NCBI RefSeq assembly: GCF_000472285.1
Contig: NZ_KI421414.1
Coordinates: 28,799 to 92,798, forward strand
Direction: 5' to 3'
DNA from: Desulfuromonas sp. TF
GTDB taxonomy: Bacteria > Desulfobacterota > Desulfuromonadia > Desulfuromonadales > ATBO01
Length of the DNA: 64,000 nt
Shown: one piece after another, positions 1 through 64,000 of the stretch
Layout of the letters: each line of letters begins with the position of its first letter
Numbering within the stretch: position 1 is the first letter of the stretch
The notes under the pieces: model-generated
The model's database searches: none
What the model saw: the letters and a program-made list of their open reading frames with translations, nothing else
What the model was told of the DNA's origin: nothing
Translations under genes and position numbers: made by a program

Positions 1-1
1 C

Positions 2-679
2 CAGGATTGGGCCGAGATGCTGCTTCGCATGTATCTGCGCTTCTGCGAGAGAAAGGGTTTCAAGACGGAGATCACCGATTACCAGCCGGGCGATGAGGCG
101 GGGGTCAAGGGAGTCACCTTCACCGCCGAAGGAGACTATGCCTACGGGTGGCTGCGGGCCGAAATGGGGATCCATCGCCTGGTGCGCATCTCCCCCTTCG
201 ATTCCAGTGCCAAGCGGCACACTTCCTTCTGCTCGGTGTTTGTCTTTCCTGAACTCTCCGACGAGGTGGAGGTGGAGATCAACGACAAGGATCTCAAGGT
301 TGACACCTATCGCGCCAGCGGGGCCGGCGGACAACATATCAACAAGACCGATTCGGCCATCCGCATCACCCACTTGCCGACGGGAGTCGTCGTGGCCTGC
401 CAGAGCGAACGCTCCCAGCACAAGAACCGGGCTACGGCCATGAAACAGCTGAAGGCGCGGCTTTATGAACTGGAGGTTGGTAAAAAAGAGGAGGAAGCTT
501 CCGCTCTCACCGGCGAGAAAAAGGAGATCGCTTGGGGAAGCCAGATCCGCTCCTACGTGCTGCACCCCTATCGCATGGTCAAGGATCACCGCACCGGCTA
601 CGAGGTGGGTAACACGGATGCGGTGCTTGACGGTCACCTGGAGGGTTTCGTCGAAGCCTATCTGCTTAGCCGGAAATAA
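2..679 (+). CDS. prfB: Peptide chain release factor 2, 3' part (5' end outside window)
   Basis: RF2 recognises UGA and UAA stop codons and triggers hydrolysis of peptidyl-tRNA on the ribosome. The reading frame is open to the left edge and begins mid-protein, so roughly the last 225 of about 370 residues are present. Visible landmarks are the SPF tripeptide (bases 191-199), which distinguishes RF2 from RF1, and the universal GGQ motif (326-334) within [15 protein letters not shown]. The usual RF2 programmed frameshift site, near codon 25, would lie outside the window and cannot be checked. It is followed by lysS, the same order as in many proteobacteria, but a heptad repeat array separates the two genes. 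Confidence 0.97.
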
Positions 680-688
680 TCGAAAATC

Positions 689-796
689 AAGCTGTAAGCT
701 CTAAGCTTCAAGCTGTAAGCTGAACCTTTAAACTCATAGGTTTTTGCTTATAGCTTACAGCTTACAGCTTATAGCTTGCAGCGTGCAGCTTGCAGC
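689..796. repeat. Inverted heptad array, AAGCTNN family
   Basis: Left arm (689-723) is five contiguous 7-mers of the form AAGCTNN. Right arm (748-796) is seven contiguous 7-mers of the form TTNNAGC or close to it, the reverse complement. About 24 bases separate the arms. The 7-nt phase is kept throughout while individual bases vary. It fills most of the prfB-lysS gap and no gene is visible inside. It matches other arrays in this window in architecture, not in sequence. Confidence 0.85.
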
Positions 797-802
797 TTTC
801 CC

Positions 803-831
803 TTGACTTGCCCCGCCTCGGAGTATATGGT
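803..831 (+). promoter_or_regulatory. Candidate sigma-70 promoter for lysS
   Basis: TTGACT (803-808, 5 of 6 to the -35 consensus), 17-base spacer, TATGGT (826-831, 4 of 6 to the -10 consensus), about 40 bases before the lysS start. It lies just downstream of the heptad array, so the array has not separated promoter from gene. Assigned by eye. Confidence 0.45.
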
Positions 832-871
832 ATCAACCCGTCGAATCCGGGGATGAAAGGTATTGGAATAA

Positions 872-2350
872 ATGGAAGAACTCAACGAACTCCTTCTGCA
901 GCGCCGGTCCAAAATGGAGGAGTTGCGTCAACAGGGAATCAACCCCTACGCCAACGATTTTGCCGCCGAGCATACGACCGCCGATGTAGTGGCGGCGCAT
1001 GGTGAACAGGAAGATCTGGAGGATTGTGCGGCGCGTTACATCCTGGCCGGACGGATCATGGCCCGGCGCGATTTCGGCAAGGCCGCTTTCATTCAGGTAC
1101 AGGATCGGAAAGGTCTTCTGCAGGTGTACGTCGCCCGGGACAGGGTGGGGGAGGAGTCTTTCGATCAGTTCCGCAGATTCGACCTCGGAGACATCGTCGG
1201 CTTCTCCGGCACCCCCTTTCGCACCAAGACGGGAGAGCTGTCGCTGCGGGCCGACGCCATCCGAATTCTGACCAAATCCCTGCAGCCGCTGCCTGAGAAA
1301 TGGCACGGCCTGACCGATGTCGAAACCCGCTACCGGCAGCGCTACCTCGACCTAATCGCCAATCCGGAAGTCAGGGAAGTGTTTCTGAAGCGCAGCCGGA
1401 TCATCGGCCTCATCCGCGATTTCATGCAGCAGCGTGACTTTCTCGAGGTGGAGACTCCGATGATGCAGCCGATCGCCGGCGGCGCCACGGCAAAGCCTTT
1501 CGTCACCCATCACAACACCCTGAAGATGGACCTGTTTCTGCGTATCGCCCCGGAGCTCTACCTCAAGCGCCTGGTGGTGGGGGGCTTCGAGCGGGTGTTC
1601 GAGATCAACCGCAATTTCCGCAACGAGGGAATCTCCATTCAGCACAACCCCGAGTTCACCATGATGGAATTCTACCAGGCCTATGCCACCTACAAGGACC
1701 TGATGGACTTCACCGAGGAGCTGATCTGTCATGTGTCCGGGGAGGTGGTCGGGAAACTCAAATTCACCTACGGCGGCAAGGAGGTTGATCTGACACCCCC
1801 CTGGGACAGGCTGAGCGTCCGGGAGGCGATCGTGAAGTACGGAGACATTGCCGCCGCGGATCTGGAGGACCGGGAGAAGCTCCTGAAATACGCCGGGGCT
1901 CTGGGTCTGGAGGTGGACCGGAATATCGGCCACGGCAAGCTGCTGACTGAGATCTTCGACGAGGTGGCCGAGCCGAATCTTTGGAACCCTACCTTCATTA
2001 CCGAATACCCGACGGAAATTTCTCCCCTGTCACGAAAGAACGAAGCCAATCCCGAGGTGGTGGACCGCTTCGAGCTGTTCATCGTGGGGCGGGAGCTGGC
2101 CAACGCCTTCTCCGAGCTGAACGATCCTCTTGATCAGAAAGAGCGTTTTCTCAGGCAGCTGGAAGAGAAGGAAGCGGGTGACGAGGAAGCCCATGCCATG
2201 GATGCGGATTATATCCGCGCGCTGGAGCATGGACTGCCGCCTACGGCCGGGGAGGGGATCGGCATCGATCGCCTGGTCATGCTGTTGACCGACTCGGCTT
2301 CTATCCGCGACGTCATTCTCTTTCCCCAACTGCGGCCGGAGACACGGTGA
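872..2350 (+). CDS. lysS: Lysyl-tRNA synthetase, class II
   Basis: Charges tRNA-Lys with lysine in the cytoplasm. The 492-residue length is typical. An N-terminal OB-fold anticodon-binding domain (about residues 50-170) precedes the class II catalytic core. Motif 2 is seen as RNFRNEGIS and motif 3 as [12 protein letters not shown] near the C terminus. The start at [18 protein letters not shown] fits the family; a weak AAAGG lies 11 bases upstream, after a candidate promoter. The TGA stop lies inside the first heptad (GTGAGGA) of the next repeat array, so the last codons abut the repeat. Confidence 0.98.
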
Positions 2351-2428
2351 GGAGTGAGGCGTGAGGAGTGAGGCGCCAAATCTTTTTGTCCTCGCTCCTC
2401 GTTTTTTCTCCTTACCCTCACCCCTCAC
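2347..2428. repeat. Inverted heptad array, GTGAGGM family
   Basis: Left arm 2347-2374 is four perfect-phase heptads alternating GTGAGGA and GTGAGGC. Right arm contains two CCCTCAC heptads (2415-2428), the reverse complement type, preceded by a more degenerate CTCCTTA unit. The first left heptad contains the lysS stop codon, and the right arm ends 8 bases before the lolC start. No ORF with a recognisable product lies inside. Confidence 0.85.
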
Positions 2429-2436
2429 GAGATCTT

Positions 2437-3687
2437 ATGAGTTACGAACTTTTCGTCAGCTTGAGGTACTTGCGGGCCAAGCGCAAGCAGACCTTTATTT
2501 CCGTCATTTCCTTTATTTCCATTGCCGGAGTCACTCTCGGCGTGGCGGCTCTGATCGTCGTGCTGGCGGTCATGACCGGTTTCCACGACGGCGTGCGGCA
2601 GCAGATCCTGGGCAATATTCCCCATGTTCTTATCCAGAAACATGGGGAAGACATGGCCGACTACGAGGAAACGATTTCCAGGGTCAAGGCCGCGCCGCAC
2701 GTGCTGGACGCCACCCCCTTCGTTTCCAAGGAAGCCATGCTTCTCTCCAACCGCAATGTGGCAGCGGTCAGTGTCAAGGGGATCGAAGAAGGCAATAAAA
2801 TTTTCCAGCAGAAATTCCTGACGGTGGGCGACCGTGATGTCGAAGATCTGCTCTTCGACTCCGAAGCGACCCGGCCCGGCATTGTCATCGGCATCGATAC
2901 CGCCACGTCGCTGGGGGTCGCCGTCGGCGAGACGATCAACGTCATTCCTCCCATGTTCACCATCACCCCTTTCGGCATGATCCCCAAGATGAAGCCCTTC
3001 AGGGTGGTCGGTATTTCCCGCCATCGGGGAGGTTTTCTCGATACCTATTTTGCCTATGTCGCCCTGTCCGAAGCCCAAGTCTTTCTTGGAGAGGAGAATC
3101 AGGTGACGGGGGTGGAGGTGGAGGTCGATTCCTTTGACCACGCCAAACCGGTCGCATCCTCCCTGCGTCAGGATTTCAGCTATCCTTTCGTGGTCCGCTC
3201 GTGGGAAGATCTCTTCGGCTCCTTTCTTTCGGCTCTGCGCCTGGAGAAGCTCGGTCTTTTCATCGTCCTGGGGATTATCGTTCTGGTGGCGGCGTTCAAC
3301 ATCGCCACGACCCTGATCATGGTGGTGATGGAAAAGCATAAGGACATAGCCATTCTCAGGTCGATGGGAGCGAATGCCAAGAGCATCATGAAGATATTCG
3401 TTCTGGAAGGGTTCATCATCGGTACCCTGGGAACCGCTCTCGGCACGATGTTGGGCCTCATCGTGGCGAAGAATGCCGATCCGATCATCAAGCAGCTGGA
3501 GAATCTGTTTCACGTCAAGATCTTTGACCAGTCGGTCTACGGCATGGAGAATTTCCCCTCAGTGGTTAACTCTTCGGATGTCATGGCGGTGGTGCTCGTA
3601 GCCATGACCATCAGCCTGCTCGCCACCATCTATCCGGCCTGGAGAGCTTCCCGGATGGACCCGGCCGAGGCGTTGCGGTACGAATAA
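2437..3687 (+). CDS. lolC: Lipoprotein-releasing ABC transporter permease (LolC/LolE family)
   Basis: Inner-membrane permease that, with LolD, extracts mature lipoproteins for delivery to the outer membrane. About 416 residues: one N-terminal membrane helix (residues 20-45, after SLRYLRAKRKQTF), a large periplasmic MacB-like domain, and three C-terminal helices within a FtsX-type domain (about residues 270-410). The start is the ATG at 2437 (MSYELFVSLRYL); the frame is open further upstream only through the heptad array. A single permease gene next to lolD suggests a homodimeric complex; LolC and LolE cannot be told apart from sequence alone. Confidence 0.9.
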   Translation: MSYELFVSLRYLRAKRKQTFISVISFISIAGVTLGVAALIVVLAVMTGFHDGVRQQILGNIPHVLIQKHGEDMADYEETISRVKAAPHVLDATPFVSKEAMLLSNRNVAAVSVKGIEEGNKIFQQKFLTVGDRDVEDLLFDSEATRPGIVIGIDTATSLGVAVGETINVIPPMFTITPFGMIPKMKPFRVVGISRHRGGFLDTYFAYVALSEAQVFLGEENQVTGVEVEVDSFDHAKPVASSLRQDFSYPFVVRSWEDLFGSFLSALRLEKLGLFIVLGIIVLVAAFNIATTLIMVVMEKHKDIAILRSMGANAKSIMKIFVLEGFIIGTLGTALGTMLGLIVAKNADPIIKQLENLFHVKIFDQSVYGMENFPSVVNSSDVMAVVLVAMTISLLATIYPAWRASRMDPAEALRYE

Positions 3688-3737
3688 AATCCGAGAGGGG
3701 TGCGAGGTAAGCGGGTACGCTTCACAAGGGGTAAAGA

Positions 3738-4403
3738 GTGATTGAAGTCAAAGATCTGAAAAAAGGTTTCGCTTCCGGCCGGGGGCGGGTCGAGGTTCTC
3801 GATGGCATCGATCTGATCATCCGTGAAAACGAACGGGTGGCTGTCGTGGGTGCTTCCGGAGCCGGCAAGACGACGCTCATGCATATCATCGGCGGCCTTG
3901 ATCACCCAACCTCCGGGACTGTCCTGTTCGAGGGGAAGGATATTTTCACCCTCAAAGGGGCCGCGCTCGATGCCTTTCGGAACAGGACCATCGGCTTCGT
4001 TTTCCAGTTCCATCAATTGCTGCCCGAGTTTTCGGCCTTGGAAAATGTCATGATGCCGGCCCTTATCGCCCGCCAGGATCAAAAGGAAGCCGCCGAAAAG
4101 GCTGAAAGTCTGCTGGAGGAGGTGGGACTCGGTCATCGACTGACCCATAAGCCGGGGGAGCTTTCCGGAGGCGAGCAGCAGCGGGTGGCCATTGCCCGGG
4201 CGCTGGTCATGTCGCCCCGTCTGCTGCTGGCCGACGAACCTACCGGGAATCTGGACAGCGGCACTTCCGATGAAATCTATCGCCTGCTTCACCAGCTTCA
4301 TCAGACCCGCGGACTGACCATGGTCATTGTGACACACAGTGAAACACTGGCAAAACGTCTTGACCGGATAGTGCACATGGCGGACGGGCGTTTTCTGGAT
4401 TAA
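3738..4403 (+). CDS. lolD: Lipoprotein-releasing system ATP-binding protein LolD
   Basis: ATPase partner of the LolC/E permease 50 bases upstream. The 221 residues form one ABC nucleotide-binding domain: Walker [10 protein letters not shown], signature [15 protein letters not shown], Walker B LLLADEP followed by TGNLDSGTS. The glutamine-rich region [18 protein letters not shown] is typical of the LolD/MacB group. Start is GTG at 3738 with AAGGGG about 6 bases upstream; a downstream ATG would delete the first strand. Highly confident family assignment. Confidence 0.95.
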
Positions 4404-4446
4404 CGGACCCGTTAGTTTTGATTTGCGCCCCTGATGGGCTTTGACC

Positions 4447-4452
4447 TATAAT
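4447..4452 (+). promoter_or_regulatory. Possible -10 element upstream of bamA
   Basis: A perfect TATAAT 45 bases before the bamA start. No good -35 lies at 16-18 bases (the best is TTTGCG at 19), so this is only a candidate for an internal promoter separating the Lol genes from bamA-skp-lpxD. Confidence 0.3.
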
Positions 4453-4496
4453 GCGCCCTTTCAATTCAGAATCTTTTCTGCGGAGTTTTCGATTGC

Positions 4497-6797
4497 ATGT
4501 ATAAGAGGGTTTTCACGGCACTGATTGTGGCGATGCATCTGTTGCCGGGTATTTCCATGGCACAGGAGTATGCCATCGGCGAAGTTGTGATCGAGGGAAA
4601 TCGGCGGGTGGAGCGAAGCGCAATCCGTTCGGTCATTTCCATTGAGGCCGGCCAGACCGTTTCGGACGAGGATATCGACCGGGATATCCGGGCTATTTAC
4701 AAGCTGGGCCGTTTCGAAGATGTGTCCGCCGAGTTCGAAAAGAGCGACGGGGCCGGTACTCTGATTTTTCGGCTCACCGAATATCCTCTGATCCGGAACA
4801 TCGAGTATTCCGGAAACGACGAACTCTCCACCGAAAAGCTGAGGGAACTGGTCACCATCCGCACCCCCGAAATCTATAGCCCCAGAGAAGTCGCAAAAAG
4901 CAGTGAGGCGATCAAAAAGGCTTACATCGAGGAAGGATTTCATGCGGTCGAGATCAGCTCGAAGATCGACATCAATGATCTCCACGAAGCGACGCTTACC
5001 TTTGACGTCAAGGAGGGCGACAAGGTTCTGATCCGTGATATCCGCTTCGAAGGGAATACGGTCTTCACCGACCGGCAGCTCAAAAAAGTCATTGAAACCA
5101 AGGAACGCTGGTTCCTTTCCTGGCTCACGGGGCGGGGCACTTATAAACAGGAAGTCCTGGAGAACGATCTGGAGATCATCGCCGATCAGTATTACAACGA
5201 CGGCTATGTACAGGTGAAGGTCAAACAGCCCCTGGTGACGCTGCGTGAAGACAAGCAGAGCATGGATCTGCTTATCGAAATTGAGGAGGGTGAACAGTTT
5301 CAGATCGGGGAGATGGATGTACAGGGGGACCTCATCCGGAGCAAAGAGGACCTGCTGAAACTGGTGAAGCTCACGGAAGGCGACATCTTCAATCGAAAGC
5401 AGTTGCGCGAGGACGTTTTTACCCTCAATGATCTCTATGCCGACCAGGGCTATGCCTATGTGAACGTCTCTCCCCTGACCCGTCTCGATGTTCAGCAGAA
5501 GCGGATCAATGTGACCTTTGACATCGAGCAGGGAATCCAGGTCGTGATAGGCCGGGTTCAGATCTCGGGGAATACGAAAACCCGGGACAAGGTCATACGC
5601 CGGGAGATGAAGCTGGTGGAGGGAGAACTGTTCAGCGCCAGCAAAGTGAAGGAGAGCCGGCGCCGGATAAACAACCTGGGTTTTTTCGAAGAGGTAAACG
5701 TCACCACAGGCAAGGGGACGGACGAAGCCCACATGGACCTGGATGTGAATGTCAAGGAGCGACCGACCGGAACGTTCAGTGTCGGATTCGGCTACTCCTC
5801 CGTGGACGGCATCATCGGCCAGGGCTCGGTCTCCCAGGAAAATTTTCTCGGACGGGCTCTTAAGCTGAACCTGGCAGGTTCCTTCGGCGGCAGGAGCACC
5901 ACATACCAGTTGGGGGTTCTCGATCCCTACTTCCTCGATAAAGACCTGGCTCTCGGCTTCGATGTGTTCAAAACCGAACGGGAATACGTCGATTTCAGCA
6001 AGAAAGCGGTTGGGGCAAACATAAAGCTCGGCATTCCGCTGACGTACGATCTCAGGACCTTCTTTCTCTATCGTTACGAGGAAAAGGAAATTTTCGATGT
6101 CGACGCGAACGCTTCTTTCCTGATCCGGGATCAGGTGGGGACTTCCACCATCTCTTCGATCACCGCATCATTGACCCGCAATACCACCGATTACCGGCTA
6201 GATCCTTCGATGGGATCCGTTTCCGAAGCTTCGATCGAATTCGCCGGGTTGGGCGGTACGGAAAAATTCGCAAAGTACAACATTGATCACCGCCATTTCT
6301 TTCCCTGGAAGTGGGGAACGGTTTTTTCCGCTCACGGTCGTCTCGGCTATATCCAGGAGGTCGGAGGAGAGGATATTCCTCTCGATGAACGATTCTGGCT
6401 CGGCGGCATCAACACCATTCGCGGCTTTGAAACCCGAGAGGTCGGACCGAAGGTTCGACGGACGACGGAACAGATTGATCCCGTCACCGGAAAAACCGTA
6501 ACGGTCCCGACCGATGAATTCGAGTTCATCGGTGGGGAAAAACAGGCCTATTTCAACTTCGAATATACTTTTCCACTGCTCAAGGACATGGGCCTCAAAG
6601 GGTTGCTCTTCTTCGATGCCGGCAATGCCTGGAGAAAGGATGAAGATTACTTCTCAAACATGCGCTACAGCGTCGGCGGCGGCATCCGATGGTTCAGTCC
6701 CATGGGGCCGCTGCGACTTGAATGGGGTTATAATCTCGACCCTGAAGAAACCGAGAAGCCCAGTCAGTTCGAATTTTCCATCGGCAAATTTTTCTGA
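4497..6797 (+). CDS. bamA: Outer membrane protein assembly factor BamA
   Basis: Core of the machine that folds and inserts beta-barrel proteins into the outer membrane. 766 residues: signal peptide (residues 1-22, ending SMAQ), five POTRA domains (about 25-350, each with the betaalphaalphabetabeta pattern and G-N-T-type turns), then the C-terminal 16-strand barrel (about 420-766). The conserved loop-6 motif appears as GGINTIRGFE, and the protein ends in phenylalanine (SIGKFF), as barrel substrates do. Next to skp and lpxD, a very widespread arrangement coupling barrel assembly and lipid A synthesis. Confidence 0.97.
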   Translation: MYKRVFTALIVAMHLLPGISMAQEYAIGEVVIEGNRRVERSAIRSVISIEAGQTVSDEDIDRDIRAIYKLGRFEDVSAEFEKSDGAGTLIFRLTEYPLIRNIEYSGNDELSTEKLRELVTIRTPEIYSPREVAKSSEAIKKAYIEEGFHAVEISSKIDINDLHEATLTFDVKEGDKVLIRDIRFEGNTVFTDRQLKKVIETKERWFLSWLTGRGTYKQEVLENDLEIIADQYYNDGYVQVKVKQPLVTLREDKQSMDLLIEIEEGEQFQIGEMDVQGDLIRSKEDLLKLVKLTEGDIFNRKQLREDVFTLNDLYADQGYAYVNVSPLTRLDVQQKRINVTFDIEQGIQVVIGRVQISGNTKTRDKVIRREMKLVEGELFSASKVKESRRRINNLGFFEEVNVTTGKGTDEAHMDLDVNVKERPTGTFSVGFGYSSVDGIIGQGSVSQENFLGRALKLNLAGSFGGRSTTYQLGVLDPYFLDKDLALGFDVFKTEREYVDFSKKAVGANIKLGIPLTYDLRTFFLYRYEEKEIFDVDANASFLIRDQVGTSTISSITASLTRNTTDYRLDPSMGSVSEASIEFAGLGGTEKFAKYNIDHRHFFPWKWGTVFSAHGRLGYIQEVGGEDIPLDERFWLGGINTIRGFETREVGPKVRRTTEQIDPVTGKTVTVPTDEFEFIGGEKQAYFNFEYTFPLLKDMGLKGLLFFDAGNAWRKDEDYFSNMRYSVGGGIRWFSPMGPLRLEWGYNLDPEETEKPSQFEFSIGKFF

Positions 6798-6824
6798 TCA
6801 GTGTATCAGCACAAGGAGACAGTT

Positions 6825-7355
6825 ATGAAACGACTCATCGGTTTGACTCTCATCATGCTACTGACATCGGCAGGGGCGGCCCTGGCTGCTGAAGCCAAGA
6901 TCGGCTACGTCGACCTGCAGAAGGCATTGAATCTCTCCGTGGCGGGTAAAGCCGCCAAGGAGAAGATCTCAGGCAAGGTCAAGGAATACGAAACCATTGT
7001 CGAATCCCGCCAGGAGGAACTCAGGAAGCTGAAGGAGGAACTGGAAAAGAAGGCCCTTCTCCTGTCCGAGACCGCCCGCGCCGACAAGGAGCGGGATTAT
7101 CAGCAGAAACTTAAGGAATTCCAGCGCTTCACCAAGGACATTCAGGAAGAGTTGCAGCAGCAGGATGCCGATCACACCCGGCGGATACTTGAAGAGCTGT
7201 TCCAGGTGATCAAGGAGGTCGGGGTAAAGGAGAAGTATACGCTGGTTCTTGAAAAAACCGAAAGTTCCATTCTTTTTGCCGATGATCAGATTGATCTCAC
7301 TGCCAGGATCATCAAGGCCTATGATGCAAGGTTCGCCACCGAATCGACTAAGTAG
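6825..7355 (+). CDS. skp: Periplasmic chaperone OmpH/Skp
   Basis: Holds unfolded outer-membrane proteins in the periplasm for BamA. About 176 residues: signal peptide (1-22, cleavage after AALA), then [13 protein letters not shown], the family hallmark, and a long charged helical hairpin (about residues 40-140) forming the tentacles, rich in K/E and Q. The start is ATG at 6825, with AAGGAG about 6 bases upstream; an upstream in-frame ATG at 6801 lacks a signal peptide start. Located between bamA and lpxD as in many proteobacteria. Confidence 0.93.
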
Positions 7356-7365
7356 GAGGGGGAGC

Positions 7366-8397
7366 GTGGCGCTGCTAAAAGAACTGGCCGAACTGGCGGG
7401 GGGGACGGTCGTCGGCGACGGAGATCTGGAAATCCTGCGCCTGGCTTCCATTGACGAGGCCCGGGAAGGGGATATCACATTTATCTCCAATCCCAAATAT
7501 CTGGCGAAGATCGAGCACTGCCGGGCCTCGGCCATCATCGTCTCTCCGGGCATTGAAGCTCCAGGGTTTTCGCTGATCGTCTGCCGCAACCCCTATCTCG
7601 CCTTCGCCAAGATTCTCACCTTTCTTATGGTGCGTCGGCCTGAACCGAAAGGGGTCATGAAGGGGGCCATTGTTGCTGCCAGTGCGACGCTCGGCGAAGG
7701 GGTTACCGTTCATCCCGGCTGCGTGATCGGCGAAAATGTCCAAGTAGGACTGGGGACGATTCTTTATCCGGGAGTCGTTCTCTATGACGATGCGGTGGTT
7801 GGAGAGGAATGTACCCTGCACGCCGGTGTCGTCGTGCGGGAGCAATGCAGGATCGGCAATCGGGTCATCATTCAACCTTCGGCGGTCATCGGCGCCGACG
7901 GGTTCGGCTTTGCTCCCGACGGATCGCGATACTACAAGATCCCGCAGATAGGAATCGTGATCATCGAAGACGATGTGGAGATCGGCGCCGCCACCTGCAT
8001 CGACCGTGCGGCCCTCGGGGTCACACGTATCAAGCGAGGGACGAAGATCGACAACCTGGTGCAGGTCGCTCACAATGTTGTCATCGGCGAGGATTCGATT
8101 CTCGTCTCGCAGGTGGGAATCGCGGGCAGCACCGAAATCGGAAATCACTGCACCTTCGGCGGTCAGGCGGCGACATCGGGGCATCTCAAAATAGGCAACA
8201 ATGTCACCATCGGCGGCCGCGGAGGAGTGACCAACCACGTTGATGACAACCAGTTTCTATCAGGCCTTCCCGCCATACCTCATAAGGAATGGCTCAAAGC
8301 CACCATGAGCTTCACCAGGCTGCCCGAAATGCGCAAGGAGCTCAGCCATATGAAACGTCAGCTCGAAGAGCTTGAAAAATTAATCAAGGAAGGATGA
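7366..8397 (+). CDS. lpxD: UDP-3-O-acylglucosamine N-acyltransferase LpxD
   Basis: Third step of lipid A synthesis: transfers a second hydroxyacyl chain from acyl-ACP to UDP-3-O-acyl-GlcN. 343 residues: N-terminal uridine-binding domain (1-100), left-handed beta-helix of hexapeptide repeats (about 105-290), C-terminal helices. The catalytic histidine is seen in [10 protein letters not shown] (His236). Start is GTG at 7366, preceded by a strong AGGAGGGGG; the open frame extends upstream through skp but that part is not LpxD-like. If the gnnA/gnnB reading is right, the substrate could be the 3-amino analogue. Confidence 0.96.
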
Positions 8398-8402
8398 CCG
8401 TC

Positions 8403-8837
8403 ATGGAATTGAATGTTGTCGAAATCATGAAGCTGATTCCCCACCGTTACCCCTTTTTGCTTGTCGATAAGATCATCGAGTCCGAGGGGGACACGAAAGT
8501 CGTCGGGATCAAGAACGTCACCATCAATGAGCCGTTCTTTCAAGGACATTTTCCCGGGCACCCGATCATGCCGGGAGTCCTCATTGTCGAGGCCATGGCT
8601 CAGCTCGGCGGCGCCTTTGTCCGGGCAAAATACGACATCGGTGACGACAAGGTCACCTATTTCGTGGGGATCGACAATGTCAAGTTCCGCAAGCCGGTGA
8701 TCCCCGGAGACGTCCTGAGATTTGAGCTGGAGCTGGTCAGCACCCGTCGGGGAATCTACGCCTTTGCCGGGAAGGCTTATGTGGAAGGGAAACTGGTCTG
8801 CGAGGCAGATCTTAAGGCAACTTTCGCCGACCGTTAG
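8403..8837 (+). CDS. fabZ: 3-hydroxyacyl-ACP dehydratase FabZ
   Basis: Dehydrates 3-hydroxyacyl-ACP in fatty acid elongation and so competes with LpxA/LpxD for hydroxyacyl-ACP. 144 residues, a single hot-dog fold. Active-site residues are in FQGHFPGHP (His49) and LIVEAMAQ (Glu63), the 14-residue spacing expected. Two starts are possible: ATG 8403, 9 bases after AAGGAAGG (preferred), or ATG 8394, which overlaps the lpxD stop. Its place between lpxD and lpxA is the classic arrangement. Confidence 0.96.
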   Translation: MELNVVEIMKLIPHRYPFLLVDKIIESEGDTKVVGIKNVTINEPFFQGHFPGHPIMPGVLIVEAMAQLGGAFVRAKYDIGDDKVTYFVGIDNVKFRKPVIPGDVLRFELELVSTRRGIYAFAGKAYVEGKLVCEADLKATFADR

Positions 8838-8865
8838 GGGAAATCCGTGAAGCGCAAGTTCCCCT
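8836..8865 (+). other. Small hairpin between fabZ and lpxA
   Basis: AGGGGAA (8836-8842) and TTCCCCT (8859-8865) form a 7-bp stem with a 16-base loop overlapping the fabZ stop. There is no T run after it, so it is not a standard terminator; it may tune expression or stability. Weakly supported. Confidence 0.35.
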
Positions 8866-8907
8866 GCCACCTCACACCTTTGAGCTATTAAGGGAATATA
8901 TCGACGC

Positions 8908-9678
8908 ATGATCCACCCGACAGCCATAGTGCATTCCGCCGCCCGGATTGACGAAGGAGTCTCCATCGGCCCCTACGCCGTTATAGGCGAGCATGTTTCC
9001 ATCGCCGCGGGGACGACCGTGGGACCGCATTCGGTCATCGAAGGGTGGACCGAGATCGGACGGGACAACCGGATCTTCCAGTTCGCTTCCGTGGGAGCCG
9101 ATCCCCAGGACCTCAAGTTTCATGGCGAGCAGTCCTTCCTTCGCCTCGGGGACCGCAATACGGTGCGCGAATTCGTGACCCTTCATCGCGGGACCGAAGA
9201 CGGAGGAGGGGAGACCGTGATCGGAGACGACAATCTGTTCATGGCCTATTCGCACGTGGCTCACGACTGCCGGGTCGGGAACCGCGTTATTCTTGCCAAC
9301 GCCGCCACGCTCGCCGGGCATGTCGTCGTTGATGATCATGCCATTCTGGGAGGACTCTCCGGCGTTCACCAGTTCACCCGCATCGGCTCTCATGCCATGA
9401 TCAGCGGAGGCTCAGTGGTCGTACAGGATATTGTCCCCTTCATCATGGCCCAGGGGGACCGGGCAAAACCAGCGGGACTGAACCTGGTCGGCCTCAAACG
9501 GCGGGGCTTCTCCGATTCCACCCTGCACGATCTCAAAACGGCCTATAAGCTCATTTTCCGTTCAGGCCTGCGCCTTGAGGAGGCCTTGGAGAAAGTTACC
9601 GCCGAACTCGATGAAACGCCTGAACTGAAGATGTTTACAGAATTCATTCGCAACAGCCACCGGGGGATTGCGCGTTAA
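8908..9678 (+). CDS. lpxA: Acyl-ACP:UDP-GlcNAc (or GlcNAc3N) O/N-acyltransferase LpxA
   Basis: First acylation in lipid A synthesis. 256 residues: left-handed beta-helix (1-185) of hexapeptide repeats, then a helical C-terminal domain beginning LNLVGLKRRGF. The catalytic dyad region is AYSHVAHDC (His119 aligns with E. coli His125). The two genes downstream resemble gnnA/gnnB, which in Acidithiobacillus make UDP-GlcNAc3N for LpxA; acceptor choice cannot be decided from sequence here. AAGGGA lies 11 bases before the start. Confidence 0.96.
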   Translation: MIHPTAIVHSAARIDEGVSIGPYAVIGEHVSIAAGTTVGPHSVIEGWTEIGRDNRIFQFASVGADPQDLKFHGEQSFLRLGDRNTVREFVTLHRGTEDGGGETVIGDDNLFMAYSHVAHDCRVGNRVILANAATLAGHVVVDDHAILGGLSGVHQFTRIGSHAMISGGSVVVQDIVPFIMAQGDRAKPAGLNLVGLKRRGFSDSTLHDLKTAYKLIFRSGLRLEEALEKVTAELDETPELKMFTEFIRNSHRGIAR

Positions 9679-9684
9679 AGACCT

Positions 9685-9756
9685 GTGACGGGGTGAGGCG
9701 TGACAGGTAGAATTATCTTTGTTTTTAGTCACGCGTTAAGCGTCACGCGTCATGAC
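9685..9756. repeat. Inverted heptad array, GTGANNN/GTCACGC family
   Basis: Left part has 7-mers GTGACGG (9685), then after one extra base GTGAGGC (9693) and GTGACAG (9700). Right arm (9728-9755) is four phased heptads: GTCACGC, GTTAAGC, GTCACGC, GTCATGA. It occupies nearly all of the lpxA-gnnA gap, 17 bases before the gnnA start. The inner 20 bases hold nothing recognisable. Confidence 0.8.
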
Positions 9757-9773
9757 TTGAGAAGGTTGAGCAA

Positions 9774-10706
9774 ATGAACAAATTGCGCGCCGCTGTTATC
9801 GGGGTAGGATATCTTGGTCGATTCCATGCCCAGAAATACGCCTCTCTGGAGGATGTGGACCTTGTCGGAGTGGTCGATGCCAGCCGGGAGCGGGCCGAAG
9901 AGGTTGCCGCCGAGGTGGGCACGGCCGCTTTCACCGATTATCGCCAGTTACTCGATTCCGTCGATGTTGTATCGATCGTGGTTCCGACGCAGTATCATTA
10001 TCCCGTGGCCAAAGAATGCCTGGAGGCCGGCTGCCATATCCTTCTGGAAAAGCCGATCACCCAGTCCGTGGAAGAGGCGGATCACTTGATCAGGCTGGCT
10101 GAGGATCGTGGTCTGGTCTTCCAGGTAGGGCACCTGGAGCGTTTCAACCCTGCGGTTCTGGCTCTGGAAGGTGTTCTGAAAAACCCACTTTTCATCGAGT
10201 CTCATCGACTGGCACCCTTCAAGACAAGGGGGACGGACGTCACCGTCGTTCTCGATCTTATGATTCACGATATCGATATTATCCTGAGCATGGTTCCTTC
10301 GGCGATCAAGCTGGTAAATTCGATGGGAGTTCCGGTGCTTTCGGAGGAAGTCGACATTGCCAACGCCCGGCTTCAATTCGAAAACGGCTGTGTGGCCAAT
10401 GTTACGGCAAGCCGTGTCAGCCGCGATGCGGTGCGCAAGATCCGGATCTTTCAGTCCGATGCCTATATTTCCATCGATTATCAGGCCCGCAAGATCTCCA
10501 TATTCCGTAAAGATGACGGCGGCGTGCCGGTTCCTGGGCTGCCCAACGTCTCCATGGAAGAAAAGAGCTTCGAACAGAGCGATGCTCTTTTAGCCGAAAT
10601 CAGGGCCTTCGTCGATGCGGTCAGGGACGGTACCGCTCCGGTGGTTACGGGGGAAGACGGCAAGCGGGCTCTGGAACTGGCTCTGCAGATCAACGGAAAA
10701 CTCTAG
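9774..10706 (+). CDS. gnnA: Gfo/Idh/MocA-type dehydrogenase, probable UDP-GlcNAc 3-dehydrogenase
   Basis: 310 residues with an N-terminal NAD-binding Rossmann fold (AVIGVGYLGRFHAQKYA), the ligand-sensing segment LEKPITQSVEEAD, and an alpha/beta C-terminal domain. The family oxidises sugar hydroxyls. Placement between lpxA and lpxB next to a DegT aminotransferase matches GnnA, which oxidises the 3-OH of UDP-GlcNAc so that GnnB can install an amino group, giving lipid A built on 2,3-diamino-2,3-dideoxyglucose. The dehydrogenase fold is certain; the substrate is inferred from context. The WlbA/WbpB group is the main alternative. Confidence 0.75.
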   Translation: MNKLRAAVIGVGYLGRFHAQKYASLEDVDLVGVVDASRERAEEVAAEVGTAAFTDYRQLLDSVDVVSIVVPTQYHYPVAKECLEAGCHILLEKPITQSVEEADHLIRLAEDRGLVFQVGHLERFNPAVLALEGVLKNPLFIESHRLAPFKTRGTDVTVVLDLMIHDIDIILSMVPSAIKLVNSMGVPVLSEEVDIANARLQFENGCVANVTASRVSRDAVRKIRIFQSDAYISIDYQARKISIFRKDDGGVPVPGLPNVSMEEKSFEQSDALLAEIRAFVDAVRDGTAPVVTGEDGKRALELALQINGKL

Positions 10707-10736
10707 CTGGAAAATCGGGGCTTCAGGCGCAAAGGC

Positions 10737-10785
10737 GTGAGGTGTGAGGCGTAATGGTTTTCCCCCTCATTTCTCACGCCTCACC
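10737..10785. repeat. Short inverted heptad array, GTGAGGN family
   Basis: Left arm: GTGAGGT (10737), GTGAGGC (10744), GTAATGG (10751). Right arm: CCCTCAT (10764), TTCTCAC (10771), GCCTCAC (10778). Only six bases separate the arms, so the transcript could form a nearly continuous hairpin. It sits between the gnnA-like and gnnB-like genes. Confidence 0.8.
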
Positions 10786-10820
10786 TGTTTTTAACCAATT
10801 CAACTGAAGGACGGTTTACG

Positions 10821-11915
10821 ATGAATATCCCAATGGTTGACCTAAAGGGTCAATACGAGTCGCTCCGGGAGGAAATCGAACGGGGCTTCCGGCAGGTGCT
10901 TGAAACGACCCAGTTCATCATGGGTCCCAACGGCGCCGCACTGGAACAGGAAGTGGCTGCTTATTGCGGGATCAGGCATGCCATCGGCGTCGCCTCAGGG
11001 ACCGATGCTCTGCATCTCGCCCTGCGGGCCGCGGGGATCGGCGAGGGGGACGAAGTCATCACCTCTCCTTTCACTTTCATCGCGACCGCCGAGGCGATCT
11101 CCTATGTGGGCGCCCATCCTGTTTTCGTCGATATCGATCCTCAGACCTTCAATATCGATGTGGATCTCATCGAGGCGGCGATCACCGAACGGACCCGGGC
11201 CGTCCTTCCCGTTCATCTTTTCGGGCAACCTGCCGATATGACTCCCATTGCCGCGCTGTGCCGCAGACACGGTCTCAAGCTGGTGGAAGACTGCGCGCAG
11301 GCCTTCGGGGCCGAGTACGGCGGCAAAAAGTCTGGAGCGTTTGGCGATCTGGGTTGTTTTTCCTTCTTCCCGAGCAAGAACCTTGGCTGTTTCGGCGACG
11401 GAGGAATGATTATCACCGACGACGACGCCGCCGCCGAGGCGGTGCGGATGTTGCGCAATCACGGCAGCCGCGAGAGATATCATCATGCCGTCATAGGTTA
11501 CAACAGCCGTCTGGACGATCTGCAGGCTGTGATTCTGCGGGCCAAGCTCAAGCACATCGATGATTACAATCGCCGGAGGCGGATCAACGCCCACCGGTAC
11601 AGCAGCCGCCTGCAGGGGTCCGGAGTGCTGCCGCCGGTGGAAGATGGAAAGGGTCTGCACGTCTATCACCAGTACACCATCCTCTGCGAAGCCCGTGATG
11701 CGATCCAGAAGGCCTTGAACTCGAAAGGCATCGCTTCGGCCATCTATTACCCGATCCCCCTGCACCGGCAGGAGGTATATCAAGAGGAGTGGGCCGGGGT
11801 CTCCCTGCCTGTCACCGAGGATGTCGCCGGAAAAGTTCTGTCGCTTCCCATGTACCCCGAACTGACCGGGGAGCAGATCGACAGGATTTGCGACGTCATC
11901 CTGGGGGCCTTGTAG
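10821..11915 (+). CDS. gnnB: DegT/DnrJ/EryC1 PLP aminotransferase, probable UDP-3-keto-GlcNAc aminotransferase
   Basis: 364 residues, fold-type I PLP enzyme. The segment GVASGTDALHLALRAAGIG binds cofactor phosphate, VEDCAQAFGA holds the ring-stacking Asp, and FFPSKNLGCFGDGG contains the Schiff-base lysine. Together with the preceding dehydrogenase it fits GnnB, which aminates the 3-keto sugar using glutamate. Position just before lpxB supports a lipid A role; the generic O-antigen aminosugar transaminases are the alternative. ATG follows a GAAGGACGG sequence. Confidence 0.75.
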   Translation: MNIPMVDLKGQYESLREEIERGFRQVLETTQFIMGPNGAALEQEVAAYCGIRHAIGVASGTDALHLALRAAGIGEGDEVITSPFTFIATAEAISYVGAHPVFVDIDPQTFNIDVDLIEAAITERTRAVLPVHLFGQPADMTPIAALCRRHGLKLVEDCAQAFGAEYGGKKSGAFGDLGCFSFFPSKNLGCFGDGGMIITDDDAAAEAVRMLRNHGSRERYHHAVIGYNSRLDDLQAVILRAKLKHIDDYNRRRRINAHRYSSRLQGSGVLPPVEDGKGLHVYHQYTILCEARDAIQKALNSKGIASAIYYPIPLHRQEVYQEEWAGVSLPVTEDVAGKVLSLPMYPELTGEQIDRICDVILGAL

Positions 11916-11939
11916 AGACGCCCGCAGGGCGACCTATAC
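11912..11939. repeat. REP-like single hairpin overlapping the gnnB stop
   Basis: The arm GTAGAGACGCCC pairs imperfectly with GGGCGACCTATAC around a GCA loop; the inner CGCCC/GGGCG is perfect. The gnnB TAG stop is inside the left arm. It resembles dispersed palindromes that begin GTAGAGACGC in other bacteria. It has no poly-T tail. Confidence 0.5.
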
Positions 11940-11945
11940 TCAAGA

Positions 11946-13136
11946 ATGAAAACAGGCGTCAAAAATATGGATCAGCGTCGAAAGGCCCTGATCGTCACCG
12001 GAGAAGCCTCCGGGGATCTCCATGGCTCTAACCTCATCAAGGCCGCCCGGGAGGTTGACCCCGGGCTGTCTTTTTTCGGTGTAGGCGGCCGGCTCATGGA
12101 GGCGGCCGGGTGCGAAATTCTCATTCCCGGCGAAGAACTGGCCGTCATGGGACTGGTGGAAGTGGCCGGTCACTTTCCGACCATTTATAGGGCGTTTAAT
12201 CGGTTGAAAGGGATTCTGAACGGGGAGCGGCGGCCTGACGTGCTTATCCTCATCGATTTCCCCGATTTCAATCTGCGCCTGGCCAAAGCGGCGAAAAAGG
12301 CTCATGTCCCTGTCCTCTACTATGTCAGCCCGCAGGTCTGGGCATGGCGTCGAGGCCGGGTTAAAAAGATCGCCGGGGTGGTCGACCGGCTGGCGGCCAT
12401 TTTCCCTTTTGAACCTGATTTCTACAAGGATCAGGATATCGAGGTGGAATATGTGGGCAACCCGCTGCTGGATGAAGTCCACGTCAGCCGTTCGCGAGTC
12501 GACTTTCTCGGCAGCTACGGTCTGGATCCGGATCGCCCCGTAGTCGGCCTCTTTCCCGGGAGCCGCAAAAACGAGCTCAAGTATAACTTCGATACCATCC
12601 TCGGGGCGGCGGAATTGATCCGGCGACAAAAGACTGAAATCAACTTTCTTCTCCCGGTCGCTTCTTCCCTCGATCCCGAGATCTTCCAGGCCAGATTGGC
12701 GGAACTGACACTTCCGATCACCCTGGTGCAGGAAAACATCTATGACGCGGCAAATGCCTGCGACGCGGTGATCACGGTTTCGGGGACGGTGACCCTGCAG
12801 ACGGCCCTGGTCGGAACTCCCATGGCGATTCTCTACAAAATGGCTCCCCTGACCTATGCCATCGGCAAACGTCTCGTGAAGGTGGATCACATCGGCCTGG
12901 CGAACATCGTCGCAGGCGACGGGGTGGTCAGGGAATTCATTCAGGAGGAGGCGACGGCCGAAGCGGTAGCCGGCGAAATCCTTCGCATCGTCGATGACGC
13001 CGAATACGGTCGGCTGATCCGCCACGGACTCTCCCGCATCCGTGAAAGGATGGGGGAAGGAGGATGCTCTCGGCGCGTGGCCCGCATGGCCTCGGAGATG
13101 AGCAGGGGCATTCTGCATAAGGAACCGTCCGAGTGA
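11946..13136 (+). CDS. lpxB: Lipid-A-disaccharide synthase LpxB
   Basis: Joins UDP-diacyl-GlcN(3N) and lipid X to form the lipid A disaccharide at the inner face of the inner membrane. GT19 family. The N-terminal motif VTGEASGDLHGSNLI, PQVWAWRRGRVKKI and the C-terminal SGTVTLQTALVGTPM are diagnostic. Length of about 390 is usual. Start is ATG 11946 or ATG 11967 (MDQRRKALIVTGEASGD); neither has a good ribosome site and the second matches homologue N termini better. Its stop overlaps the msbA GTG start by 4 bases. Confidence 0.95.
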   Translation: MKTGVKNMDQRRKALIVTGEASGDLHGSNLIKAAREVDPGLSFFGVGGRLMEAAGCEILIPGEELAVMGLVEVAGHFPTIYRAFNRLKGILNGERRPDVLILIDFPDFNLRLAKAAKKAHVPVLYYVSPQVWAWRRGRVKKIAGVVDRLAAIFPFEPDFYKDQDIEVEYVGNPLLDEVHVSRSRVDFLGSYGLDPDRPVVGLFPGSRKNELKYNFDTILGAAELIRRQKTEINFLLPVASSLDPEIFQARLAELTLPITLVQENIYDAANACDAVITVSGTVTLQTALVGTPMAILYKMAPLTYAIGKRLVKVDHIGLANIVAGDGVVREFIQEEATAEAVAGEILRIVDDAEYGRLIRHGLSRIRERMGEGGCSRRVARMASEMSRGILHKEPSE

Positions 13137-14866
13137 AAGATCAAGGTATCCATATATATCGTCGTCTTCTGAGATATTCGCGGCCCTACGCGGCCCGGGT
13201 ACTCTTTTCCATGGCGGCTTCGCTGCTGGTGGCCGGCTCCGACGTGGCCGCGGCCAAACTGGTCCAGCCCCTGATCGACAGAGTCATTACCGCCGGGAAC
13301 GCCTTCCTGGTCAATATCGTTCCCATGGTGGTCATCGGTCTTGCCGTCGTCAAGGGCGCCTCACGCTATGTTCAGGAGTATCTGATCAAGACAGCCGGAC
13401 AGATGGTGGTTCAGGATATCCGCAACGATCTCTATGAGCATTCCATCTCCTTGTCCATGGGATATTACGCCCGCAACTCCACGGGCAATCTCATGTCCCG
13501 GATTCTCAACGACGTCGGGATCCTGCAGCGTTCCGCCGCGGACGTCCTGGTGGATGGACTGCGAGAGGGGTTCACCCTCATCGGCCTGACGGCCCTGGTC
13601 TTCTATAACGACTGGAGACTGGCGACCCTCGCCTTTCTGGTTTTGCCCGTCTCCGTCCTTCCGGCTTCGATCATCGGCCGCAAGATCAAGGACAATACCC
13701 GCCGGGGTCAGGCGACGCTGGGGAGTCTCACCGGCATGCTGCAGGAGACCATGTCGGGGATCAAGGTCATCAAGGCCTTCGGCACGGAAGAGAGTGAGAA
13801 TCAGCGTTTCCGCAAGGAAAATCTCTCTTTCTATCGATTCATGCGGAAAGTCCTGAAATACGATTCAGCTGCGGCGCCGGTCGTTGAAATTTTGGCGTCC
13901 TTCGGGGTCGCCGCCGTTTTCTGGTACGGAATCAACCGGGTTCTGGCGGGGGCGATGACCCAGGGGGAGCTTTTCTCATTCTCCGCCGCCATACTCATGA
14001 TGTATACCCCGGTCAAGCGTCTGACCAAAGTCGGCAATACGATTCAGAAATCCCTGGGGGCCGCCGAGCGGGTCTTCGAAGTCATGGACGAGGTTCCCGA
14101 GATTTCAGATGCTCCCGATGCCGTATCCATTGGACGCGCCAGGGGAGAAGTGGTCTTCGACCGGGTTGTTTTCTCCTATGGAGAGGAGCCCGTGCTGAAG
14201 GACTTTGTTCTCAGCGCCGACCCGGGAGAGGTTGTGGCCCTGGTGGGACCGAGCGGAGCGGGCAAATCGACCGTCGTCGGACTGCTGAGCCGCTTTTACG
14301 ATCCCCAGCAGGGGGCGATTCGCATCGACGGCCGTGACATCCGCCGAATCACCCTGGAGAGTCTTAAACGCAACATCGCACTGGTTGATCAGGAAACCTT
14401 TCTGTTCCATGACACCATTCGCAACAATATCCGCTACGGATCGCCGGATGCGGATGATGCCGCGGTCGAGGAAGCGGCCCGGCTTGCCTATGCCGACGAG
14501 TTTATCCGCCTGCTGCCTCACGGTTACGAAACAAGCATCGGAGATCGCGGCGTACGCCTCTCCGGCGGGCAGAGACAGCGCCTTTGCATCGCCCGGGCGA
14601 TACTGCGCGACGCCCCCGTTCTGATTCTTGATGAGGCGACCAGCGCTCTCGATACCGAGAGTGAGGCCATGGTCCAGCAGGCCCTGGCCAACCTGATGCG
14701 CAATCGCACTACGTTCGTGATTGCCCATCGCCTTTCGACCATCATGCATGCGGACAAGATCGTGGTCCTTGATGCGGGAAGGGTCGAACAGGCCGGAACG
14801 CATCAGGAACTGCTCCAGAGCGGCGGTCTTTATCAGAAGCTTTACGAGATTCAGTTCCAGGATTAG
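13133..14866 (+). CDS. msbA: Lipid A export ATP-binding/permease protein MsbA
   Basis: Flips lipid A-core across the inner membrane. 577 residues, a half-transporter with six membrane helices (about 20-320) fused to an ABC domain: Walker A GPSGAGKSTVVGLLSRFYD, Q-loop ALVDQETFLFHDTI, signature LSGGQRQRLCIARAI, Walker B VLILDEATSALDTESE. Start is GTG 13133, overlapping the lpxB stop, which suggests translational coupling. Flanked by lipid A and Kdo genes, so lipid A is the likely cargo. Confidence 0.93.
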   Translation: MKDQGIHIYRRLLRYSRPYAARVLFSMAASLLVAGSDVAAAKLVQPLIDRVITAGNAFLVNIVPMVVIGLAVVKGASRYVQEYLIKTAGQMVVQDIRNDLYEHSISLSMGYYARNSTGNLMSRILNDVGILQRSAADVLVDGLREGFTLIGLTALVFYNDWRLATLAFLVLPVSVLPASIIGRKIKDNTRRGQATLGSLTGMLQETMSGIKVIKAFGTEESENQRFRKENLSFYRFMRKVLKYDSAAAPVVEILASFGVAAVFWYGINRVLAGAMTQGELFSFSAAILMMYTPVKRLTKVGNTIQKSLGAAERVFEVMDEVPEISDAPDAVSIGRARGEVVFDRVVFSYGEEPVLKDFVLSADPGEVVALVGPSGAGKSTVVGLLSRFYDPQQGAIRIDGRDIRRITLESLKRNIALVDQETFLFHDTIRNNIRYGSPDADDAAVEEAARLAYADEFIRLLPHGYETSIGDRGVRLSGGQRQRLCIARAILRDAPVLILDEATSALDTESEAMVQQALANLMRNRTTFVIAHRLSTIMHADKIVVLDAGRVEQAGTHQELLQSGGLYQKLYEIQFQD

Positions 14867-14868
14867 AC

Positions 14869-15540
14869 ATGAAAAAATCCTTCGGCGACTGGCTCCTGCT
14901 GAATCTGGCTCCTCCCGTGGCGGCCGGCATTATCAGATTCCTGCGTTTCTTCCTCCGGATCGAGTTCATCGGGGAGGAACACCCCCGTGCCTTCTGGAAA
15001 AGAGGAGAACATGTGATTCTCGCCTTCTGGCACGATCAGCTGCTGCTCATGGTCCAGGGATATCGCGGACCGGGGGCGAAGATCCTGATCAGCGCCTCCA
15101 AGGACGGAGAGCTTATTGCGAGAACCATGCAGTGTTTCGGACAGGGGGCGGTGCGCGGTTCATCGACCAGAGGGGGACGCTCCGCCTTCAAGGCGATGAT
15201 GGCCCTGGCCGAAGAGCCCTTCGACCTCGTCATCACCCCCGATGGTCCCAAGGGGCCGCGTCACCAGATCAAGCCCGGAGTGGTGCAGCTCGCCCGGCTC
15301 ACCGGCCGAGCGGTGATCCCCATGGCATTTATCTGCTCCCGGGGGCATCGGTTCCCTTCATGGGACCGTTTTCTTCTCCCTTATCCGTTCTCCCGGGGCG
15401 TTTATGCCTTCGGCGAACCGATTGTCTATCAAAAGGGAGAGGACGCCGAAGGCTTTCGTGTCCGGCTGCAACAGGCCATGGAAGAAAATGTACGACGTGC
15501 TCAGGCCCGTCTGGAGAAGTCCGGTGTATCTGCTGTATGA
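14869..15540 (+). CDS. DUF374-type lysophospholipid acyltransferase family protein
   Basis: 223 residues. An N-terminal hydrophobic segment (10-30) precedes the family motifs ILAFWHDQLLLM (the FWH motif in place of the usual HX4D acyltransferase motif), SASKDGELIARTM, RGGRSAFKAMM and VITPDGPKGPRHQI. Members often lie with msbA, waaA and lpxK in deltaproteobacteria and are presumed to acylate lipid A or Kdo-lipid A. No lpxL/lpxM-type gene was seen in the window, so this could be the late acyltransferase; that is inference. Starts 2 bases after msbA. Confidence 0.85.
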   Translation: MKKSFGDWLLLNLAPPVAAGIIRFLRFFLRIEFIGEEHPRAFWKRGEHVILAFWHDQLLLMVQGYRGPGAKILISASKDGELIARTMQCFGQGAVRGSSTRGGRSAFKAMMALAEEPFDLVITPDGPKGPRHQIKPGVVQLARLTGRAVIPMAFICSRGHRFPSWDRFLLPYPFSRGVYAFGEPIVYQKGEDAEGFRVRLQQAMEENVRRAQARLEKSGVSAV

Positions 15541-16813
15541 CTTGATATTGCTGATTTCCGCATTCTTTCTGATCCCTTTTTATCTGATCAGAGGGCTGCG
15601 CCACGGTAAGGTTCGGCGCGGGATTCGGGAGCGGCTCGGCTTCTTTCTTCCGGATCGCCTGGCATTGCTGCGGGGTCGCAAGGTTTTCTGGATTCATGCG
15701 GTTTCTGTCGGCGAGACGAGGGCGGCCATAAGCCTGCTCAAAGGCCTCAGGAAAACGTATCCGGATGCCGCCCTGGTGCTCTCCAACGTGACCGAAACGG
15801 GTCACGCCATCGCGCTGGGGATCAAGGAGGTCGATCTCTGTCTTTTCTTCCCCTTCGATCTTTCGCTGGTGGTGAGAAAGGTTCTGCGTCAGGTGCGACC
15901 CGACTTGATCATCATCGTGGAGACGGAGATCTGGCCCAACTTCGTACGAATCTCCCACGAAGCGGGGATTCCGATTCTTCTGGTCAACGGACGCATTTCC
16001 GACCGCTCCTTTCCCCGCTATCAATTGGCGAAGCCACTGCTGCAACCTCTGCTTCAGAGATTTTCCGCATTCTGCATGCAGACCGATCTGGACGCCGAAC
16101 GTATTCGACTCATGGGCGCCCCTGAAGAAAGAGTGGAAGTCACCCGGAACCTCAAGTTCGACATGCAGACATCGGCTCCCGACCGGACCGCCATTGACAC
16201 CCTGAAGGATCTTTATCGGATTCCCTCCGGGACTACCGTATGGGTGGCGGGGAGCACTCATGCCGGCGAAGAGGAGATCATCATAGAGGTTTACCGGCAC
16301 CTGGTGGCGGAAGGGGAGAATCTTATTCTGATTCTGGTCCCCCGGCATCCTGAAAGATGCCGGGCGGTGGGTGATATGCTGACCACATGCGGGCTCCCTT
16401 ACGTTCTGCGCAGCGAGATCGAATCCAGCCGTAATCCGCTCCGGGCCGGAGAGGTTCTTCTGGGGGATACGCTGGGTGAGATGCTCAAGTTCTATGCCGC
16501 TGCCGATGTGGTTTTCGTTGGCGGCAGCCTGGCGAACATCGGCGGTCACAACATCCTGGAAGCCTGTCTTTTGAAAAAGCCTGTCCTGTTCGGCCCTCAC
16601 ATGCACAACTTCAAGGAAATTTCCCGTCTCGTCGCCGAGGTGAGGGGCGGGATCGGGGTCGCCGATGACAAGGAACTCCTCGGCACTCTCCGGGAGTTGA
16701 TCGGGAACCCTCAAATGCGCTGCACCATGGGCGAGGCCGGATTTGACCTGCTGCAGCGGAACAGCGGCGCTACCGCCCATACCCTTGCCGTGATCAGCCG
16801 CGTTCTGAGATAA
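15488..16813 (+). CDS. waaA: 3-deoxy-D-manno-octulosonic acid transferase (Kdo transferase)
   Basis: Adds Kdo from CMP-Kdo to the lipid A precursor at the inner membrane. GT30 fold: membrane anchor near residues 12-30, then IHAVSVGETRAAISLLKGL with the catalytic acidic residue, IIVETEIWPNF, VAGSTHAGEEEII and VGGSLANIGGHNILEA for CMP-Kdo binding. The ATG at 15488 (MYDVLRPVWRSPVYLLYD) overlaps the previous gene by 53 bases; a longer frame upstream is just the overlap. Number of Kdo residues added cannot be read from sequence. Confidence 0.94.
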   Translation: MYDVLRPVWRSPVYLLYDLILLISAFFLIPFYLIRGLRHGKVRRGIRERLGFFLPDRLALLRGRKVFWIHAVSVGETRAAISLLKGLRKTYPDAALVLSNVTETGHAIALGIKEVDLCLFFPFDLSLVVRKVLRQVRPDLIIIVETEIWPNFVRISHEAGIPILLVNGRISDRSFPRYQLAKPLLQPLLQRFSAFCMQTDLDAERIRLMGAPEERVEVTRNLKFDMQTSAPDRTAIDTLKDLYRIPSGTTVWVAGSTHAGEEEIIIEVYRHLVAEGENLILILVPRHPERCRAVGDMLTTCGLPYVLRSEIESSRNPLRAGEVLLGDTLGEMLKFYAAADVVFVGGSLANIGGHNILEACLLKKPVLFGPHMHNFKEISRLVAEVRGGIGVADDKELLGTLRELIGNPQMRCTMGEAGFDLLQRNSGATAHTLAVISRVLR

Positions 16814-16817
16814 GGCG

Positions 16818-17879
16818 ATGAACCGTGTGACCGCATGGCATCGACGGCTGGTTCTTGAGGGGCCGAAAAGTCCCGGGCAGTGGCTGCTCCAGTCTTTGCT
16901 GCTCCCCCTTGGATGGCTCTACGGCATCATCGCATCTGTCCGCGTGTGGCTCTACCGCCGGGAGGTCCTTTCTTCCTATCGCGCCGGAGTCCCTGTTGTT
17001 TCCGTCGGCAATCTCTCGGTCGGAGGGACAGGCAAGACCCCCATGACGGATCATCTGATCAGGTATTTCCAGAACAGGGGGCGCAAGGTGGCCGTGGTGA
17101 GCCGGGGATACCGTGGGCGCGTGCGGGATGTCGCCGTGGTCAGTGCCGGCGACGATCCCCTCCTGTCTCCGGAGATCTGCGGAGACGAGCCGCTTCTTCT
17201 GGCCCGGCGCAATCCGGGAGCTGTCGTCCTTGCCGCCCCACGCCGCTCCGCCGGAGTCCGTCTGGCTGTGGAGCGCTTCGGCGCCCAGATCGTCATCCTT
17301 GACGATGGATTTCAGCACCTAGCCGTGCAGCGCGATCTCGATATCGTCCTTCTCGATGCCCGTTGTCCTATGGGAAACCACAGAGTTCTGCCGGCGGGCC
17401 TGCTGCGGGAGTTTCCCTCGGCTTTGGAGCGAGGCGACCTGCTGGTGCTCACCCGCAGCCAGGGCGATGAAAAATTCCTTTTTCGGCATGGAAAGCCGCT
17501 AGTCCGCTGTCGCCACGCCTTCGACGCCCTGGCGATCTCTCTGCGCGGTGAGAGCATCCCGCTCATTCATCTGGCCGATAAGAAGGGCGTCGCTTTTGCC
17601 GGTATTGCTGATCCCGAGGGGTTTTTTGCTTCCCTGACATCTGCCGGTCTCAGTCTGGTGAATACCGTTTCGTTTCCTGATCACGCCGCATACAATGAGG
17701 AAACACTCTATCATTTGGAAAAGGTCGCCGGCGAGGCCGATTTTCTGGTGACCACGGAAAAGGACGGTGTTAAACTGGCAAGCGATGCTTTTTCACTCCC
17801 CTGCTATCAAGTATCTCTGAAACTCGATTTTTTTGAACCGGCCGACCTCGAAAGGGCTCTCGATTCACTGATCGAATAA
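16818..17879 (+). CDS. lpxK: Tetraacyldisaccharide 4'-kinase LpxK
   Basis: Phosphorylates the 4' position of the lipid A disaccharide. 353 residues with an N-terminal membrane-associated helix, the P-loop GNLSVGGTGKTPMTDHL, SRGYRGR, GDEPLLLARR and the DDGFQH motif (LDDGFQHLAVQRDLD) that is characteristic of the family. VTTEKDGVKL is the C-terminal conserved block. Starts 5 bases after waaA and so is probably cotranscribed. Confidence 0.95.
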   Translation: MNRVTAWHRRLVLEGPKSPGQWLLQSLLLPLGWLYGIIASVRVWLYRREVLSSYRAGVPVVSVGNLSVGGTGKTPMTDHLIRYFQNRGRKVAVVSRGYRGRVRDVAVVSAGDDPLLSPEICGDEPLLLARRNPGAVVLAAPRRSAGVRLAVERFGAQIVILDDGFQHLAVQRDLDIVLLDARCPMGNHRVLPAGLLREFPSALERGDLLVLTRSQGDEKFLFRHGKPLVRCRHAFDALAISLRGESIPLIHLADKKGVAFAGIADPEGFFASLTSAGLSLVNTVSFPDHAAYNEETLYHLEKVAGEADFLVTTEKDGVKLASDAFSLPCYQVSLKLDFFEPADLERALDSLIE

Positions 17880-17888
17880 GGAAGAAAA

Positions 17889-18071
17889 ATGGCCATATCG
17901 AAAGAACTACTGAGTATTCTGGCTTGTCCCAAGTGCAAAGGGGACATCTATCTGAAAGAGGACGAGGGGAGCATCGTCTGCGACAGCTGTCGTCTGGTCT
18001 ATCCGATCCGTGACGACATCCCGGTGATGCTCATCGATGAGGCGGAAGAATTCCAGGAGGAGAAAGGTTAA
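17889..18071 (+). CDS. Trm112 family zinc-ribbon protein
   Basis: 60 residues. A zinc-binding pair CPKC and CDSC spaced by about 18 residues, then the conserved LVYPIRDDIPVMLIDEAEE segment, mark the Trm112/YcaR family. In enteric bacteria ycaR follows lpxK, as here. The function in bacteria is not settled; eukaryotic Trm112 activates methyltransferases. The last codons and TAA stop lie inside the first heptad of the next repeat array, giving the final residues EKG. Confidence 0.88.
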   Translation: MAISKELLSILACPKCKGDIYLKEDEGSIVCDSCRLVYPIRDDIPVMLIDEAEEFQEEKG

Positions 18072-18134
18072 AGGATAAAGGTTAAAGGAAAACCTTTTAT
18101 CTTGAATCTTGAATCTTGAACCTTTTACCTTTAC
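18063..18134. repeat. Inverted heptad array, AAAGGNN / TCTTGAA family
   Basis: Left arm (18063-18090): four heptads, AAAGGTT, AAAGGAT, AAAGGTT, AAAGGAA. Right arm (18093-18134): six heptads, CCTTTTA, three TCTTGAA, CCTTTTA, CCTTTAC. Arms are separated by only two bases. The left arm contains the stop of the Trm112 gene. The right arm extends to 9 bases before the likely TTG start of waaF. Confidence 0.88.
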
Positions 18135-18142
18135 ATAGAATT

Positions 18143-19174
18143 TTGAAATCCCTCGATTTTTCGAACATAGAACGAATTCTTGTACGCCAGACCAACTGGA
18201 TCGGCGATGCCGTCATGACTACTCCCGCCATGGGAGCGATCCGGGCCACTTTCCCCCGGGCCGAGATCGTGGTGACGGCCAATCCTCTTGTGGCCGAACT
18301 CTTTCGACATCATCCCGATTGCGACCGTGTCGTGGTGTTTGATAAAAAGGGTGCGCACAGAGGAGCCCGAGGGATGCTTCGCTTTGCCGGAGAATTGCGC
18401 CGCGAGAGATTCGACCTGGCAGTGCTGCTGCAGAATGCGGTAGAAGCGGCGGTGATCGCCGTTCTGGCCGGAATTCCGAGGCGGGCAGGATATCGTACCG
18501 ACGGCCGCCGTCTTCTTCTGACTCACGGCGTGACAATGGGCGAGGCGGAGAAACGTCTGCATCATACGGCCTATTATCTTCACATGCTGGAGGCCGTGGG
18601 GATCCGGGGCGGGAAAGGCGCGCTTCGGCTGCGGTGCACCGCGGAAGAATTGGATTGGGCCCGGAAAACGCTGGGGGACGGGGAGTTCGTCGCCATCAAT
18701 CCCGGGGCGGCTTACGGCTCGGCCAAGCGCTGGATCCCGGAGCGTTTCGCTGAAGTCGGCGATTGCCTGGCAAGGGAATACGGAATTCGCGTCGTGCTCA
18801 CCGGTGGTCCCGGAGAGGTGGAAATCGGTCGGGATATCGAGGCGGACATGTCGTCGCGTCCGCTGAACCTTATCGGCCGAACGGGAGTCCGTCAGATGAT
18901 GGCCGTTCTCTCTCTGTGCCGGCTGATGGTCACCAACGATTCCGGCCCGATGCATGTGGCGGCGGCCTTCGGTATCCCCATTGCGGCCATTTTCGGTCCC
19001 ACCGACCATACCACCACCTCTCCCCTGGCTGAAAACTGCCGGATTATCCGCAAGGAGATCGACTGCGCCCCCTGCCTGCTGCGCCAGTGCCCCACCGACC
19101 ACCGGTGCATGGAGGCGGTTTCCGTCGGAGACGTCCTTGCCGGAGCCCGCCAGTTGTTGGGGAGGGAAGGATGA
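18143..19174 (+). CDS. waaF: Lipopolysaccharide heptosyltransferase II
   Basis: Adds the second L-glycero-D-manno-heptose of the inner core from ADP-heptose. GT9 family: N-terminal RQTNWIGDAVMTTPAMGAI, INPGAAYGSAKRWIPERFAEV, and the nucleotide-binding block TNDSGPMHVAAAFGIPIAAIFGPT. The C-terminal cysteines (CAPCLLRQCPTDHRC) are usual. No ATG exists near the expected N terminus; TTG 18143 (LKSLDFSNIERILVRQ) is the best choice, with no clear ribosome site, and the heptad array lies directly upstream. Start uncertain, function well supported. Confidence 0.9.
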   Translation: MKSLDFSNIERILVRQTNWIGDAVMTTPAMGAIRATFPRAEIVVTANPLVAELFRHHPDCDRVVVFDKKGAHRGARGMLRFAGELRRERFDLAVLLQNAVEAAVIAVLAGIPRRAGYRTDGRRLLLTHGVTMGEAEKRLHHTAYYLHMLEAVGIRGGKGALRLRCTAEELDWARKTLGDGEFVAINPGAAYGSAKRWIPERFAEVGDCLAREYGIRVVLTGGPGEVEIGRDIEADMSSRPLNLIGRTGVRQMMAVLSLCRLMVTNDSGPMHVAAAFGIPIAAIFGPTDHTTTSPLAENCRIIRKEIDCAPCLLRQCPTDHRCMEAVSVGDVLAGARQLLGREG

Positions 19175-20226
19175 AGGTACTGATCGTCAAGGTGAGCGCC
19201 CTCGGCGATGTCGTCCATGCGCTGCCGGTGCTCGCCTGGCTCAAGAGCGCCGATCCGGAGATGGAGATCGACTGGCTGATGGAGGAATCCTTCGCGCCGC
19301 TGCTTGATGGGCACCCTCTTATCCGCAAGGTGCACCGACTGCGCACCCGGGCCTGGCGGCTAGATGGACCGGGCGCCGGAATCCGGGGGTCCCTGGAGAT
19401 CGCCGGCCGACTGCGGCGGGAAGCCTACGATGTGGTTCTCGATCTGCAGGGAAACAGCAAGAGCGCCCTGTTTACTCTTTTGACCGGTGCTCCCCATCGT
19501 TTTGGTTTCGACCGGGACGGTGTTCGCGAATGCCCTAACCTGCTGGCCACCAATCGAAAAGTCGCCCTGGGAACGGAAAACCATCACATCACCGATCGTT
19601 CGCTGGCGATTGCCCGGAAGGCATTCCCGGGCGGGACCCAGCCTCCCGCAGCCGGTCCCCTGCCCATCGACGGCAAGGCCCGTTCGGTGATTGAGCAGAT
19701 GCTGAACGAGAGAGGAATGTCCGGGAAGACCCTCGTCGTTCTTCATTACGGCACCACCTGGAAGACGAAGCTGTGGCCTCTCGATCTCTGGTGCGAGCTT
19801 GCCGGCGCGCTGTGCGGTCTCGAAGGGTGCCGGCCCATTCTGACCTGGGGCAGCGAGGAGGAGCGGGTCGCCGTCGCGTCCATCCATGAGGCCTCCGGGG
19901 AGCGGGCGGCGATATGGCCGAGGGGGTCGCTGACGGAACTGGCTGCCCTGCTTGAGCGGGCCGACCTGGTGATCGGAGGAGATACCGGTCCGATCCATAT
20001 CGCGGCCGCAGTGGGCACGCCGACCGTTTCCCTCTTCCGGGTCACCGACGCGGAGCGGAACGGCCCGCAGGGGAAAGACCACATCCGCCTGCAGGCCCCC
20101 CTGGACTGCTCCCCCTGCTTGAAGAAAGCTTGTGAACGGGACGACGAGTGCGGACACAGCATAGACATTGATAGGGTTCTGCGCGCTGCCTTGTCCCTGA
20201 TTGAGGGGCGATCATGCACGAAATGA
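19171..20226 (+). CDS. waaC: Lipopolysaccharide heptosyltransferase I
   Basis: GT9 enzyme that transfers the first heptose to Kdo. 351 residues: N-terminal MKVLIVKVSALGDVVHALPV, acceptor-side DWLMEESFAPLLDGHP, and C-terminal GGDTGPIHIAAAVGTPTVSLF for ADP-heptose. Cysteines in DCSPCLKKACERDDEC resemble the WaaF neighbour. Start ATG 19171 follows GGGGAGGGAAGG and overlaps the waaF stop by 4 bases. I assign WaaC by the N-terminal pattern and pairing with waaF; a further heptosyltransferase role is possible. Confidence 0.85.
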   Translation: MKVLIVKVSALGDVVHALPVLAWLKSADPEMEIDWLMEESFAPLLDGHPLIRKVHRLRTRAWRLDGPGAGIRGSLEIAGRLRREAYDVVLDLQGNSKSALFTLLTGAPHRFGFDRDGVRECPNLLATNRKVALGTENHHITDRSLAIARKAFPGGTQPPAAGPLPIDGKARSVIEQMLNERGMSGKTLVVLHYGTTWKTKLWPLDLWCELAGALCGLEGCRPILTWGSEEERVAVASIHEASGERAAIWPRGSLTELAALLERADLVIGGDTGPIHIAAAVGTPTVSLFRVTDAERNGPQGKDHIRLQAPLDCSPCLKKACERDDECGHSIDIDRVLRAALSLIEGRSCTK

Positions 20227-21053
20227 TCGAGAAGGGGGGAATGGTGGTTGCGGCCGATGCTTATCCCCTCCTGCAGAAAGCCGGGCTTACCAGCTTCGAT
20301 GCCTTCATGGAATTTACCGGCGGGACCCGGATCTGTCATAAGCGGGGGCGTTCGGTTTATCGATTCGAGCTCGACGGTCGCGCATTCTACCTGAAACGGA
20401 ATCGTCTTCAGCGTGTCGAGTTCCTCAAGCGTCTGAGCCGCTTCAAGCTGCCAGCCCGCGGAGCTTGGGAAGAATGGGAAAGCATCCGACTTGTCCGGGA
20501 GACGGGATTGCCGACGATCACGCCGATCGCATATGGTGAAAGGCGGGCCCTGAACCTGGAAATAGGCTCCTTCACTCTGACCGAAGAACTCTACGGGGCA
20601 GAGCCGCTCGATGCCTTTATTGAGCGCGAGTGGTCCGCAGCTCCTCGCAGCTCGAAGCGTGGAGAGAAGCGAAAGGTTATATGTGATCTTGCCCGGTTGG
20701 CGCGGCGTTTCCACGACCGAGGGATGAATCACCAGGATTTTTACCTTAACCATTTTTTTATTGACGAGACGGGGAATCTTTATCTGCTTGACTTGCAGCG
20801 CGTTCAACACCGGCCGGAAGTGCCGATACGATTTGTGGTGAAGGACCTCGGTCAGTTGTTTTATTCGAGTCTCCGTTTCCCCTGCATCAGCAAGAGCGAT
20901 AAGATGTTTTTTCTGCTTAATTATCTTGGCCAGAGACAGTTGGATCGAAAGGGCAAGTCGCTGGCCAGAAAAATTCTGACCAAGAACGCCCGGATCGCTC
21001 GCCACGATGTGAAACTGCATGCCCGGCGACGCAAACGAGGAGAACTGCGGTAA
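20214..21053 (+). CDS. waaP: Lipopolysaccharide core heptose kinase (WaaP/RfaP family)
   Basis: Phosphorylates heptose in the inner core, which strengthens divalent-cation bridging of the outer membrane. 279 residues with a protein-kinase-like fold: YLKRNRLQR (candidate ATP lysine), WEEWESIRLVRETGLPTITPIAYGE, the catalytic loop GMNHQDFYLNHFFID and metal-binding LYLLDLQRVQHRP, then KDLGQLFYSS, all matching WaaP spacing. GAGGGG about 6 bases before ATG 20214; the start overlaps waaC by 13 bases. Confidence 0.88.
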   Translation: MHEMIEKGGMVVAADAYPLLQKAGLTSFDAFMEFTGGTRICHKRGRSVYRFELDGRAFYLKRNRLQRVEFLKRLSRFKLPARGAWEEWESIRLVRETGLPTITPIAYGERRALNLEIGSFTLTEELYGAEPLDAFIEREWSAAPRSSKRGEKRKVICDLARLARRFHDRGMNHQDFYLNHFFIDETGNLYLLDLQRVQHRPEVPIRFVVKDLGQLFYSSLRFPCISKSDKMFFLLNYLGQRQLDRKGKSLARKILTKNARIARHDVKLHARRRKRGELR

Positions 21054-21055
21054 GT

Positions 21056-21919
21056 ATGGAGAATGCAACAAATAAAGATGTATATGCAGGCATGAGAGAG
21101 AACGATTGGTCGCACATCAGGCTTGCCTATGTGATTTACTTTTATTTCGACCAGGAAAACTCGACCTCTCTTACCGAGCTTTTGCGTGAGTACGCCACCT
21201 ATCCCAGGGAGGTCATCGATCATGTACATTTCACCATTGTCGACGACGGTTCTCCTGTTAAAGTCGAGATCCCCGAAGACATCAATCTGAACATTCTATA
21301 CCTGCGTATAGATGAGAATATTCAGTGGAATCAGGGCGGGGCTAGAAACCTGGGGGTTGTTATGGCCAGGGCCGACAAGGTATTTGCCACCGACCTCGAC
21401 CATAAACTGCCTGAGCAGACTCTGAGGGAACTCGTGACCCGGAAAAATCCCGGCCGCACGTTTTACAAGTTCAAGCGTCTGAACGAAAAGGGAGAAGACA
21501 TTGGTTACCATCTGAATACCCTTTTTTTCTCCCGGGCCCGTTTCTTTCGTTTTCACGCTTTGGATGAGCAGTTCTGCGGGCATTACGGCTACGAAGACGC
21601 TCTTTTCTGGAGATGGCAACGATACCACGGGACGAGATTTCTCTACCTTCCGGGCAGGCATCACTGTGTTCATCGCAGCAGCCTTGATCTGAAAAAATCC
21701 TACCATTCGCTGGAACGCGATCTGTCCCGGAACAGGACCATCGCGGAAAGGACCAGGAAGGCCTGGAAGACGTATGGCCCGCAGGCGGGACATAGCCGGC
21801 AGTTTCTCTGCTTTCCCTGGCATGTCATAGAAGAAAGGGCCCGCCGAACCACCCTTCCGTCTTTGAAAACCGCCCGGTCCTGGGCCCGGACCTGGTGGTG
21901 GCGCTGGTTGTTCGGATGA
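21056..21919 (+). CDS. Glycosyltransferase family 2-like protein, LPS core
   Basis: 287 residues. GT-A features: TIVDDGSPV near residue 62, the nucleotide-binding NQGGARNLGVVMARA, and a DxD-like TDLDH for the metal. The C-terminal part is basic (KTARSWARTWWWRWLFG), suggesting membrane association. Sits between a WaaP kinase and a WaaG-like gene, so an inner- or outer-core sugar transfer is likely; donor and acceptor are unknown. Three bases separate it from waaP and it overlaps the next gene by 4. Confidence 0.75.
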   Translation: MENATNKDVYAGMRENDWSHIRLAYVIYFYFDQENSTSLTELLREYATYPREVIDHVHFTIVDDGSPVKVEIPEDINLNILYLRIDENIQWNQGGARNLGVVMARADKVFATDLDHKLPEQTLRELVTRKNPGRTFYKFKRLNEKGEDIGYHLNTLFFSRARFFRFHALDEQFCGHYGYEDALFWRWQRYHGTRFLYLPGRHHCVHRSSLDLKKSYHSLERDLSRNRTIAERTRKAWKTYGPQAGHSRQFLCFPWHVIEERARRTTLPSLKTARSWARTWWWRWLFG

Positions 21920-23097
21920 AAATTGCACTGGTAAATCATAGTTTTTCCCTCTCCCACGGCGGACTGGAGCGCTTTTCCGTCAATCTGGCCCTGGCACTTC
22001 ACTGTTCCGGTCACCAGGTTCATACCGTCGGAATGACGGCGGCGGATATTCCGCCGGAGATCGAGACACATACCATTTCAATCCCCCGGAAACCGTCATG
22101 GAGGAGAATCCTCGGATTTCATTCCAAAGCATCCCATTCCGTGCGGGGGAAAGGATTCGACATCGTATTCGGTCTTACCCGCTTTTTCCCCATGGATGTT
22201 TACAGGATGGGCGACGGGGTACAGAAACACTGGATGCGCATCAGTTATCCCTTCGCCCCATGGCGCTGGATCAACTACTTGTTCAACCCAGCGCACCTGC
22301 TGAACGTTCTGCTTGAGAGGAAAATTCTTGCCGCGAACGGAGCGAAGAGAATCATCACCAATTCACACCTCTGCCGGCAGCACGCGCAAGATTACTACGG
22401 CGTTTCCGCCGACAGGATCAGCGTCGTATACAACGGCGTCGATCACGGTCTGTTCAACCCTGGGACGGTGTCTACGCTTCGTGGCGGAATTCGGAAGTCC
22501 CTCGGCCTGCAGGACGACGATATCGCCATCCTGCATGTTTCCAACAACTGGCGGCGCAAGGGGCTGGATGTGACCTTGAAAGCTATCAACCAGCTTGGTG
22601 AACGCGGTAACAGGGCCCATCTTCTGGTGGTCGGGCGGGGTCGTCCGACCGCGTTCCAAAACCTGGTGCAGAAACTTGGACTGGAGACGAGAGTCCATTT
22701 TGTCGGTCCAACAGATAAGGTGGAAAAGTACTACGCCGCCGGAGACCTGCTTGTTCTCCCTACCCTTTATGATCCGTTTTCAAACGTGTGCCTCGAAGCG
22801 ATGGCCTGCGGCTTGCCGGTGATCACCACGTCGGCTAATGGTGCCGCTGAAGTCGTCGGGGAAGGGGAGAGCGGTTTCATTCAGAAGGACCCTAAAAGCG
22901 CCGAAGAGCTTGCAGACCTGATCGGCCGTTGCCTCGATCCTGAAAAATTGCGCAGGATGGGGAAGGCGGCTCATAGGGTTTCTATCGGGTTCACTCCACA
23001 GAAGAACATGGAAGAGACTCTGGCTGTCTTCGAAGAGATCATCAGAAAGAAGGAAGCCCGGGTGCCCAGCCCTGATGTAATTAAGGAGTCGGATTAA
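21916..23097 (+). CDS. Glycosyltransferase family 4, WaaG-like (LPS core)
   Basis: 393 residues, GT-B fold. N-terminal NHSFSLSHGGLERFSVNLALAL is the acceptor-side glycine motif; ILHVSNNWRRKGLDVTL and PTLYDPFSNVCLEAMACGLPV form the donor pocket with the family EX7E motif. RMGDGVQKHWMR in the middle resembles WaaG (UDP-glucose:heptose transferase). Start ATG 21916 overlaps the preceding stop; an in-frame upstream start at 21895 lies within the previous gene. Core glucose transfer is inferred. Confidence 0.8.
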   Translation: MKIALVNHSFSLSHGGLERFSVNLALALHCSGHQVHTVGMTAADIPPEIETHTISIPRKPSWRRILGFHSKASHSVRGKGFDIVFGLTRFFPMDVYRMGDGVQKHWMRISYPFAPWRWINYLFNPAHLLNVLLERKILAANGAKRIITNSHLCRQHAQDYYGVSADRISVVYNGVDHGLFNPGTVSTLRGGIRKSLGLQDDDIAILHVSNNWRRKGLDVTLKAINQLGERGNRAHLLVVGRGRPTAFQNLVQKLGLETRVHFVGPTDKVEKYYAAGDLLVLPTLYDPFSNVCLEAMACGLPVITTSANGAAEVVGEGESGFIQKDPKSAEELADLIGRCLDPEKLRRMGKAAHRVSIGFTPQKNMEETLAVFEEIIRKKEARVPSPDVIKESD

Positions 23098-24035
23098 TGG
23101 CGAAATTTCTGGTAACCGGAGGGGCCGGATTTATCGGCTCCCACATCGTCGATGAACTCCTTCGGCGGGGCGAGACCGTCCGCGTGCTGGACAATATGGC
23201 GACGGGAAAACGGGAGAACCTGGAACACTGTCTCGAACGGATCGACTTCATCGAAGGCGACATCCGCGACATGGAGATATGCCGGAGGGCATGCGCCGAT
23301 GTGGATTTCGTGCTGCATCAGGCCGCCCTGGGGAGCGTGCCCCGCTCCATGGAAGATCCCCTGACAAGCCACGATGTCAACGTCACCGGCACGCTCAAGA
23401 TGCTCATCGCGGCTCGGGACGAAGGGGTGAAGAGGTTCGTCTATGCCGCCTCTTCCTCGACCTACGGCGATCATCCCGCTCTGCCCAAGGTCGAGGATCG
23501 CATCGGCAACCCCCTCTCGCCCTATGCCGTGACCAAATACGCCGACGAACTCTATGCCCGGGTGTTCGGACGCTGTTACGGCCTGGAGACGGTGGGACTG
23601 CGCTACTTCAACGTCTTCGGCCCACGCCAGGATCCCTTTTCCCAATACGCCGCGGTGATCCCCCTTTTCGTCAGCGCCCTGCTGCGGGGGGAGGCGCCGA
23701 CCATCAACGGCGACGGGGAGCAGACCAGGGATTTCACCTACGTGGGGAACGCCGTGGAGGCCAACCTGCTGGCCTGCGCTGCCCCGGCCGAGGCGGTGGG
23801 GGAGGTGTTCAACGTCGCCTGCAATGAGCGAACCTCCCTGAATCGTCTTTACCGCCGACTGCAGGATCTGCTTGGCTCCACCATCGAGCCGGCGTACGGG
23901 CCTCCCCGGGCCGGAGATGTGCGCGACAGCCTGGCGGACATCGGCAAGGGAGAACGCCTGCTGGGGTACAAAGGGGAAATCAAGTTCGATAAGGGACTGC
24001 GACGTTCCATCGAATGGTATCGGGATAATCTGTGA
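23097..24035 (+). CDS. wbpP: NAD-dependent epimerase, WbpP/TviC-like UDP-GlcNAc 4-epimerase
   Basis: Interconverts UDP-GlcNAc and UDP-GalNAc (or the uronic acids). 312 residues: NAD-binding VTGGAGFIGSHIVDELL, HQAALGSVPRSMEDP, SSSTYGDHPALPKVED and catalytic SPYAVTKYADE (Tyr, Lys). These blocks match WbpP of Pseudomonas and TviC more closely than GalE. Located in the core cluster, it may supply GalNAc for the core or, with the TviB-like enzyme at 33778, GalNAcA. ATG overlaps the previous TAA by one base. Confidence 0.78.
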   Translation: MAKFLVTGGAGFIGSHIVDELLRRGETVRVLDNMATGKRENLEHCLERIDFIEGDIRDMEICRRACADVDFVLHQAALGSVPRSMEDPLTSHDVNVTGTLKMLIAARDEGVKRFVYAASSSTYGDHPALPKVEDRIGNPLSPYAVTKYADELYARVFGRCYGLETVGLRYFNVFGPRQDPFSQYAAVIPLFVSALLRGEAPTINGDGEQTRDFTYVGNAVEANLLACAAPAEAVGEVFNVACNERTSLNRLYRRLQDLLGSTIEPAYGPPRAGDVRDSLADIGKGERLLGYKGEIKFDKGLRRSIEWYRDNL

Positions 24036-24052
24036 TTGGAGGAGAAAAAATA

Positions 24053-24895
24053 GTGACTGATCCTATCTGTATAGATACGAACTGCGACATATGTGGCAGC
24101 TGGGATTCTAAAGAACTCCTGAAAGCAAAAGGATCTGCATACCATGAATGTAGTTCATGCGGAATGATTTTTGCTAAACCAATGCCTGAAAATTTTTTTG
24201 AGATCAATGAGGAGCAATTTTTGAAGAGGCTAGATCTTTATTCCAAAAAGATCGAATCGAAACGAAAAAGGAACCGGAATAAACTAGCAAAGTTTGAGAG
24301 CTTCCGGCAAACCGGCAATTTTCTGGAGATTGGCTGTAATGCCGGTGCGGTGTTGGTTGCCGCCCGTGACATAGGCTGGCAGGTTAAAGGTGTAGACACT
24401 TCCACGGCTGCCGCCGCGTTTGCCAGGGAGAAAATGAATTTGGATGTCTTTACGGGAAATGTAGAGGAAGCGGGTTTTCCAAACGACTTTTTCGATGTTG
24501 TTTTTACCAATGCCACTCTTGAACATCTCCGCCACCCTCTTTCGACCATGAAGGAGTGTTTGAGAATTTTACGTCCCGGCGGGATCTTTTATGCCGATAC
24601 AGTCAATGGGGATAGTTACACAAGGCACCTGTTAGGCGCTGATTGGAAGCTTATAAATCCTTACAGCCATCTGCATCTGTACACTCCTACCAACATCCTC
24701 TCGTTATGCCGCTTCGCGGGATTCGATCATTATAAGACCTGGACCACCGGATCCAGGGTCACGGCCAATGCTCCCGGATCATCCTTCAAAACTCCATGGC
24801 ATTGGCACCTTCTAAAGGGCCCTTTGTCTTTTCTTGCCCGTTTGAACAACAAGGGTGACAGTATCGAATTTATGGCGCGGAAGCCCTTGATCTGA
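24053..24895 (+). CDS. Class I SAM-dependent methyltransferase with N-terminal zinc ribbon
   Basis: About 280 residues. N-terminal zinc knuckle CDICG and CSSCG (residues 8-38) typical of methyltransferases in sugar clusters, then the SAM fold: FLEIGCNAGAVLVAA (motif I), VDTSTAAAAFA, FDVVFTNATLEHL (motif II/post-II), LRPGGIFY (motif III). The GTG at 24053 has GGAGGAG 8 bases upstream and is preferred to GTG 24032, which lies inside the epimerase gene. The gene is noticeably more AT-rich than its neighbours, suggesting separate acquisition. Target sugar unknown. Confidence 0.75.
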   Translation: MTDPICIDTNCDICGSWDSKELLKAKGSAYHECSSCGMIFAKPMPENFFEINEEQFLKRLDLYSKKIESKRKRNRNKLAKFESFRQTGNFLEIGCNAGAVLVAARDIGWQVKGVDTSTAAAAFAREKMNLDVFTGNVEEAGFPNDFFDVVFTNATLEHLRHPLSTMKECLRILRPGGIFYADTVNGDSYTRHLLGADWKLINPYSHLHLYTPTNILSLCRFAGFDHYKTWTTGSRVTANAPGSSFKTPWHWHLLKGPLSFLARLNNKGDSIEFMARKPLI

Positions 24896-24999
24896 TCAGT
24901 CGGAAGATAACTTTCTGCAATCGCCTACTTCCACAACGGACTTTTGAGACGAGCATATCGTGCGTGGAAACTTATTTCGTGCCGAAAGTATTCTGAGAT

Positions 25000-25971
25000 A
25001 TGTTTATACTTGCTGTCGTCAGCCGCGACCTGGAAAAGGGTAGCACCAAGTATCGCCTTGCCCAGTATCTCGATAATCTGCGTCGGCATGGGGCGGAGGT
25101 CGAATTCATACGCCGCGATGCAATCGACAATGCCGCCCTTGATCGGGCCAGGCAGGCGGACGTGCTGTTCAACCAAAAGTGCCTGATCCGCACCTCCTTG
25201 GCCAAGCGCCTGATCGATGTCAGCCGACGAGTAATCTTCGACTTCGATGACGCTATCTACACGCGCCCTGGCAAGCCCTTTTCCTGGCTGACCCGGCTTA
25301 AGGTGCGCCGTCGCTTCCATCTCTGGCTCAGGCACGCCAGTGTCGTGACGGCGCCGAACGAATTCCTTGCCGGCTACGCACGGCGCTATTCGAAGGCGGT
25401 CGAGGTTGTTCCCATGTCACTCGATTTGGGGGCTTGGCGACAGAAAGAGTACAGGGCGTCGGAAAGGGTCACCATTGGCTGGGCCGGGGCACCGGTCAAC
25501 GTCCCTCTGCTGGAGCGGCTCGATCCGATCCTGGGGCGTGTGCTGGAGCGCTTTCCTCAGGCTCGTCTGGCCGTCTTCTCGGGACGGAAACCGCGACTGA
25601 CCGTCCCTTTTGACTATCACCCGTTTCGTCCCGGCGCCGAGCCTGACTTCGTTCGTAGCCTCGATATAGGCCTGCTGCCGCTCGCCGACGAGGAGTATGC
25701 TCAAGGCAAGTCGCCGATCAAATCCCTGCAATACCTGGCATGCGGCGTGCCGGTGGTGGGCAACGTCTTCGGTGCCACCGCAGAGATTCTAACTCCTGAC
25801 AACAGCATTGCGGTAGCTGATGAACAACAGTGGTTGGCCGCCTTGGAGAGGCTCATCCCGCAGCCCGAACTGACCCGGCAACTGGGTGGCGCGGGGCGAG
25901 CCATGATCGAACGCCGGCACGATCTGCGGCGCGTGTCTGAAAAGCTGTACGAGGTGCTGGCCGGGCGCTGA
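25000..25971 (+). CDS. Glycosyltransferase family 4-like protein
   Basis: 323 residues, GT-B type but short. N-terminal region has STKYRLAQYLDNLRRHGAEVEF instead of the glycine-rich loop, then VIFDFDDAIYTRPG, VTIGWAGAPVNVPLLERLDPI, and SLDIGLLPLADEEYAQGKSPIKSLQYLACGVPVV for the donor site. These blocks are typical of GT4 proteins in core and exopolysaccharide loci. The 104 bases before it hold nothing recognised. Acceptor and donor unknown; no clear ribosome site, so the ATG at 25000 is chosen on protein homology pattern. Confidence 0.72.
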   Translation: MFILAVVSRDLEKGSTKYRLAQYLDNLRRHGAEVEFIRRDAIDNAALDRARQADVLFNQKCLIRTSLAKRLIDVSRRVIFDFDDAIYTRPGKPFSWLTRLKVRRRFHLWLRHASVVTAPNEFLAGYARRYSKAVEVVPMSLDLGAWRQKEYRASERVTIGWAGAPVNVPLLERLDPILGRVLERFPQARLAVFSGRKPRLTVPFDYHPFRPGAEPDFVRSLDIGLLPLADEEYAQGKSPIKSLQYLACGVPVVGNVFGATAEILTPDNSIAVADEQQWLAALERLIPQPELTRQLGGAGRAMIERRHDLRRVSEKLYEVLAGR

Positions 25972-26007
25972 GGCGGCGCGTAACAATAATACTTATGGGT
26001 GGTTATG

Positions 26008-26733
26008 ATGAAAAAACTCTATTATCGAATGCTGAAGGGCCGTCATTTTGCCCAGGGGCTTAGTCAACTGCGCCAACTCGAGAAGAAGCTCTTTTCTCGC
26101 GAGTCAAGGTTTGCCATACCTTTTGCCTATCGGGGCAAGGGGTTCTATAAGACCATCGAACCGCGGCAGAACCCGCTGGAGATCGAGGAGCTCTACCGCG
26201 CCGTCTGCGGATTGGCGCCGCAGCGGGTGCTCGAGGTCGGCACGGCGCGCGGCGGCACTCTCTACCTCTGGGCCCAGGCGACTATTGATGGGGCCACTAT
26301 TGTCAGCGTCGACTTGCCGGAGGGTGATTTCGGCGGCGCCTATCCTGAAGAGAAGGTCCCCTTCTATCAGGCTTTCGCCCGCCCGGGCCAGAGACTGCAT
26401 TTGCTACGCAAGGACAGCCATGACCCGAAGACGGTGGCCGAGGTGCGACAGCTATTCGCCGCCTCGCCAGTCGACTTCGCTTTTATCGACGGCGATCATA
26501 CCTATGAGGGAGTAAAGGCCGACTTTTTCGATTACGGGCCACTGGTCCGTCCCGGTGGACTGATCGCCTTTCACGATATCCTGCCTCGCCCTGACATGCC
26601 TTCTATCCAGGTCGACCGCTTTTGGCAAGAACTCAAGTCGACCCATCGCACCCGAGATATAATCGGCGCCGATGCCTCAGGGCGCAAGATCGGCATCGGT
26701 CTGCTCTATGTCGAAGAGGGCGGGATTCGTTGA
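26008..26733 (+). CDS. Class I SAM-dependent methyltransferase (Methyltransf_24-like)
   Basis: About 241 residues. VLEVGTARGGTLYLWAQ is the SAM-binding motif I, TIVSVDLPEGDFGG motif II, and VDFAFIDGDHTYEGVKADF the acidic metal/SAM block; RPGGLIAFHDI follows. The same architecture occurs in CmcI-like and polysaccharide O-methyltransferases. ATG 26008 sits 5 bases after GGGTGG; ATG 26005 is equally possible. Second methyltransferase in this core block, so the LPS core may carry methyl groups. Confidence 0.72.
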   Translation: MKKLYYRMLKGRHFAQGLSQLRQLEKKLFSRESRFAIPFAYRGKGFYKTIEPRQNPLEIEELYRAVCGLAPQRVLEVGTARGGTLYLWAQATIDGATIVSVDLPEGDFGGAYPEEKVPFYQAFARPGQRLHLLRKDSHDPKTVAEVRQLFAASPVDFAFIDGDHTYEGVKADFFDYGPLVRPGGLIAFHDILPRPDMPSIQVDRFWQELKSTHRTRDIIGADASGRKIGIGLLYVEEGGIR

Positions 26734-26779
26734 GGTTGCGAATTTACCGGCCTGTTTCGGTATTCCAAGAAAAACGGTG

Positions 26780-28288
26780 ATGACGAAAATTTCCTTTAAG
26801 GATATCCGATGGGATTACCTCTCCGAGGAGGGGAGTGCCTGGCTTAATGATCGACACGACGGCGCCAGGATCGAGGAGACGGTCAAGGAATCTTCCAAAC
26901 GCAGGGTTGTCTATTTGCAGGGGATTTATCTCAAGGAGGTGCGCTACAGCGGCATCGCCGTTCTTCTCAAAGGCATTAGCGGCGGAACCGCCTGTAAAGA
27001 GGGGCGGATTTCCCGAAAACTCGCCGAGCGTGGGATCTCCGTTCCCCAGGTCATCGGATACGGGAAGGCGGTCAATAACGGACTGGTCCGGAGGGACGTC
27101 CTTCTGACCCGGGAGGTTGCGGGTGGAAAAAGTCTTTTCGATTTTCTCCATCGGGAATTCCCCCAACTTGCCGCTGGCGAAAAACGGAAATTTGTCCGGG
27201 GGTTCGCCGCGTATGTCCGGAAACTCCACGATGCCGGAGCCCTGCATGCCGATCTGCACATCGGCAATATCCTGCTGGAACCCGAAGGGAGCGAATATCG
27301 CTTCGTTCTTCTCGACAACGACCGTCTCACCCTGAAAAATGGCAAGATTTCGACTCGCCAGAGGATAAGGAACCTGGCGCTGGTTCTTTCCAACCTACGG
27401 AACCACCTGAGCCGGACCCAGTATCTCCGGTTTCTCCGCGAGTATGGTTTGCCCTCCGGCGAGGAGGGACGGGTCCTCCTGTCGGCTCTGGAAAATAGCG
27501 TGCTTGCGCATTCGAAGAAAATCTGGAACGGAAAAGCTCGCCAATGTCTCTCAAACAACCGCCGGTTCAGCAAGGAGCACCGGCAGGGTTTCACGATCTA
27601 CAGGAAAAGCGGACTTCGCTGGAAGAATCTTGTTGATGCCCTCCTCCCCGACCCGGACCTGATGCTGGAACAGGGAGAGATTTTCAAGGCGGGTCGCACC
27701 GTGAGAGCTGCCAGGATCACCATCGACGGACAGAGCTATTTTCTCAAGCGCTACAACTGCAAAGGATTCATTTACCGGTTGCGAAATGCCTTTCGGCGGT
27801 CGCGTGCGGTAAGGACGTGGCTGGTCAGTTGGGGATTTCGCGTCAGAGGAATACCGATTCCTGAACCGATCGCGTGTATCGAAGAGCGACGTTGGCGTCT
27901 GTTGGGACGTTCTTATATTCTTTCCGTCTTCGTTTCGGAGTCCGAATCTCTACCTCATTTCTGGTCCGGAATAGATGCAGGTAGACAAAAAGAGCTTCTG
28001 GGAAAACTGGCAGGCTTGCTGGGACGCATGCACCGCTTCGGGTGTTTGCATGGAGATCTCAAGTGGAATAACATCCTCGTTTCCCGATCCGGGCGGATCG
28101 TCCTGACCGATCTGGACGGCAGTCGCATCCTCAGCCGCTTGGGGTCCAAAAGTGCAAGGCGGGATCTGCGCCGTTTCCAGCGCGATCTCGCAAGCAGGCA
28201 GATCGCTGCCGCGGAGAGGGATTTCTTTCTCGCCTGCTGGCGGCGTTGGGCCTCGCCCCCGGAGCCGGGAGTGCGGACAAGGGTTTAG
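26780..28288 (+). CDS. Two-domain lipopolysaccharide kinase fusion
   Basis: 502 residues containing two protein-kinase-like (WaaP/KdkA-type) domains in tandem. Domain 1 (about 1-290): catalytic loop GALHADLHIGNILLE (His156 region) and LLDNDRL, with Asn in place of the usual middle residue. Domain 2 (about 300-502): SYFLKRYNC, GCLHGDLKWNNILV (His424 region) and VLTDLDGSRIL. Both keep a catalytic Asp and a metal-binding Asn, so both may be active. Probable targets are Kdo or heptose in the core. Start ATG 26780; the frame is open into the previous gene. Lies 46 bases after the methyltransferase. Confidence 0.8.
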   Translation: MTKISFKDIRWDYLSEEGSAWLNDRHDGARIEETVKESSKRRVVYLQGIYLKEVRYSGIAVLLKGISGGTACKEGRISRKLAERGISVPQVIGYGKAVNNGLVRRDVLLTREVAGGKSLFDFLHREFPQLAAGEKRKFVRGFAAYVRKLHDAGALHADLHIGNILLEPEGSEYRFVLLDNDRLTLKNGKISTRQRIRNLALVLSNLRNHLSRTQYLRFLREYGLPSGEEGRVLLSALENSVLAHSKKIWNGKARQCLSNNRRFSKEHRQGFTIYRKSGLRWKNLVDALLPDPDLMLEQGEIFKAGRTVRAARITIDGQSYFLKRYNCKGFIYRLRNAFRRSRAVRTWLVSWGFRVRGIPIPEPIACIEERRWRLLGRSYILSVFVSESESLPHFWSGIDAGRQKELLGKLAGLLGRMHRFGCLHGDLKWNNILVSRSGRIVLTDLDGSRILSRLGSKSARRDLRRFQRDLASRQIAAAERDFFLACWRRWASPPEPGVRTRV

Positions 28289-28303
28289 GAGGGAGTAGAG
28301 CGG

Positions 28304-29827
28304 ATGGAAAATTGGAAGCGATGGCCGGATGACCGTCGGGGGCTTTACCTGCTTCTGTTCATCTCCTTGCTGCTCAAGGGGATCATGGTTGCCTGCTCCG
28401 ACGTAGTCAACGACGACGGAACTCTTTATATAAGCGCCGCGCAGGAATTTGCAAAAGGGAATTTCAGGGAAGGGCTGTCCATCTACCCCATGCCCTTTTA
28501 TTCCCTTCTGATCGTGGTTTCGCACTGGGTCATACCACAATGGGTTCTTGCCGGCCAGACGATTTCCTTTCTCGCCCTGGGTCTCGCGGTCATCCCGCTT
28601 TACATGACGATTCGCCTTCTCTTCGGGCCGGCTGAGGCCTTCTGGGGAGGAATGGTCTTTGTGGTCGCTCCCTGGTTCAACGATCTTGCCACGGATGTCG
28701 TTCGTGATCCCGCTTTCCTCTTCTTCTTCTCGTGGGCGCTTTATTTCGGCGTATGCGCCGTTACCCAAAGCAGAACAAGGGATTACATCTTTGCCTCGAT
28801 ATTTTCCATTTCGGCCTTCCTGTGCCGGATTGAAGCCGTCGTGTTTCCGTTGGCCTTCCTGGTTGTCCTCGTTATCCTTTTGGTTTGGGACCGAAAAGAG
28901 AGAATGACCCGTTTGAAGGGAATCGGCCTTTTCCTTTCGGTTCCGGCGATTCTATTCCTTATCTTCCAGTTAGCTGCCGACACGCAGGTTTTTTCCTTTA
29001 ACCGCATCAGCGAGATTGCCAAGTATTTTGAAGGTTTTCTTCATCTCAACTTTCTCGATAGTTATCGGACTATCTATGAACAGATGAAGGATTTGGAACA
29101 GACCATGCCGGGTTGGTCGCTGAGTCGAAGCTTCTCTGAAATTACCCGCTACAATCTCTGGTTGATCTATCTGCTCGGACTGTTTCAAGGTATTTTCAAG
29201 ATCCTCTTTCCGTACATGGTCATACCCTTTGTGGCAGGGTTTGCCGGCAGGTGCGGATTGAATCGAGGGCATGTTTTCCTGTTGGCCCTCAGCGCCGCAT
29301 ATGTGGTGGCATGTTATATCTATCATGTGAAGATGAATTTCATCGATACGCGGTATCTCATTGTGCCCGCCATACTTTTCCTTCCCTGGATCGGAGTCGG
29401 AATCGCCAGGTTTTTCGATCGGGCTCACAATACTGCTCGTCCCCGGATTGCCGTGCTGTCCCTGCTTCTCATTTTTGTCCTGGTCCCCTTCGTTAAATCC
29501 GTGGATGTGACATGGAGAGAAGAAGACGATGCGGTCAAGCAAGCAGGCCTTTGGCTGGACCGCCAGCCGGAATCTGATGCTATTTCCATGATCTGCACAG
29601 ACAGGCGTATACCCTTTTATTCCGGGCGCGGAGTAAATTACCTTCATTTCGATGGAAAAGATTACCGGGAGATGGAGCAGATTGCCGTAAAGGATAAAAT
29701 CGACCTGCTGGTCATCGAGGATTCAAAAAAGAGATTGCCCGAGCCCCTGGCCTTCGAATATTACGAAATATGGAAAATGATTGAGAGCCCCAAAAATATC
29801 GCCTTCATCTATCGGAAGAAATCATGA
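28304..29827 (+). CDS. GT-C family membrane glycosyltransferase (ArnT/PMT-like)
   Basis: 507 residues with about 10-12 hydrophobic segments from residue 13 to 400 and a soluble C-terminal domain. The first loop holds [18 protein letters not shown], with the acidic pair expected of dolichol/undecaprenyl-phosphate-sugar transferases, and [15 protein letters not shown]. This group transfers a sugar from a lipid-linked donor at the periplasmic side, so it could modify lipid A or core. It is not a WaaL-type ligase by pattern. AGGAGGG 10 bases before ATG. Overlaps gmhA by 4 bases. Confidence 0.78.
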
Positions 29828-30417
29828 ACGGAATTGAAGAAATCGAAATCCAGCTTCAGCGTCACATCGAGACCATTCGGTTGGTGGCGGAGTCCATGGC
29901 TCCGACTATCGAGCGTTGCTGCACCCTGTTGGTGTCCGCCTTGAAAAGGGGGAACCAACTTCTGATCATGGGCAACGGAGGGTCGGCCGCCGACGCTCAG
30001 CACATGGCGGCGGAATTCGTGGGGCGTTTCCTGCTGGAGCGGAAAGCCCTGCCAGCCGTTGCACTGACCACCGATACTTCGATCCTGACCGCGGTCGGGA
30101 ACGATTACGGCTTCGACGAAATTTTCAAGCGGCAGGTGGAAGCTCTTGCCCGGCCTGGAGATGTGGTGATCGGTATTTCCACAAGCGGACATTCGAACAA
30201 CGTTTTCCACGCCCTCACCGCCGCCAATGAGATGGGGTGCAGCACCATCGGTCTTCTCGGCCGGGAGGGGGGGAACATCGCCGGAATCGTCGATGTGAAC
30301 CTGACGGTGCCGGTTCAGGAGACGCCTAGAATCCAGGAGGCCCACCTGACCATCATCCACATCATTTGCGATCTGGTGGAACGGAACCTCTTTGGCGGAA
30401 GAAAAGATGATGAATAA
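29824..30417 (+). CDS. gmhA: Sedoheptulose-7-phosphate isomerase
   Basis: First step of ADP-heptose synthesis: converts sedoheptulose 7-phosphate to D-glycero-D-manno-heptose 7-phosphate. 197 residues, SIS domain: [22 protein letters not shown] and [14 protein letters not shown] bind phosphate; [20 protein letters not shown] and [15 protein letters not shown] carry active-site residues. The ATG overlaps the preceding TGA. The following genes hldE and gmhB complete the pathway, interrupted by one uncharacterised gene. Confidence 0.96.
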
Positions 30418-31378
30418 GGAAAAGAACCCCTACAAACCCATAGACCTTTCTGGAATCAAAACCTATTCCATCAAAACCCGTGACAATAAGGTCAACATCT
30501 CAGAGCATTTCGCTGTTGCTCCGACGGACGGGATGTCCTTCCTGGATTTCTACGAACGCCTCCCACGGCTCCTCGGCGCCGACAGCCTGAGGGGAGTGGT
30601 CGATGCCGTCGTGAATGCCCGCGAAAAGGGGAGGCCGGTAATCCTGGCGATGGGAGGGCATGTCATCAAGTGCGGTCTGCAGCCGGTTCTGAAGGCTTTG
30701 ATCGAGGCCGACGTGGTTACCGCGGTGGCCATGAACGGTTCCGCCTCCATCCATGACTTCGAGGTCTCGCTGGTCGGCGCCACCTCTGAGGATGTGGGCG
30801 CAGTGCTGCATTCGGGGGATTTCGGTTTCTCGGAGGAGACGGGGGGGGGAATGAACCGAGCGCTCAGAGAGGGTCTGGAGCAGGGAATCGGATTCGGCGA
30901 GGCGATCGGCCGGCGAATCATCGATAATGACCATCTTCACAAAGAGTACAGTCTGCTGTCCGCCTGCGTGGAGAAGGGCATTCCCGTCACCGTGCACGTG
31001 GCCATCGGCACCGACATCATCCACCAACACCCTGAATTCGACGGCGGGGTCACGGGAGAGATGACGGCAAGGGATTTCCGACTGCTGACCTCCGTGGTGG
31101 CCGACTTGGGGGACGGCGGCGTATGGCTAAACGTCGGCTCGGCGGTGCTTCTGCCGGAGGTTTTCCTGAAAGCCCTTTCCATCGCGCAGAATCTGGGACA
31201 TCATGTCGATGGATTCACCACTGCCAACTTCGACATGATCCAGCACTACCGACCCCTCCAGAACGTGGTCAAACGACCGACATCAGGGAGCGGCCGGGGA
31301 TACACCATCACCGGTCACCACGAGATCAATATCCCGCTCTTTGCGGCGGCTGTGCTTGAAAAAACAGGTAAAAGGTGA
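30407..31378 (+). CDS. Conserved protein of unknown function in the heptose operon
   Basis: About 323 residues, not assigned to a family I can name securely. It is soluble, with glycine-rich segments [55 protein letters not shown] and a C-terminal [16 protein letters not shown]. These look like nucleotide- or phosphate-binding loops of a Rossmann-type fold; a distant link to deoxyhypusine-synthase-like proteins is possible but unproven. It overlaps gmhA by 11 bases and precedes hldE, so a part in heptose supply is plausible. ATG 30407 or 30410. The final GKR and stop lie within a heptad array. Confidence 0.7.
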
Positions 31379-31500
31379 AAGGTTAAAGGAAAAAAGGAGG
31401 GGAGAATGGAATTTGAGAATCTAGATGTTTGGTAACGAGGAAGCGACGTTTTGCATGCGCCTCTAAACCTTGAACCTTTAACCTTTTACCTTGAACCTGG
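31367..31500. mobile_element. Heptad-array element (GGTNAAA family) enclosing a relic four-helix-bundle gene start
   Basis: Left arm 31367-31394: GGTAAAA, GGTGAAA, GGTTAAA, GGAAAAA. Right arm 31466-31500: five heptads of the AACCTTN type, the reverse complement. The left arm contains the stop of the preceding gene and the right arm ends 5 bases before the preferred hldE start. Unlike the other intergenic arrays it has about 70 inner bases that begin with a ribosome site (GGAGGGG) and an ATG (31406) encoding MEFENLDVW followed by a stop, see the separate entry. Confidence 0.75.
31406..31465 (+). pseudogene. Relic of a four-helix-bundle (S23-like) protein gene
   Basis: ATG 31406, preceded by GGAGGGGAGA, encodes MEFENLDVW, then TAA, then RGSDVLHAPL in the same frame before the right heptad arm. 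The pattern F-E-x-L-x-V-[YW] is how proteins of the four-helix-bundle/S23 family start; the intact gene at 40507 reads SFEDLQVYQLAERL. The stop (TAA where Lys or Gln is usual) and loss of the remaining 100 residues mark it as an internally deleted copy. Short, so the match could be chance. Confidence 0.55.
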
Positions 31501-31505
31501 ATATT

Positions 31506-32990
31506 ATGGACCGTCAACTCGTTGAACGTTTTCTGAGCCGTATCAGGCAGATCAGGGCCCTGGTGATCGGCGATCTGATGCTGGACGAATACCTCTGGGG
31601 GAAGACCGAAAGAATTTCCCCGGAGGCGCCCGTGCAGGTGGTGGATATATCCCGGGAGGACCTGCGGCTCGGCGGCGCGGGGAACGTGATCAACAACCTG
31701 ATGACGCTGGGGTGCCAGGTCCATGTCGCCGGCGTTCTCGGCGATGATGCCGACGGCAGACTGCTGCGCCGCCTGCTGGAGGAAAAATCCGTCGGCATTC
31801 AAGGGGTTCTCATGTCTCCCGATCGAACCACCAGCCGTAAGACACGCATCCTGGCCAGCAACCAGCAGATGCTGCGGATAGACCGGGAGAGCCAGAATCC
31901 AATTTCCCCGGAGATGGAAGCCCGGCTGGCCGATCATGTGCGGAGAGTGGCGGAGGATTTCCAGGTGATCCTGGTTTCCGACTATCTCAAAGGGGTCCTT
32001 ACTGAAGGGCTCCTGAAGGAAATCGTCGCCATTGGTCGGGAGAAGGGGATCCCCGTGGTGATCGATCCCAAGGGGAGCGACTTCCGCAAATATCGCGGAG
32101 CGACCCTTCTGACCCCGAACCGGAAGGAGGCGCAGACCGCTTCGCACATCGCCATCGTCGATGAAGCCAGTCTGCTCCAGGCCGGACGATTCCTGGCCGA
32201 GGCACTCGATCTCGAAGCGCTGGTTCTGACCCGCAGCGAGGAAGGGATGACCCTGTTCCCTCGTGATGGCGAGGAAATTCATCTGCCGACCGAGGCCCGG
32301 GAAGTCTACGATGTTTCCGGGGCAGGCGACACCGTTCTGGCCATGATGGGCCTGGGGCTGGCCGGGGAGCTTTCCCTGGAGGAGGCGGCCCGGCTCGCCA
32401 ACGTGGCTGCGGGGATCGTGGTGGGCAAGGTGGGGACCTCCACCGTTTCTCACGGAGAGATCCTGGAGGTGATCGGGCGCCGGCACCAGGATACGGACCT
32501 GAAAATAAAGGATCGGGAAGTTTTGGCCGGTATTCTGGAAATGGAACGGGAAAAGGGCAGAACTGTCGTGTTCACTAACGGCTGCTTCGACCTGCTTCAC
32601 GTCGGGCATGTCAAATATCTGCAGAAAGCCCGCCGGCTCGGGGATCTGCTGGTGCTCGGGCTCAACTCCGACGAGTCCATCCGTCGCCTGAAAGGACCCA
32701 GACGTCCCCTGATCAATCAGGATGAAAGAGCCCATATCCTGGCAGCCCTGGACTGCATAGACTACCTGGTGGTCTTCGACGAGGATACGCCGCTTGAGCT
32801 GATCGAAGCCCTGAGGCCGAAAATCCTGGTCAAAGGCGGAGACTACTCTCCCGAAGGGGTGGTCGGCAAGGATCTTGTCGAGAGCTACGGCGGCCGGGTG
32901 GAGCTCATCCAGTTCGTCGACGGCAAATCCACCACCAACATCATCGAAAAAATTCTGCAGCACTACGGTGAAGAAGGCGGCCTGCCTTGA
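31506..32990 (+). CDS. hldE: Bifunctional heptose-7-phosphate kinase / heptose-1-phosphate adenylyltransferase
   Basis: Two activities of ADP-heptose synthesis in one chain of 494 residues. Residues 1-320 are a PfkB/ribokinase domain (LGGAGNVINNLMTLG; YDVSGAGDTVLAMMGLGLA with the catalytic Asp). Residues 345-494 are a nucleotidyltransferase (VVFTNGCFDLLHVGHVKYL with the HxGH motif). ATG 31506 (MDRQLVERFLSRI) is preferred over TTG 31491, which lies in the heptad array. Neither has a clear ribosome site. Stop overlaps gmhB. Confidence 0.96.
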   Translation: MDRQLVERFLSRIRQIRALVIGDLMLDEYLWGKTERISPEAPVQVVDISREDLRLGGAGNVINNLMTLGCQVHVAGVLGDDADGRLLRRLLEEKSVGIQGVLMSPDRTTSRKTRILASNQQMLRIDRESQNPISPEMEARLADHVRRVAEDFQVILVSDYLKGVLTEGLLKEIVAIGREKGIPVVIDPKGSDFRKYRGATLLTPNRKEAQTASHIAIVDEASLLQAGRFLAEALDLEALVLTRSEEGMTLFPRDGEEIHLPTEAREVYDVSGAGDTVLAMMGLGLAGELSLEEAARLANVAAGIVVGKVGTSTVSHGEILEVIGRRHQDTDLKIKDREVLAGILEMEREKGRTVVFTNGCFDLLHVGHVKYLQKARRLGDLLVLGLNSDESIRRLKGPRRPLINQDERAHILAALDCIDYLVVFDEDTPLELIEALRPKILVKGGDYSPEGVVGKDLVESYGGRVELIQFVDGKSTTNIIEKILQHYGEEGGLP

Positions 32991-33571
32991 TTCCCTCAGC
33001 GAAGCGTCGAGCGGTCTTCCTCGACCGCGACGGCACCATCAATGAGGAGAAGGACTACCTCCACCGCATCGAGGATTTCGTGTTCATCCCCGGGGCCGCA
33101 GAGGCGATCCGTCGCCTGAAGGAGGCCGGTTTTCTGGTTATTGTGGTCACCAACCAGTCCGGCGTGGCAAGGGGGTACTACACTCTGGAGGAGGTGGCCA
33201 TCCTCCACCGGCACATGCAGAGGGTATTGGAAACCGTCGGCGCCGCAGTCGACGGTATTTACGTTTGCCCCCATCATCCCGTCGAGGGGGTCGGAGAGTA
33301 TCGACGGGAGTGCGACTGCCGTAAAGGGCGTCCGGGAATGCTGCTGCGGGCTGCACGGGAGCATGGGATCGATCTTTCCCGATCCTATATGATCGGGGAC
33401 AAGATAGCCGATGTTGAAGCCGGTGAAGTGGCCGGATGCCTTCCGCTCATGGTCCTGACGGGATACGGAAAAACGGAGTCGGCAAAAATATCTTCCGACC
33501 GGGTTCGGCGTTTCGCCGATCTCGTGGATGCGGCGGATTTCATCCTTGCCCGAAACCCGGCGCAGAAGTGA
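32987..33571 (+). CDS. gmhB: D-glycero-D-manno-heptose 1,7-bisphosphate 7-phosphatase
   Basis: Removes the 7-phosphate between the two HldE steps. HAD superfamily, 194 residues: FLDRDGTINEE holds the nucleophile Asp and acid/base Asp, VVTNQSGVARGYY motif II, and MIGDKIADVEAG motif IV. The zinc site CPHHP...CDCRKG is present. Start is TTG 32987 overlapping the hldE TGA, with AAGGCGG about 6 bases upstream. Closes the heptose group; the next gene is 207 bases away. Confidence 0.95.
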   Translation: MIPSAKRRAVFLDRDGTINEEKDYLHRIEDFVFIPGAAEAIRRLKEAGFLVIVVTNQSGVARGYYTLEEVAILHRHMQRVLETVGAAVDGIYVCPHHPVEGVGEYRRECDCRKGRPGMLLRAAREHGIDLSRSYMIGDKIADVEAGEVAGCLPLMVLTGYGKTESAKISSDRVRRFADLVDAADFILARNPAQK

Positions 33572-33609
33572 AGATTCATTTAAAAGAATTGTTCCTAAAT
33601 GAGAATCAT

Positions 33610-33627
33610 GGTAGCTTGCGTGTTTTT
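33610..33627 (+). promoter_or_regulatory. Weak ops/JUMPstart-like sequence
   Basis: GGTAGC (33610-33615), two bases, GCGTG (33618-33622), then five T. The ops element bound by RfaH is GGCGGTAGCGTG followed by a T run, so the parts are present but misspaced by about two to three bases. It lies upstream of the O-antigen sugar cluster where such an element would be expected. Low support. Confidence 0.25.
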
Positions 33628-33648
33628 GACGGGTGAGCCGGGTTCCAG

Positions 33649-33726
33649 TGTAGGCCGGAATAAGCGAAGCGTTTCCGGCAGCCCAAGGTATGCCGGGAAC
33701 GGCTGACGCCTTTATCCCGGCCTACA
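33649..33726. repeat. REP/BIME-type repeat pair
   Basis: Two head-to-head REP-like palindromes. The first (33649-33680) starts TGTAGGCCGGAATAAGCG and has a perfect GCCGGAA/TTCCGGC stem. The second (33691-33726) is inverted, ends TTTATCCCGGCCTACA and has a CCGGGA/TCCCGG stem. The whole is an imperfect palindrome of about 78 bases, the layout of a BIME. Such repeats are mobilised by RAYT transposases; none is in this window. Confidence 0.8.
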
Positions 33727-33777
33727 AGGCTTTTCTGCAGGATAAGGTGCAAGGGATTTCTTTTCCAGGGGGAATGA

Positions 33778-35103
33778 ATGGAAAGCATGGTTACGGAGAC
33801 GCAGATTCGGCAAGGGAAAGCAGCGATCGCTGTCATCGGCCTGGGGTACGTCGGACTGCCGCTGGCCGCCGCCTTCGGCCGTCAGGCCAAGGTCATCGGT
33901 TTCGATATCAGTGTCAAAAAGATCGAAGAATTGCGCGGCGGCTTCGATGCCACGGGCGAACTCACAACCGAGGATCTTGCCTCGACGCGCATCGACTATA
34001 CGATCGATGCCGGACGCCTCAAAGAAGCTTCCTTTTTTATCGTCACGGTACCCACACCCATCGACAAATACAAAAAGCCGGATCTGACGCCGGTTGTCTC
34101 GGCCTCCCGCAGCATCGGAAAGTCTCTCTCCCGAGGCTCCATCATCGTCTATGAATCGACGGTTTATCCGGGCGTGACCGAGGAGATCTGCGTGCCGATT
34201 CTGGAGCAGGAGTCCGGCCTCAAATGCGGGGCCGATTTCAAGGTCGGCTATTCCCCGGAAAGGATCAACCCCGGCGACAAGGTTCATACGGTGGACAAGA
34301 TCGTCAAGGTGGTCTCCGGCCAGGATGCCGAGACCCTGGAGACGGTGGCGAAGGTCTACGAGATGGTGGTCGATGCAGGGGTTCATCGCGCCTCCAGCAT
34401 CAAGGTGGCGGAAGCGGCAAAAGTAATCGAGAACACCCAGCGAGACCTCAATATCGCCCTGATGAACGAGCTGGCACTCATTTTCAACCGGCTGGGGATT
34501 TCCACCAGGGATGTTCTGGAAGCCGCCGGAACCAAATGGAATTTCCTGAAATTCTTTCCCGGTCTGGTCGGAGGTCACTGCATAGGCGTCGATCCCTACT
34601 ATCTGACCCACAAGGCCGAAGAGATCGGATACCATCCCCAGGTGATCATGGCGGGGCGCCGCATCAACGACGAGATGGGAAAATACGTGGCCGAAATGAC
34701 CGTCAAGAAACTCATCCAGGCTGACAAGACGGTGAAGGGGGCCAGGGTTCTCGTGTTGGGATTGACATTCAAGGAGAACGTTCCGGATATACGCAATACC
34801 CGCGTGATCGATATCATCGAGGAGCTGCGGGAGTACGGCGTGGAAGTCCTGGTGCACGACCCCGTTGCATCCGCCGAGGAGGCCCGGCACGAATACGGGA
34901 TCGACTTGGTCGACATCGAGGTCGCCGGAAAATTCGACGGGGTGGTCTGGGCCGTTGCGCATCAGGCTTTTCAATCCCTTGATCCCGCACGGTTGCGCCA
35001 GTTTTGCACGAGCGGCAACGGAAAGGGCGTGGTCATCGACGTCAAGGCCGTTTTGAATGGGAACGACGTTGAGGCCGAAGGACTGATCTACTGGAGTCTT
35101 TAA
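33778..35103 (+). CDS. tviB: Nucleotide-sugar dehydrogenase, TviB/WbpA-like
   Basis: Oxidises the C6 hydroxyl of a UDP-HexNAc to the uronic acid using two NAD+. 441 residues: Rossmann AVIGLGYVGLPLAAAFG, VPTPIDKYKKPDL, YESTVYPGVTEE, catalytic cysteine in VGGHCIGVDPYYLT, and LGLTFKENVPDIRNT in the C-terminal UDP domain. These match the UDP-GlcNAc/GalNAc 6-dehydrogenase branch (TviB, WbpA) rather than Ugd. Start ATG 33778 after CCAGGGGGAA. First gene of the sugar-supply block, following the REP pair. Confidence 0.88.
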   Translation: MESMVTETQIRQGKAAIAVIGLGYVGLPLAAAFGRQAKVIGFDISVKKIEELRGGFDATGELTTEDLASTRIDYTIDAGRLKEASFFIVTVPTPIDKYKKPDLTPVVSASRSIGKSLSRGSIIVYESTVYPGVTEEICVPILEQESGLKCGADFKVGYSPERINPGDKVHTVDKIVKVVSGQDAETLETVAKVYEMVVDAGVHRASSIKVAEAAKVIENTQRDLNIALMNELALIFNRLGISTRDVLEAAGTKWNFLKFFPGLVGGHCIGVDPYYLTHKAEEIGYHPQVIMAGRRINDEMGKYVAEMTVKKLIQADKTVKGARVLVLGLTFKENVPDIRNTRVIDIIEELREYGVEVLVHDPVASAEEARHEYGIDLVDIEVAGKFDGVVWAVAHQAFQSLDPARLRQFCTSGNGKGVVIDVKAVLNGNDVEAEGLIYWSL

Positions 35104-35134
35104 ATTGAGCGGATTCAACTCTGAGGGATGAAAT

Positions 35135-36244
35135 ATGAAGAATATACTCGCCACCGGCGGCTGCGGCTTTATCGGTTCCAATTTCGTGCGCTGCGCCTTG
35201 GAAAAGCTTCCCGGCTGCCGGATCGTCAATCTGGACAAACTGACCTATGCCGGCAATCCGAAAAATCTTTCCGATGTGGAGAATGATCCCCGTTACCGTT
35301 TCGTCAGAGGGGATATCTGCAATGGGGAACTGGTGGAGCGTATTTTCGCCGAGGAATCGATTGACACGGTGGTCCATTTCGCCGCCGAATCCCACGTCGA
35401 CCGCAGCATCTCCGGACCGGACGAGTTCATCCGGACCAACATCGTCGGGACCTTCACTTTATTGCAGGCCGCCCGCAAAGCATGGCTCGGTAACGCCTCA
35501 TCCGCCTTCGCCAGCGCTTCGGCGGACAAGCGCCTCACACCTCACGCCTCACGCTTCCTCCATGTCAGCACCGACGAGGTCTACGGGTCCCTGGGGGAAA
35601 CGGGATTTTTCACCGAGGAAACCCCCTTCGACCCCCGCTCTCCCTATTCGGCCAGCAAGGCCTCCTCGGATCACCTGGTCAGCGCCTACCATCACACCTA
35701 CGGTCTGCCCACTCTGATCACCAACTGCTCCAACAACTATGGACCCTACCATTTTCCCGAAAAGCTCATTCCCCTGATCATCAACAACGCTCTCAACGGC
35801 AGGCAGCTCCCCGTCTACGGCGACGGCAAGAACGTTCGCGACTGGCTCTACGTCGTCGATCACTGCGAAGCGATCCTCGCCGTTCTGGAAAAGGGCAGGG
35901 TGGGGGAAACCTATAATGTCGGCGGCAACAACGAGAAGCAGAACATCGAAGTGGTCCTGACCATCTGCGATCTGCTGGATGAAAAGGTGGGGCTCCTTTC
36001 CGGCGGGGAGCCCCGGCGCTCCCTCATTCACTTCGTCAAAGATCGCCCGGGCCACGACCGCCGATATGCGATAGACGCCTCAAAACTGAAGGAAGAGCTG
36101 GGCTGGCAGCCCTCGGTCACCTTCGAGGAAGGGATTCGCCGCACCATCGAATGGTTTCTTGAGCATCCGGAGTGGGTCGCTTCCGTCCTGGATGGTTCCT
36201 ATCAGGAGTATTACGAGAGGCAATACGGGTGTGAGGTTCTGTGA
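35135..36244 (+). CDS. rfbB: dTDP-glucose 4,6-dehydratase with in-frame repeat insertion
   Basis: Second step of dTDP-L-rhamnose synthesis. 369 residues against a usual 345-355. NAD-binding [43 protein letters not shown] and catalytic [11 protein letters not shown] are intact. Residues about 119-139 ([19 protein letters not shown]) replace the short loop before RFLHVSTDE and are encoded by a hairpin-plus-heptad repeat. The loop is normally at the surface, so activity may survive. Overlaps rfbD by 4 bases. Confidence 0.95.
35491..35559 (+). repeat. In-frame hairpin plus heptad element inside rfbB
   Basis: A hairpin CCGCC (35502-35506)/GGCGG (35521-35525) is followed by heptads GCCTCAC (35532), ACCTCAC (35539), GCCTCAC (35546) and a degenerate GCTTCCT (35553). 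GCCTCAC is the reverse complement of GTGAGGC, the intergenic family at 2347 and 10737. The translated peptide [16 protein letters not shown] is foreign to the enzyme family. Exact insertion borders are uncertain. Confidence 0.8.
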
Positions 36245-37170
36245 GAAGGGAAGAAGAACAAAAAGTCCGCCTCGCATTGGTGGGGGCCAACGGCATGCTG
36301 GCCGGCGCGGTGCGGAGTCTAGCTCCGGAAAATTACGACCTCGTCCTCCTGGATCTTCCGGATTTCGATCTTACCGATAAGGATCGGGTCCTTTCGGTGA
36401 TGAATCAGGTCCGACCGGACGTGATCGTCAACTGCGCCGCATACACCAACGTCGATGGCTGCGAGACGAACGAAGAGACCGCCCTTCTGGTCAACGGACG
36501 TGGGCCCGGCCATCTGGCTGAAGCGGCGAAGGAGTTCGGTGCGACGCTGGTGCATGTCTCCACCGACTATGTCTTCGACGGCACGAAGAACAGTCCGTAT
36601 ACTGAAGAGGACGCTCCCAACCCCCAATCGGCCTATGGCCGTTCCAAGCTTCTGGGAGAGCAGGCGATCCTGCAAAGCGGCCTGGAGAAATTCTTTATCA
36701 TCCGCACCAGCTGGCTGTACGGTCCGGGCGGTAAGAATTTCGTCGAGACCATTGTTCGACTGGCGAAAGATCGGGACGAACTCCGAATCGTTGACGACCA
36801 GGTCGGTTCTCCGACCCTTACCGACGATCTGGCCCGGGCGATCTTCGGTCTTCTGGAATTAGACGCGTCACCCGCTTTCGCCAAGGCTTCAGCGGGCAGG
36901 CCCCTCACGCCTCACGGAATTTACCACTTCGCCGACGAGGGGGAGTGCAGCTGGTACGAGTTCGCCGAGGCGATCGTCGCTCATCTGCTCAGGGCGGGGA
37001 CGCCGCTGCAGATGAAAAGGATTCTGCCGATCGCCACCCATGAATATCCTCTCCCTGCGGTCCGGCCGGTCTATTCCGTCTTCTCCAAGGAAAAGTACCG
37101 GCGTGCTACAGGCGCCACGGTGCCCCACTGGCGGGAGAGTCTGGAAGTGTATTTCCGCACGCGTAACTGA
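36241..37170 (+). CDS. rfbD: dTDP-4-dehydrorhamnose reductase with in-frame repeat insertion
   Basis: Last step of dTDP-L-rhamnose synthesis. 309 residues against a usual 280-300. SDR features: [40 protein letters not shown] and [13 protein letters not shown] with catalytic Tyr/Lys. Residues about 209-225 ([16 protein letters not shown]) just before [17 protein letters not shown] come from a repeat insertion like that in rfbB. GTG start overlaps the rfbB stop. Confidence 0.94.
36862..36917 (+). repeat. In-frame hairpin plus heptad element inside rfbD
   Basis: Stem CCCGCT (36871-36876)/AGCGGG (36891-36896) with inner GCC/GGC, then heptads CCCTCAC (36902) and GCCTCAC (36909). Same organisation, orientation and reading frame as the rfbB element 1.3 kb upstream; both encode AFAxASAxxxLTPH. 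The order (hairpin first, heptads second) suggests a second repeat type joined to the heptad array. Confidence 0.8.
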
Positions 37171-37183
37171 AAATGAGCTAGAT

Positions 37184-38062
37184 ATGATGGGCATCAAAAA
37201 AGGAATTATTCTCGCCGGCGGCGCCGGGTCCCGCCTTTATCCCCTGACCCTGGTTGCGAGCAAACAGCTGCAGCCGGTTTACGACAAGCCGATGATCTAT
37301 TATCCGCTGTCGACCCTGATGATGGCGGGGATCGATGATATTCTGGTCATCTCCACGCCTCAGGATACTCCGCGTTTTCAGGCCCTCCTCGGGGACGGAA
37401 AACGCTGGGGAATCCGCCTGTCCTATAAGGTTCAACCCGAACCCAAGGGGATTGCGCAGGCCTTTCTGGTCGGCGCCGAATTTATCGACGATGACCCGGT
37501 CTGCCTGATCCTCGGCGACAACATTTTCTATGGCAAGATGGGTCTGGACAAGATCGCCGCGCATTTCTCCGGAGGGGCGAAGGTCTTCGGATATCCCGTC
37601 ACCGATCCCGAACGCTATGGAGTGGTCGAATTCGACAAAGAGGGAAAAGTCCTCAGCATCGAGGAAAAGCCGGCAGCGCCCAAATCCCACTATGCCGTTC
37701 CCGGGCTCTATCTTTACGACAACAAGGTGGTGGAGATCACCCGAGAGTTGAAGCCGTCCCTCCGAGGTGAACTGGAAATAACCGATGTCAATCTCGAATA
37801 CCTGCGCCGCGGCGAACTGCTGGTGGAAAAACTCGGGCGAGGCATCGCCTGGCTCGATACCGGAACGCATATGAGCCTGCTGGAGGCCAGCCATTTCATC
37901 GGCACCCTCGAAGCCCGGCAGGGGCTCAAGATCGCCTGCCTCGAAGAGATCGCCCTGCGCATGGGGTTTATCGACAAGGCGGGGATGGAACGGATCATCG
38001 AGGATACGCCCAAATCCAGTTACCAGGATTATCTCGCCATGATTCTGCGGGACGGGTTTTAA
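37184..38062 (+). CDS. rfbA: Glucose-1-phosphate thymidylyltransferase
   Basis: Makes dTDP-glucose from dTTP and glucose 1-phosphate, the first step of the rhamnose path. 292 residues: [20 protein letters not shown] (nucleotide binding), [21 protein letters not shown] with the metal-binding Asp, and [20 protein letters not shown] 37184 or 37187; no strong ribosome site, but only 13 bases separate it from rfbD. The frame is open further upstream through rfbD, which is not part of the protein. Confidence 0.96.
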
Positions 38063-38068
38063 AAATCA

Positions 38069-38176
38069 GGTACGAGGTAAAAGGTTAAAGGTACAAGGGA
38101 AAACCTTGAACCAGCCGTCGCCTGCGGCTTTGGTTGGCAAGCCTTGAACCTTTAGCCTTGATCCTTTTACCTTATC
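38069..38176. repeat. Inverted heptad array, GGTNNNA family, with central hairpin
   Basis: Left arm 38069-38103: five heptads (GGTACGA, GGTAAAA and similar). A CCTTGAA unit follows at 38104, then about 30 bases holding a GC-rich hairpin (GCCG near 38114, CGGC near 38125), then the right arm 38142-38176: CCTTGAA, CCTTTAG, CCTTGAT, CCTTTTA, CCTTATC. It fills most of the rfbA-rfbC gap. The central hairpin recalls the hairpin-plus-heptad layout in rfbB and rfbD. Confidence 0.85.
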
Positions 38177-38193
38177 GACTTTTCGGATCTTTC

Positions 38194-38739
38194 ATGAACA
38201 TCATACAAACAGCCATCCCCGATGTGCTGATCATCGAACCGAAGGTGTTCGGTGACGAACGGGGTTTCTTCTTCGAGAGTTACAATGAAAGACAATGGGA
38301 GGAGAAAACCGGTCTGAGGACACGATTCGTCCAGGACAATCACTCCCGCTCCGCAAAGGGGGTGCTTCGCGGCCTGCATTATCAGATCAGACAGCCGCAG
38401 GGGAAGTTGGTGCGCTGCGTTTTCGGAGAAGTATTCGATGTGGCCGTCGATTTGAGACGGAGTTCTCCCACCTTCGGGAAGTGGTCGGGAACCCTTCTTT
38501 CAGATGAAAACAAACGTCAGATGTGGGTTCCCGAAGGATTCGCCCATGGTTTCCTGGTTCTTTCCGATGCCGCGGAGTTTCTGTACAAGACCACCGATTA
38601 CTATGCACCGGAAAATGAGCGGGAGATCGTATGGAACGATCCGGAGCTGGGAATTGACTGGCCGATCGAAGTCGAGCCCGTGCTTTCAAAGAAAGATGCG
38701 GAAGCGGCGCCTTTCATGGATGCTATATATTACAAATGA
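38194..38739 (+). CDS. rfbC: dTDP-4-dehydrorhamnose 3,5-epimerase
   Basis: Third step of dTDP-L-rhamnose synthesis. 181 residues, cupin fold: DVLIIEPKVFGDERGFFFESYN, catalytic histidine in VLRGLHYQ, VFDVAVDLRRSSPTFGKW, VPEGFAHGFLVLSD and YYAPENEREIVWNDP. ATG 38194 begins MNIIQTAIPDVLI as in homologues; the longer open frame upstream comes from the heptad array and is not real. With rfbB, rfbD and rfbA the whole pathway is present. Confidence 0.96.
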   Translation: MNIIQTAIPDVLIIEPKVFGDERGFFFESYNERQWEEKTGLRTRFVQDNHSRSAKGVLRGLHYQIRQPQGKLVRCVFGEVFDVAVDLRRSSPTFGKWSGTLLSDENKRQMWVPEGFAHGFLVLSDAAEFLYKTTDYYAPENEREIVWNDPELGIDWPIEVEPVLSKKDAEAAPFMDAIYYK

Positions 38740-38751
38740 TGATGTTACGGC

Positions 38752-38802
38752 GTTTTTTCAGGACCTCGACATACCTGATGTATGCCTTCGCCCCTGAAAA
38801 AC
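38752..38802. other. Nested inverted repeat between rfbC and manC
   Basis: GTTTTTTCAGG (38752-38762) pairs with CCTGAAAAAC (38793-38802), with a small inner CATAC/GTATG stem between them. The T tract is on the 5' side, so it is not a standard forward terminator; it might act as a terminator on the other strand or as an attenuator. The rest of the 226-base rfbC-manC gap shows no gene. Confidence 0.4.
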
Positions 38803-38965
38803 CACCAAGCCTTATAGGACGAAATTTTTGCTTAGCCATCCTCTGAGTTTTTGAGAGTATATCAATGATGCCTCATCCGTTCATATTTTTTCTGCGACCG
38901 GTCCAAAGCTGCCTGCGGGAAGGAATCGAATCGACCTGTCGCTCTCATAAGGAGAAAATCCGTCA

Positions 38966-40453
38966 ATGATCGTACCGGTAATTCTTTCAGGGGGCTCCGG
39001 GACCCGTCTTTGGCCGCTTTCCCGGGAGCTCTATCCCAAACAGCTGCTTCCCCTGGTGGGTCCGCATACCATGCTGCAGGAAACAGTCATGCGTCTTTCC
39101 GGCCTTGAAGGGCTGGAGGCGCCTATGGTGGTATGCAATGAGAACCACCGTTTCATGGTGGCGGAGCAGCTGCGCTCCACCGAGCACAGCCCGTCAGCCA
39201 TCCTTCTCGAACCGGTCGGGCGCAATACGGCCCCGGCCGTGGCCGTGGCCGCCATTCAGGCCACGGGAGACGGAAGAGATCCCGTGTTGCTGGTGCTTCC
39301 GGCCGACCACATCATCCAGGATGCAGCCGCCTTGCGCTCGGTCGTGAAGAGTGGCGTCCCCTGGGCCGAAAAGGGTAAGCTGATCACATTTGGCATCGTG
39401 CCCCGCGGGCCGGAGACAGGGTATGGGTACATTCGAGCGGACAAAAGCCGTCCTTTGTATTTGTCCAAAGTCAATGACCAGGTACCAATGGTCAATAACG
39501 ATTTTACAAATGACCAAGGACAAATGACCAATGACGCCACCGCCTATGCGGTGGCCGAGTTTGTGGAAAAGCCCGATCTGGCCACCGCCCACTCTTACGT
39601 GAACAGCGGCGAGTATTATTGGAACAGCGGTATGTTCATGTTCCGCGCCTCCCGCTTTCTCGAGGAATTGGAGCGTTTCGCCCCCGAGATGCTGGCGTCC
39701 TGCCGCAGGGCACTGGAAGGGGCGGGACGGGACCTGGATTTCGTTCGTCTCGATGCCGATGCCTTCACAGCCTGTCCCGGCGACTCCATCGACTATGCGG
39801 TGATGGAGAAAACCTCCGATGCGGTCGTCCTTCCGCTTGATGCGGGATGGAACGATGTGGGCTCCTGGTCGGCCCTTTGGGAAGCCGGAGGAAAAGACGC
39901 CGACGGCAATGCCATCCTCGGAGATGTCCTGACCAGAGATGTCAGAAACTGTTATCTGTATTCCGGCAGCCGCATGGTGGCCGCGGTCGGCCTGGAAGAT
40001 CACGTCGTTGTGGAAACGGCCGATGCGGTCCTGGTCGCTCCCAAGGACCGCGTGCAGGATGTGAAGCACATCGTCGAGCAGCTGAAGGCGCAGGGCAGGG
40101 GGGAGGCTCTGCTGCACCGGCGGGTAAACCGGCCGTGGGGGAGCTACGAGTGCATCGACAGCTCCGAGCGCTTTCAGGTCAAACACATCACCGTCCATCC
40201 AGGCGCAAGTCTTTCGCTTCAGATGCACCATCACAGGGCCGAACACTGGGTCATCGTCAAGGGAACGGCCAGGGTCACCCGAGGGGAGGAGACCTTCACG
40301 CTGAGTGAAAACGAGTCCACCTATATCCCGCTCGGAGTGAACCATCGTCTCGAAAATCCGGGCAAGATCCCCCTGGAGATCATCGAGGTTCAGTCGGGGA
40401 GTTATCTTGGGGAAGATGATATCGTGAGGTTTGACGACAAATACGGCCGCTGA
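38966..40453 (+). CDS. manC: Mannose-1-phosphate guanylyltransferase / mannose-6-phosphate isomerase with in-frame repeat insertion
   Basis: Makes GDP-mannose. 495 residues. N-terminal nucleotidyltransferase: [48 protein letters not shown]-terminal cupin isomerase domain: [30 protein letters not shown] and [13 protein letters not shown]. Residues about 162-190 (through [14 protein letters not shown] and [10 protein letters not shown]) lie between GYGYIRADK and [11 protein letters not shown] and are encoded by a heptad array; that stretch is normally only a few residues. AAGGAG precedes the start. Confidence 0.94.
39450..39535 (+). repeat. In-frame heptad element inside manC, GTCATTT/AAATGAC family
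   Basis: Right arm (39508-39535) is four phased heptads, AAATGAC, CAAGGAC, AAATGAC, CAATGAC. The left part (39450-39497) is degenerate: GTCCTTT, a 6-mer, GTCCAAA, GTCAATG and others. The right arm is nearly the same as the right arm of the four-helix-bundle element 1.4 kb downstream. It adds about 29 residues to ManC without breaking the frame. Confidence 0.8.
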
Positions 40454-40459
40454 CGCGGC

Positions 40460-40935
40460 GTCATTTGTCACTGGTCATTAGTCCTTTGTGAAAATCATAA
40501 GCGGGAATGCCAGTCAGAAGTTTTGAAGATCTTCAAGTGTACCAACTTGCTGAAAGGCTTTCCGACATCATTTGGGAAGTTGTTCTCAATTGGGATTCTT
40601 TAGCCAGGGATACGGTTGGAAAGCAGCTGATCAGGGCCATGGATAGTGTGGGAGCCAATATAGCTGAAGGAACTGGCCGAGGTACATATCAGGACAATCG
40701 CCGATTTGTTAGAATCGCCCGTGGTTCGCTGTATGAAGTTCGACACTGGCTGCGCCGCGCTCACGCCCGAGGCCTTCTCGATACTTCCCATGTCAAATCC
40801 ACCAAGCCGCTGCTTGATGAGCTAGCCCCCAAACTGAACGCATACTTACGGTCCATTGGCCCGATTGAACAATGACTATGCACCAATTGACCCTTTGAGG
40901 TTTTAACAAATGACCAATGACAAAGGACAAATGAC
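40460..40935. mobile_element. Candidate mobile element: four-helix-bundle gene between inverted heptad arrays
   Basis: Left arm (40460-40490): GTCATTT, GTCACTG, GTCATTA, GTCCTTT, GTG. Right arm (40908-40935): AAATGAC, CAATGAC, AAAGGAC, AAATGAC. Outer heptads are perfect inverted copies and about 25 of 31 arm positions pair. Between them is a single complete gene. The left arm starts 7 bases after the manC stop and the right arm provides the first codons of manB, so the element separates two genes expected to be adjacent. No target duplication is evident. Confidence 0.7.
40507..40875 (+). CDS. Four-helix-bundle protein (S23/IVP family)
   Basis: 122 residues, all-helical. The family signature is clear: SFEDLQVYQLAERLSDIIWE at the start, IRAMDSVGANIAEGTGRG in the centre, and FVRIARGSLYEVRHWLRRA. 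Homologues are encoded in 23S rRNA intervening sequences and the fold is shared with Avd of diversity-generating retroelements; most are orphans of unknown role. No rRNA, reverse transcriptase or template repeat is nearby. It has only a weak GCGGGA ribosome site next to the ATG. Enclosed by inverted heptad arrays, it may be the cargo or mobility factor of that element. Confidence 0.88.
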   Translation: MPVRSFEDLQVYQLAERLSDIIWEVVLNWDSLARDTVGKQLIRAMDSVGANIAEGTGRGTYQDNRRFVRIARGSLYEVRHWLRRAHARGLLDTSHVKSTKPLLDELAPKLNAYLRSIGPIEQ

Positions 40936-42277
40936 AGCTTTTAAGGCCTACGACATCAGGGGCCGTATTCCCGACGAATTGAATGAAGACATAGCCTACC
41001 GCATCGGTCGCGCCTATGCCGAATTTCTCAAGCCGCAGAAGGTTGTCGTCGGCCGGGATGTGCGCCTGACCAGCGAAGCTCTCTGTCGTTCGCTGGTCGC
41101 CGGACTCACCGACGGCGGGTCGGATGTTTTCGATATCGGGCTCTGCGGCACGGAGGAGATTTATTTCGCCACCTTCAGCGAAAAGATGGACGGGGGAATC
41201 ATGGTGACCGCAAGCCATAACCCCATGGATTACAATGGCATGAAGCTTGTTCGCGAAGGATCGAAGCCGATCAGCGGGGACAGCGGCCTCGATGTCATCA
41301 AGGAGCTGACGGCCCGAAACGATTTTGTACCTTCCCACCGCAAGGGGAAGGTGACCGGCCTGGATATCAAGGATAAATATATCCGCCATCTGCTCGGTTA
41401 CAGCGACCTTCGGAATCTGAGCCCTCTCAAGGTGGTGGTCAATGCCGGAAACGGCTGCGCGGGCCCAGTCATCGATCTGCTGGAGGCTCATCTTCCCTTC
41501 GAGTTCATCAAAATTCATCACCGCCCTGACGGTTCTTTTCCCAACGGCATCCCCAATCCTCTGCTCCCCGAAAACCGGGATGCCACCATCAAGGCGATCC
41601 GAGAGAACGGAGCCGACGCGGGGATCGCCTGGGACGGGGATTTCGACCGCTGCTTTCTCTTCGACGAGGAGGGGGACTTCATCGAAGGGTACTACATCGT
41701 CGGACTTCTGGCCTCGGCCGCCCTCCGGCGCAACCCCGGAGCAAAGATCATCCACGATCCGCGCCTGATCTGGAACACCATCGACCTGGTCTTGAAAGGG
41801 GGAGGGACGCCCATTCAGAGCAAGACCGGGCATGCCTTCATCAAGGAACGGATGCGCCAGGAGGATGCGGTCTATGGTGGGGAGATGAGCGCTCATCATT
41901 ATTTCCGCGATTTCGCCTACTGCGACAGCGGCATGATCCCCTGGCTCCTGGTTCTTGAAATTCTCTCTAAAAGCGGGAAGAATCTGTCCGAACTGGTCAA
42001 GGAGAGGATAATGCGGTTTCCGGCCAGCGGTGAGATCAACCGACGCCTGCGGGACCCATTGAGCGCCATTCGCAAGATCGAGGAGACGTTCAAGCCTGAC
42101 GCGCTCGCCGTCGATTTCACTGACGGTTTGAGCATGGAATTCCCGGACTGGCGGTTCAATCTGCGTTGTTCCAATACTGAGCCGGTTCTGCGGCTGAATG
42201 TTGAGGCAAGGGGGGATGAGGGGCTCATGAAAACGAAAGCCGGCGATCTACTGAAATTGATCGATGGATTTTCATAG
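40910..42277 (+). CDS. manB: Phosphomannomutase (ManB/CpsG/AlgC family)
   Basis: Converts mannose 6-phosphate to mannose 1-phosphate for ManC. 455 residues from ATG 40910. Key sites: [15 protein letters not shown] with the phosphoserine, [16 protein letters not shown] metal loop, [13 protein letters not shown] sugar loop, and [15 protein letters not shown] phosphate site. The first seven codons (MTNDKGQ) come from the heptad arm; ATG 40931 ([16 protein letters not shown]) matches homologues better. GAGG 9 bases before 40910 favours the longer form, AAAGGA 3 bases before 40931 the shorter. Confidence 0.94.
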
Positions 42278-42507
42278 ATCCGGGGTTTCTATTGCCTGCG
42301 CTCTGGCCTGAAGGGAACTCCGGATAGGGGCGTAAAGGTTTTTGAACTTCGGTTTTTTTTTGACAGAGGGGGATTTCAAAAAGCACGGGCCGTAGCCTTT
42401 AATTATCATTAATTTTGTAATTGACCGATCTTGGTCGATATGTTAACTTCCCAATTTCCAAGGGAAAATCGTAGTTTACTAAATTTTAGCTCTGGGAGGG
42501 AATGCTA
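42278..42507 (+). other. Gene-free leader before the O-antigen cluster
   Basis: About 230 bases, increasingly AT-rich toward the wzz gene, with a GACC/GGTC palindrome near 42424-42436. It is where a promoter for wzz-wzx would be expected. A TTGACA (near 42359) has no good -10 partner at 16-18 bases, so no promoter is called. No heptad array and no gene are visible. Confidence 0.4.
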
Positions 42508-43467
42508 GTGGCAGAAGATGAAATTGAACTTATTGATCTCTTTCGGATAATCTGGAAGAGAAGGAATCTGATCATCTTTGGCACCTTGATTGCTGTCATC
42601 GCCGCCGCCGGCATAGCCTTCCTTTTGCCCAAGGTTTACGAGGTCTCGGCCATTTTGGAACCGGGAACTCGCCCGATCAGCAATGACAAGGGACAGATTG
42701 TCGATGAGAAAAACGTGGTTTCTCCCGAGTCCTTAAAGGTGAGCATTCTCGGTGGGGCATACGATCAGACCATCCGCGAGAAGCTCAATATCCCCGCAGA
42801 TAAATTCCCCAAGTTCAAAGTGACCACCCCACAGCAGACAAATCTGGTCAAGATCACCATCGAGAGCAGCCATCCCGACGAAGCATTGGTTACCCTGCGT
42901 GAGCTGGTCGCGGTTGTTGCCGCCGGAATCCAGGAGAAACTCGAGGTTGAGAAGGGCCAAGTTGGGAACGAGATAAAGTTGGCTCGCATTGAGGAAGAGG
43001 GACTCGCTAAAAGAATCGAATTGATCGAGACACAGATCGGCGAGACACAGGGGAAAATCGGGGCGCTGCTGAATGATCGCCAGAAATCGATGGCACGCAA
43101 TCCTTCTGATGCCATGTCCGTACTGCTTTATTCCAACGAGATCCAGAATCAGCAGATCTATCTCAATGATCTGCAGGAGAGACTTCGGGAGTTGCAGACC
43201 ACCGCTGAGGGGTCCGGCATCCGACTGGAAAACCTGCAGCTGAAGATGGCTTCCATCAAAAGCACCCGCCTCGCCAAGTCCCCCGGCATATCGCCCAAGC
43301 ATATCCGACCCAAGAAGCCGTTGATTGTTGCATTGGCACTGATTATGTCAGCGATGGTCATGACTATGGCTGCTTTTTTCCTGGAGTACCTGGAGCAGCA
43401 TCGGATTATCCTAAAGGGTCGTTCCGAGGTCCTTCGTTCGAATGTTGTGCCAAGCAGTGAAGCGTGA
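42508..43467 (+). CDS. wzz: Chain-length determinant protein (Wzz family)
   Basis: Inner-membrane co-polymerase that sets O-antigen length with Wzy. About 319 residues: N-terminal cytoplasmic EIELIDLFRIIWKRRN, membrane helix 1 (about 25-45, IIFGTLIAVIAAAGIAFLL), a periplasmic coiled-coil region (150-260), proline-rich PKHIRPKKP and membrane helix 2 (about 270-295). The GTG at 42508 sits 7 bases after GGGAGGG and is preferred to ATG 42502, only 1 base after it. It has no kinase domain, so it is Wzz rather than a Wzc-type protein. Confidence 0.9.
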   Translation: MAEDEIELIDLFRIIWKRRNLIIFGTLIAVIAAAGIAFLLPKVYEVSAILEPGTRPISNDKGQIVDEKNVVSPESLKVSILGGAYDQTIREKLNIPADKFPKFKVTTPQQTNLVKITIESSHPDEALVTLRELVAVVAAGIQEKLEVEKGQVGNEIKLARIEEEGLAKRIELIETQIGETQGKIGALLNDRQKSMARNPSDAMSVLLYSNEIQNQQIYLNDLQERLRELQTTAEGSGIRLENLQLKMASIKSTRLAKSPGISPKHIRPKKPLIVALALIMSAMVMTMAAFFLEYLEQHRIILKGRSEVLRSNVVPSSEA

Positions 43468-43876
43468 TGAAAAAAGCTCTTCTCATCAAGAGAAAAGCCT
43501 CAGAGCTGAAGTTCCCAATGGAAGATGAACCTCCCAGGCACCCATTGGGAAAATCAGAGGGCGGAAAATATCACCTTGTTCGGCTTATTCGTAGCGACCA
43601 GAAACTGGACGTTTTTTGTGATCAATCTGGTTCCGCTGAAGATGATGCTCCAGTATGCGGTGGCTACTATCGAAGAGCAGAAGCTGAAACTCTTCCTAGG
43701 AGTCTGTCGGACTTGAGGTAAAAGGACTGAACAAGTCCAACTCTCTTGAACAGTTATTGAAAATCAGCAGGTGCACTCGTTGGGTGGTGAGAGACCCAAA
43801 AAGCAGCGCAGTGCTCTCACTTTTCAAAGTTCATTAGAGAACGTCTTTTTTACGCTATCAATCAATTAAGGACGCG
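43468..43876 (+). other. 409-base gap between wzz and wzx with possible broken ORF
   Basis: A short frame starts at ATG 43467 (MKKALLIKRKASEL), coupled to the wzz stop, but becomes low-complexity and ends at 43721. A second frame (43525-43716) has a hydrophobic stretch LFGLFVATRNWTFFVINLV and also ends early. Together they look like a frameshifted remnant; I do not recognise a family. Two hairpins follow: GGACTTG/CAAGTCC (43709-43738) and GTGAGAG/CTCTCAC (43787-43820). Confidence 0.35.
43787..43824 (+). terminator. Possible terminator hairpin before wzx
   Basis: GTGAGAG (43787-43793) pairs with CTCTCAC (43814-43820) around a 20-base loop, followed by TTTT. The loop is long and the T run short, so termination would be partial at best. 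Confidence 0.3.
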
Positions 43877-45430
43877 ATGAGACATAACTCAAATCCGACA
43901 TTTGTTGGGTTACGTACACTTTTATTATCAAACAGATTAGGCAAGAATATAGCTTCGAATCTGATTGGAGGTGGATGGAATGGGCTACTGATAGTCCTTG
44001 CGACGCCATGGTATATATCCTTGTTAAGCATGGAAGGTTACGGCCTATTGGGATTCTGGCTGTTAATGCAAATGGTGCTTTCGCTATGTGATCTCGGGCT
44101 GGGAGCTACTCTCGTAAGGGAGTTCGCAAATTCTAAAGGACAAGAGAGCGGTAACCGGCGACGTGACCTATTACGCACACTGGAGTATGTTTACTGGCCA
44201 ATAGCAGCATTACTAACTATAGTAATGTTTTTTTTATCTGAATGGATAGCCAATAATTGGTTGAAATTCAATTTTTTATCGGTAGATCAAGTTACCATTG
44301 CGATTAAAATTATGGCGTTGTCTTTAGGCCTGCAATTTCCTTGCGCGCTTTATTCAAGTGGATTGGCTGGATTGCAAAGTCAGGGACGAATGAATTTTCT
44401 CCAGATAGTTGGAAACAGCCTTCGATATGGTGGTGGGGTAGCGATATTATTCTGGAGGTCGGATCCAGGTTGGTTTTTTTGTGTGCAGGCTTTTGTCGCA
44501 GGGGTTCAAACTTTAGCTACTCGGGCAGTACTGTGGCATATGGTAAACGTTGTGGGAAGCAGACAGCCGATCTTCCGATTTTCTTTTCTGAAGAGTCTAT
44601 GGCAATTTTCAGCCGGAATGGCACTGACTATGATGGCAGGTGTTTTGCTGAGTAACGTCGATCGATTATTTTTAAGTAAGTTGGTGTCTGTAGAGGAGTT
44701 GGGGAAATACACATTGGCCTTTACTGCCACTGGTCTTTTACAAATGGGAATCCAGCCTTTTTACCGTGCCTATTTCCCGCGATTTGCTGAATTGTTTGCT
44801 TCGGGCGATTCTGTCAGATTGCGGGAGGAGTATTATCGGGGATGTCGATTAGTGGCTGGGATTATAATACCTTTTGCCATTATTGGTGTAGTGTTCGCTC
44901 CTGAAATTTTTATGGCATGGATAGGCAGGTCCGATAATACGATTGTGAGTGTATTCCGATGGTTATTGGTTGGGATTACAGGAGCCGGATTAATGTGGCT
45001 ACCGGCGGCTTTTCAACAAGCACAGGGGTGGACCCGACTGCATGCCACAATGATAACCGGAGCTTTATGCTTGGGTTTCCCCAGCTTGTTCTGGGCTATT
45101 AATCAGTGGGGGACAGTAGGAGCAACGGTCGTTTGGGTATTGCATGGTGTTTCGGATGTTACGTTAGGGCTATGGCTTATGCATAAGCGGCTACTATCAG
45201 GCGAATTTGTTTTATGGTACCGTACCGTAGTTTTGCCGCCTTTGCTATGCAGTTTGCCGATTGTTGGATTATCCCGGTGGTTGTTACCTCTAGGTCTAAA
45301 CAGTTTTTCCAGCGCGGTTTGGCTAGGAATAACTAGCCTGCTTGTCGTTATGAGTACATTAATCTTTGTAAAATTTAAAAATATTGCAAACAAGACTCAT
45401 GAAGATATCTTATTATGGAAATCAAAATGA
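43877..45430 (+). CDS. wzx: O-antigen flippase (Wzx-type polysaccharide transporter)
   Basis: Moves lipid-linked O-units across the inner membrane. 517 residues with 12-14 predicted membrane helices. The N-terminal NIASNLIGGGWNGLLIVLATPWYISLL and mid-protein LSNVDRLFLSKLVSVEELGKYTLA segments are typical of the oligosaccharide flippase family. The gene is AT-rich compared with those before wzz, marking the left edge of the acquired island. AAGGAC lies 5 bases before the ATG. Its stop overlaps the next start by 4 bases. Confidence 0.88.
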   Translation: MRHNSNPTFVGLRTLLLSNRLGKNIASNLIGGGWNGLLIVLATPWYISLLSMEGYGLLGFWLLMQMVLSLCDLGLGATLVREFANSKGQESGNRRRDLLRTLEYVYWPIAALLTIVMFFLSEWIANNWLKFNFLSVDQVTIAIKIMALSLGLQFPCALYSSGLAGLQSQGRMNFLQIVGNSLRYGGGVAILFWRSDPGWFFCVQAFVAGVQTLATRAVLWHMVNVVGSRQPIFRFSFLKSLWQFSAGMALTMMAGVLLSNVDRLFLSKLVSVEELGKYTLAFTATGLLQMGIQPFYRAYFPRFAELFASGDSVRLREEYYRGCRLVAGIIIPFAIIGVVFAPEIFMAWIGRSDNTIVSVFRWLLVGITGAGLMWLPAAFQQAQGWTRLHATMITGALCLGFPSLFWAINQWGTVGATVVWVLHGVSDVTLGLWLMHKRLLSGEFVLWYRTVVLPPLLCSLPIVGLSRWLLPLGLNSFSSAVWLGITSLLVVMSTLIFVKFKNIANKTHEDILLWKSK

Positions 45431-46779
45431 TAGATAAAAACAAAGATAAATATCCTCTTTTTACCGTAATCATACCGGTCAAAAATCGAGCAAAGTACTT
45501 GTATCACACCTTGCGCACATGCATGATGCAAAATTACGATAATCTTGAAATAATAGTATCTGATGATGGCAGCACAGATAATACCCGGGATGTGGTTGAA
45601 GATGCGTCGCGCATAGATTCTCGCATTCGCTATCTTTCGCAGGGCGCCGGAGTGGGAATGCGTGAAAATTTTGAGTTAGTTCTGCGGCAAGTCAAGCCTG
45701 GATTTGTAATTGCTTTGGGCGGGGACGATGGTCTTTTGCCTGATGGCATAAAAGGCATGCAAGATATTTTGTACGATACAGGGATGGATTTACTTGCATG
45801 GCCAGCACCTTTGTACTCATATCCGAACGTAACTGGTCCAAACGGACAATTGGTAATCTACCACAAAAGAGGGATAAAAATTGTCGACTCTCATGAGTTT
45901 TTGAATAGGCAAGCAAAGAACCTTCATTATTTAAGTGATATCGAATCCCCAATGTTTTATGTCAAAGGTGTTGCCTCAACAAAACTAATTGATAGGGTTC
46001 GTAATCGAACTCCAGATGGACGTTTTTATTCATGCCCGACTCCTGATGGATATTCAGGAATTGTCCTAGCTGGTGAGGTTCCTCAATATACCTTTTCTGG
46101 AAAACCTTTTTCAATTTTTGGAATGTCACCTACTTCACAAGGGTTAGGATACCTGTCTAATGATGAGGAAGCTAAGAAAGGATCGGAAACTTTTTTTCGG
46201 GATGTATCATTAAAATCAATGCACCCGGAGTTAGCTTCACAACCGTATTCGCCATTGATCACTTTGATGACGGTTGATTATTTGCTCACTGCCCGGGATC
46301 TGCCAGGGTGGAATGGTTCTTTTCAGCCAATTAATTATAGGGAAGTATTACTTAAAGGATTAAAAGAATTAGCGCATGGATTATATGGGGAAGAGCGGAT
46401 TTGCCGTGAGCTGAAAATACTTAATGAGATAGCAGAGAAACATGGGTTTGGTGAGTTCTTTCGGGGAAAAGTTCTGCGAGCGAAACGCTACAGGAAAAGA
46501 ACTCCGTTTGAAGGTAATGGCATTAATACGGATGGCTTTCTCTTGGATGGAAAAGCATATAACCTCTGTAATATATTCGATGCATCTCATGCAGCTAAAA
46601 ATATATATCAAGTTTATTCCGATCTGAAGCCTTCTTCCTTAGTTAATATAATTTCAAAATCGCTGCTCTATCGTTTTCGTGCCCTTAGAAAGGGAAGCCT
46701 GTTCCCTCCCGATTCAGAGTGGGGTAGAAATAGTTCCGAAATTAGGCAAATTAGCAGTTCGTTAAAAAGAGAAGAATGA
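45427..46779 (+). CDS. Glycosyltransferase family 2, O-antigen
   Basis: 450 residues. N-terminal GT-A domain: FTVIIPVKNRAKYLYHTLRT, EIIVSDDGSTDNTRDVVED (nucleotide/metal aspartates) and FVIALGGDDGLLPDGIKGM, a DDG variant of the DxD motif. The C-terminal 200 residues show no known domain to me. ATG 45427 overlaps the wzx stop; ATG 45415 is also open. AT-rich, inside the O-antigen island; donor sugar unknown. Confidence 0.8.
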   Translation: MIDKNKDKYPLFTVIIPVKNRAKYLYHTLRTCMMQNYDNLEIIVSDDGSTDNTRDVVEDASRIDSRIRYLSQGAGVGMRENFELVLRQVKPGFVIALGGDDGLLPDGIKGMQDILYDTGMDLLAWPAPLYSYPNVTGPNGQLVIYHKRGIKIVDSHEFLNRQAKNLHYLSDIESPMFYVKGVASTKLIDRVRNRTPDGRFYSCPTPDGYSGIVLAGEVPQYTFSGKPFSIFGMSPTSQGLGYLSNDEEAKKGSETFFRDVSLKSMHPELASQPYSPLITLMTVDYLLTARDLPGWNGSFQPINYREVLLKGLKELAHGLYGEERICRELKILNEIAEKHGFGEFFRGKVLRAKRYRKRTPFEGNGINTDGFLLDGKAYNLCNIFDASHAAKNIYQVYSDLKPSSLVNIISKSLLYRFRALRKGSLFPPDSEWGRNSSEIRQISSSLKREE

Positions 46780-48266
46780 AAATAAATAATAAAAATCATA
46801 TCGATTTCGCCCAAAAAGGTTGCGTCAAGCAACCTCAAGAAATTATCGTAGGGGGTATGTTTGTCCTCAGCATTGTAGCTCTGTGGGCTGTGCTGGGAAT
46901 TGTGACTACATTGATTTTTACTGCCGAACAGATGTATGTAATTGTACCACTGCTAGCCGCCGTAGCTATTTTTATTATTTTCTCTTATGTTCTTTGGTTT
47001 AGGACGGGGGCCCTTATATTTGGTGAAATCGGATTTATCTATCTGGTTTTTGCGTTGGCTTATACAATTTTGCCATCCATTACATTTCTTACGATAAACT
47101 TTGATTTTCCGATAGGTTTCGATAATCTAAACTTCTCCATCCTATCGCCACAACCTGAAGAGTTAGGTGCTCACTGTTGGCGGCATTTTCTATTTATTTT
47201 CGGTGTAGCGACTGGTTACATAGCAGTGCGTGGCGGAACTATGCCAACAATGCCTCTACATGAAAACTCAATGTCTAGAGATTCACAAATCGTAGCAGTA
47301 ATGAGTTTGATTACGATATTTTGCGTTATTTCAGTTTCATTATTGTCATCACCGGTTGCTACATATTGGGACCACTATTCTCGATTTGACCATCTTTCGT
47401 GGTCTCTTCGCAGATTCGTTTATTTGTGTTTGATTTTTAAAAACGGTAGTTATTTCATTTTAATGACATTAATGTTTAGGCAATACCAGAAATATAGAAT
47501 TATTATTTTCATAATAGTCCCCATTATATGCATCTATGAGACCGTCTATTCTTTCGGATCACGTATAGAAACTTTAACTCTATTACTTGCCTTTATCGGT
47601 TTCTATCATTTCAAGGTAAACCCGATAAGTTTAAAAAAAGGTATATTGTATTTGCTTTTTCTTGCCATTTTATTCACTGGAATTGAATTGATACGTTCTT
47701 CCGATAACAGCTTTGAAATCGCTAAAAACGCAGTAGCGACCGAAGGAATAAAATCAGCTTCTGAGTTTGGCGCTATATACTATACAGGTTTTCATCTTTA
47801 TGCTGAGCGAGATCAAGGGAACATTCCGCCTCGGGATTGGCAGATGTTTTTTTATGAATTTATTTCGTTAATACCTTTTCTTGACCACACGGCATATCAT
47901 CCCCAATATTGGTACGCACGACACTATTTTCCTAATGCAATCGTGCCACCTCAAACGATGGGTGTTATAGTGGACAGCGCAATTTGGGGTGGCGAATTCG
48001 ATTTATTCATACGCAGTTTAATTAATGGCGCGTTGTTTGCAATGCTGACGCGCTGGTTTCTTGCCCATAGAAATAAATGGTGGGCGTGTACTATCTATAT
48101 CTATTGGTACGCTACTTGTGTTATGACGTTAAAATATTCTGTTTTATATCAACTTATTCCATTTACTAGAATATTGATTCCAGTGTTATTGTGTACAGGA
48201 ATTCTTTTTTTATTACAAAAAAATCTTATGTCTTTGAAGTCTGTTTGCAATGAGACTGTTGACTAA
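46776..48266 (+). CDS. wzy: O-antigen polymerase (Wzy-type)
   Basis: About 496 residues with 10-12 membrane helices and a longer soluble loop around residues 310-400 (FEIAKNAVATEGIKSASEFG and IPPRDWQMFFYEF), the layout of oligosaccharide repeat-unit polymerases. Sequence is poorly conserved in this family, so assignment rests on topology and its place between a GT and nucleotide-sugar genes in a wzx/wzz cluster. A WaaL ligase is the alternative, though the loop lacks obvious ligase motifs. Strongly AT-rich. Confidence 0.75.
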   Translation: MKINNKNHIDFAQKGCVKQPQEIIVGGMFVLSIVALWAVLGIVTTLIFTAEQMYVIVPLLAAVAIFIIFSYVLWFRTGALIFGEIGFIYLVFALAYTILPSITFLTINFDFPIGFDNLNFSILSPQPEELGAHCWRHFLFIFGVATGYIAVRGGTMPTMPLHENSMSRDSQIVAVMSLITIFCVISVSLLSSPVATYWDHYSRFDHLSWSLRRFVYLCLIFKNGSYFILMTLMFRQYQKYRIIIFIIVPIICIYETVYSFGSRIETLTLLLAFIGFYHFKVNPISLKKGILYLLFLAILFTGIELIRSSDNSFEIAKNAVATEGIKSASEFGAIYYTGFHLYAERDQGNIPPRDWQMFFYEFISLIPFLDHTAYHPQYWYARHYFPNAIVPPQTMGVIVDSAIWGGEFDLFIRSLINGALFAMLTRWFLAHRNKWWACTIYIYWYATCVMTLKYSVLYQLIPFTRILIPVLLCTGILFLLQKNLMSLKSVCNETVD

Positions 48267-48312
48267 AATTTACTACGACTTATTATCCCTTTAAGAGTAT
48301 TGGGTATGCCTT

Positions 48313-49341
48313 ATGTTTAAAGACAAAATATTACTCATTACCGGTGGCACCGGTTCTTTTGGTAATGCAGTATTGCGGCGCTTTCTTCATACCGACATCA
48401 AAGAAATTCGTGTTTTCAGCCGGGACGAAAAAAAGCAGGAAGACATGCGAATTGAGTTGAATAATGACAAAGTTAAATTTTATATAGGTGATGTTCGCAA
48501 TTATAAAAGTGTATACTCTGCTTCCTCCGGAGTGGATTATGTATTCCATGCAGCCGCTTTGAAACAGGTTCCATCCTGTGAGTTTTATCCTATGGAGGCC
48601 TTCCGCACAAATGTTCTAGGTACTGAAAATGTTTTAGATGCTTCCTTGGCAAATGGTGTGAAAAAAGTCATCACCCTTAGCACCGATAAAGCAGTTTATC
48701 CAATTAATGCCATGGGCATTTCAAAAGCAATGATGGAAAAATTAATGTCAGCCAAAGCCCGCATGGCTGACGAAACAAAAACGATTTACACAGGTACTCG
48801 ATACGGCAATGTAATGGCATCCCGTGGCTCTGTTATTCCGCTCTTTATCAAACAGATTCGTGAGGGGAAGCTATTAACAGTTACGGACCCGAACATGACA
48901 CGGTTTCTTATGTCGCTCGATGATGCTGTTGATCTGGTGTTGTACGCCTTTTGCAACGCTCGACAAGGCGATATCTTTGTACAAAAGGCACCCGCCTCTA
49001 CCATCATGGATTTGGCAATTGCAGTAAGGGAGTTGTTTAACGCAGCGACGGATATTAAAGTGATCGGCACACGCCACGGTGAAAAATTGTACGAGACACT
49101 GCTGACTAGAGAGGAATTATCAAAAGCAGAAGATATGGGTGACTACTACCGGATTGTACCTGATGAACGTGATCTGAATTACGGGAAATATTTCACCGAG
49201 GGAGAGGAGCAGATTTCAAGGTTGGATGATTATAACTCTCACAACACTCAAAGGCTCACAATCTCAGAAATAAAAGAAAAACTCTTGCAGTTGGAGTTTA
49301 TTCAGCAGGAACTTAGAGGAGGTGTTGGGTGCGCATATTAA
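48313..49341 (+). CDS. wbjB: UDP-GlcNAc 4,6-dehydratase / 5-epimerase (WbjB/CapE/FnlA-like)
   Basis: First step toward UDP-L-6-deoxy-HexNAc sugars. 342 residues: LLITGGTGSFGNAVLRRFL, FSRDEKKQEDMR, HAAALKQVPSCEFYPMEA, and an active site where the usual Tyr is replaced by Met (INAMGISKAMMEKLM), as in CapE and PglF. TGTRYGNVMASRGSV and GTRHGEKLYETLLTREE are family blocks. The next two genes are a reductase and a 2-epimerase, so the trio forms a pathway. Confidence 0.92.
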   Translation: MFKDKILLITGGTGSFGNAVLRRFLHTDIKEIRVFSRDEKKQEDMRIELNNDKVKFYIGDVRNYKSVYSASSGVDYVFHAAALKQVPSCEFYPMEAFRTNVLGTENVLDASLANGVKKVITLSTDKAVYPINAMGISKAMMEKLMSAKARMADETKTIYTGTRYGNVMASRGSVIPLFIKQIREGKLLTVTDPNMTRFLMSLDDAVDLVLYAFCNARQGDIFVQKAPASTIMDLAIAVRELFNAATDIKVIGTRHGEKLYETLLTREELSKAEDMGDYYRIVPDERDLNYGKYFTEGEEQISRLDDYNSHNTQRLTISEIKEKLLQLEFIQQELRGGVGCAY

Positions 49342-50174
49342 TTTTAGGCGGCGATGGCATGCTCGGACACCAATTACTGAAACACCTTTCACTTCGTCAC
49401 GAGGTAAAAACAACCTTACGTCAGGACTTAGGCGCTTATTCATCTTACTGCTTATTTAATAAACAGAATTCGTTCGATGCTGTCGATATCCGTTCTCTGG
49501 AACGACTTGTTGAAGTAATCGCCGACTTTCAACCAGAGGCAATTGTTAACGCTGTTGGCATAGTAAAGCAGCGACCGAATGCCAAAGAAAGCATTCCAAG
49601 TCTTGAAATCAATGCATTGCTGCCTCATCGTTTGGCTATACTGTGCAAAGGGATCGGTGCACGCCTGATCCATCTGAGCACCGATTGTGTTTTTTCCGGC
49701 AAAAAAGGGAACTATCTGGAGAGTGATCCATCCGATGCTGAAGACCTGTACGGCAAGACCAAATATTTGGGTGAGGTGCATGACAACAACTGCCTGACCT
49801 TGCGCACATCGATCATCGGGCGGGAGCTTTCCCGCAACAGGAGTCTTCTTGAATGGTTTTTGGCCCAGAAAGGCACGGTTAAGGGTTTTACAAACGCTAT
49901 CTATACAGGCTTTACCACTCTGGAGATGAGCAGGATTATAGAAAAAATGCTCGTAGAGTTCCCCAATGCCTCAGGTGTCTATCAAGTATCCAGCGAACCC
50001 ATCAACAAATACGAACTGCTTCTCCTGTTCCGGGAGAAGCTGGGTCATGATATTGAAATAGTGCCGGAGGACAGTTTCTGCTGCGATCGTAGCCTTGATT
50101 CGTCCCGCTTCCGGGCCGATTTCATGTATAACCCGCCAGATTGGAACGCCATGCTCGAGGAGCTTCGCATATGA
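49329..50174 (+). CDS. RmlD-like sugar-nucleotide reductase (WbvR/WbjC-like)
   Basis: 281 residues, SDR: ILILGGDGMLGHQLLKHLS, VNAVGIVKQRPNA, HLSTDCVFSGKKG and YGKTKYLGEV (catalytic Tyr/Lys). It should reduce the 4-keto group of the previous product. WbjC/CapF homologues have a C-terminal cupin and about 370 residues; this one lacks it, which fits WbvR, the RmlD-type reductase of the UDP-L-RhaNAc/QuiNAc path. GTG 49329 follows AGGAGGTG 5 bases upstream and overlaps the previous gene. Confidence 0.82.
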   Translation: MRILILGGDGMLGHQLLKHLSLRHEVKTTLRQDLGAYSSYCLFNKQNSFDAVDIRSLERLVEVIADFQPEAIVNAVGIVKQRPNAKESIPSLEINALLPHRLAILCKGIGARLIHLSTDCVFSGKKGNYLESDPSDAEDLYGKTKYLGEVHDNNCLTLRTSIIGRELSRNRSLLEWFLAQKGTVKGFTNAIYTGFTTLEMSRIIEKMLVEFPNASGVYQVSSEPINKYELLLLFREKLGHDIEIVPEDSFCCDRSLDSSRFRADFMYNPPDWNAMLEELRI

Positions 50175-51304
50175 CCATGAAAGTTATGACTATTGTCGGT
50201 ACCCGGCCGGAGATCATTAAGCTAAGTAGGGTCATCAGCGAACTGGACCGGCATGTGACTCATATCTTGGTACATTCTGGCCAGAATTATGATTATGAAC
50301 TGATCGACATTTTCTTTAACGAGATGGGCATTAGGAAACCAGACTATTTTCTTGAGGCGGTCGGCGCAAACGTGGCTCATACCATCGGTAATGTGATTGC
50401 AAAGGCTGATGAGGTTATAGAAATAGAAAAGCCGGACGCTCTCCTGCTGCTAGGGGATACCAACAGCTGTCTGGCGGCCATCGCTGCCAAGCGACGCAAG
50501 ATACCGATCTTTCACATGGAGGCAGGTAACCGCTGTTTCGATATGCGTGTACCGGAGGAGATCAACCGCAGGATCGTCGATCATCTCAGCGACATCAACA
50601 TGACCTATACGGAACACGCTCGCCGCTATCTGCTGGCAGAAGGATTGCGGCCCGAAACAGTTATTAAAACAGGTTCTCCCATGCAGGAGGTGCTTGCATA
50701 TCACCGGGAGCAGATCGACGCCTCGGATGTATTGGCACGACTGAATGTTCGCACAAAAGAGTATTTCCTGGTAAGCGCCCACCGGGAGGAGAATGTGGAC
50801 AGCGAGGTCAATTTCACCAATCTGCTGCAATCGCTTTCTACCATTGTTGAACGCTATGACAAGCCGGTCATTGTCTCCACACACCCGCGCACCAGAAATA
50901 GGCTAAAAGAAAAGGGCACCACAAACCTCGACAGCCGCATACAATTTCTCAAGCCGCTCGGTTTTCCTGATTATGTCAAGCTGCAGGTGAATGCAGCCTG
51001 TGTTATTTCCGATAGCGGTACCATTATGGAAGAATCATCTATCCTCAATTTCCCTGCGGTGACCATTCGCCAGGCCCATGAGAGGCCAGAGGGGATGGAT
51101 GAGGGGACACTTATCATGTGCGGACTTGAGGCAGAAGCGGTCATCATGGCCATAGAAGTTGTGATGGCCCAAACAGCAGAGCTTAGTAAACCTTTCAAAG
51201 TTGTGCACGATTATAATGTAGATAATGTTTCACAAAAAGTTCTGCGGATTATTCTTAGTTATTACGACTATATTAATAGGACTGTCTGGAGGAAAAAACT
51301 GTAA
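50171..51304 (+). CDS. UDP-N-acetylglucosamine 2-epimerase family protein (WbvD/WbjD-like)
   Basis: 377 residues, GT-B-like WecB fold: MTIVGTRPEIIKLSRVI, LLLGDTNSCLAAIAAKRR, FHMEAGNRCFDMRVPEEINR with catalytic acids, and SDSGTIMEESSILNFP. As third member of the trio it should invert C2 of the 6-deoxy sugar, giving UDP-L-QuiNAc or UDP-L-FucNAc. ATG 50171 overlaps the preceding TGA; ATG 50177 is an alternative. Base composition here is intermediate between island and chromosome. Confidence 0.88.
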   Translation: MTMKVMTIVGTRPEIIKLSRVISELDRHVTHILVHSGQNYDYELIDIFFNEMGIRKPDYFLEAVGANVAHTIGNVIAKADEVIEIEKPDALLLLGDTNSCLAAIAAKRRKIPIFHMEAGNRCFDMRVPEEINRRIVDHLSDINMTYTEHARRYLLAEGLRPETVIKTGSPMQEVLAYHREQIDASDVLARLNVRTKEYFLVSAHREENVDSEVNFTNLLQSLSTIVERYDKPVIVSTHPRTRNRLKEKGTTNLDSRIQFLKPLGFPDYVKLQVNAACVISDSGTIMEESSILNFPAVTIRQAHERPEGMDEGTLIMCGLEAEAVIMAIEVVMAQTAELSKPFKVVHDYNVDNVSQKVLRIILSYYDYINRTVWRKKL

Positions 51305-51422
51305 TTAAAATCAAGAAGCCGAGATCCGTTTGTAATTCCAAATACGATATAGAATTATACTATTGTGAGCCTAACAGTTTCACCTCTAAATTAATAATCA
51401 GGTTTCTGAGGTCTGAAATATA

Positions 51423-52514
51423 ATGAGAATATACCTTGATAACATTGCATTCAATATACAGAAAGCCGGAGGGGTATCTGTATATTGGTCTGAAATTGTT
51501 AAACGCTCTGTTTATTCAGGTCATAATGTGACATTTATTGAAAAAAAAAAGGATATTAATAATATTTTTAGGAAGCAGATCAATATTAGTCCCTCAAATA
51601 TAACAGATCAGAAATATATTCCAATCAGCATTTCTCGATATTTACCGGTTCACTTAAATACAGATACTCCTTCAATTTTTCACTCAAGTTATTTCAGGAT
51701 CTGCAATAATCCTAAGGTTCTAAATGTTGTCACTGTTCATGATTGTATTTATGAATTATTCGTTAGTGGATTTAAACAAAAACTGCATTTATGGCAAAAG
51801 AAAATCGCTCTTAATAAATCCGATATTATAATATGTGTATCTGAAAGTACGAAGAGGGATCTTTTAACAATTTATCCTCATTTGCCTTCAAATAAAGTTA
51901 AGGTTATTTACAATGGGGCAGGTGATGAATTTTTCCCACTCGAAAAACAATTACCAACACCTAGACCTTACGAACAGTTTTTAAGGAAAAAATATATTCT
52001 TTACGTTGGTAGTAGAGTTAGCTATAAAAATTTCAATTTGATCATTGACGTTGTGAAGCAATTGAAAGACTTTTCACTTGTAGTTGTTGGTGGGGGTGAA
52101 TTTACAGATAGTGAAGTCCATAATTTATCTCAAATAAAAGACCGCCTTTTTCATGTCAAGTCTCCTTCTAGCAATGATCTTAACATGTTTTATAATTATG
52201 CTTATTGTTTATTGTATCCATCAAGTTATGAAGGTTTCGGGATTCCAGTAGCTGAGGCTATGAAAGCTGGTTGCCCAGTGATAACTTCATCCGTTTCATC
52301 GATTCCTGAGGTTGCCGGAAATGCCGGATTACTGGTAGATACTATTTCTACTGCTTGTATTATAGCTAAAATCCAAGACCTTAAAAATGAATCTTACCGA
52401 AATGAGATTGTTAAATTAGGGCTTATTCAAGGAAACACTTTTTCATGGGATAAATGTTTTCGAGAGACAATTGAATGTTATGAACATGCCTATGGTAATA
52501 AATTCAATCCTTGA
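51423..52514 (+). CDS. Glycosyltransferase family 4, O-antigen
   Basis: 363 residues, GT-B: NIAFNIQKAGGVSVYWSEI is the acceptor glycine loop, YILYVGSRVSYKNFNLIIDVV the linker, and LYPSSYEGFGIPVAEAMKAG the donor site with the EX7E motif. This pattern resembles mannosyl-, rhamnosyl- and FucNAc-transferases of O-antigen clusters. The most AT-rich gene in the window. The 118 bases before it hold no gene and no clear promoter. Confidence 0.82.
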   Translation: MRIYLDNIAFNIQKAGGVSVYWSEIVKRSVYSGHNVTFIEKKKDINNIFRKQINISPSNITDQKYIPISISRYLPVHLNTDTPSIFHSSYFRICNNPKVLNVVTVHDCIYELFVSGFKQKLHLWQKKIALNKSDIIICVSESTKRDLLTIYPHLPSNKVKVIYNGAGDEFFPLEKQLPTPRPYEQFLRKKYILYVGSRVSYKNFNLIIDVVKQLKDFSLVVVGGGEFTDSEVHNLSQIKDRLFHVKSPSSNDLNMFYNYAYCLLYPSSYEGFGIPVAEAMKAGCPVITSSVSSIPEVAGNAGLLVDTISTACIIAKIQDLKNESYRNEIVKLGLIQGNTFSWDKCFRETIECYEHAYGNKFNP

Positions 52515-52525
52515 AAGCGCCTATT

Positions 52526-53719
52526 ATGCCAAATAAACAGAATTCTAGGCCCATAATTTTTTTAAATCAAACCACTGGTAAATTATTTCATGAACTTGTT
52601 GAAGATTCAGCAAAGGCATGCGCTCAAGTATTCTTGTTTTCTGGTCCAGTCTCGAAACCATCTGTTGATAATAATGATTTAAATTTAGTAGCCGCCCCTA
52701 CCTACAATCGCAAAAATTATTTCACTCGATTATGTTCTTGGATTCATTACTTCCTAAAAGCATTTCTATTCGTATTCACCCTATGTAGCAGTTCGCTATT
52801 GTTTATAGTTACCAATCCCCCTTTTCTGGGATTAGTAGGTCTATTTTTTAAAATTTTTAGAAAACAAAATTATGTAGTTCTTGTCTATGACATATACCCC
52901 GACCTTCTTGTGGGAATGGGGACCCTCCGCAATGGTTGGATCTCACAGCTTTGGACAAAAATGAACCGGCTTGTGTTAGAGAATTCAAGTGTAGTCTTCA
53001 CTATAGGTGATGATATGGCGCATCTGCTTGAAAAAAGTTTCGATCTGAGCCGTACGATTGCTGGACGTGCAATCGTTATCCCCAACTGGTCTGACGTTGA
53101 TACGATCAAGCCCCTTGCGAAAGATAATAACGCGTTTGCTATTGAGCATGATCAAGTAGGAAAAATTACTGTTCTCTACTCTGGCAATATGGGGAACACT
53201 CACGATATAGAAAGTATTCTTGCTGTTGCTCGAGAATTAAGGGATTATGAGGCTATTCATTTTTTGTTCATTGGTGAAGGGGCAAAGAGACCTCTCGTGG
53301 AGAGAACCAAGGTAGACGAGGGATTGCAAAACATTTCTCTTTTGCCGTTTCAGTCTGAAGAAGCACTTCCCTACTCTATGGCTGCAGGTGATATCGGGAT
53401 TGTTTCTTATCAATCAGGTACAGAGGCTTGTATTGTGCCGAGTAAGACATACTATTACATGGCAGCTGGTCTTGTTCCATTAGTGATTTCAGGGAAAGAG
53501 ACTGATCTGTCGAGAATGTTAGTTAAAAACAATTCTGGCATCTTTGTCCGCAGTGGAGACATTGATGGGATGAAACGGGCGATACTTATATTAGCAAACA
53601 ACGGTGAACTATTGAAAAATTACAAGATCGCAGCACGTGCCACTGCAGAACAACATTTTTCGCGCCACAACATAAAACTGTATATTGATGCACTCAAACG
53701 GTATGAATTGTTTGAATAA
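52526..53719 (+). CDS. wbuB: Glycosyltransferase family 4, WbuB-like (L-FucNAc/QuiNAc transferase)
   Basis: 397 residues. N-terminal half has YVVLVYDIYPDLLVGMGTL, typical of WbuB, and the C-terminal half VLYSGNMGNTHDIESILAVA, FLFIGEGAKRPLVE and PSKTYYYMAAGLVPLV. WbuB adds L-FucNAc in E. coli O26 and usually follows the fnlABC genes; the related trio is three genes upstream here. ATG 52526 is preferred; TTG 52511 would overlap the previous stop. AT-rich. Confidence 0.78.
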   Translation: MPNKQNSRPIIFLNQTTGKLFHELVEDSAKACAQVFLFSGPVSKPSVDNNDLNLVAAPTYNRKNYFTRLCSWIHYFLKAFLFVFTLCSSSLLFIVTNPPFLGLVGLFFKIFRKQNYVVLVYDIYPDLLVGMGTLRNGWISQLWTKMNRLVLENSSVVFTIGDDMAHLLEKSFDLSRTIAGRAIVIPNWSDVDTIKPLAKDNNAFAIEHDQVGKITVLYSGNMGNTHDIESILAVARELRDYEAIHFLFIGEGAKRPLVERTKVDEGLQNISLLPFQSEEALPYSMAAGDIGIVSYQSGTEACIVPSKTYYYMAAGLVPLVISGKETDLSRMLVKNNSGIFVRSGDIDGMKRAILILANNGELLKNYKIAARATAEQHFSRHNIKLYIDALKRYELFE

Positions 53720-53732
53720 TGGTACCCTTCTG

Positions 53733-54341
53733 ATGACTTTTTCTAAACGTATGTTTGATATCTGTGCAACCTTTCTGGGACTTTTGGTAAGTTCACCGTT
53801 GTTGTTGGTGCTTTCTCTGTTTGTCAGAGTTAATCATGGCTCACCAGTTTTTTTTAGACAACAACGCCCCGGCCTAAACGGGAAGCCGTTCTACATGTAT
53901 AAATTTCGTACTATGACAGAAGAACGGTATGAGGGTAACCTGCTTCCAGACTGCCAACGCATCACCGGTTTTGGAAAATTTCTGCGGGGTACCAGTATGG
54001 ACGAACTGCCCGAACTGATTAACGTGCTGAAGGGGGAAATGAGCCTAGTTGGACCAAGACCGCTTCTGATGGAATATCTGCCCCTCTACACTTCCGAACA
54101 GGCCCGCCGCCATGAGGTCCGCCCAGGTATCACCGGGTGGGCTCAAGTCAACGGCCGCAACGGCATCAGTTGGGAGGAGAAATTCAAGCTTGATGTGTGG
54201 TATGTGGATAACCGGTCGTTTTGGCTTGATATCAGAATTCTCTGGACGACTATAGTCAAAGTTTTCAAACGGGAGGGGATCAGTCAGGAAGGGCAGGCGA
54301 CGGCTGAGAAATTCATGGGAACAAAAATCGGTAATGGGTGA
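53733..54341 (+). CDS. pglC: Undecaprenyl-phosphate sugar phosphotransferase (PglC-like)
   Basis: Starts the O-unit by moving a sugar phosphate to undecaprenyl phosphate. 202 residues, monotopic PGT: re-entrant membrane helix (about 10-30), FFRQQRPGLNGKPFYMYKFRTM, catalytic Asp-Glu in TSMDELPELINVLKGEM, then LVGPRPLL and VRPGITGWAQVNGR. The short form without extra domains is the PglC type, consistent with diNAcBac as first sugar from the pglD/E/F genes that follow. ATG 53733; in-frame starts upstream overlap the previous gene. Confidence 0.88.
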   Translation: MTFSKRMFDICATFLGLLVSSPLLLVLSLFVRVNHGSPVFFRQQRPGLNGKPFYMYKFRTMTEERYEGNLLPDCQRITGFGKFLRGTSMDELPELINVLKGEMSLVGPRPLLMEYLPLYTSEQARRHEVRPGITGWAQVNGRNGISWEEKFKLDVWYVDNRSFWLDIRILWTTIVKVFKREGISQEGQATAEKFMGTKIGNG

Positions 54342-54344
54342 GGT

Positions 54345-54983
54345 GTGAGAGGAACGGAGAAAGAAAAAATCTTTGTGTTTGGCGCCAGCGGACATGCCAA
54401 GGTGGTGATGGACATCATTGAGCGCCAGGGACTCTTCGATATCGCTTTTCTTGCCGACGACAATCTGGAGTTAAAGGGAAAGGATTTGTTCGGCTACCCA
54501 GTTATCGGTGGAAAAGATGATCTTCTATTATCTGACGGCGAGGTTCGCAGGGGTATCGTCGCGATTGGCAGCAACCGTGCACGCAGAGCGGTAGCTGGGT
54601 GGCTCATTGACCATGGTTTCAAGCTTATTGGTGCCGTCCACCCCTCGGTGCAGTTGGGACGGGGCGTTCAGATTGGCGCCGGAACGGTGGTTATGGCCGG
54701 TGCGGTGATCAACAGCGACACCCGCATTGGCGACAATGTCATCGTCAATTCCCGAGCCAGCATCGACCACGACTGCATTATAGGTGACGGTGTGCACATT
54801 GCCCCTGGTTCGATCCTCTGTGGCTCGGTTAGTGTCGGCGAAGAAACCTTCGTCTGCGCCGGCGCGGCAGTGATCCCCAATTTGACCATCGGCCGGAACG
54901 TTATAATCGGTGCAGGTGCCACGGTGATCCGTGATGTGCCTGATGGGGTGACGGTAGTGGGAAACCCAGCTAAGATCATTTAA
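54345..54983 (+). CDS. pglD: Sugar O/N-acetyltransferase PglD-like
   Basis: 212 residues. N-terminal Rossmann-like UDP-sugar binding domain (FVFGASGHAKVVMDIIE), then a left-handed beta-helix with hexapeptide repeats ending VVGNPAKII. The catalytic His is in RASIDHDCIIGDG. It would acetylate the 4-amino group to give UDP-diNAcBac. Start is GTG 54345, only 3 bases after the pglC stop, and lies in a GTGAGGT/GTGAGAG pair resembling heptads; no better start exists before the conserved segment. Confidence 0.87.
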   Translation: MRGTEKEKIFVFGASGHAKVVMDIIERQGLFDIAFLADDNLELKGKDLFGYPVIGGKDDLLLSDGEVRRGIVAIGSNRARRAVAGWLIDHGFKLIGAVHPSVQLGRGVQIGAGTVVMAGAVINSDTRIGDNVIVNSRASIDHDCIIGDGVHIAPGSILCGSVSVGEETFVCAGAAVIPNLTIGRNVIIGAGATVIRDVPDGVTVVGNPAKII

Positions 54984-55050
54984 AACTTTACCTCACACAA
55001 ATGCCGTAAGGGGCAACGAGGGAAATGGATAAAAAGCCGAAGGCTAAATT

Positions 55051-56280
55051 ATGAGATATGATGTGAATACTTCTGAAAAGTTAGTTGTCGATGGGGGGAA
55101 ACCTGTCCGTACAACCCCTTTTTCCCCCTGGCCCTTTTTTGAGGCGGACGAAATTGCAGCGGCTACCGTCCCACTCACGTCCGGTAAGGTCAACTACTGG
55201 ACCGGCCAGGAAGGGCGGGAATTCGAAAAGGAATATGCAGCCTTTACCGAGTGCCGCCATGCCATCGCTCTCGCCAACGGTACCGTCGCCCTGGAACTGG
55301 CCCTTTATGCCTTGGATATCGGCCCGGGGGATGAAGTCATCACGACCAGTCGCACATTCATGGCTTCGGCCAGTTGCGTGGTGATGCGCGGGGCAACGCC
55401 TGTCATCGCTGACGTCGACCCGGTCACACAGAATATTAGTGCCGAAAGAATTCGTCCTCTTATCACACCAAAAACCCGGGCTATCATCGCGGTGCATCTG
55501 GCCGGCTGGCCATGCGAAATGGACGATATTCTGGCTCTGGCGAAAGAGTTCGGCCTGAAAATCATCGAGGACTGCGCCCAAGCGCATGGAGCGACCTACA
55601 AAGGGCGCCCGGTCGGCTCCATGGGCGATGCGGCCGCTTTCTCTTTTTGCCAGGACAAGATACTGACTACGGGCGGTGAAGGGGGAATGCTGGTGACTAG
55701 CGACACCGCCCTGTGGAAAAAGGCTTGGGCCTTCAAGGATCACGGTAAGAGTTTCGATGCTGTTTATAATCGGGAGCATCCCCCGGGGTTTCGTTGGCTA
55801 CACGACTCCTTCGGAACAAACTGGCGCATGACAGAGATACAGGCCGCCATAGGCCGGGTGCAGCTGCGCAAGCTTTCCGAGTGGACGCGCCTCCGGCGGC
55901 GCAATGCCGCTCTTCTTGACGAAGCTTTTTCCGGCATACCATCTCTCAGGGTCACGTTGCCACCAACTGAGGTTGGCCATGCCTATTACAAGTATTATGC
56001 TTTTGTCCATTCCGATCAGTTGAAAGAAGGATGGAGCCGCGACAAAATCATGAATGCTGTCACGGCTGAAGGAGTTCCCTGCTTCAGCGGAAGTTGCAGT
56101 GAAATCTATCGGGAAATGGCTTTCGTTGGTGCCGGCCTCGAACCGGCGAATCGTTTGCCTGCCGCCAGAGAATTGGGTGAAACCAGTCTGATGTTCCTAG
56201 TGCATCCGACCCTCAGCGAACAGGATATGAATGATACCTGCCGGGCCGTGGAAAAGGTTTTAAAACAAGCTTCCCGTTAG
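55051..56280 (+). CDS. pglE: DegT/DnrJ/EryC1 aminotransferase, PglE-like
   Basis: 409 residues, fold-type I PLP enzyme. GKVNYWTGQEGREFEKEYA, ALANGTVALELALYALDIG, IEDCAQAHGATYKGR, and the Schiff-base lysine in FSFCQDKILTTGGEGGM. It should aminate the 4-keto sugar made by the dehydratase downstream to form UDP-4-amino-sugar. It is GC-rich like the chromosome, so the right edge of the AT-rich island lies before it. Substrate assigned from neighbours. Confidence 0.85.
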   Translation: MRYDVNTSEKLVVDGGKPVRTTPFSPWPFFEADEIAAATVPLTSGKVNYWTGQEGREFEKEYAAFTECRHAIALANGTVALELALYALDIGPGDEVITTSRTFMASASCVVMRGATPVIADVDPVTQNISAERIRPLITPKTRAIIAVHLAGWPCEMDDILALAKEFGLKIIEDCAQAHGATYKGRPVGSMGDAAAFSFCQDKILTTGGEGGMLVTSDTALWKKAWAFKDHGKSFDAVYNREHPPGFRWLHDSFGTNWRMTEIQAAIGRVQLRKLSEWTRLRRRNAALLDEAFSGIPSLRVTLPPTEVGHAYYKYYAFVHSDQLKEGWSRDKIMNAVTAEGVPCFSGSCSEIYREMAFVGAGLEPANRLPAARELGETSLMFLVHPTLSEQDMNDTCRAVEKVLKQASR

Positions 56281-56324
56281 AAGCGTATTGTTTTTTCATT
56301 GATGGAGTGCAGGGGGGAAATTAC

Positions 56325-58244
56325 ATGTACAAATCTTTACTTGAAAAGCGCGTGTGGATCATTGTTGCTGTACAGGTGGCCGCCATCATAGGGTCCTTTG
56401 TGCTTGCCTTCGCTTTGCGCTTCGACATGAAGATCCCCGAGAACTACTGGTCGACTCTGTGGGCTTTGTTTCCGGTTCTTTTGGCGATCAAACTGATAGT
56501 ATTCTGGAAAACGGGTCTTTTCAAGGGGTGGTGGCGATATGCCTCCATGGCCGACCTGATTGTCATCTTCAAGGCTAACCTGATCGGATCAGGCGGGTTC
56601 GTCCTGTATGCGGTCTACGTCTACCGGCTTGAAAACATCCCTCGCAGCGTTCTTGCCCTGGATTTCATCTTCTGTTTCCTGCTGATGGGCGGTGTACGCT
56701 TCGTGACACGGGCCTTTCGGGAGAACTACTTCCCCATGCCCTTGAATGCGAGACCTGAACGAATCCGGGTCCTGGTGGTGGGCGCCGGGGATGCCGGGCA
56801 GATGATCGCGCGGGAAATTCGCCAGAATCCACGACTTCGCTCCGAAGTGGTCGGGTTTCTGGATGACGATCCTAAGAAAAAGGGAGAGCGGTTCCAGGGG
56901 ATTCGCGTTCTGGGGCGTCAAGGCAACCTCGCCTCGGTTTGCAGCAAAAATAATGTTCATGAAGTGATCATCGCTATCCCCTCCGCCTCCAGCAGGGAAA
57001 TCCGCCGAATTGTGGAACGGTGCCTGGAGGCGGGGGTCAAATTCAAGACCCTTCCGGGCGTGGGCGATCTCATCGACGGGAGGGTTTCCGTCCAGCATAT
57101 CCGCGAGGTGAACCTGGAGGATCTTCTCGGCCGGGAACCGGCCCGCCTCGATGTCGAAAAGATAAGGGCCTACCTGAGCGGGAAGCGGGTCCTTGTAACC
57201 GGCGCCGGCGGCAGCATCGGGAGCGAAATCTGCCGGCAGGTAGCCCGTTTCTCCCCCGGGAAAATCATCCTGTTCGAAAATGCCGAAACTCCCCTTTTTC
57301 ATATCGAGCAGGAGCTTCTCAAGAACTTCCCCGACGTCCGTCTGTCGCCCATTGTCGGCGATATCCGCTACCGAGCCCGGGTAGAGGCGATTTTCGACGA
57401 ATTCATGCCTGAAGTGGTTTTTCATGCCGCGGCCTACAAGCATGTTCCCATGATGGAGCATAATCCTGCCGAGGCTGTGAACAATAATGTCAGAGGGACC
57501 AAAATTATTGCCGATGCGGCAAATTCCTTTGGTGTCAAGAATTTCGTCATGATCTCCACCGATAAGGCAGTCAACCCGACCAATGTGATGGGGGCGAGCA
57601 AGCGGGCGGCGGAGCTCTATATTCAGTCTCTGGGCAGAAGAAGCCAGACGCATTTTGTCACGGTGCGCTTCGGCAATGTGCTGGGGAGCAACGGCAGCGT
57701 TGTTCCCACATTCAAGGAGCAGATCCGGAAAGGTGGGCCGGTTACGGTGACCCATCCGGAAGTCACCCGCTTTTTCATGACCATACCCGAGGCATCCCAA
57801 CTGGTGCTTCAGGCCGGGAGCATGGGAAAGGGGGGAGAGATATTTCTGCTCGACATGGGGGAACCGGTTAAAATTATTCATTTGGCGGAGGAGTTGATCC
57901 GCCTTTCGGGGTTGCGCCCCTACGAGGATGTCGATATAACTTTTACGGGACTGCGTCCCGGCGAGAAGCTGTATGAAGAACTCCTTCTATCCGGGGAGGG
58001 GACCGTTCCTACCGCGCACGAAAAGATCATGGTGGCGAGTGCCGCTTTCTACGATGAAAATGTTCTCCAACAGCAGTTGGAGGAGCTATTCGAAAGGGCG
58101 AGAGCGATGGACCTTGCGGCAACGGTCGGTATACTGAAGGAGATCGTGCCTGAATACCGGCAGCCCGTGAATCCTTCTCCGGGAAAGGTTTATCTGCATC
58201 CGGCCGTAAGGCAGGGTATCTCCATGTCTGCGGAAACCGGGTAA
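56325..58244 (+). CDS. pglF: Membrane-bound UDP-GlcNAc 4,6-dehydratase (PglF/WbpM/CapD family)
   Basis: 639 residues: four N-terminal membrane helices (about 10-125), a CoA-binding-like Rossmann domain (VLVVGAGDAGQMIAREI), then the catalytic SDR domain (VLVTGAGGSIGSEICRQVA). Active-site signature TDKAVNPTNVMGASKRAAE has Met in place of Tyr, normal for the family; GEKLYEELLLSGEG is the C-terminal block. Produces UDP-4-keto-6-deoxy-GlcNAc for PglE. AGGGGGGA lies 6 bases before ATG 56325. Confidence 0.93.
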   Translation: MYKSLLEKRVWIIVAVQVAAIIGSFVLAFALRFDMKIPENYWSTLWALFPVLLAIKLIVFWKTGLFKGWWRYASMADLIVIFKANLIGSGGFVLYAVYVYRLENIPRSVLALDFIFCFLLMGGVRFVTRAFRENYFPMPLNARPERIRVLVVGAGDAGQMIAREIRQNPRLRSEVVGFLDDDPKKKGERFQGIRVLGRQGNLASVCSKNNVHEVIIAIPSASSREIRRIVERCLEAGVKFKTLPGVGDLIDGRVSVQHIREVNLEDLLGREPARLDVEKIRAYLSGKRVLVTGAGGSIGSEICRQVARFSPGKIILFENAETPLFHIEQELLKNFPDVRLSPIVGDIRYRARVEAIFDEFMPEVVFHAAAYKHVPMMEHNPAEAVNNNVRGTKIIADAANSFGVKNFVMISTDKAVNPTNVMGASKRAAELYIQSLGRRSQTHFVTVRFGNVLGSNGSVVPTFKEQIRKGGPVTVTHPEVTRFFMTIPEASQLVLQAGSMGKGGEIFLLDMGEPVKIIHLAEELIRLSGLRPYEDVDITFTGLRPGEKLYEELLLSGEGTVPTAHEKIMVASAAFYDENVLQQQLEELFERARAMDLAATVGILKEIVPEYRQPVNPSPGKVYLHPAVRQGISMSAETG

Positions 58245-58284
58245 GTCGATAACCTTTGATGAATTGCAACAAACCGGATTTTCT

Positions 58285-58370
58285 AACCGCGTAGGTCGCA
58301 GAGATCGCGGAGAACACCCTGTAAATTTTAATGGATTTCCTCTGCGGTCTCTGCGTCTCGGCGGTGAGAA
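58285..58370. repeat. Inverted CTCTGCG-type repeat
   Basis: The left arm (58285-58314, containing CGCAGAGATCGCGGAGAA) is closely matched by the reverse complement of the right arm (58339-58370), which repeats CTCTGCGGT, CTCTGCGT, CTCGGCGGT with 8-9-base steps. About 24 bases separate them. It resembles the heptad arrays in layout but not in period. No gene inside. Confidence 0.75.
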
Positions 58371-58409
58371 CCGATTTTTACGATATCGTCAAATTTGCAG
58401 GGAGGGTGC

Positions 58410-59417
58410 ATGAAAGTTCTGGTCACCGGCGGCGCCGGTTATATAGGAAGTCATGTCGTGCGGCAGCTTGGAGAGTCCGGACATGAGGTGGTCGTTTATG
58501 ACAACCTCTCCACCGGCCACCGATGGGCGATTTTAAGCGGCGAACTGGTGGTCGGTGAACTGACGGACCGGGAAAAACTTTCCGCGCTTTTTTCCGAACA
58601 TGGATTCGATGCCGTTCTGCATTTCGCCGCTCACATCGTGGTTCCGGAGTCCGTGTCGAATCCTCTGAAGTATTACGGCAACAACACCCGGAACACCTTG
58701 GGGCTTCTGGAGATCTGCGACCGGTTTCAGCTGCGGCATTTCGTTTTCTCCTCTACCGCCGCTGTCTACGGCATGCCGGAGAGCGCGACCGTATCCGAGT
58801 CATCCCTTCTGGCGCCGATCAATCCCTATGGGGCATCCAAGATGATGAGCGAGAGGATGCTGATCGATCTGACCGCCGCCTCTTCACTTAACCATGTCAT
58901 TCTGAGATACTTCAATGTGGCCGGCGCCGATCTGCAGGGAAGGATAGGTCAGGCGACCCCGGAGGCGACTCACCTGATCAAGGTTGCCTGTCAGGCGGCA
59001 CTGGGCGTCCGATCTGGACTCAGCATCTTTGGAACGGACTATCCGACTCGTGACGGGACCTGCATCCGTGATTACATCCACGTGGAAGATCTGGCAAGAG
59101 CCCACGTCATGGCACTGGATTATCTCGCCGGCGGCGGAGGCTCACAGATTTTTAACTGCGGCTATGGACACGGATACAGCGTCCTTGAAATCGTGGATAT
59201 GGTCAAACGCGTCTCAGGGGTTGACTTTGCTGTTCAGGTAGCCGGAAGGCGGGCGGGTGATCCTCCTGAACTGGTGGCCGACAGTCGAAGAATCAAGGAA
59301 ATTCTGAATTGGAACCCTTCTCATGACGATATCGAAACGATCGTGAGGACGGCTCTGGATTGGGAGAAAAAGTGGGAGGCGAACCCTGAGAAGGGCGGTT
59401 CCCATAATTTCAATTAA
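58410..59417 (+). CDS. galE: UDP-glucose 4-epimerase
   Basis: Interconverts UDP-glucose and UDP-galactose. 335 residues: VLVTGGAGYIGSHVVRQL, LHFAAHIVVPESVSNPLKYY, SSTAAVYGMP and catalytic NPYGASKMMSERML, RYFNVAGAD, RDYIHVEDLARAH. These are typical GalE rather than WbpP blocks. GGGAGGG lies 3 bases before ATG 58410. It follows the CTCTGCG repeat and is 18 bases from ugd. Confidence 0.93.
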   Translation: MKVLVTGGAGYIGSHVVRQLGESGHEVVVYDNLSTGHRWAILSGELVVGELTDREKLSALFSEHGFDAVLHFAAHIVVPESVSNPLKYYGNNTRNTLGLLEICDRFQLRHFVFSSTAAVYGMPESATVSESSLLAPINPYGASKMMSERMLIDLTAASSLNHVILRYFNVAGADLQGRIGQATPEATHLIKVACQAALGVRSGLSIFGTDYPTRDGTCIRDYIHVEDLARAHVMALDYLAGGGGSQIFNCGYGHGYSVLEIVDMVKRVSGVDFAVQVAGRRAGDPPELVADSRRIKEILNWNPSHDDIETIVRTALDWEKKWEANPEKGGSHNFN

Positions 59418-59434
59418 ATAGGAGAGGACTTTCC

Positions 59435-60766
59435 ATGAATCTGACCGTCGTTGGTACGGGATACGTGGGACTGGTGACCGGAGCGTGTTTTGCGGAGATG
59501 GGCAGCACGGTGACCTGCGTGGATGTCGACGGGAACAAGATCGATCGGCTCAAAAAAGGCATTATCCCCATTTACGAGCCCGGTCTAGAATCGCTGGTGT
59601 CGAATAATGTCAGGGAAGGAAGACTGCGTTTCACCACCTCTCTGGTCGAGGGGATGAAGGACTCGAATGTTTATTTTATTGCCGTCGGCACTCCTCCCGG
59701 CGAAGACGGTTCGGCTGATTTGAAGCATGTGCTCCAGGTGGCCAGGGAGATCGGCCAGAATCTGCAGGAATACGGACTGGTTGTTGACAAGTCGACGGTT
59801 CCTGTCGGCACGGCGGACAAGGTCCGAGATGCCATCCGTGAAGTCCTGGCCAAAAGACAAGCGGATATCCCCTTCGATGTGGCCAGCAACCCGGAATTTC
59901 TTAAGGAGGGCGCCGCGGTAAATGATTTCATGCGGCCCGATCGGATCGTTGTGGGCACTGACAGCGAAAAGGCAGGGGACATCCTCCGGGAAGTTTACGC
60001 TCCCTTCAACCGGAACCGCGAACGAACCATTTTCATGGGGGTTCGTGATGCCGAAATGACCAAATACGCCGCCAATGCCATGCTGGCCACCAAGATCTCC
60101 TTTATCAATGAAATGGCCAACTTGTGCGATTGTCTGGGAGTCGATGTGGAGAATGTCCGGCGCGGAATCGGCGCCGATTCCCGCATAGGGTATTCCTTTA
60201 TTTATCCGGGAGTCGGCTACGGCGGTTCCTGCTTTCCCAAAGATGTCAGGGCGCTGATTCACATGGCCGAAGAATGCGACCTCAACCCCGAGGTGCTGCG
60301 CTCTGTTCATTGCCGGAACGAGGCCCAGAAGCATGTTCTCTTCTCCAAAATAAGCAAGCGCTTCGGAGAGGATCTCTCCGGAATATCCATCGGCATCTGG
60401 GGGCTGGCATTCAAACCGGAGACGGACGATATGCGGGAGGCGCCGTCGGTGGTCCTGCTGCATGAGCTTGCTGCCGCCGGGGCCAGGATCAAGGCCTATG
60501 ATCCGGTGGCCATGGAGGTTGCCCGGGAGGTCCTGCCCAAAGATTGGTTCGAGACGAAACGGCTGGAGTTGGCCGATCACCAGTATGCCGCCCTAGAAGG
60601 AGTGGATGCGCTGGCTGTGGTAACCGAATGGAAGCCATTCCGTCATCCCGATTTTGCCGCAATGAAGCGGATGATGAAACAATCGATTATTTTCGACGGC
60701 CGAAACCTGTATGAGCCTTCAAGCTTGCGCAATGCCGGATTCGAATATAGCGGTATAGGGAGATGA
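59435..60766 (+). CDS. ugd: UDP-glucose 6-dehydrogenase
   Basis: Makes UDP-glucuronate. 443 residues: VVGTGYVGLVTGACFAEMG, VGTPPGEDGSADL, DKSTVPVGTAD, SNPEFLKEGAAVNDFMRPDR, catalytic cysteine in GVGYGGSCFPKDVRAL and GLAFKPETDDMREAPS. Clearly the UDP-Glc type, unlike the TviB-like enzyme at 33778. AGGAGAGG lies 9 bases before the start. Confidence 0.95.
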   Translation: MNLTVVGTGYVGLVTGACFAEMGSTVTCVDVDGNKIDRLKKGIIPIYEPGLESLVSNNVREGRLRFTTSLVEGMKDSNVYFIAVGTPPGEDGSADLKHVLQVAREIGQNLQEYGLVVDKSTVPVGTADKVRDAIREVLAKRQADIPFDVASNPEFLKEGAAVNDFMRPDRIVVGTDSEKAGDILREVYAPFNRNRERTIFMGVRDAEMTKYAANAMLATKISFINEMANLCDCLGVDVENVRRGIGADSRIGYSFIYPGVGYGGSCFPKDVRALIHMAEECDLNPEVLRSVHCRNEAQKHVLFSKISKRFGEDLSGISIGIWGLAFKPETDDMREAPSVVLLHELAAAGARIKAYDPVAMEVAREVLPKDWFETKRLELADHQYAALEGVDALAVVTEWKPFRHPDFAAMKRMMKQSIIFDGRNLYEPSSLRNAGFEYSGIGR

Positions 60767-60773
60767 TGACAGA

Positions 60774-61652
60774 ATGATTAAAAGCATGACCGGTTACGGC
60801 AAAGGGCAGGGAGAATCGGAAGAAGTCACCCTGATCGTGGAGATCCGATCGGTGAATCACCGATACAGCGATGTGACCGTCAAGTCGCCCCGTTCGCTTC
60901 TTCCCTTGGAGGGGGAGATTAAAAAAATCGTCAGCAGGCGCCTCAAGCGGGGGAAAATTGATATTTTCATCAACCAGGAATTTGCGGCCACCGCAGCCGC
61001 TATCCCCACGTTGAACCAGCCTCTGGCAGCCGCCTATGTGGAAGTCTTCGAACGGATACGCACATCGTTCCCCATAGACGGGGGAATCTCCCTGGGCCTT
61101 CTGGCGGCGCAGCGGGATTTGATCGTCCTCAAGGAGGCTGTGCCGGACGAGGAGGCGGTGAGAAGTTGTCTCGATGCTGCTCTGGAGCAGGCGCTGGACA
61201 ATATTGAGGGGATGCGGGTGGCCGAGGGGGAAGCGACCCGGCACGATATGGAAGCGCGTCTTGAAAACGTGCAGAACATGTTGGCCCAGGTAGAGAGCCG
61301 GGCGCCTCAGGTGCCGCAAGAGTGGCAGGTCAAAATTGCCGAAAGGCTCGACCGTCTGGCCAAGGATTTCGAGTGGGATCCCCAGCGGGTGGCTCAGGAA
61401 ATTGCCGTTTTTGCCGACCGCTGCGACATCAGTGAGGAGATCATCCGTTTCAAAAGCCATCTCAAACAGTTTATGGCCCTCTTCGACTCTGCCGAACCGG
61501 TAGGAAGGCAGATGGATTTTCTGGTGCAGGAGCTCAATCGCGAGGTCAACACCATGGGCTCCAAATCGAATGATGCCGAGCTGACGCGTATGGTCGTTTC
61601 CATTAAATCCGAGCTCGAAAAGGTCAGGGAACAGGTGCAGAATGTGGAATGA
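60774..61652 (+). CDS. yicC: YicC/YloC family endoribonuclease
   Basis: 292 residues. N-terminal MIKSMTGYGKGQ, VEIRSVNHRYSDV and a C-terminal DUF1732 segment (FLVQELNREVNTMGSKSND, ending VVSIKSELEKVREQVQNVE) are family signatures. YicC proteins are RNases implicated in sRNA decay and stationary-phase survival. It begins 7 bases after ugd but belongs with gmk and rpoZ, a common housekeeping set, so the polysaccharide region ends here. Confidence 0.93.
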   Translation: MIKSMTGYGKGQGESEEVTLIVEIRSVNHRYSDVTVKSPRSLLPLEGEIKKIVSRRLKRGKIDIFINQEFAATAAAIPTLNQPLAAAYVEVFERIRTSFPIDGGISLGLLAAQRDLIVLKEAVPDEEAVRSCLDAALEQALDNIEGMRVAEGEATRHDMEARLENVQNMLAQVESRAPQVPQEWQVKIAERLDRLAKDFEWDPQRVAQEIAVFADRCDISEEIIRFKSHLKQFMALFDSAEPVGRQMDFLVQELNREVNTMGSKSNDAELTRMVVSIKSELEKVREQVQNVE

Positions 61653-61658
61653 AATGTC

Positions 61659-61752
61659 CGGGACGCGGGACGCGGGATGCGGGACGCGTAAAAAATTCAT
61701 TTATCCTCTTGTCCTTTGTCGCGGGTCTCTCGTCCCTCGTCCTTCGTCCCGG
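61659..61752. repeat. Inverted heptad array, CGGGACG / GTCNNNN family
   Basis: Left arm 61659-61686: CGGGACG, CGGGACG, CGGGATG, CGGGACG. Right arm 61711-61752: six strictly phased heptads all starting GTC, ending GTCCTTC and GTCCCGG. About 24 AT-rich bases lie between. It fills the yicC-gmk gap and ends 7 bases before the gmk start. Confidence 0.87.
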
Positions 61753-61759
61753 TATCTCT

Positions 61760-62383
61760 ATGACACGTGAAGGAATTTTATTCGTAATTTCGGCTCCTTC
61801 CGGAGCGGGGAAGACGTCTCTCTGCAAGGAAATCATTGACTTTTTCCCGGAGCTGCGGCATTCTGTTTCCTACACCACGCGTCCTCCAAGGCTCGGCGAG
61901 ACGGACGGGGAGGACTACCATTTCATTTCCCGCGAAACCTTCTCCGCAATGGTGGCAGAAGGTGCCTTTGCCGAGTGGGCCGAAGTTCACGGCAACTGCT
62001 ACGGCACCGCGATAAGCACCTTGGAAAGCTGCCGCGCCGCCGGTCGGGATGTTTTGCTCGACATCGACTGCCAAGGGGCTGCGGAGTTGAAGAAGTCCCG
62101 GCGGCAGGGGGTATTCATTTTCATCCTTCCCCCCAGTTTCGACGAACTGCGGCGCCGCCTTCGGGGGCGCAATACCGATGCTCCTGAGATTATCGAAAGG
62201 CGCATTGCCAATGCGCGGGGAGAAATCCGGGAGGCGGTTTGGTATGATTATCTGGTGATCAACGAAGAATTACCGATCGCCCTTGAACAGTTGAAGGCCA
62301 TTATCATCGCCGAAAGGTGTCGAAACCCCCGGCTGCTTTCCACGATCACTGAAATATTTGGGACAGGTGAGAGTGACAAGTGA
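61760..62383 (+). CDS. gmk: Guanylate kinase
   Basis: Phosphorylates GMP to GDP. 207 residues: P-loop VISAPSGAGKTSLCKEII, GMP-binding SVSYTTRPPRLGETDGEDYHF and EWAEVHGNCYGT, DIDCQGAAELKKS, and the lid RNTDAPEIIERRI. ATG 61760 starts MTREGILFVISAPSG as in homologues; the upstream open frame runs through the heptad array. The array supplies no usual ribosome site, so expression may depend on coupling or a weak site. Confidence 0.96.
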   Translation: MTREGILFVISAPSGAGKTSLCKEIIDFFPELRHSVSYTTRPPRLGETDGEDYHFISRETFSAMVAEGAFAEWAEVHGNCYGTAISTLESCRAAGRDVLLDIDCQGAAELKKSRRQGVFIFILPPSFDELRRRLRGRNTDAPEIIERRIANARGEIREAVWYDYLVINEELPIALEQLKAIIIAERCRNPRLLSTITEIFGTGESDK

Positions 62384-62418
62384 CCACGTCATTTTTTTAA
62401 AAGGAGAACATTTCACCA

Positions 62419-62625
62419 ATGGCACGTATTACGGTAGAAGATTGTCTCGACCAGATCCCCAACAGATTTCTGCTGGTCATGGTGGCAGCCAAGAGGGCCA
62501 AGCAGCTTTACAAAGGCGCCCAGCCTCTGATCGAGAACAAGGCCGGCAACAAGAAGATCGTTCTGGGCCTCAGGGAAATAGCCGCCGGCAGAATCGAATA
62601 CCAGCTTCCTTCCCGCAAAAGATAA
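62419..62625 (+). CDS. rpoZ: RNA polymerase omega subunit
   Basis: 68 residues: [31 protein letters not shown] and [19 protein letters not shown] match the omega family, which helps fold beta prime. AAAAGGAGA lies about 11 bases before the ATG. In the usual gmk-rpoZ-spoT order. A strong terminator follows. Confidence 0.96.
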
Positions 62626-62645
62626 TTCGTCCGCGACCCCGATAT

Positions 62646-62676
62646 GGCAGACGGCTTGAGGGTCGTCTGCCTTTTT
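62646..62676 (+). terminator. Rho-independent terminator after rpoZ
   Basis: GGCAGACG (62646-62653) pairs perfectly with CGTCTGCC (62664-62671) around a 10-base loop, followed by TTTTT. This closes the yicC-gmk-rpoZ unit; the RelA/SpoT gene probably has its own promoter in the 87 bases that follow. Confidence 0.85.
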
Positions 62677-62763
62677 GCGCCATTTTCTCCCCAACAGGCT
62701 CTACACGACTGAGGGGTTGTAATGCCCGGGTCGTTGCTGACCCAGTCTCCGGGTAGAGTCGCC

Positions 62764-64000
62764 ATGGTTCGTTTAGACGATATCCTCGAAAAGATTCTCT
62801 CCTACAATGCCGACGCCGACCTCGATGCCGTGCGTAAGGCTTATGTATTCAGCGCCAAGGTCCATCAAGGCCAGATGCGTCTCTCCGGAGAGCCTTACCT
62901 TACCCACCCCATGGAAGTTGCCTTTATTCTCGCTCAGTTGCGGATGGACGTGCCCACCGTCGTGACAGGGCTGCTTCACGATACCATCGAAGACACTCTC
63001 ACAACAGTGGAGGAACTGCGTACACTCTTCGGCGAAGAAGTGGCCGAACTGGTGGACGGGGTCACGAAGATCGGCAAGATCACCTTCCGTACCAGTGAAG
63101 AACGCCAGGCGGAAAACTTTCGGAAAATGCTCCTGGCCATGGCCCGGGATATCCGGGTGGTTCTGGTGAAGCTGACCGACCGGCTGCACAACATGCGCAC
63201 CCTCGATCACCACCCTGAGGCCCGCCAGCGCCGTATTGCCCAGGAAACCCTCGATATCTACGCTCCTCTTGCAAACAGGCTGGGGATCAGCTGGATCAAG
63301 AGCGAACTGGAAGATCTGGCCTTCCGTTATCTCCAGCCGGAGATCTTCTACGACCTGGTCGCCAAGGTGGCCAAGAAGAAGAAGGAGCGGGAAAAATACA
63401 TCCGGGAGGTGAAGGAGTATATCGAGACAAAGCTGGCGGAGCAGGGGATCAAAGGTGAGCTTTCCGGACGCTCGAAGCACCTGTACTCCATTTATCTCAA
63501 GATGGAGCGGCAGGGGATCGATTTCGATCAAGTCTATGATCTGATCGCTTTTCGCATCATTGTCGAGAGCATCCGCGACTGCTATGCGGTTCTGGGGATC
63601 ATCCATTCGGCCTGGAAACCGATCCCCGGCCGCTTCAAGGACTACATTGCCATGCCAAAGGCCAATATGTACCAGTCGCTGCATTCGACGGTGATCGGCC
63701 CTTTCGGCGAGAGGATGGAGGTCCAGATCAGGACCGAGGATATGCACCGGGTGGCCGAAGAGGGGATTGCCGCCCACTGGAAGTATAAAGAGGGGAAGGC
63801 GGAATCCGACACCCAGGAGCGGGACGACAAGCGTTTCGGCTGGCTGCGGCAGATGCTTGAGTGGCAGCAGGAGCTCAAGGATTCCAAGGAATTCATGGAC
63901 ACCGTGCGGGTCGATCTCTTCCCTGAAGAAGTCTACGTATTTACTCCAAACGGTGATGTAAAGGAGCTGCCGAAGGGCGCCAGCCCCATCGATTTCGCCT
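62764..64000 (+). CDS. spoT: Bifunctional (p)ppGpp synthetase/hydrolase (RelA/SpoT family), 5' part
   Basis: Makes and degrades the stringent-response alarmone. The frame is open to the right window edge; about 412 of some 720 residues are seen. HD hydrolase domain (about 25-180) with GLLHDTIEDT and KLTDRLHNMRTL, so hydrolase activity is likely kept. Synthetase domain (about 230-345) with GRSKHLYSIYLKM, DLIAFRIIV and KPIPGRFKDYIAMPKANMYQSLH. The TGS domain begins at VYVFTPNGDVKELPKG. ATG 62764 follows a weak GGGTAG. Confidence 0.95.
   Translation, partial: MVRLDDILEKILSYNADADLDAVRKAYVFSAKVHQGQMRLSGEPYLTHPMEVAFILAQLRMDVPTVVTGLLHDTIEDTLTTVEELRTLFGEEVAELVDGVTKIGKITFRTSEERQAENFRKMLLAMARDIRVVLVKLTDRLHNMRTLDHHPEARQRRIAQETLDIYAPLANRLGISWIKSELEDLAFRYLQPEIFYDLVAKVAKKKKEREKYIREVKEYIETKLAEQGIKGELSGRSKHLYSIYLKMERQGIDFDQVYDLIAFRIIVESIRDCYAVLGIIHSAWKPIPGRFKDYIAMPKANMYQSLHSTVIGPFGERMEVQIRTEDMHRVAEEGIAAHWKYKEGKAESDTQERDDKRFGWLRQMLEWQQELKDSKEFMDTVRVDLFPEEVYVFTPNGDVKELPKGASPIDFA

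Follow-up and report, generated by a model that had tools for sequence, protein, structure and literature searches.

The Locus and Its Gene Content

The stretch of DNA analyzed here (the window, 64,000 nucleotides of the Desulfuromonas sp. TF genome) carries a lipopolysaccharide (LPS) core cluster in which one open frame encodes two kinase-like domains. The main features of the cluster are the following:

15404-20226, + strand: Kdo transferase (waaA), lpxK and two GT9 heptosyltransferases, upstream (GT9 and Kdo transferase from profile searches)
20214-21053, + strand: separate single-domain WaaP-like kinase with the loop HQDFYLNH (PF06293 87 bits; RfaP model 149 bits, cut-off 170)
26780-28288, + strand: didomain LPS-core-type kinase, 502 aa (open frame; PF06293; AlphaFold2 model)
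28304-33571, + strand: PMT_2-type transferase, gmhA, GSU2086-family gene, hldE and gmhB, downstream (profile searches)

The gene row thus runs from the Kdo transferase through the two GT9 genes, the WaaP-like kinase and glycosyltransferases to the didomain gene, followed by the PMT_2-type transferase, gmhA, the GSU2086-family gene, hldE and gmhB. The labels waaF, waaC, lpxK, lpxB and msbA within the cluster are putative names. Two methyltransferase genes (24032-24895 and 25999-26733) lie just upstream of the didomain gene, whose frame is open for 502 codons plus a stop; the open frame itself begins at 26672 (538 aa), and homologues start near 26780, past the stop of the upstream gene at 26733. 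Across the whole genome (4.40 Mb, 17 contigs) PF06293 has three matches at E up to 0.01, namely the WaaP-like gene and the two fused halves, with no further match at that threshold and no KdkA above its curated cut-off. A reading made earlier from the sequence alone had held that separate WaaP-type kinases are usual. That is correct, and here such a gene exists alongside the fused protein.

Two neighbors in the cluster deserve mention in their own right. The gene at 30398-31378, between gmhA and hldE, encodes a member of the GSU2086 family (NF052581, 421 bits) for which Pfam gives no match at E 1e-5, and this gene recurs next to heptose genes in relatives. At 21056-21919, directly after the WaaP-like kinase, lies a gene that no model of Pfam (at E 1e-5) or of NCBIfam (at E 0.001) matches; Pelobacter sp. 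UBA6093 has a conserved counterpart of it (518 bits).

Two Kinase Domains in One Chain

Within the didomain gene the following features can be assigned (lineages are described in the next section, and a row is one aligned protein or domain):

26780-27565, + strand: N-terminal kinase domain, residues 1-262, WaaP-like (PF06293 72 bits; WaaP 6dfl_A Z 18.6; RfaP model 57 bits)
26933-26935, + strand: N domain beta3 Lys52 (invariant in 7/7 aligned proteins and in 10/10 intact lineage A rows)
26999-27001, + strand: N domain helix-C Glu74 (invariant in 17/17 aligned proteins)
27236-27268, + strand: N domain catalytic loop GALHADLHIGN, residues 153-163 (D158, N163; frame translation and alignments)
27308-27322, + strand: N domain metal motif LLDND (D179; alignments)
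27566-28285, + strand: C-terminal kinase domain, residues 263-502 (PF06293 52 bits; domain-alone model pLDDT 91.1)
27746-27748, + strand: C domain beta3 Lys323 (47/47 two-domain rows)
27815-27817, + strand: C domain helix-C Glu position, here Thr346 (S/T/V/A in 47/47 two-domain rows)
28040-28072, + strand: C domain catalytic loop GCLHGDLKWNN, residues 421-431 (D426, K428, N431; frame translation and alignments)
28103-28117, + strand: C domain metal motif LTDLD (D444; alignments)

The two catalytic loops that had been noticed in the 502-residue chain are both in frame, and PF06293 recognizes two stretches of the protein (120 bits for the whole, cut-off 21.3), each half scoring far above chance when searched alone. 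The halves are also homologous to one another (BLASTP E 2e-8, 27% identity over 156 columns). An AlphaFold2 model of the whole protein, computed from an input alignment of seven sequences, has a mean pLDDT of 88.2 and a pTM of 0.82, and both modeled halves match kinase structures. The Lys, Asp, Asn/His and Asp residues of kinases are present in both halves, while the helix-C Glu is found in the N half only. The histidine that replaces the catalytic-loop Asn in WaaP is absent, the window protein having N163 and N431. A supposed difference between the metal motifs (LDND versus TDLD) turned out to be a slip of register: LLDND and LTDLD align as xxDxD, and D179 pairs with D444, both of which are invariant in the 7-protein and 17-protein alignments.

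Judged from its sequence and model, the N half is WaaP-like. WaaP (6dfl_A) aligns with it at Z 18.6 (model residues 10-246, 223 of 241 WaaP residues aligned), and the model places three helices after the activation segment; the structural alignment with WaaP covers chain 1-259. These helices are a candidate counterpart of the sub-domain that holds acyl-ACP in WaaP (PMC6147952). The C half appears to be a separate subfamily of the Kdo/WaaP family. Modeled alone, it matches PRPK (Z 19.9) and WaaP (Z 19.1) equally well, and an early profile hint that it was a WaaY was not supported once separate profiles were compared. Both halves fall short of the curated cut-offs of the named kinase models, scoring 57 (N), 22 (C) and 75 bits (whole) with RfaP (NF011703, cut-off 170 bits) and 51 (N), 55 (C) and 103 bits (whole) with KdkA (NF002475, cut-off 142 bits).

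A missing helix-C Glu is a sign of inactivity in many kinases. In the C half this position is Ser, Thr, Val or Ala in 47/47 two-domain rows, while Lys323, Asp426, Asn431 and Asp444 are kept in every one of them (13/13 in lineage A, 27/27 in B and 7/7 in C). Both the five KdkA rows (5/5) and E. coli WaaP, when aligned to the C half, have Glu there. Two kinase groups also lack this residue (PMC1821047). The C heads would be a group of kinases that apparently work despite its absence. We considered Glu368 in strand beta4 as a stand-in, since it is kept in 47/47 two-domain C rows and missing in 5/5 KdkA rows, and dropped it because E. coli WaaP likewise has a Glu in that column yet keeps its helix-C Glu. 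Seven single-domain kinases from Bacteroidaceae records (L012-L017) also lack the helix-C Glu (Ala in 7/7).

Homologues and Lineages of the Fusion

A scan of public genomes found two-domain homologues on six other contigs (L003-L008), and the six that were aligned are 34-53% identical to the window protein. Within the class, some match was found in 95/277 genomes, two-domain and single-domain kinases being pooled in this count. At the phylum level 110 genomes matched and 30 loci were examined, one being the window itself and two repeating L007 and L008; two domains are present in 28 of the 30. Weak phylum matches in frames of ~540-600 aa that covered only model positions ~130-440 were excluded from the didomain count. 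Their length and span make these frames putative UbiB-type kinases. That a sequencing or assembly error joined two genes, the one outcome named beforehand as fatal to the fusion, has practically no chance of being right: single-domain C-type genes do occur in relatives, but the same fusion is present in the 10 N-intact lineage A rows, related didomain lineages exist in other genomes, and the junction (residues ~240-300) is conserved at 31-38% mean pairwise identity among seven proteins. Because the homologues are independent and their junction is conserved, the error is excluded and the fusion is real.

Domain profiles and trees divide the didomain proteins of the phylum into three lineages: A, to which the window protein belongs, B (~480 aa) and C (~545 aa). 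The tree of N, C and KdkA domains was built from 78 of 147 domains plus five KdkA rows; two further ones, L087 (identical with the gene L033_609) and the partial L090, were left out of the tree and of the helix-C comparison. For this set and for the residue counts we omitted duplicate loci (L020, L022, L023, L028, L035, L048, L049, L050, L052, L053, L054), a fragment (L011), a spurious locus (L018) and domains of <=30 bits or spanning <130 model positions, which took out N relics and the truncated C piece of L047. Lineages A and B share one clade of C halves (100/95), which together with lineage C makes up a larger one of 33 rows (97/93). N halves as a single clade were not recovered: those of lineage B are one clade, and those of A and C do not resolve. 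Since the N halves lack one clade, a single fusion event is not established, while the C halves of the three lineages do form a clade. The N half of one lineage C protein (L079, loop HxDFYxCH) groups with a WaaP row (98/89); therefore a WaaP domain was joined there to such a C domain.

The C half keeps its catalytic residues throughout, and the N half varies by lineage. Lys52, Glu74, His156, Asp158, His160, Asn163 and Asp179 are all kept in 10/13 two-domain lineage A rows, and Asp158, Asn163 and Asp179 are lost in the other three (L024_2433, L026, L027). In lineage B, where the N-half Lys column is misaligned and was left out of the counts, Asp158 is kept in 27/28 rows and Asn163 and Asp179 in 28/28; Gln replaces His156 in 26/28, and the one exception at the catalytic Asp has Asn (L070). 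Lineage C keeps Asp158 in 6/7, Asn163 in 5/7 (His in two) and Asp179 in 6/7, one row (L077) having lost its N-half catalytic residues. The suggestion that one of the two domains is regulatory is unlikely to hold for the window protein, both halves of which keep their catalytic residues, but may hold for some relatives, the N half being a pseudokinase in 3/13 lineage A rows.

Several architectures stand apart from this scheme. One contig carries an open chain of at least 1162 aa (L072:1-3489, + strand) in the order GT1-type glycosyltransferase, two kinase domains and GT9 heptosyltransferase (GT1-kinase-kinase-GT9), and in another a didomain kinase runs into a GT2 glycosyltransferase domain (L005:5998-8445, + strand, 816 aa). 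Among eight single-domain rows in lineage B loci the catalytic Asp is Cys in L038_602, L042_503 and L046_2853 and Ser in L040_763 and L041_2001; these five may, from their sequences, be pseudokinases.

Decay of the N-Terminal Half in Relatives

Nineteen genomes of the class, the window's included, have a lineage A C-type domain, and we read stretches around it in the other 18 (in two stretches for G157), with G007 added as a lineage B example. The N half is intact in six (G000, G118, G115, G120, G006 and G099, the last on a 6.6-kb contig), all of which (6/6) have a WaaP-type gene within the stretch read. In whole-genome searches with the C-type profile the fused C domain of these six scores 310-343 bits and the next match <=68 bits, so that none of the six has a second C-type domain. 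In the other 13/19 genomes the N half is a pseudo-domain, truncated or absent. Eight of these 13 (G105, G157, G125, G112, G113, G117, G011, G075) carry two kinds of C-type domain, C1 and C2, with two C2 and three C-type domains in all in G112; a further two (G001, G116) have a KdkA above the curated cut-off. In the remaining three (G123, G151, G121) the C-type gene sits on short contigs of 3.4, 6.4 and 8.2 kb. No KdkA above cut-off was found in these three, in the six N-intact genomes or in the eight with C1 and C2. The association of C1 plus C2 with the state of the N half gives a Fisher p of 0.018 and that of KdkA a p of 0.058, which is not significant; both ignore kinship. One apparent KdkA-GmhB fusion was seen by eye in G116 (L086, contig 35), where the KdkA frame continues into an apparent GmhB start near the contig edge.

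In a tree of C domains, from which those of <135 bits and those of G007 were omitted, C1 comprises 11 rows (96/92), all with HGDLKW as in the 10 intact rows, and C2 another 11 (99/97), all with HGD[TSL]NW. The two are sister clades within a joint clade of 22 rows (88/94), although the bootstrap is not fully settled. Because C1 and C2 form this one clade, loss of the N half together with gain of C2 was possibly a single event, and the pattern as a whole may reflect few events. Remnants of the N half persist on C1 copies (40, 86 and 96 bits in G112, G113 and G117), and C2 copies carry them too (103 bits in G112, 29 bits in G105). This fits a history in which the didomain gene was duplicated in tandem as a whole, after which both N halves decayed and the catalytic loop of C2 changed.

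Relatives without the N half often carry another kinase gene that may stand in for it. The replacement is not exactly one for one. Not counting a domain that lies in a 741-800 aa frame, PF06293 has three matches in 11/19 genomes (G000, G118, G115, G120, G105, G117, G011, G125, G075, G116, G151); the others have between two and five. The N-intact G006 has extra single-domain matches in frames of 254 and 269 aa, two genes at contig 55, 40447-41862, ~11 kb from its intact didomain gene, and the N-intact G099 has extra matches in frames of 316 and 600 aa. Two WaaP-type genes each are found in G112 and G113, and another kinase with an HGDLxWRNIL loop in G157 and G151. The total number of kinase sites per genome is therefore not fixed.

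Proposed Function and Alternatives

Taken together, these observations make it reasonably probable that the protein is a bifunctional LPS inner-core kinase, with a WaaP-like N half that most likely phosphorylates a heptose and a C half of another subfamily that would act on a second inner-core hydroxyl. The earlier view of two LPS-kinase-type domains fused in one chain is borne out, the gene sitting in an LPS core cluster and two reactions being likely. We favor two activities because 10/10 N-intact lineage A rows retain the catalytic residues in both halves, and the LPS core as substrate because Kdo and heptose transferase genes lie in the cluster together with genes for ADP-heptose synthesis. 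The WaaP-type N half joined to such a C half in L079 and the glycosyltransferases added to the chains of L005 and L072 also speak for this reading. That the N half is an enzyme draws its main support from the relatives, since the N-intact genomes have no second C-type domain and most of the N-lost ones have either two C-type genes (8/13) or KdkA (2/13). Against the bifunctional reading stand the missing helix-C Glu of the C domain and the failure of either half to reach the RfaP or KdkA cut-off.

We infer the activity of both halves, the substrate, the sugars and the site of action as follows. Both halves would bind ATP and metal with the residues expected of a working ATP-dependent sugar kinase. 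The separate WaaP-like kinase of the cluster presumably makes the first heptose phosphate, after which the fused protein would add two phosphates to the inner core, the N half probably on a heptose and the C half on a second hydroxyl, of the second heptose or Kdo. This would take place at the cytosolic face, before export. With the separate kinase and two fused heads, the cluster would therefore place three core phosphates.

A broader scheme, which we offer tentatively as one possible account, is that an undescribed two-headed class of LPS core kinases with exchangeable heads exists in Desulfuromonadales and relatives. The gene would have been duplicated in tandem, both N heads would have decayed, and a second C head, changed from HGDLKW to HGDxNW, would have taken over the acceptor of the N head, the C head being an active lineage without the helix-C glutamate.

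One half could instead be a Kdo kinase in place of KdkA, the other being a heptose kinase, which we regard as unlikely. The genome lacks a KdkA above cut-off, as do the 6/6 N-intact and 8/8 C1-plus-C2 genomes, whereas G001 and G116 have one. The C half also fits the KdkA model better than RfaP (55 versus 22 bits). However, KdkA is also absent from G123, G151 and G121, and in G001 its gene directly adjoins the C1 gene, so C1 does not replace KdkA there, which speaks against C1 as a Kdo kinase. KdkA, moreover, has a beta3 Arg and a helix-C Glu where the C half has Lys and no Glu, and forms a clade of its own (100/100) apart from the C halves.

It is rather unlikely that the C half is the sole enzyme and the N half a scaffold or regulator binding ACP, the membrane or a partner. 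Such a division of labor would suit the uniform retention of C-half catalytic residues (47/47) beside their loss from the N half in 3/13 lineage A rows, in 1/7 of lineage C (L077) and, as Asn for Asp, in 1/28 of lineage B (L070), and it would suit the modeled N-half helices, over which WaaP aligns with the sub-domain that holds acyl-ACP (PMC6147952). Yet K52, E74, D158, N163 and D179 are all kept in the window protein and nine other lineage A rows, and in 10/13 genomes a dead or lost N half is accompanied by another C-type gene or by KdkA, which a pure scaffold would not need.

That the pair acts on another glycan of the locus, such as an O-chain cap in the manner of the kinase-methyltransferase WbdD, and not on the inner core is distinctly improbable. 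The two methyltransferase genes just upstream and the appearance of WbdD (4ax8) at rank 46 in the Foldseek search (E 1.2e-5) would agree with it, but WaaP is the closest solved relative in that search, and neither methyltransferase is the best label of any frame in 19 related loci (several of them short), where waaP, GT4 and PMT-type genes recur. Wider stretches give one weak MT1 match only (70 bits, G011).

Phosphates on the core contribute to the cohesion of the outer membrane. If the bifunctional reading is true, one two-headed protein would couple two core phosphorylation steps, and the heads lost in nature, with their possible replacements, offer a direct route to assigning a phosphate to each head. 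WaaP and WapP are both essential kinases in P. aeruginosa (PMC6147952).

Comparison With Known LPS Kinases

The heptose(I) kinase WaaP/RfaP (6dfl) resembles the protein in fold, catalytic residues and its setting in an LPS core cluster, and the N half aligns with nearly its whole chain. Unlike the fused protein, WaaP is single-domain, and its H168 (PMC6147952) takes the place of the canonical Asn, which the N half keeps as Asn163; WaaP-type rows of our own alignment show an HxDxYxxH loop, and the N half scores under the RfaP cut-off. The Kdo kinase KdkA shares the Pfam family and an SRxxRxW-like motif of helix C, but differs in the beta3 and helix-C residues and in tree position (five rows) noted above. 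Likeness to the heptose(II) kinase WaaY/RfaY is weak: E. coli WaaY scores 33 bits with the C profile and 6/17 didomain proteins match the RfaY model, but of the two E. coli kinases WaaP gives C-type profiles a better match than WaaY does, so that no special kinship is shown.

The family and the fold are known, while the fused architecture and the decay pattern are undescribed in the open-licence literature searched. No two-domain LPS kinase is described in the portions of that literature available, including PMC8005017, PMC8707732, PMC6147952, PMC1821047, PMC4702295, PMC9138534 and PMC1262709. A candidate relative is P. aeruginosa PA5006, a putative LPS kinase of at least 493 aa encoded beside waaP, wapP and wapQ in the core operon (PMC8707732, PMC8005017). 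As a guess from its length, PA5006 may have two kinase domains, in which case it would be the nearest studied case.
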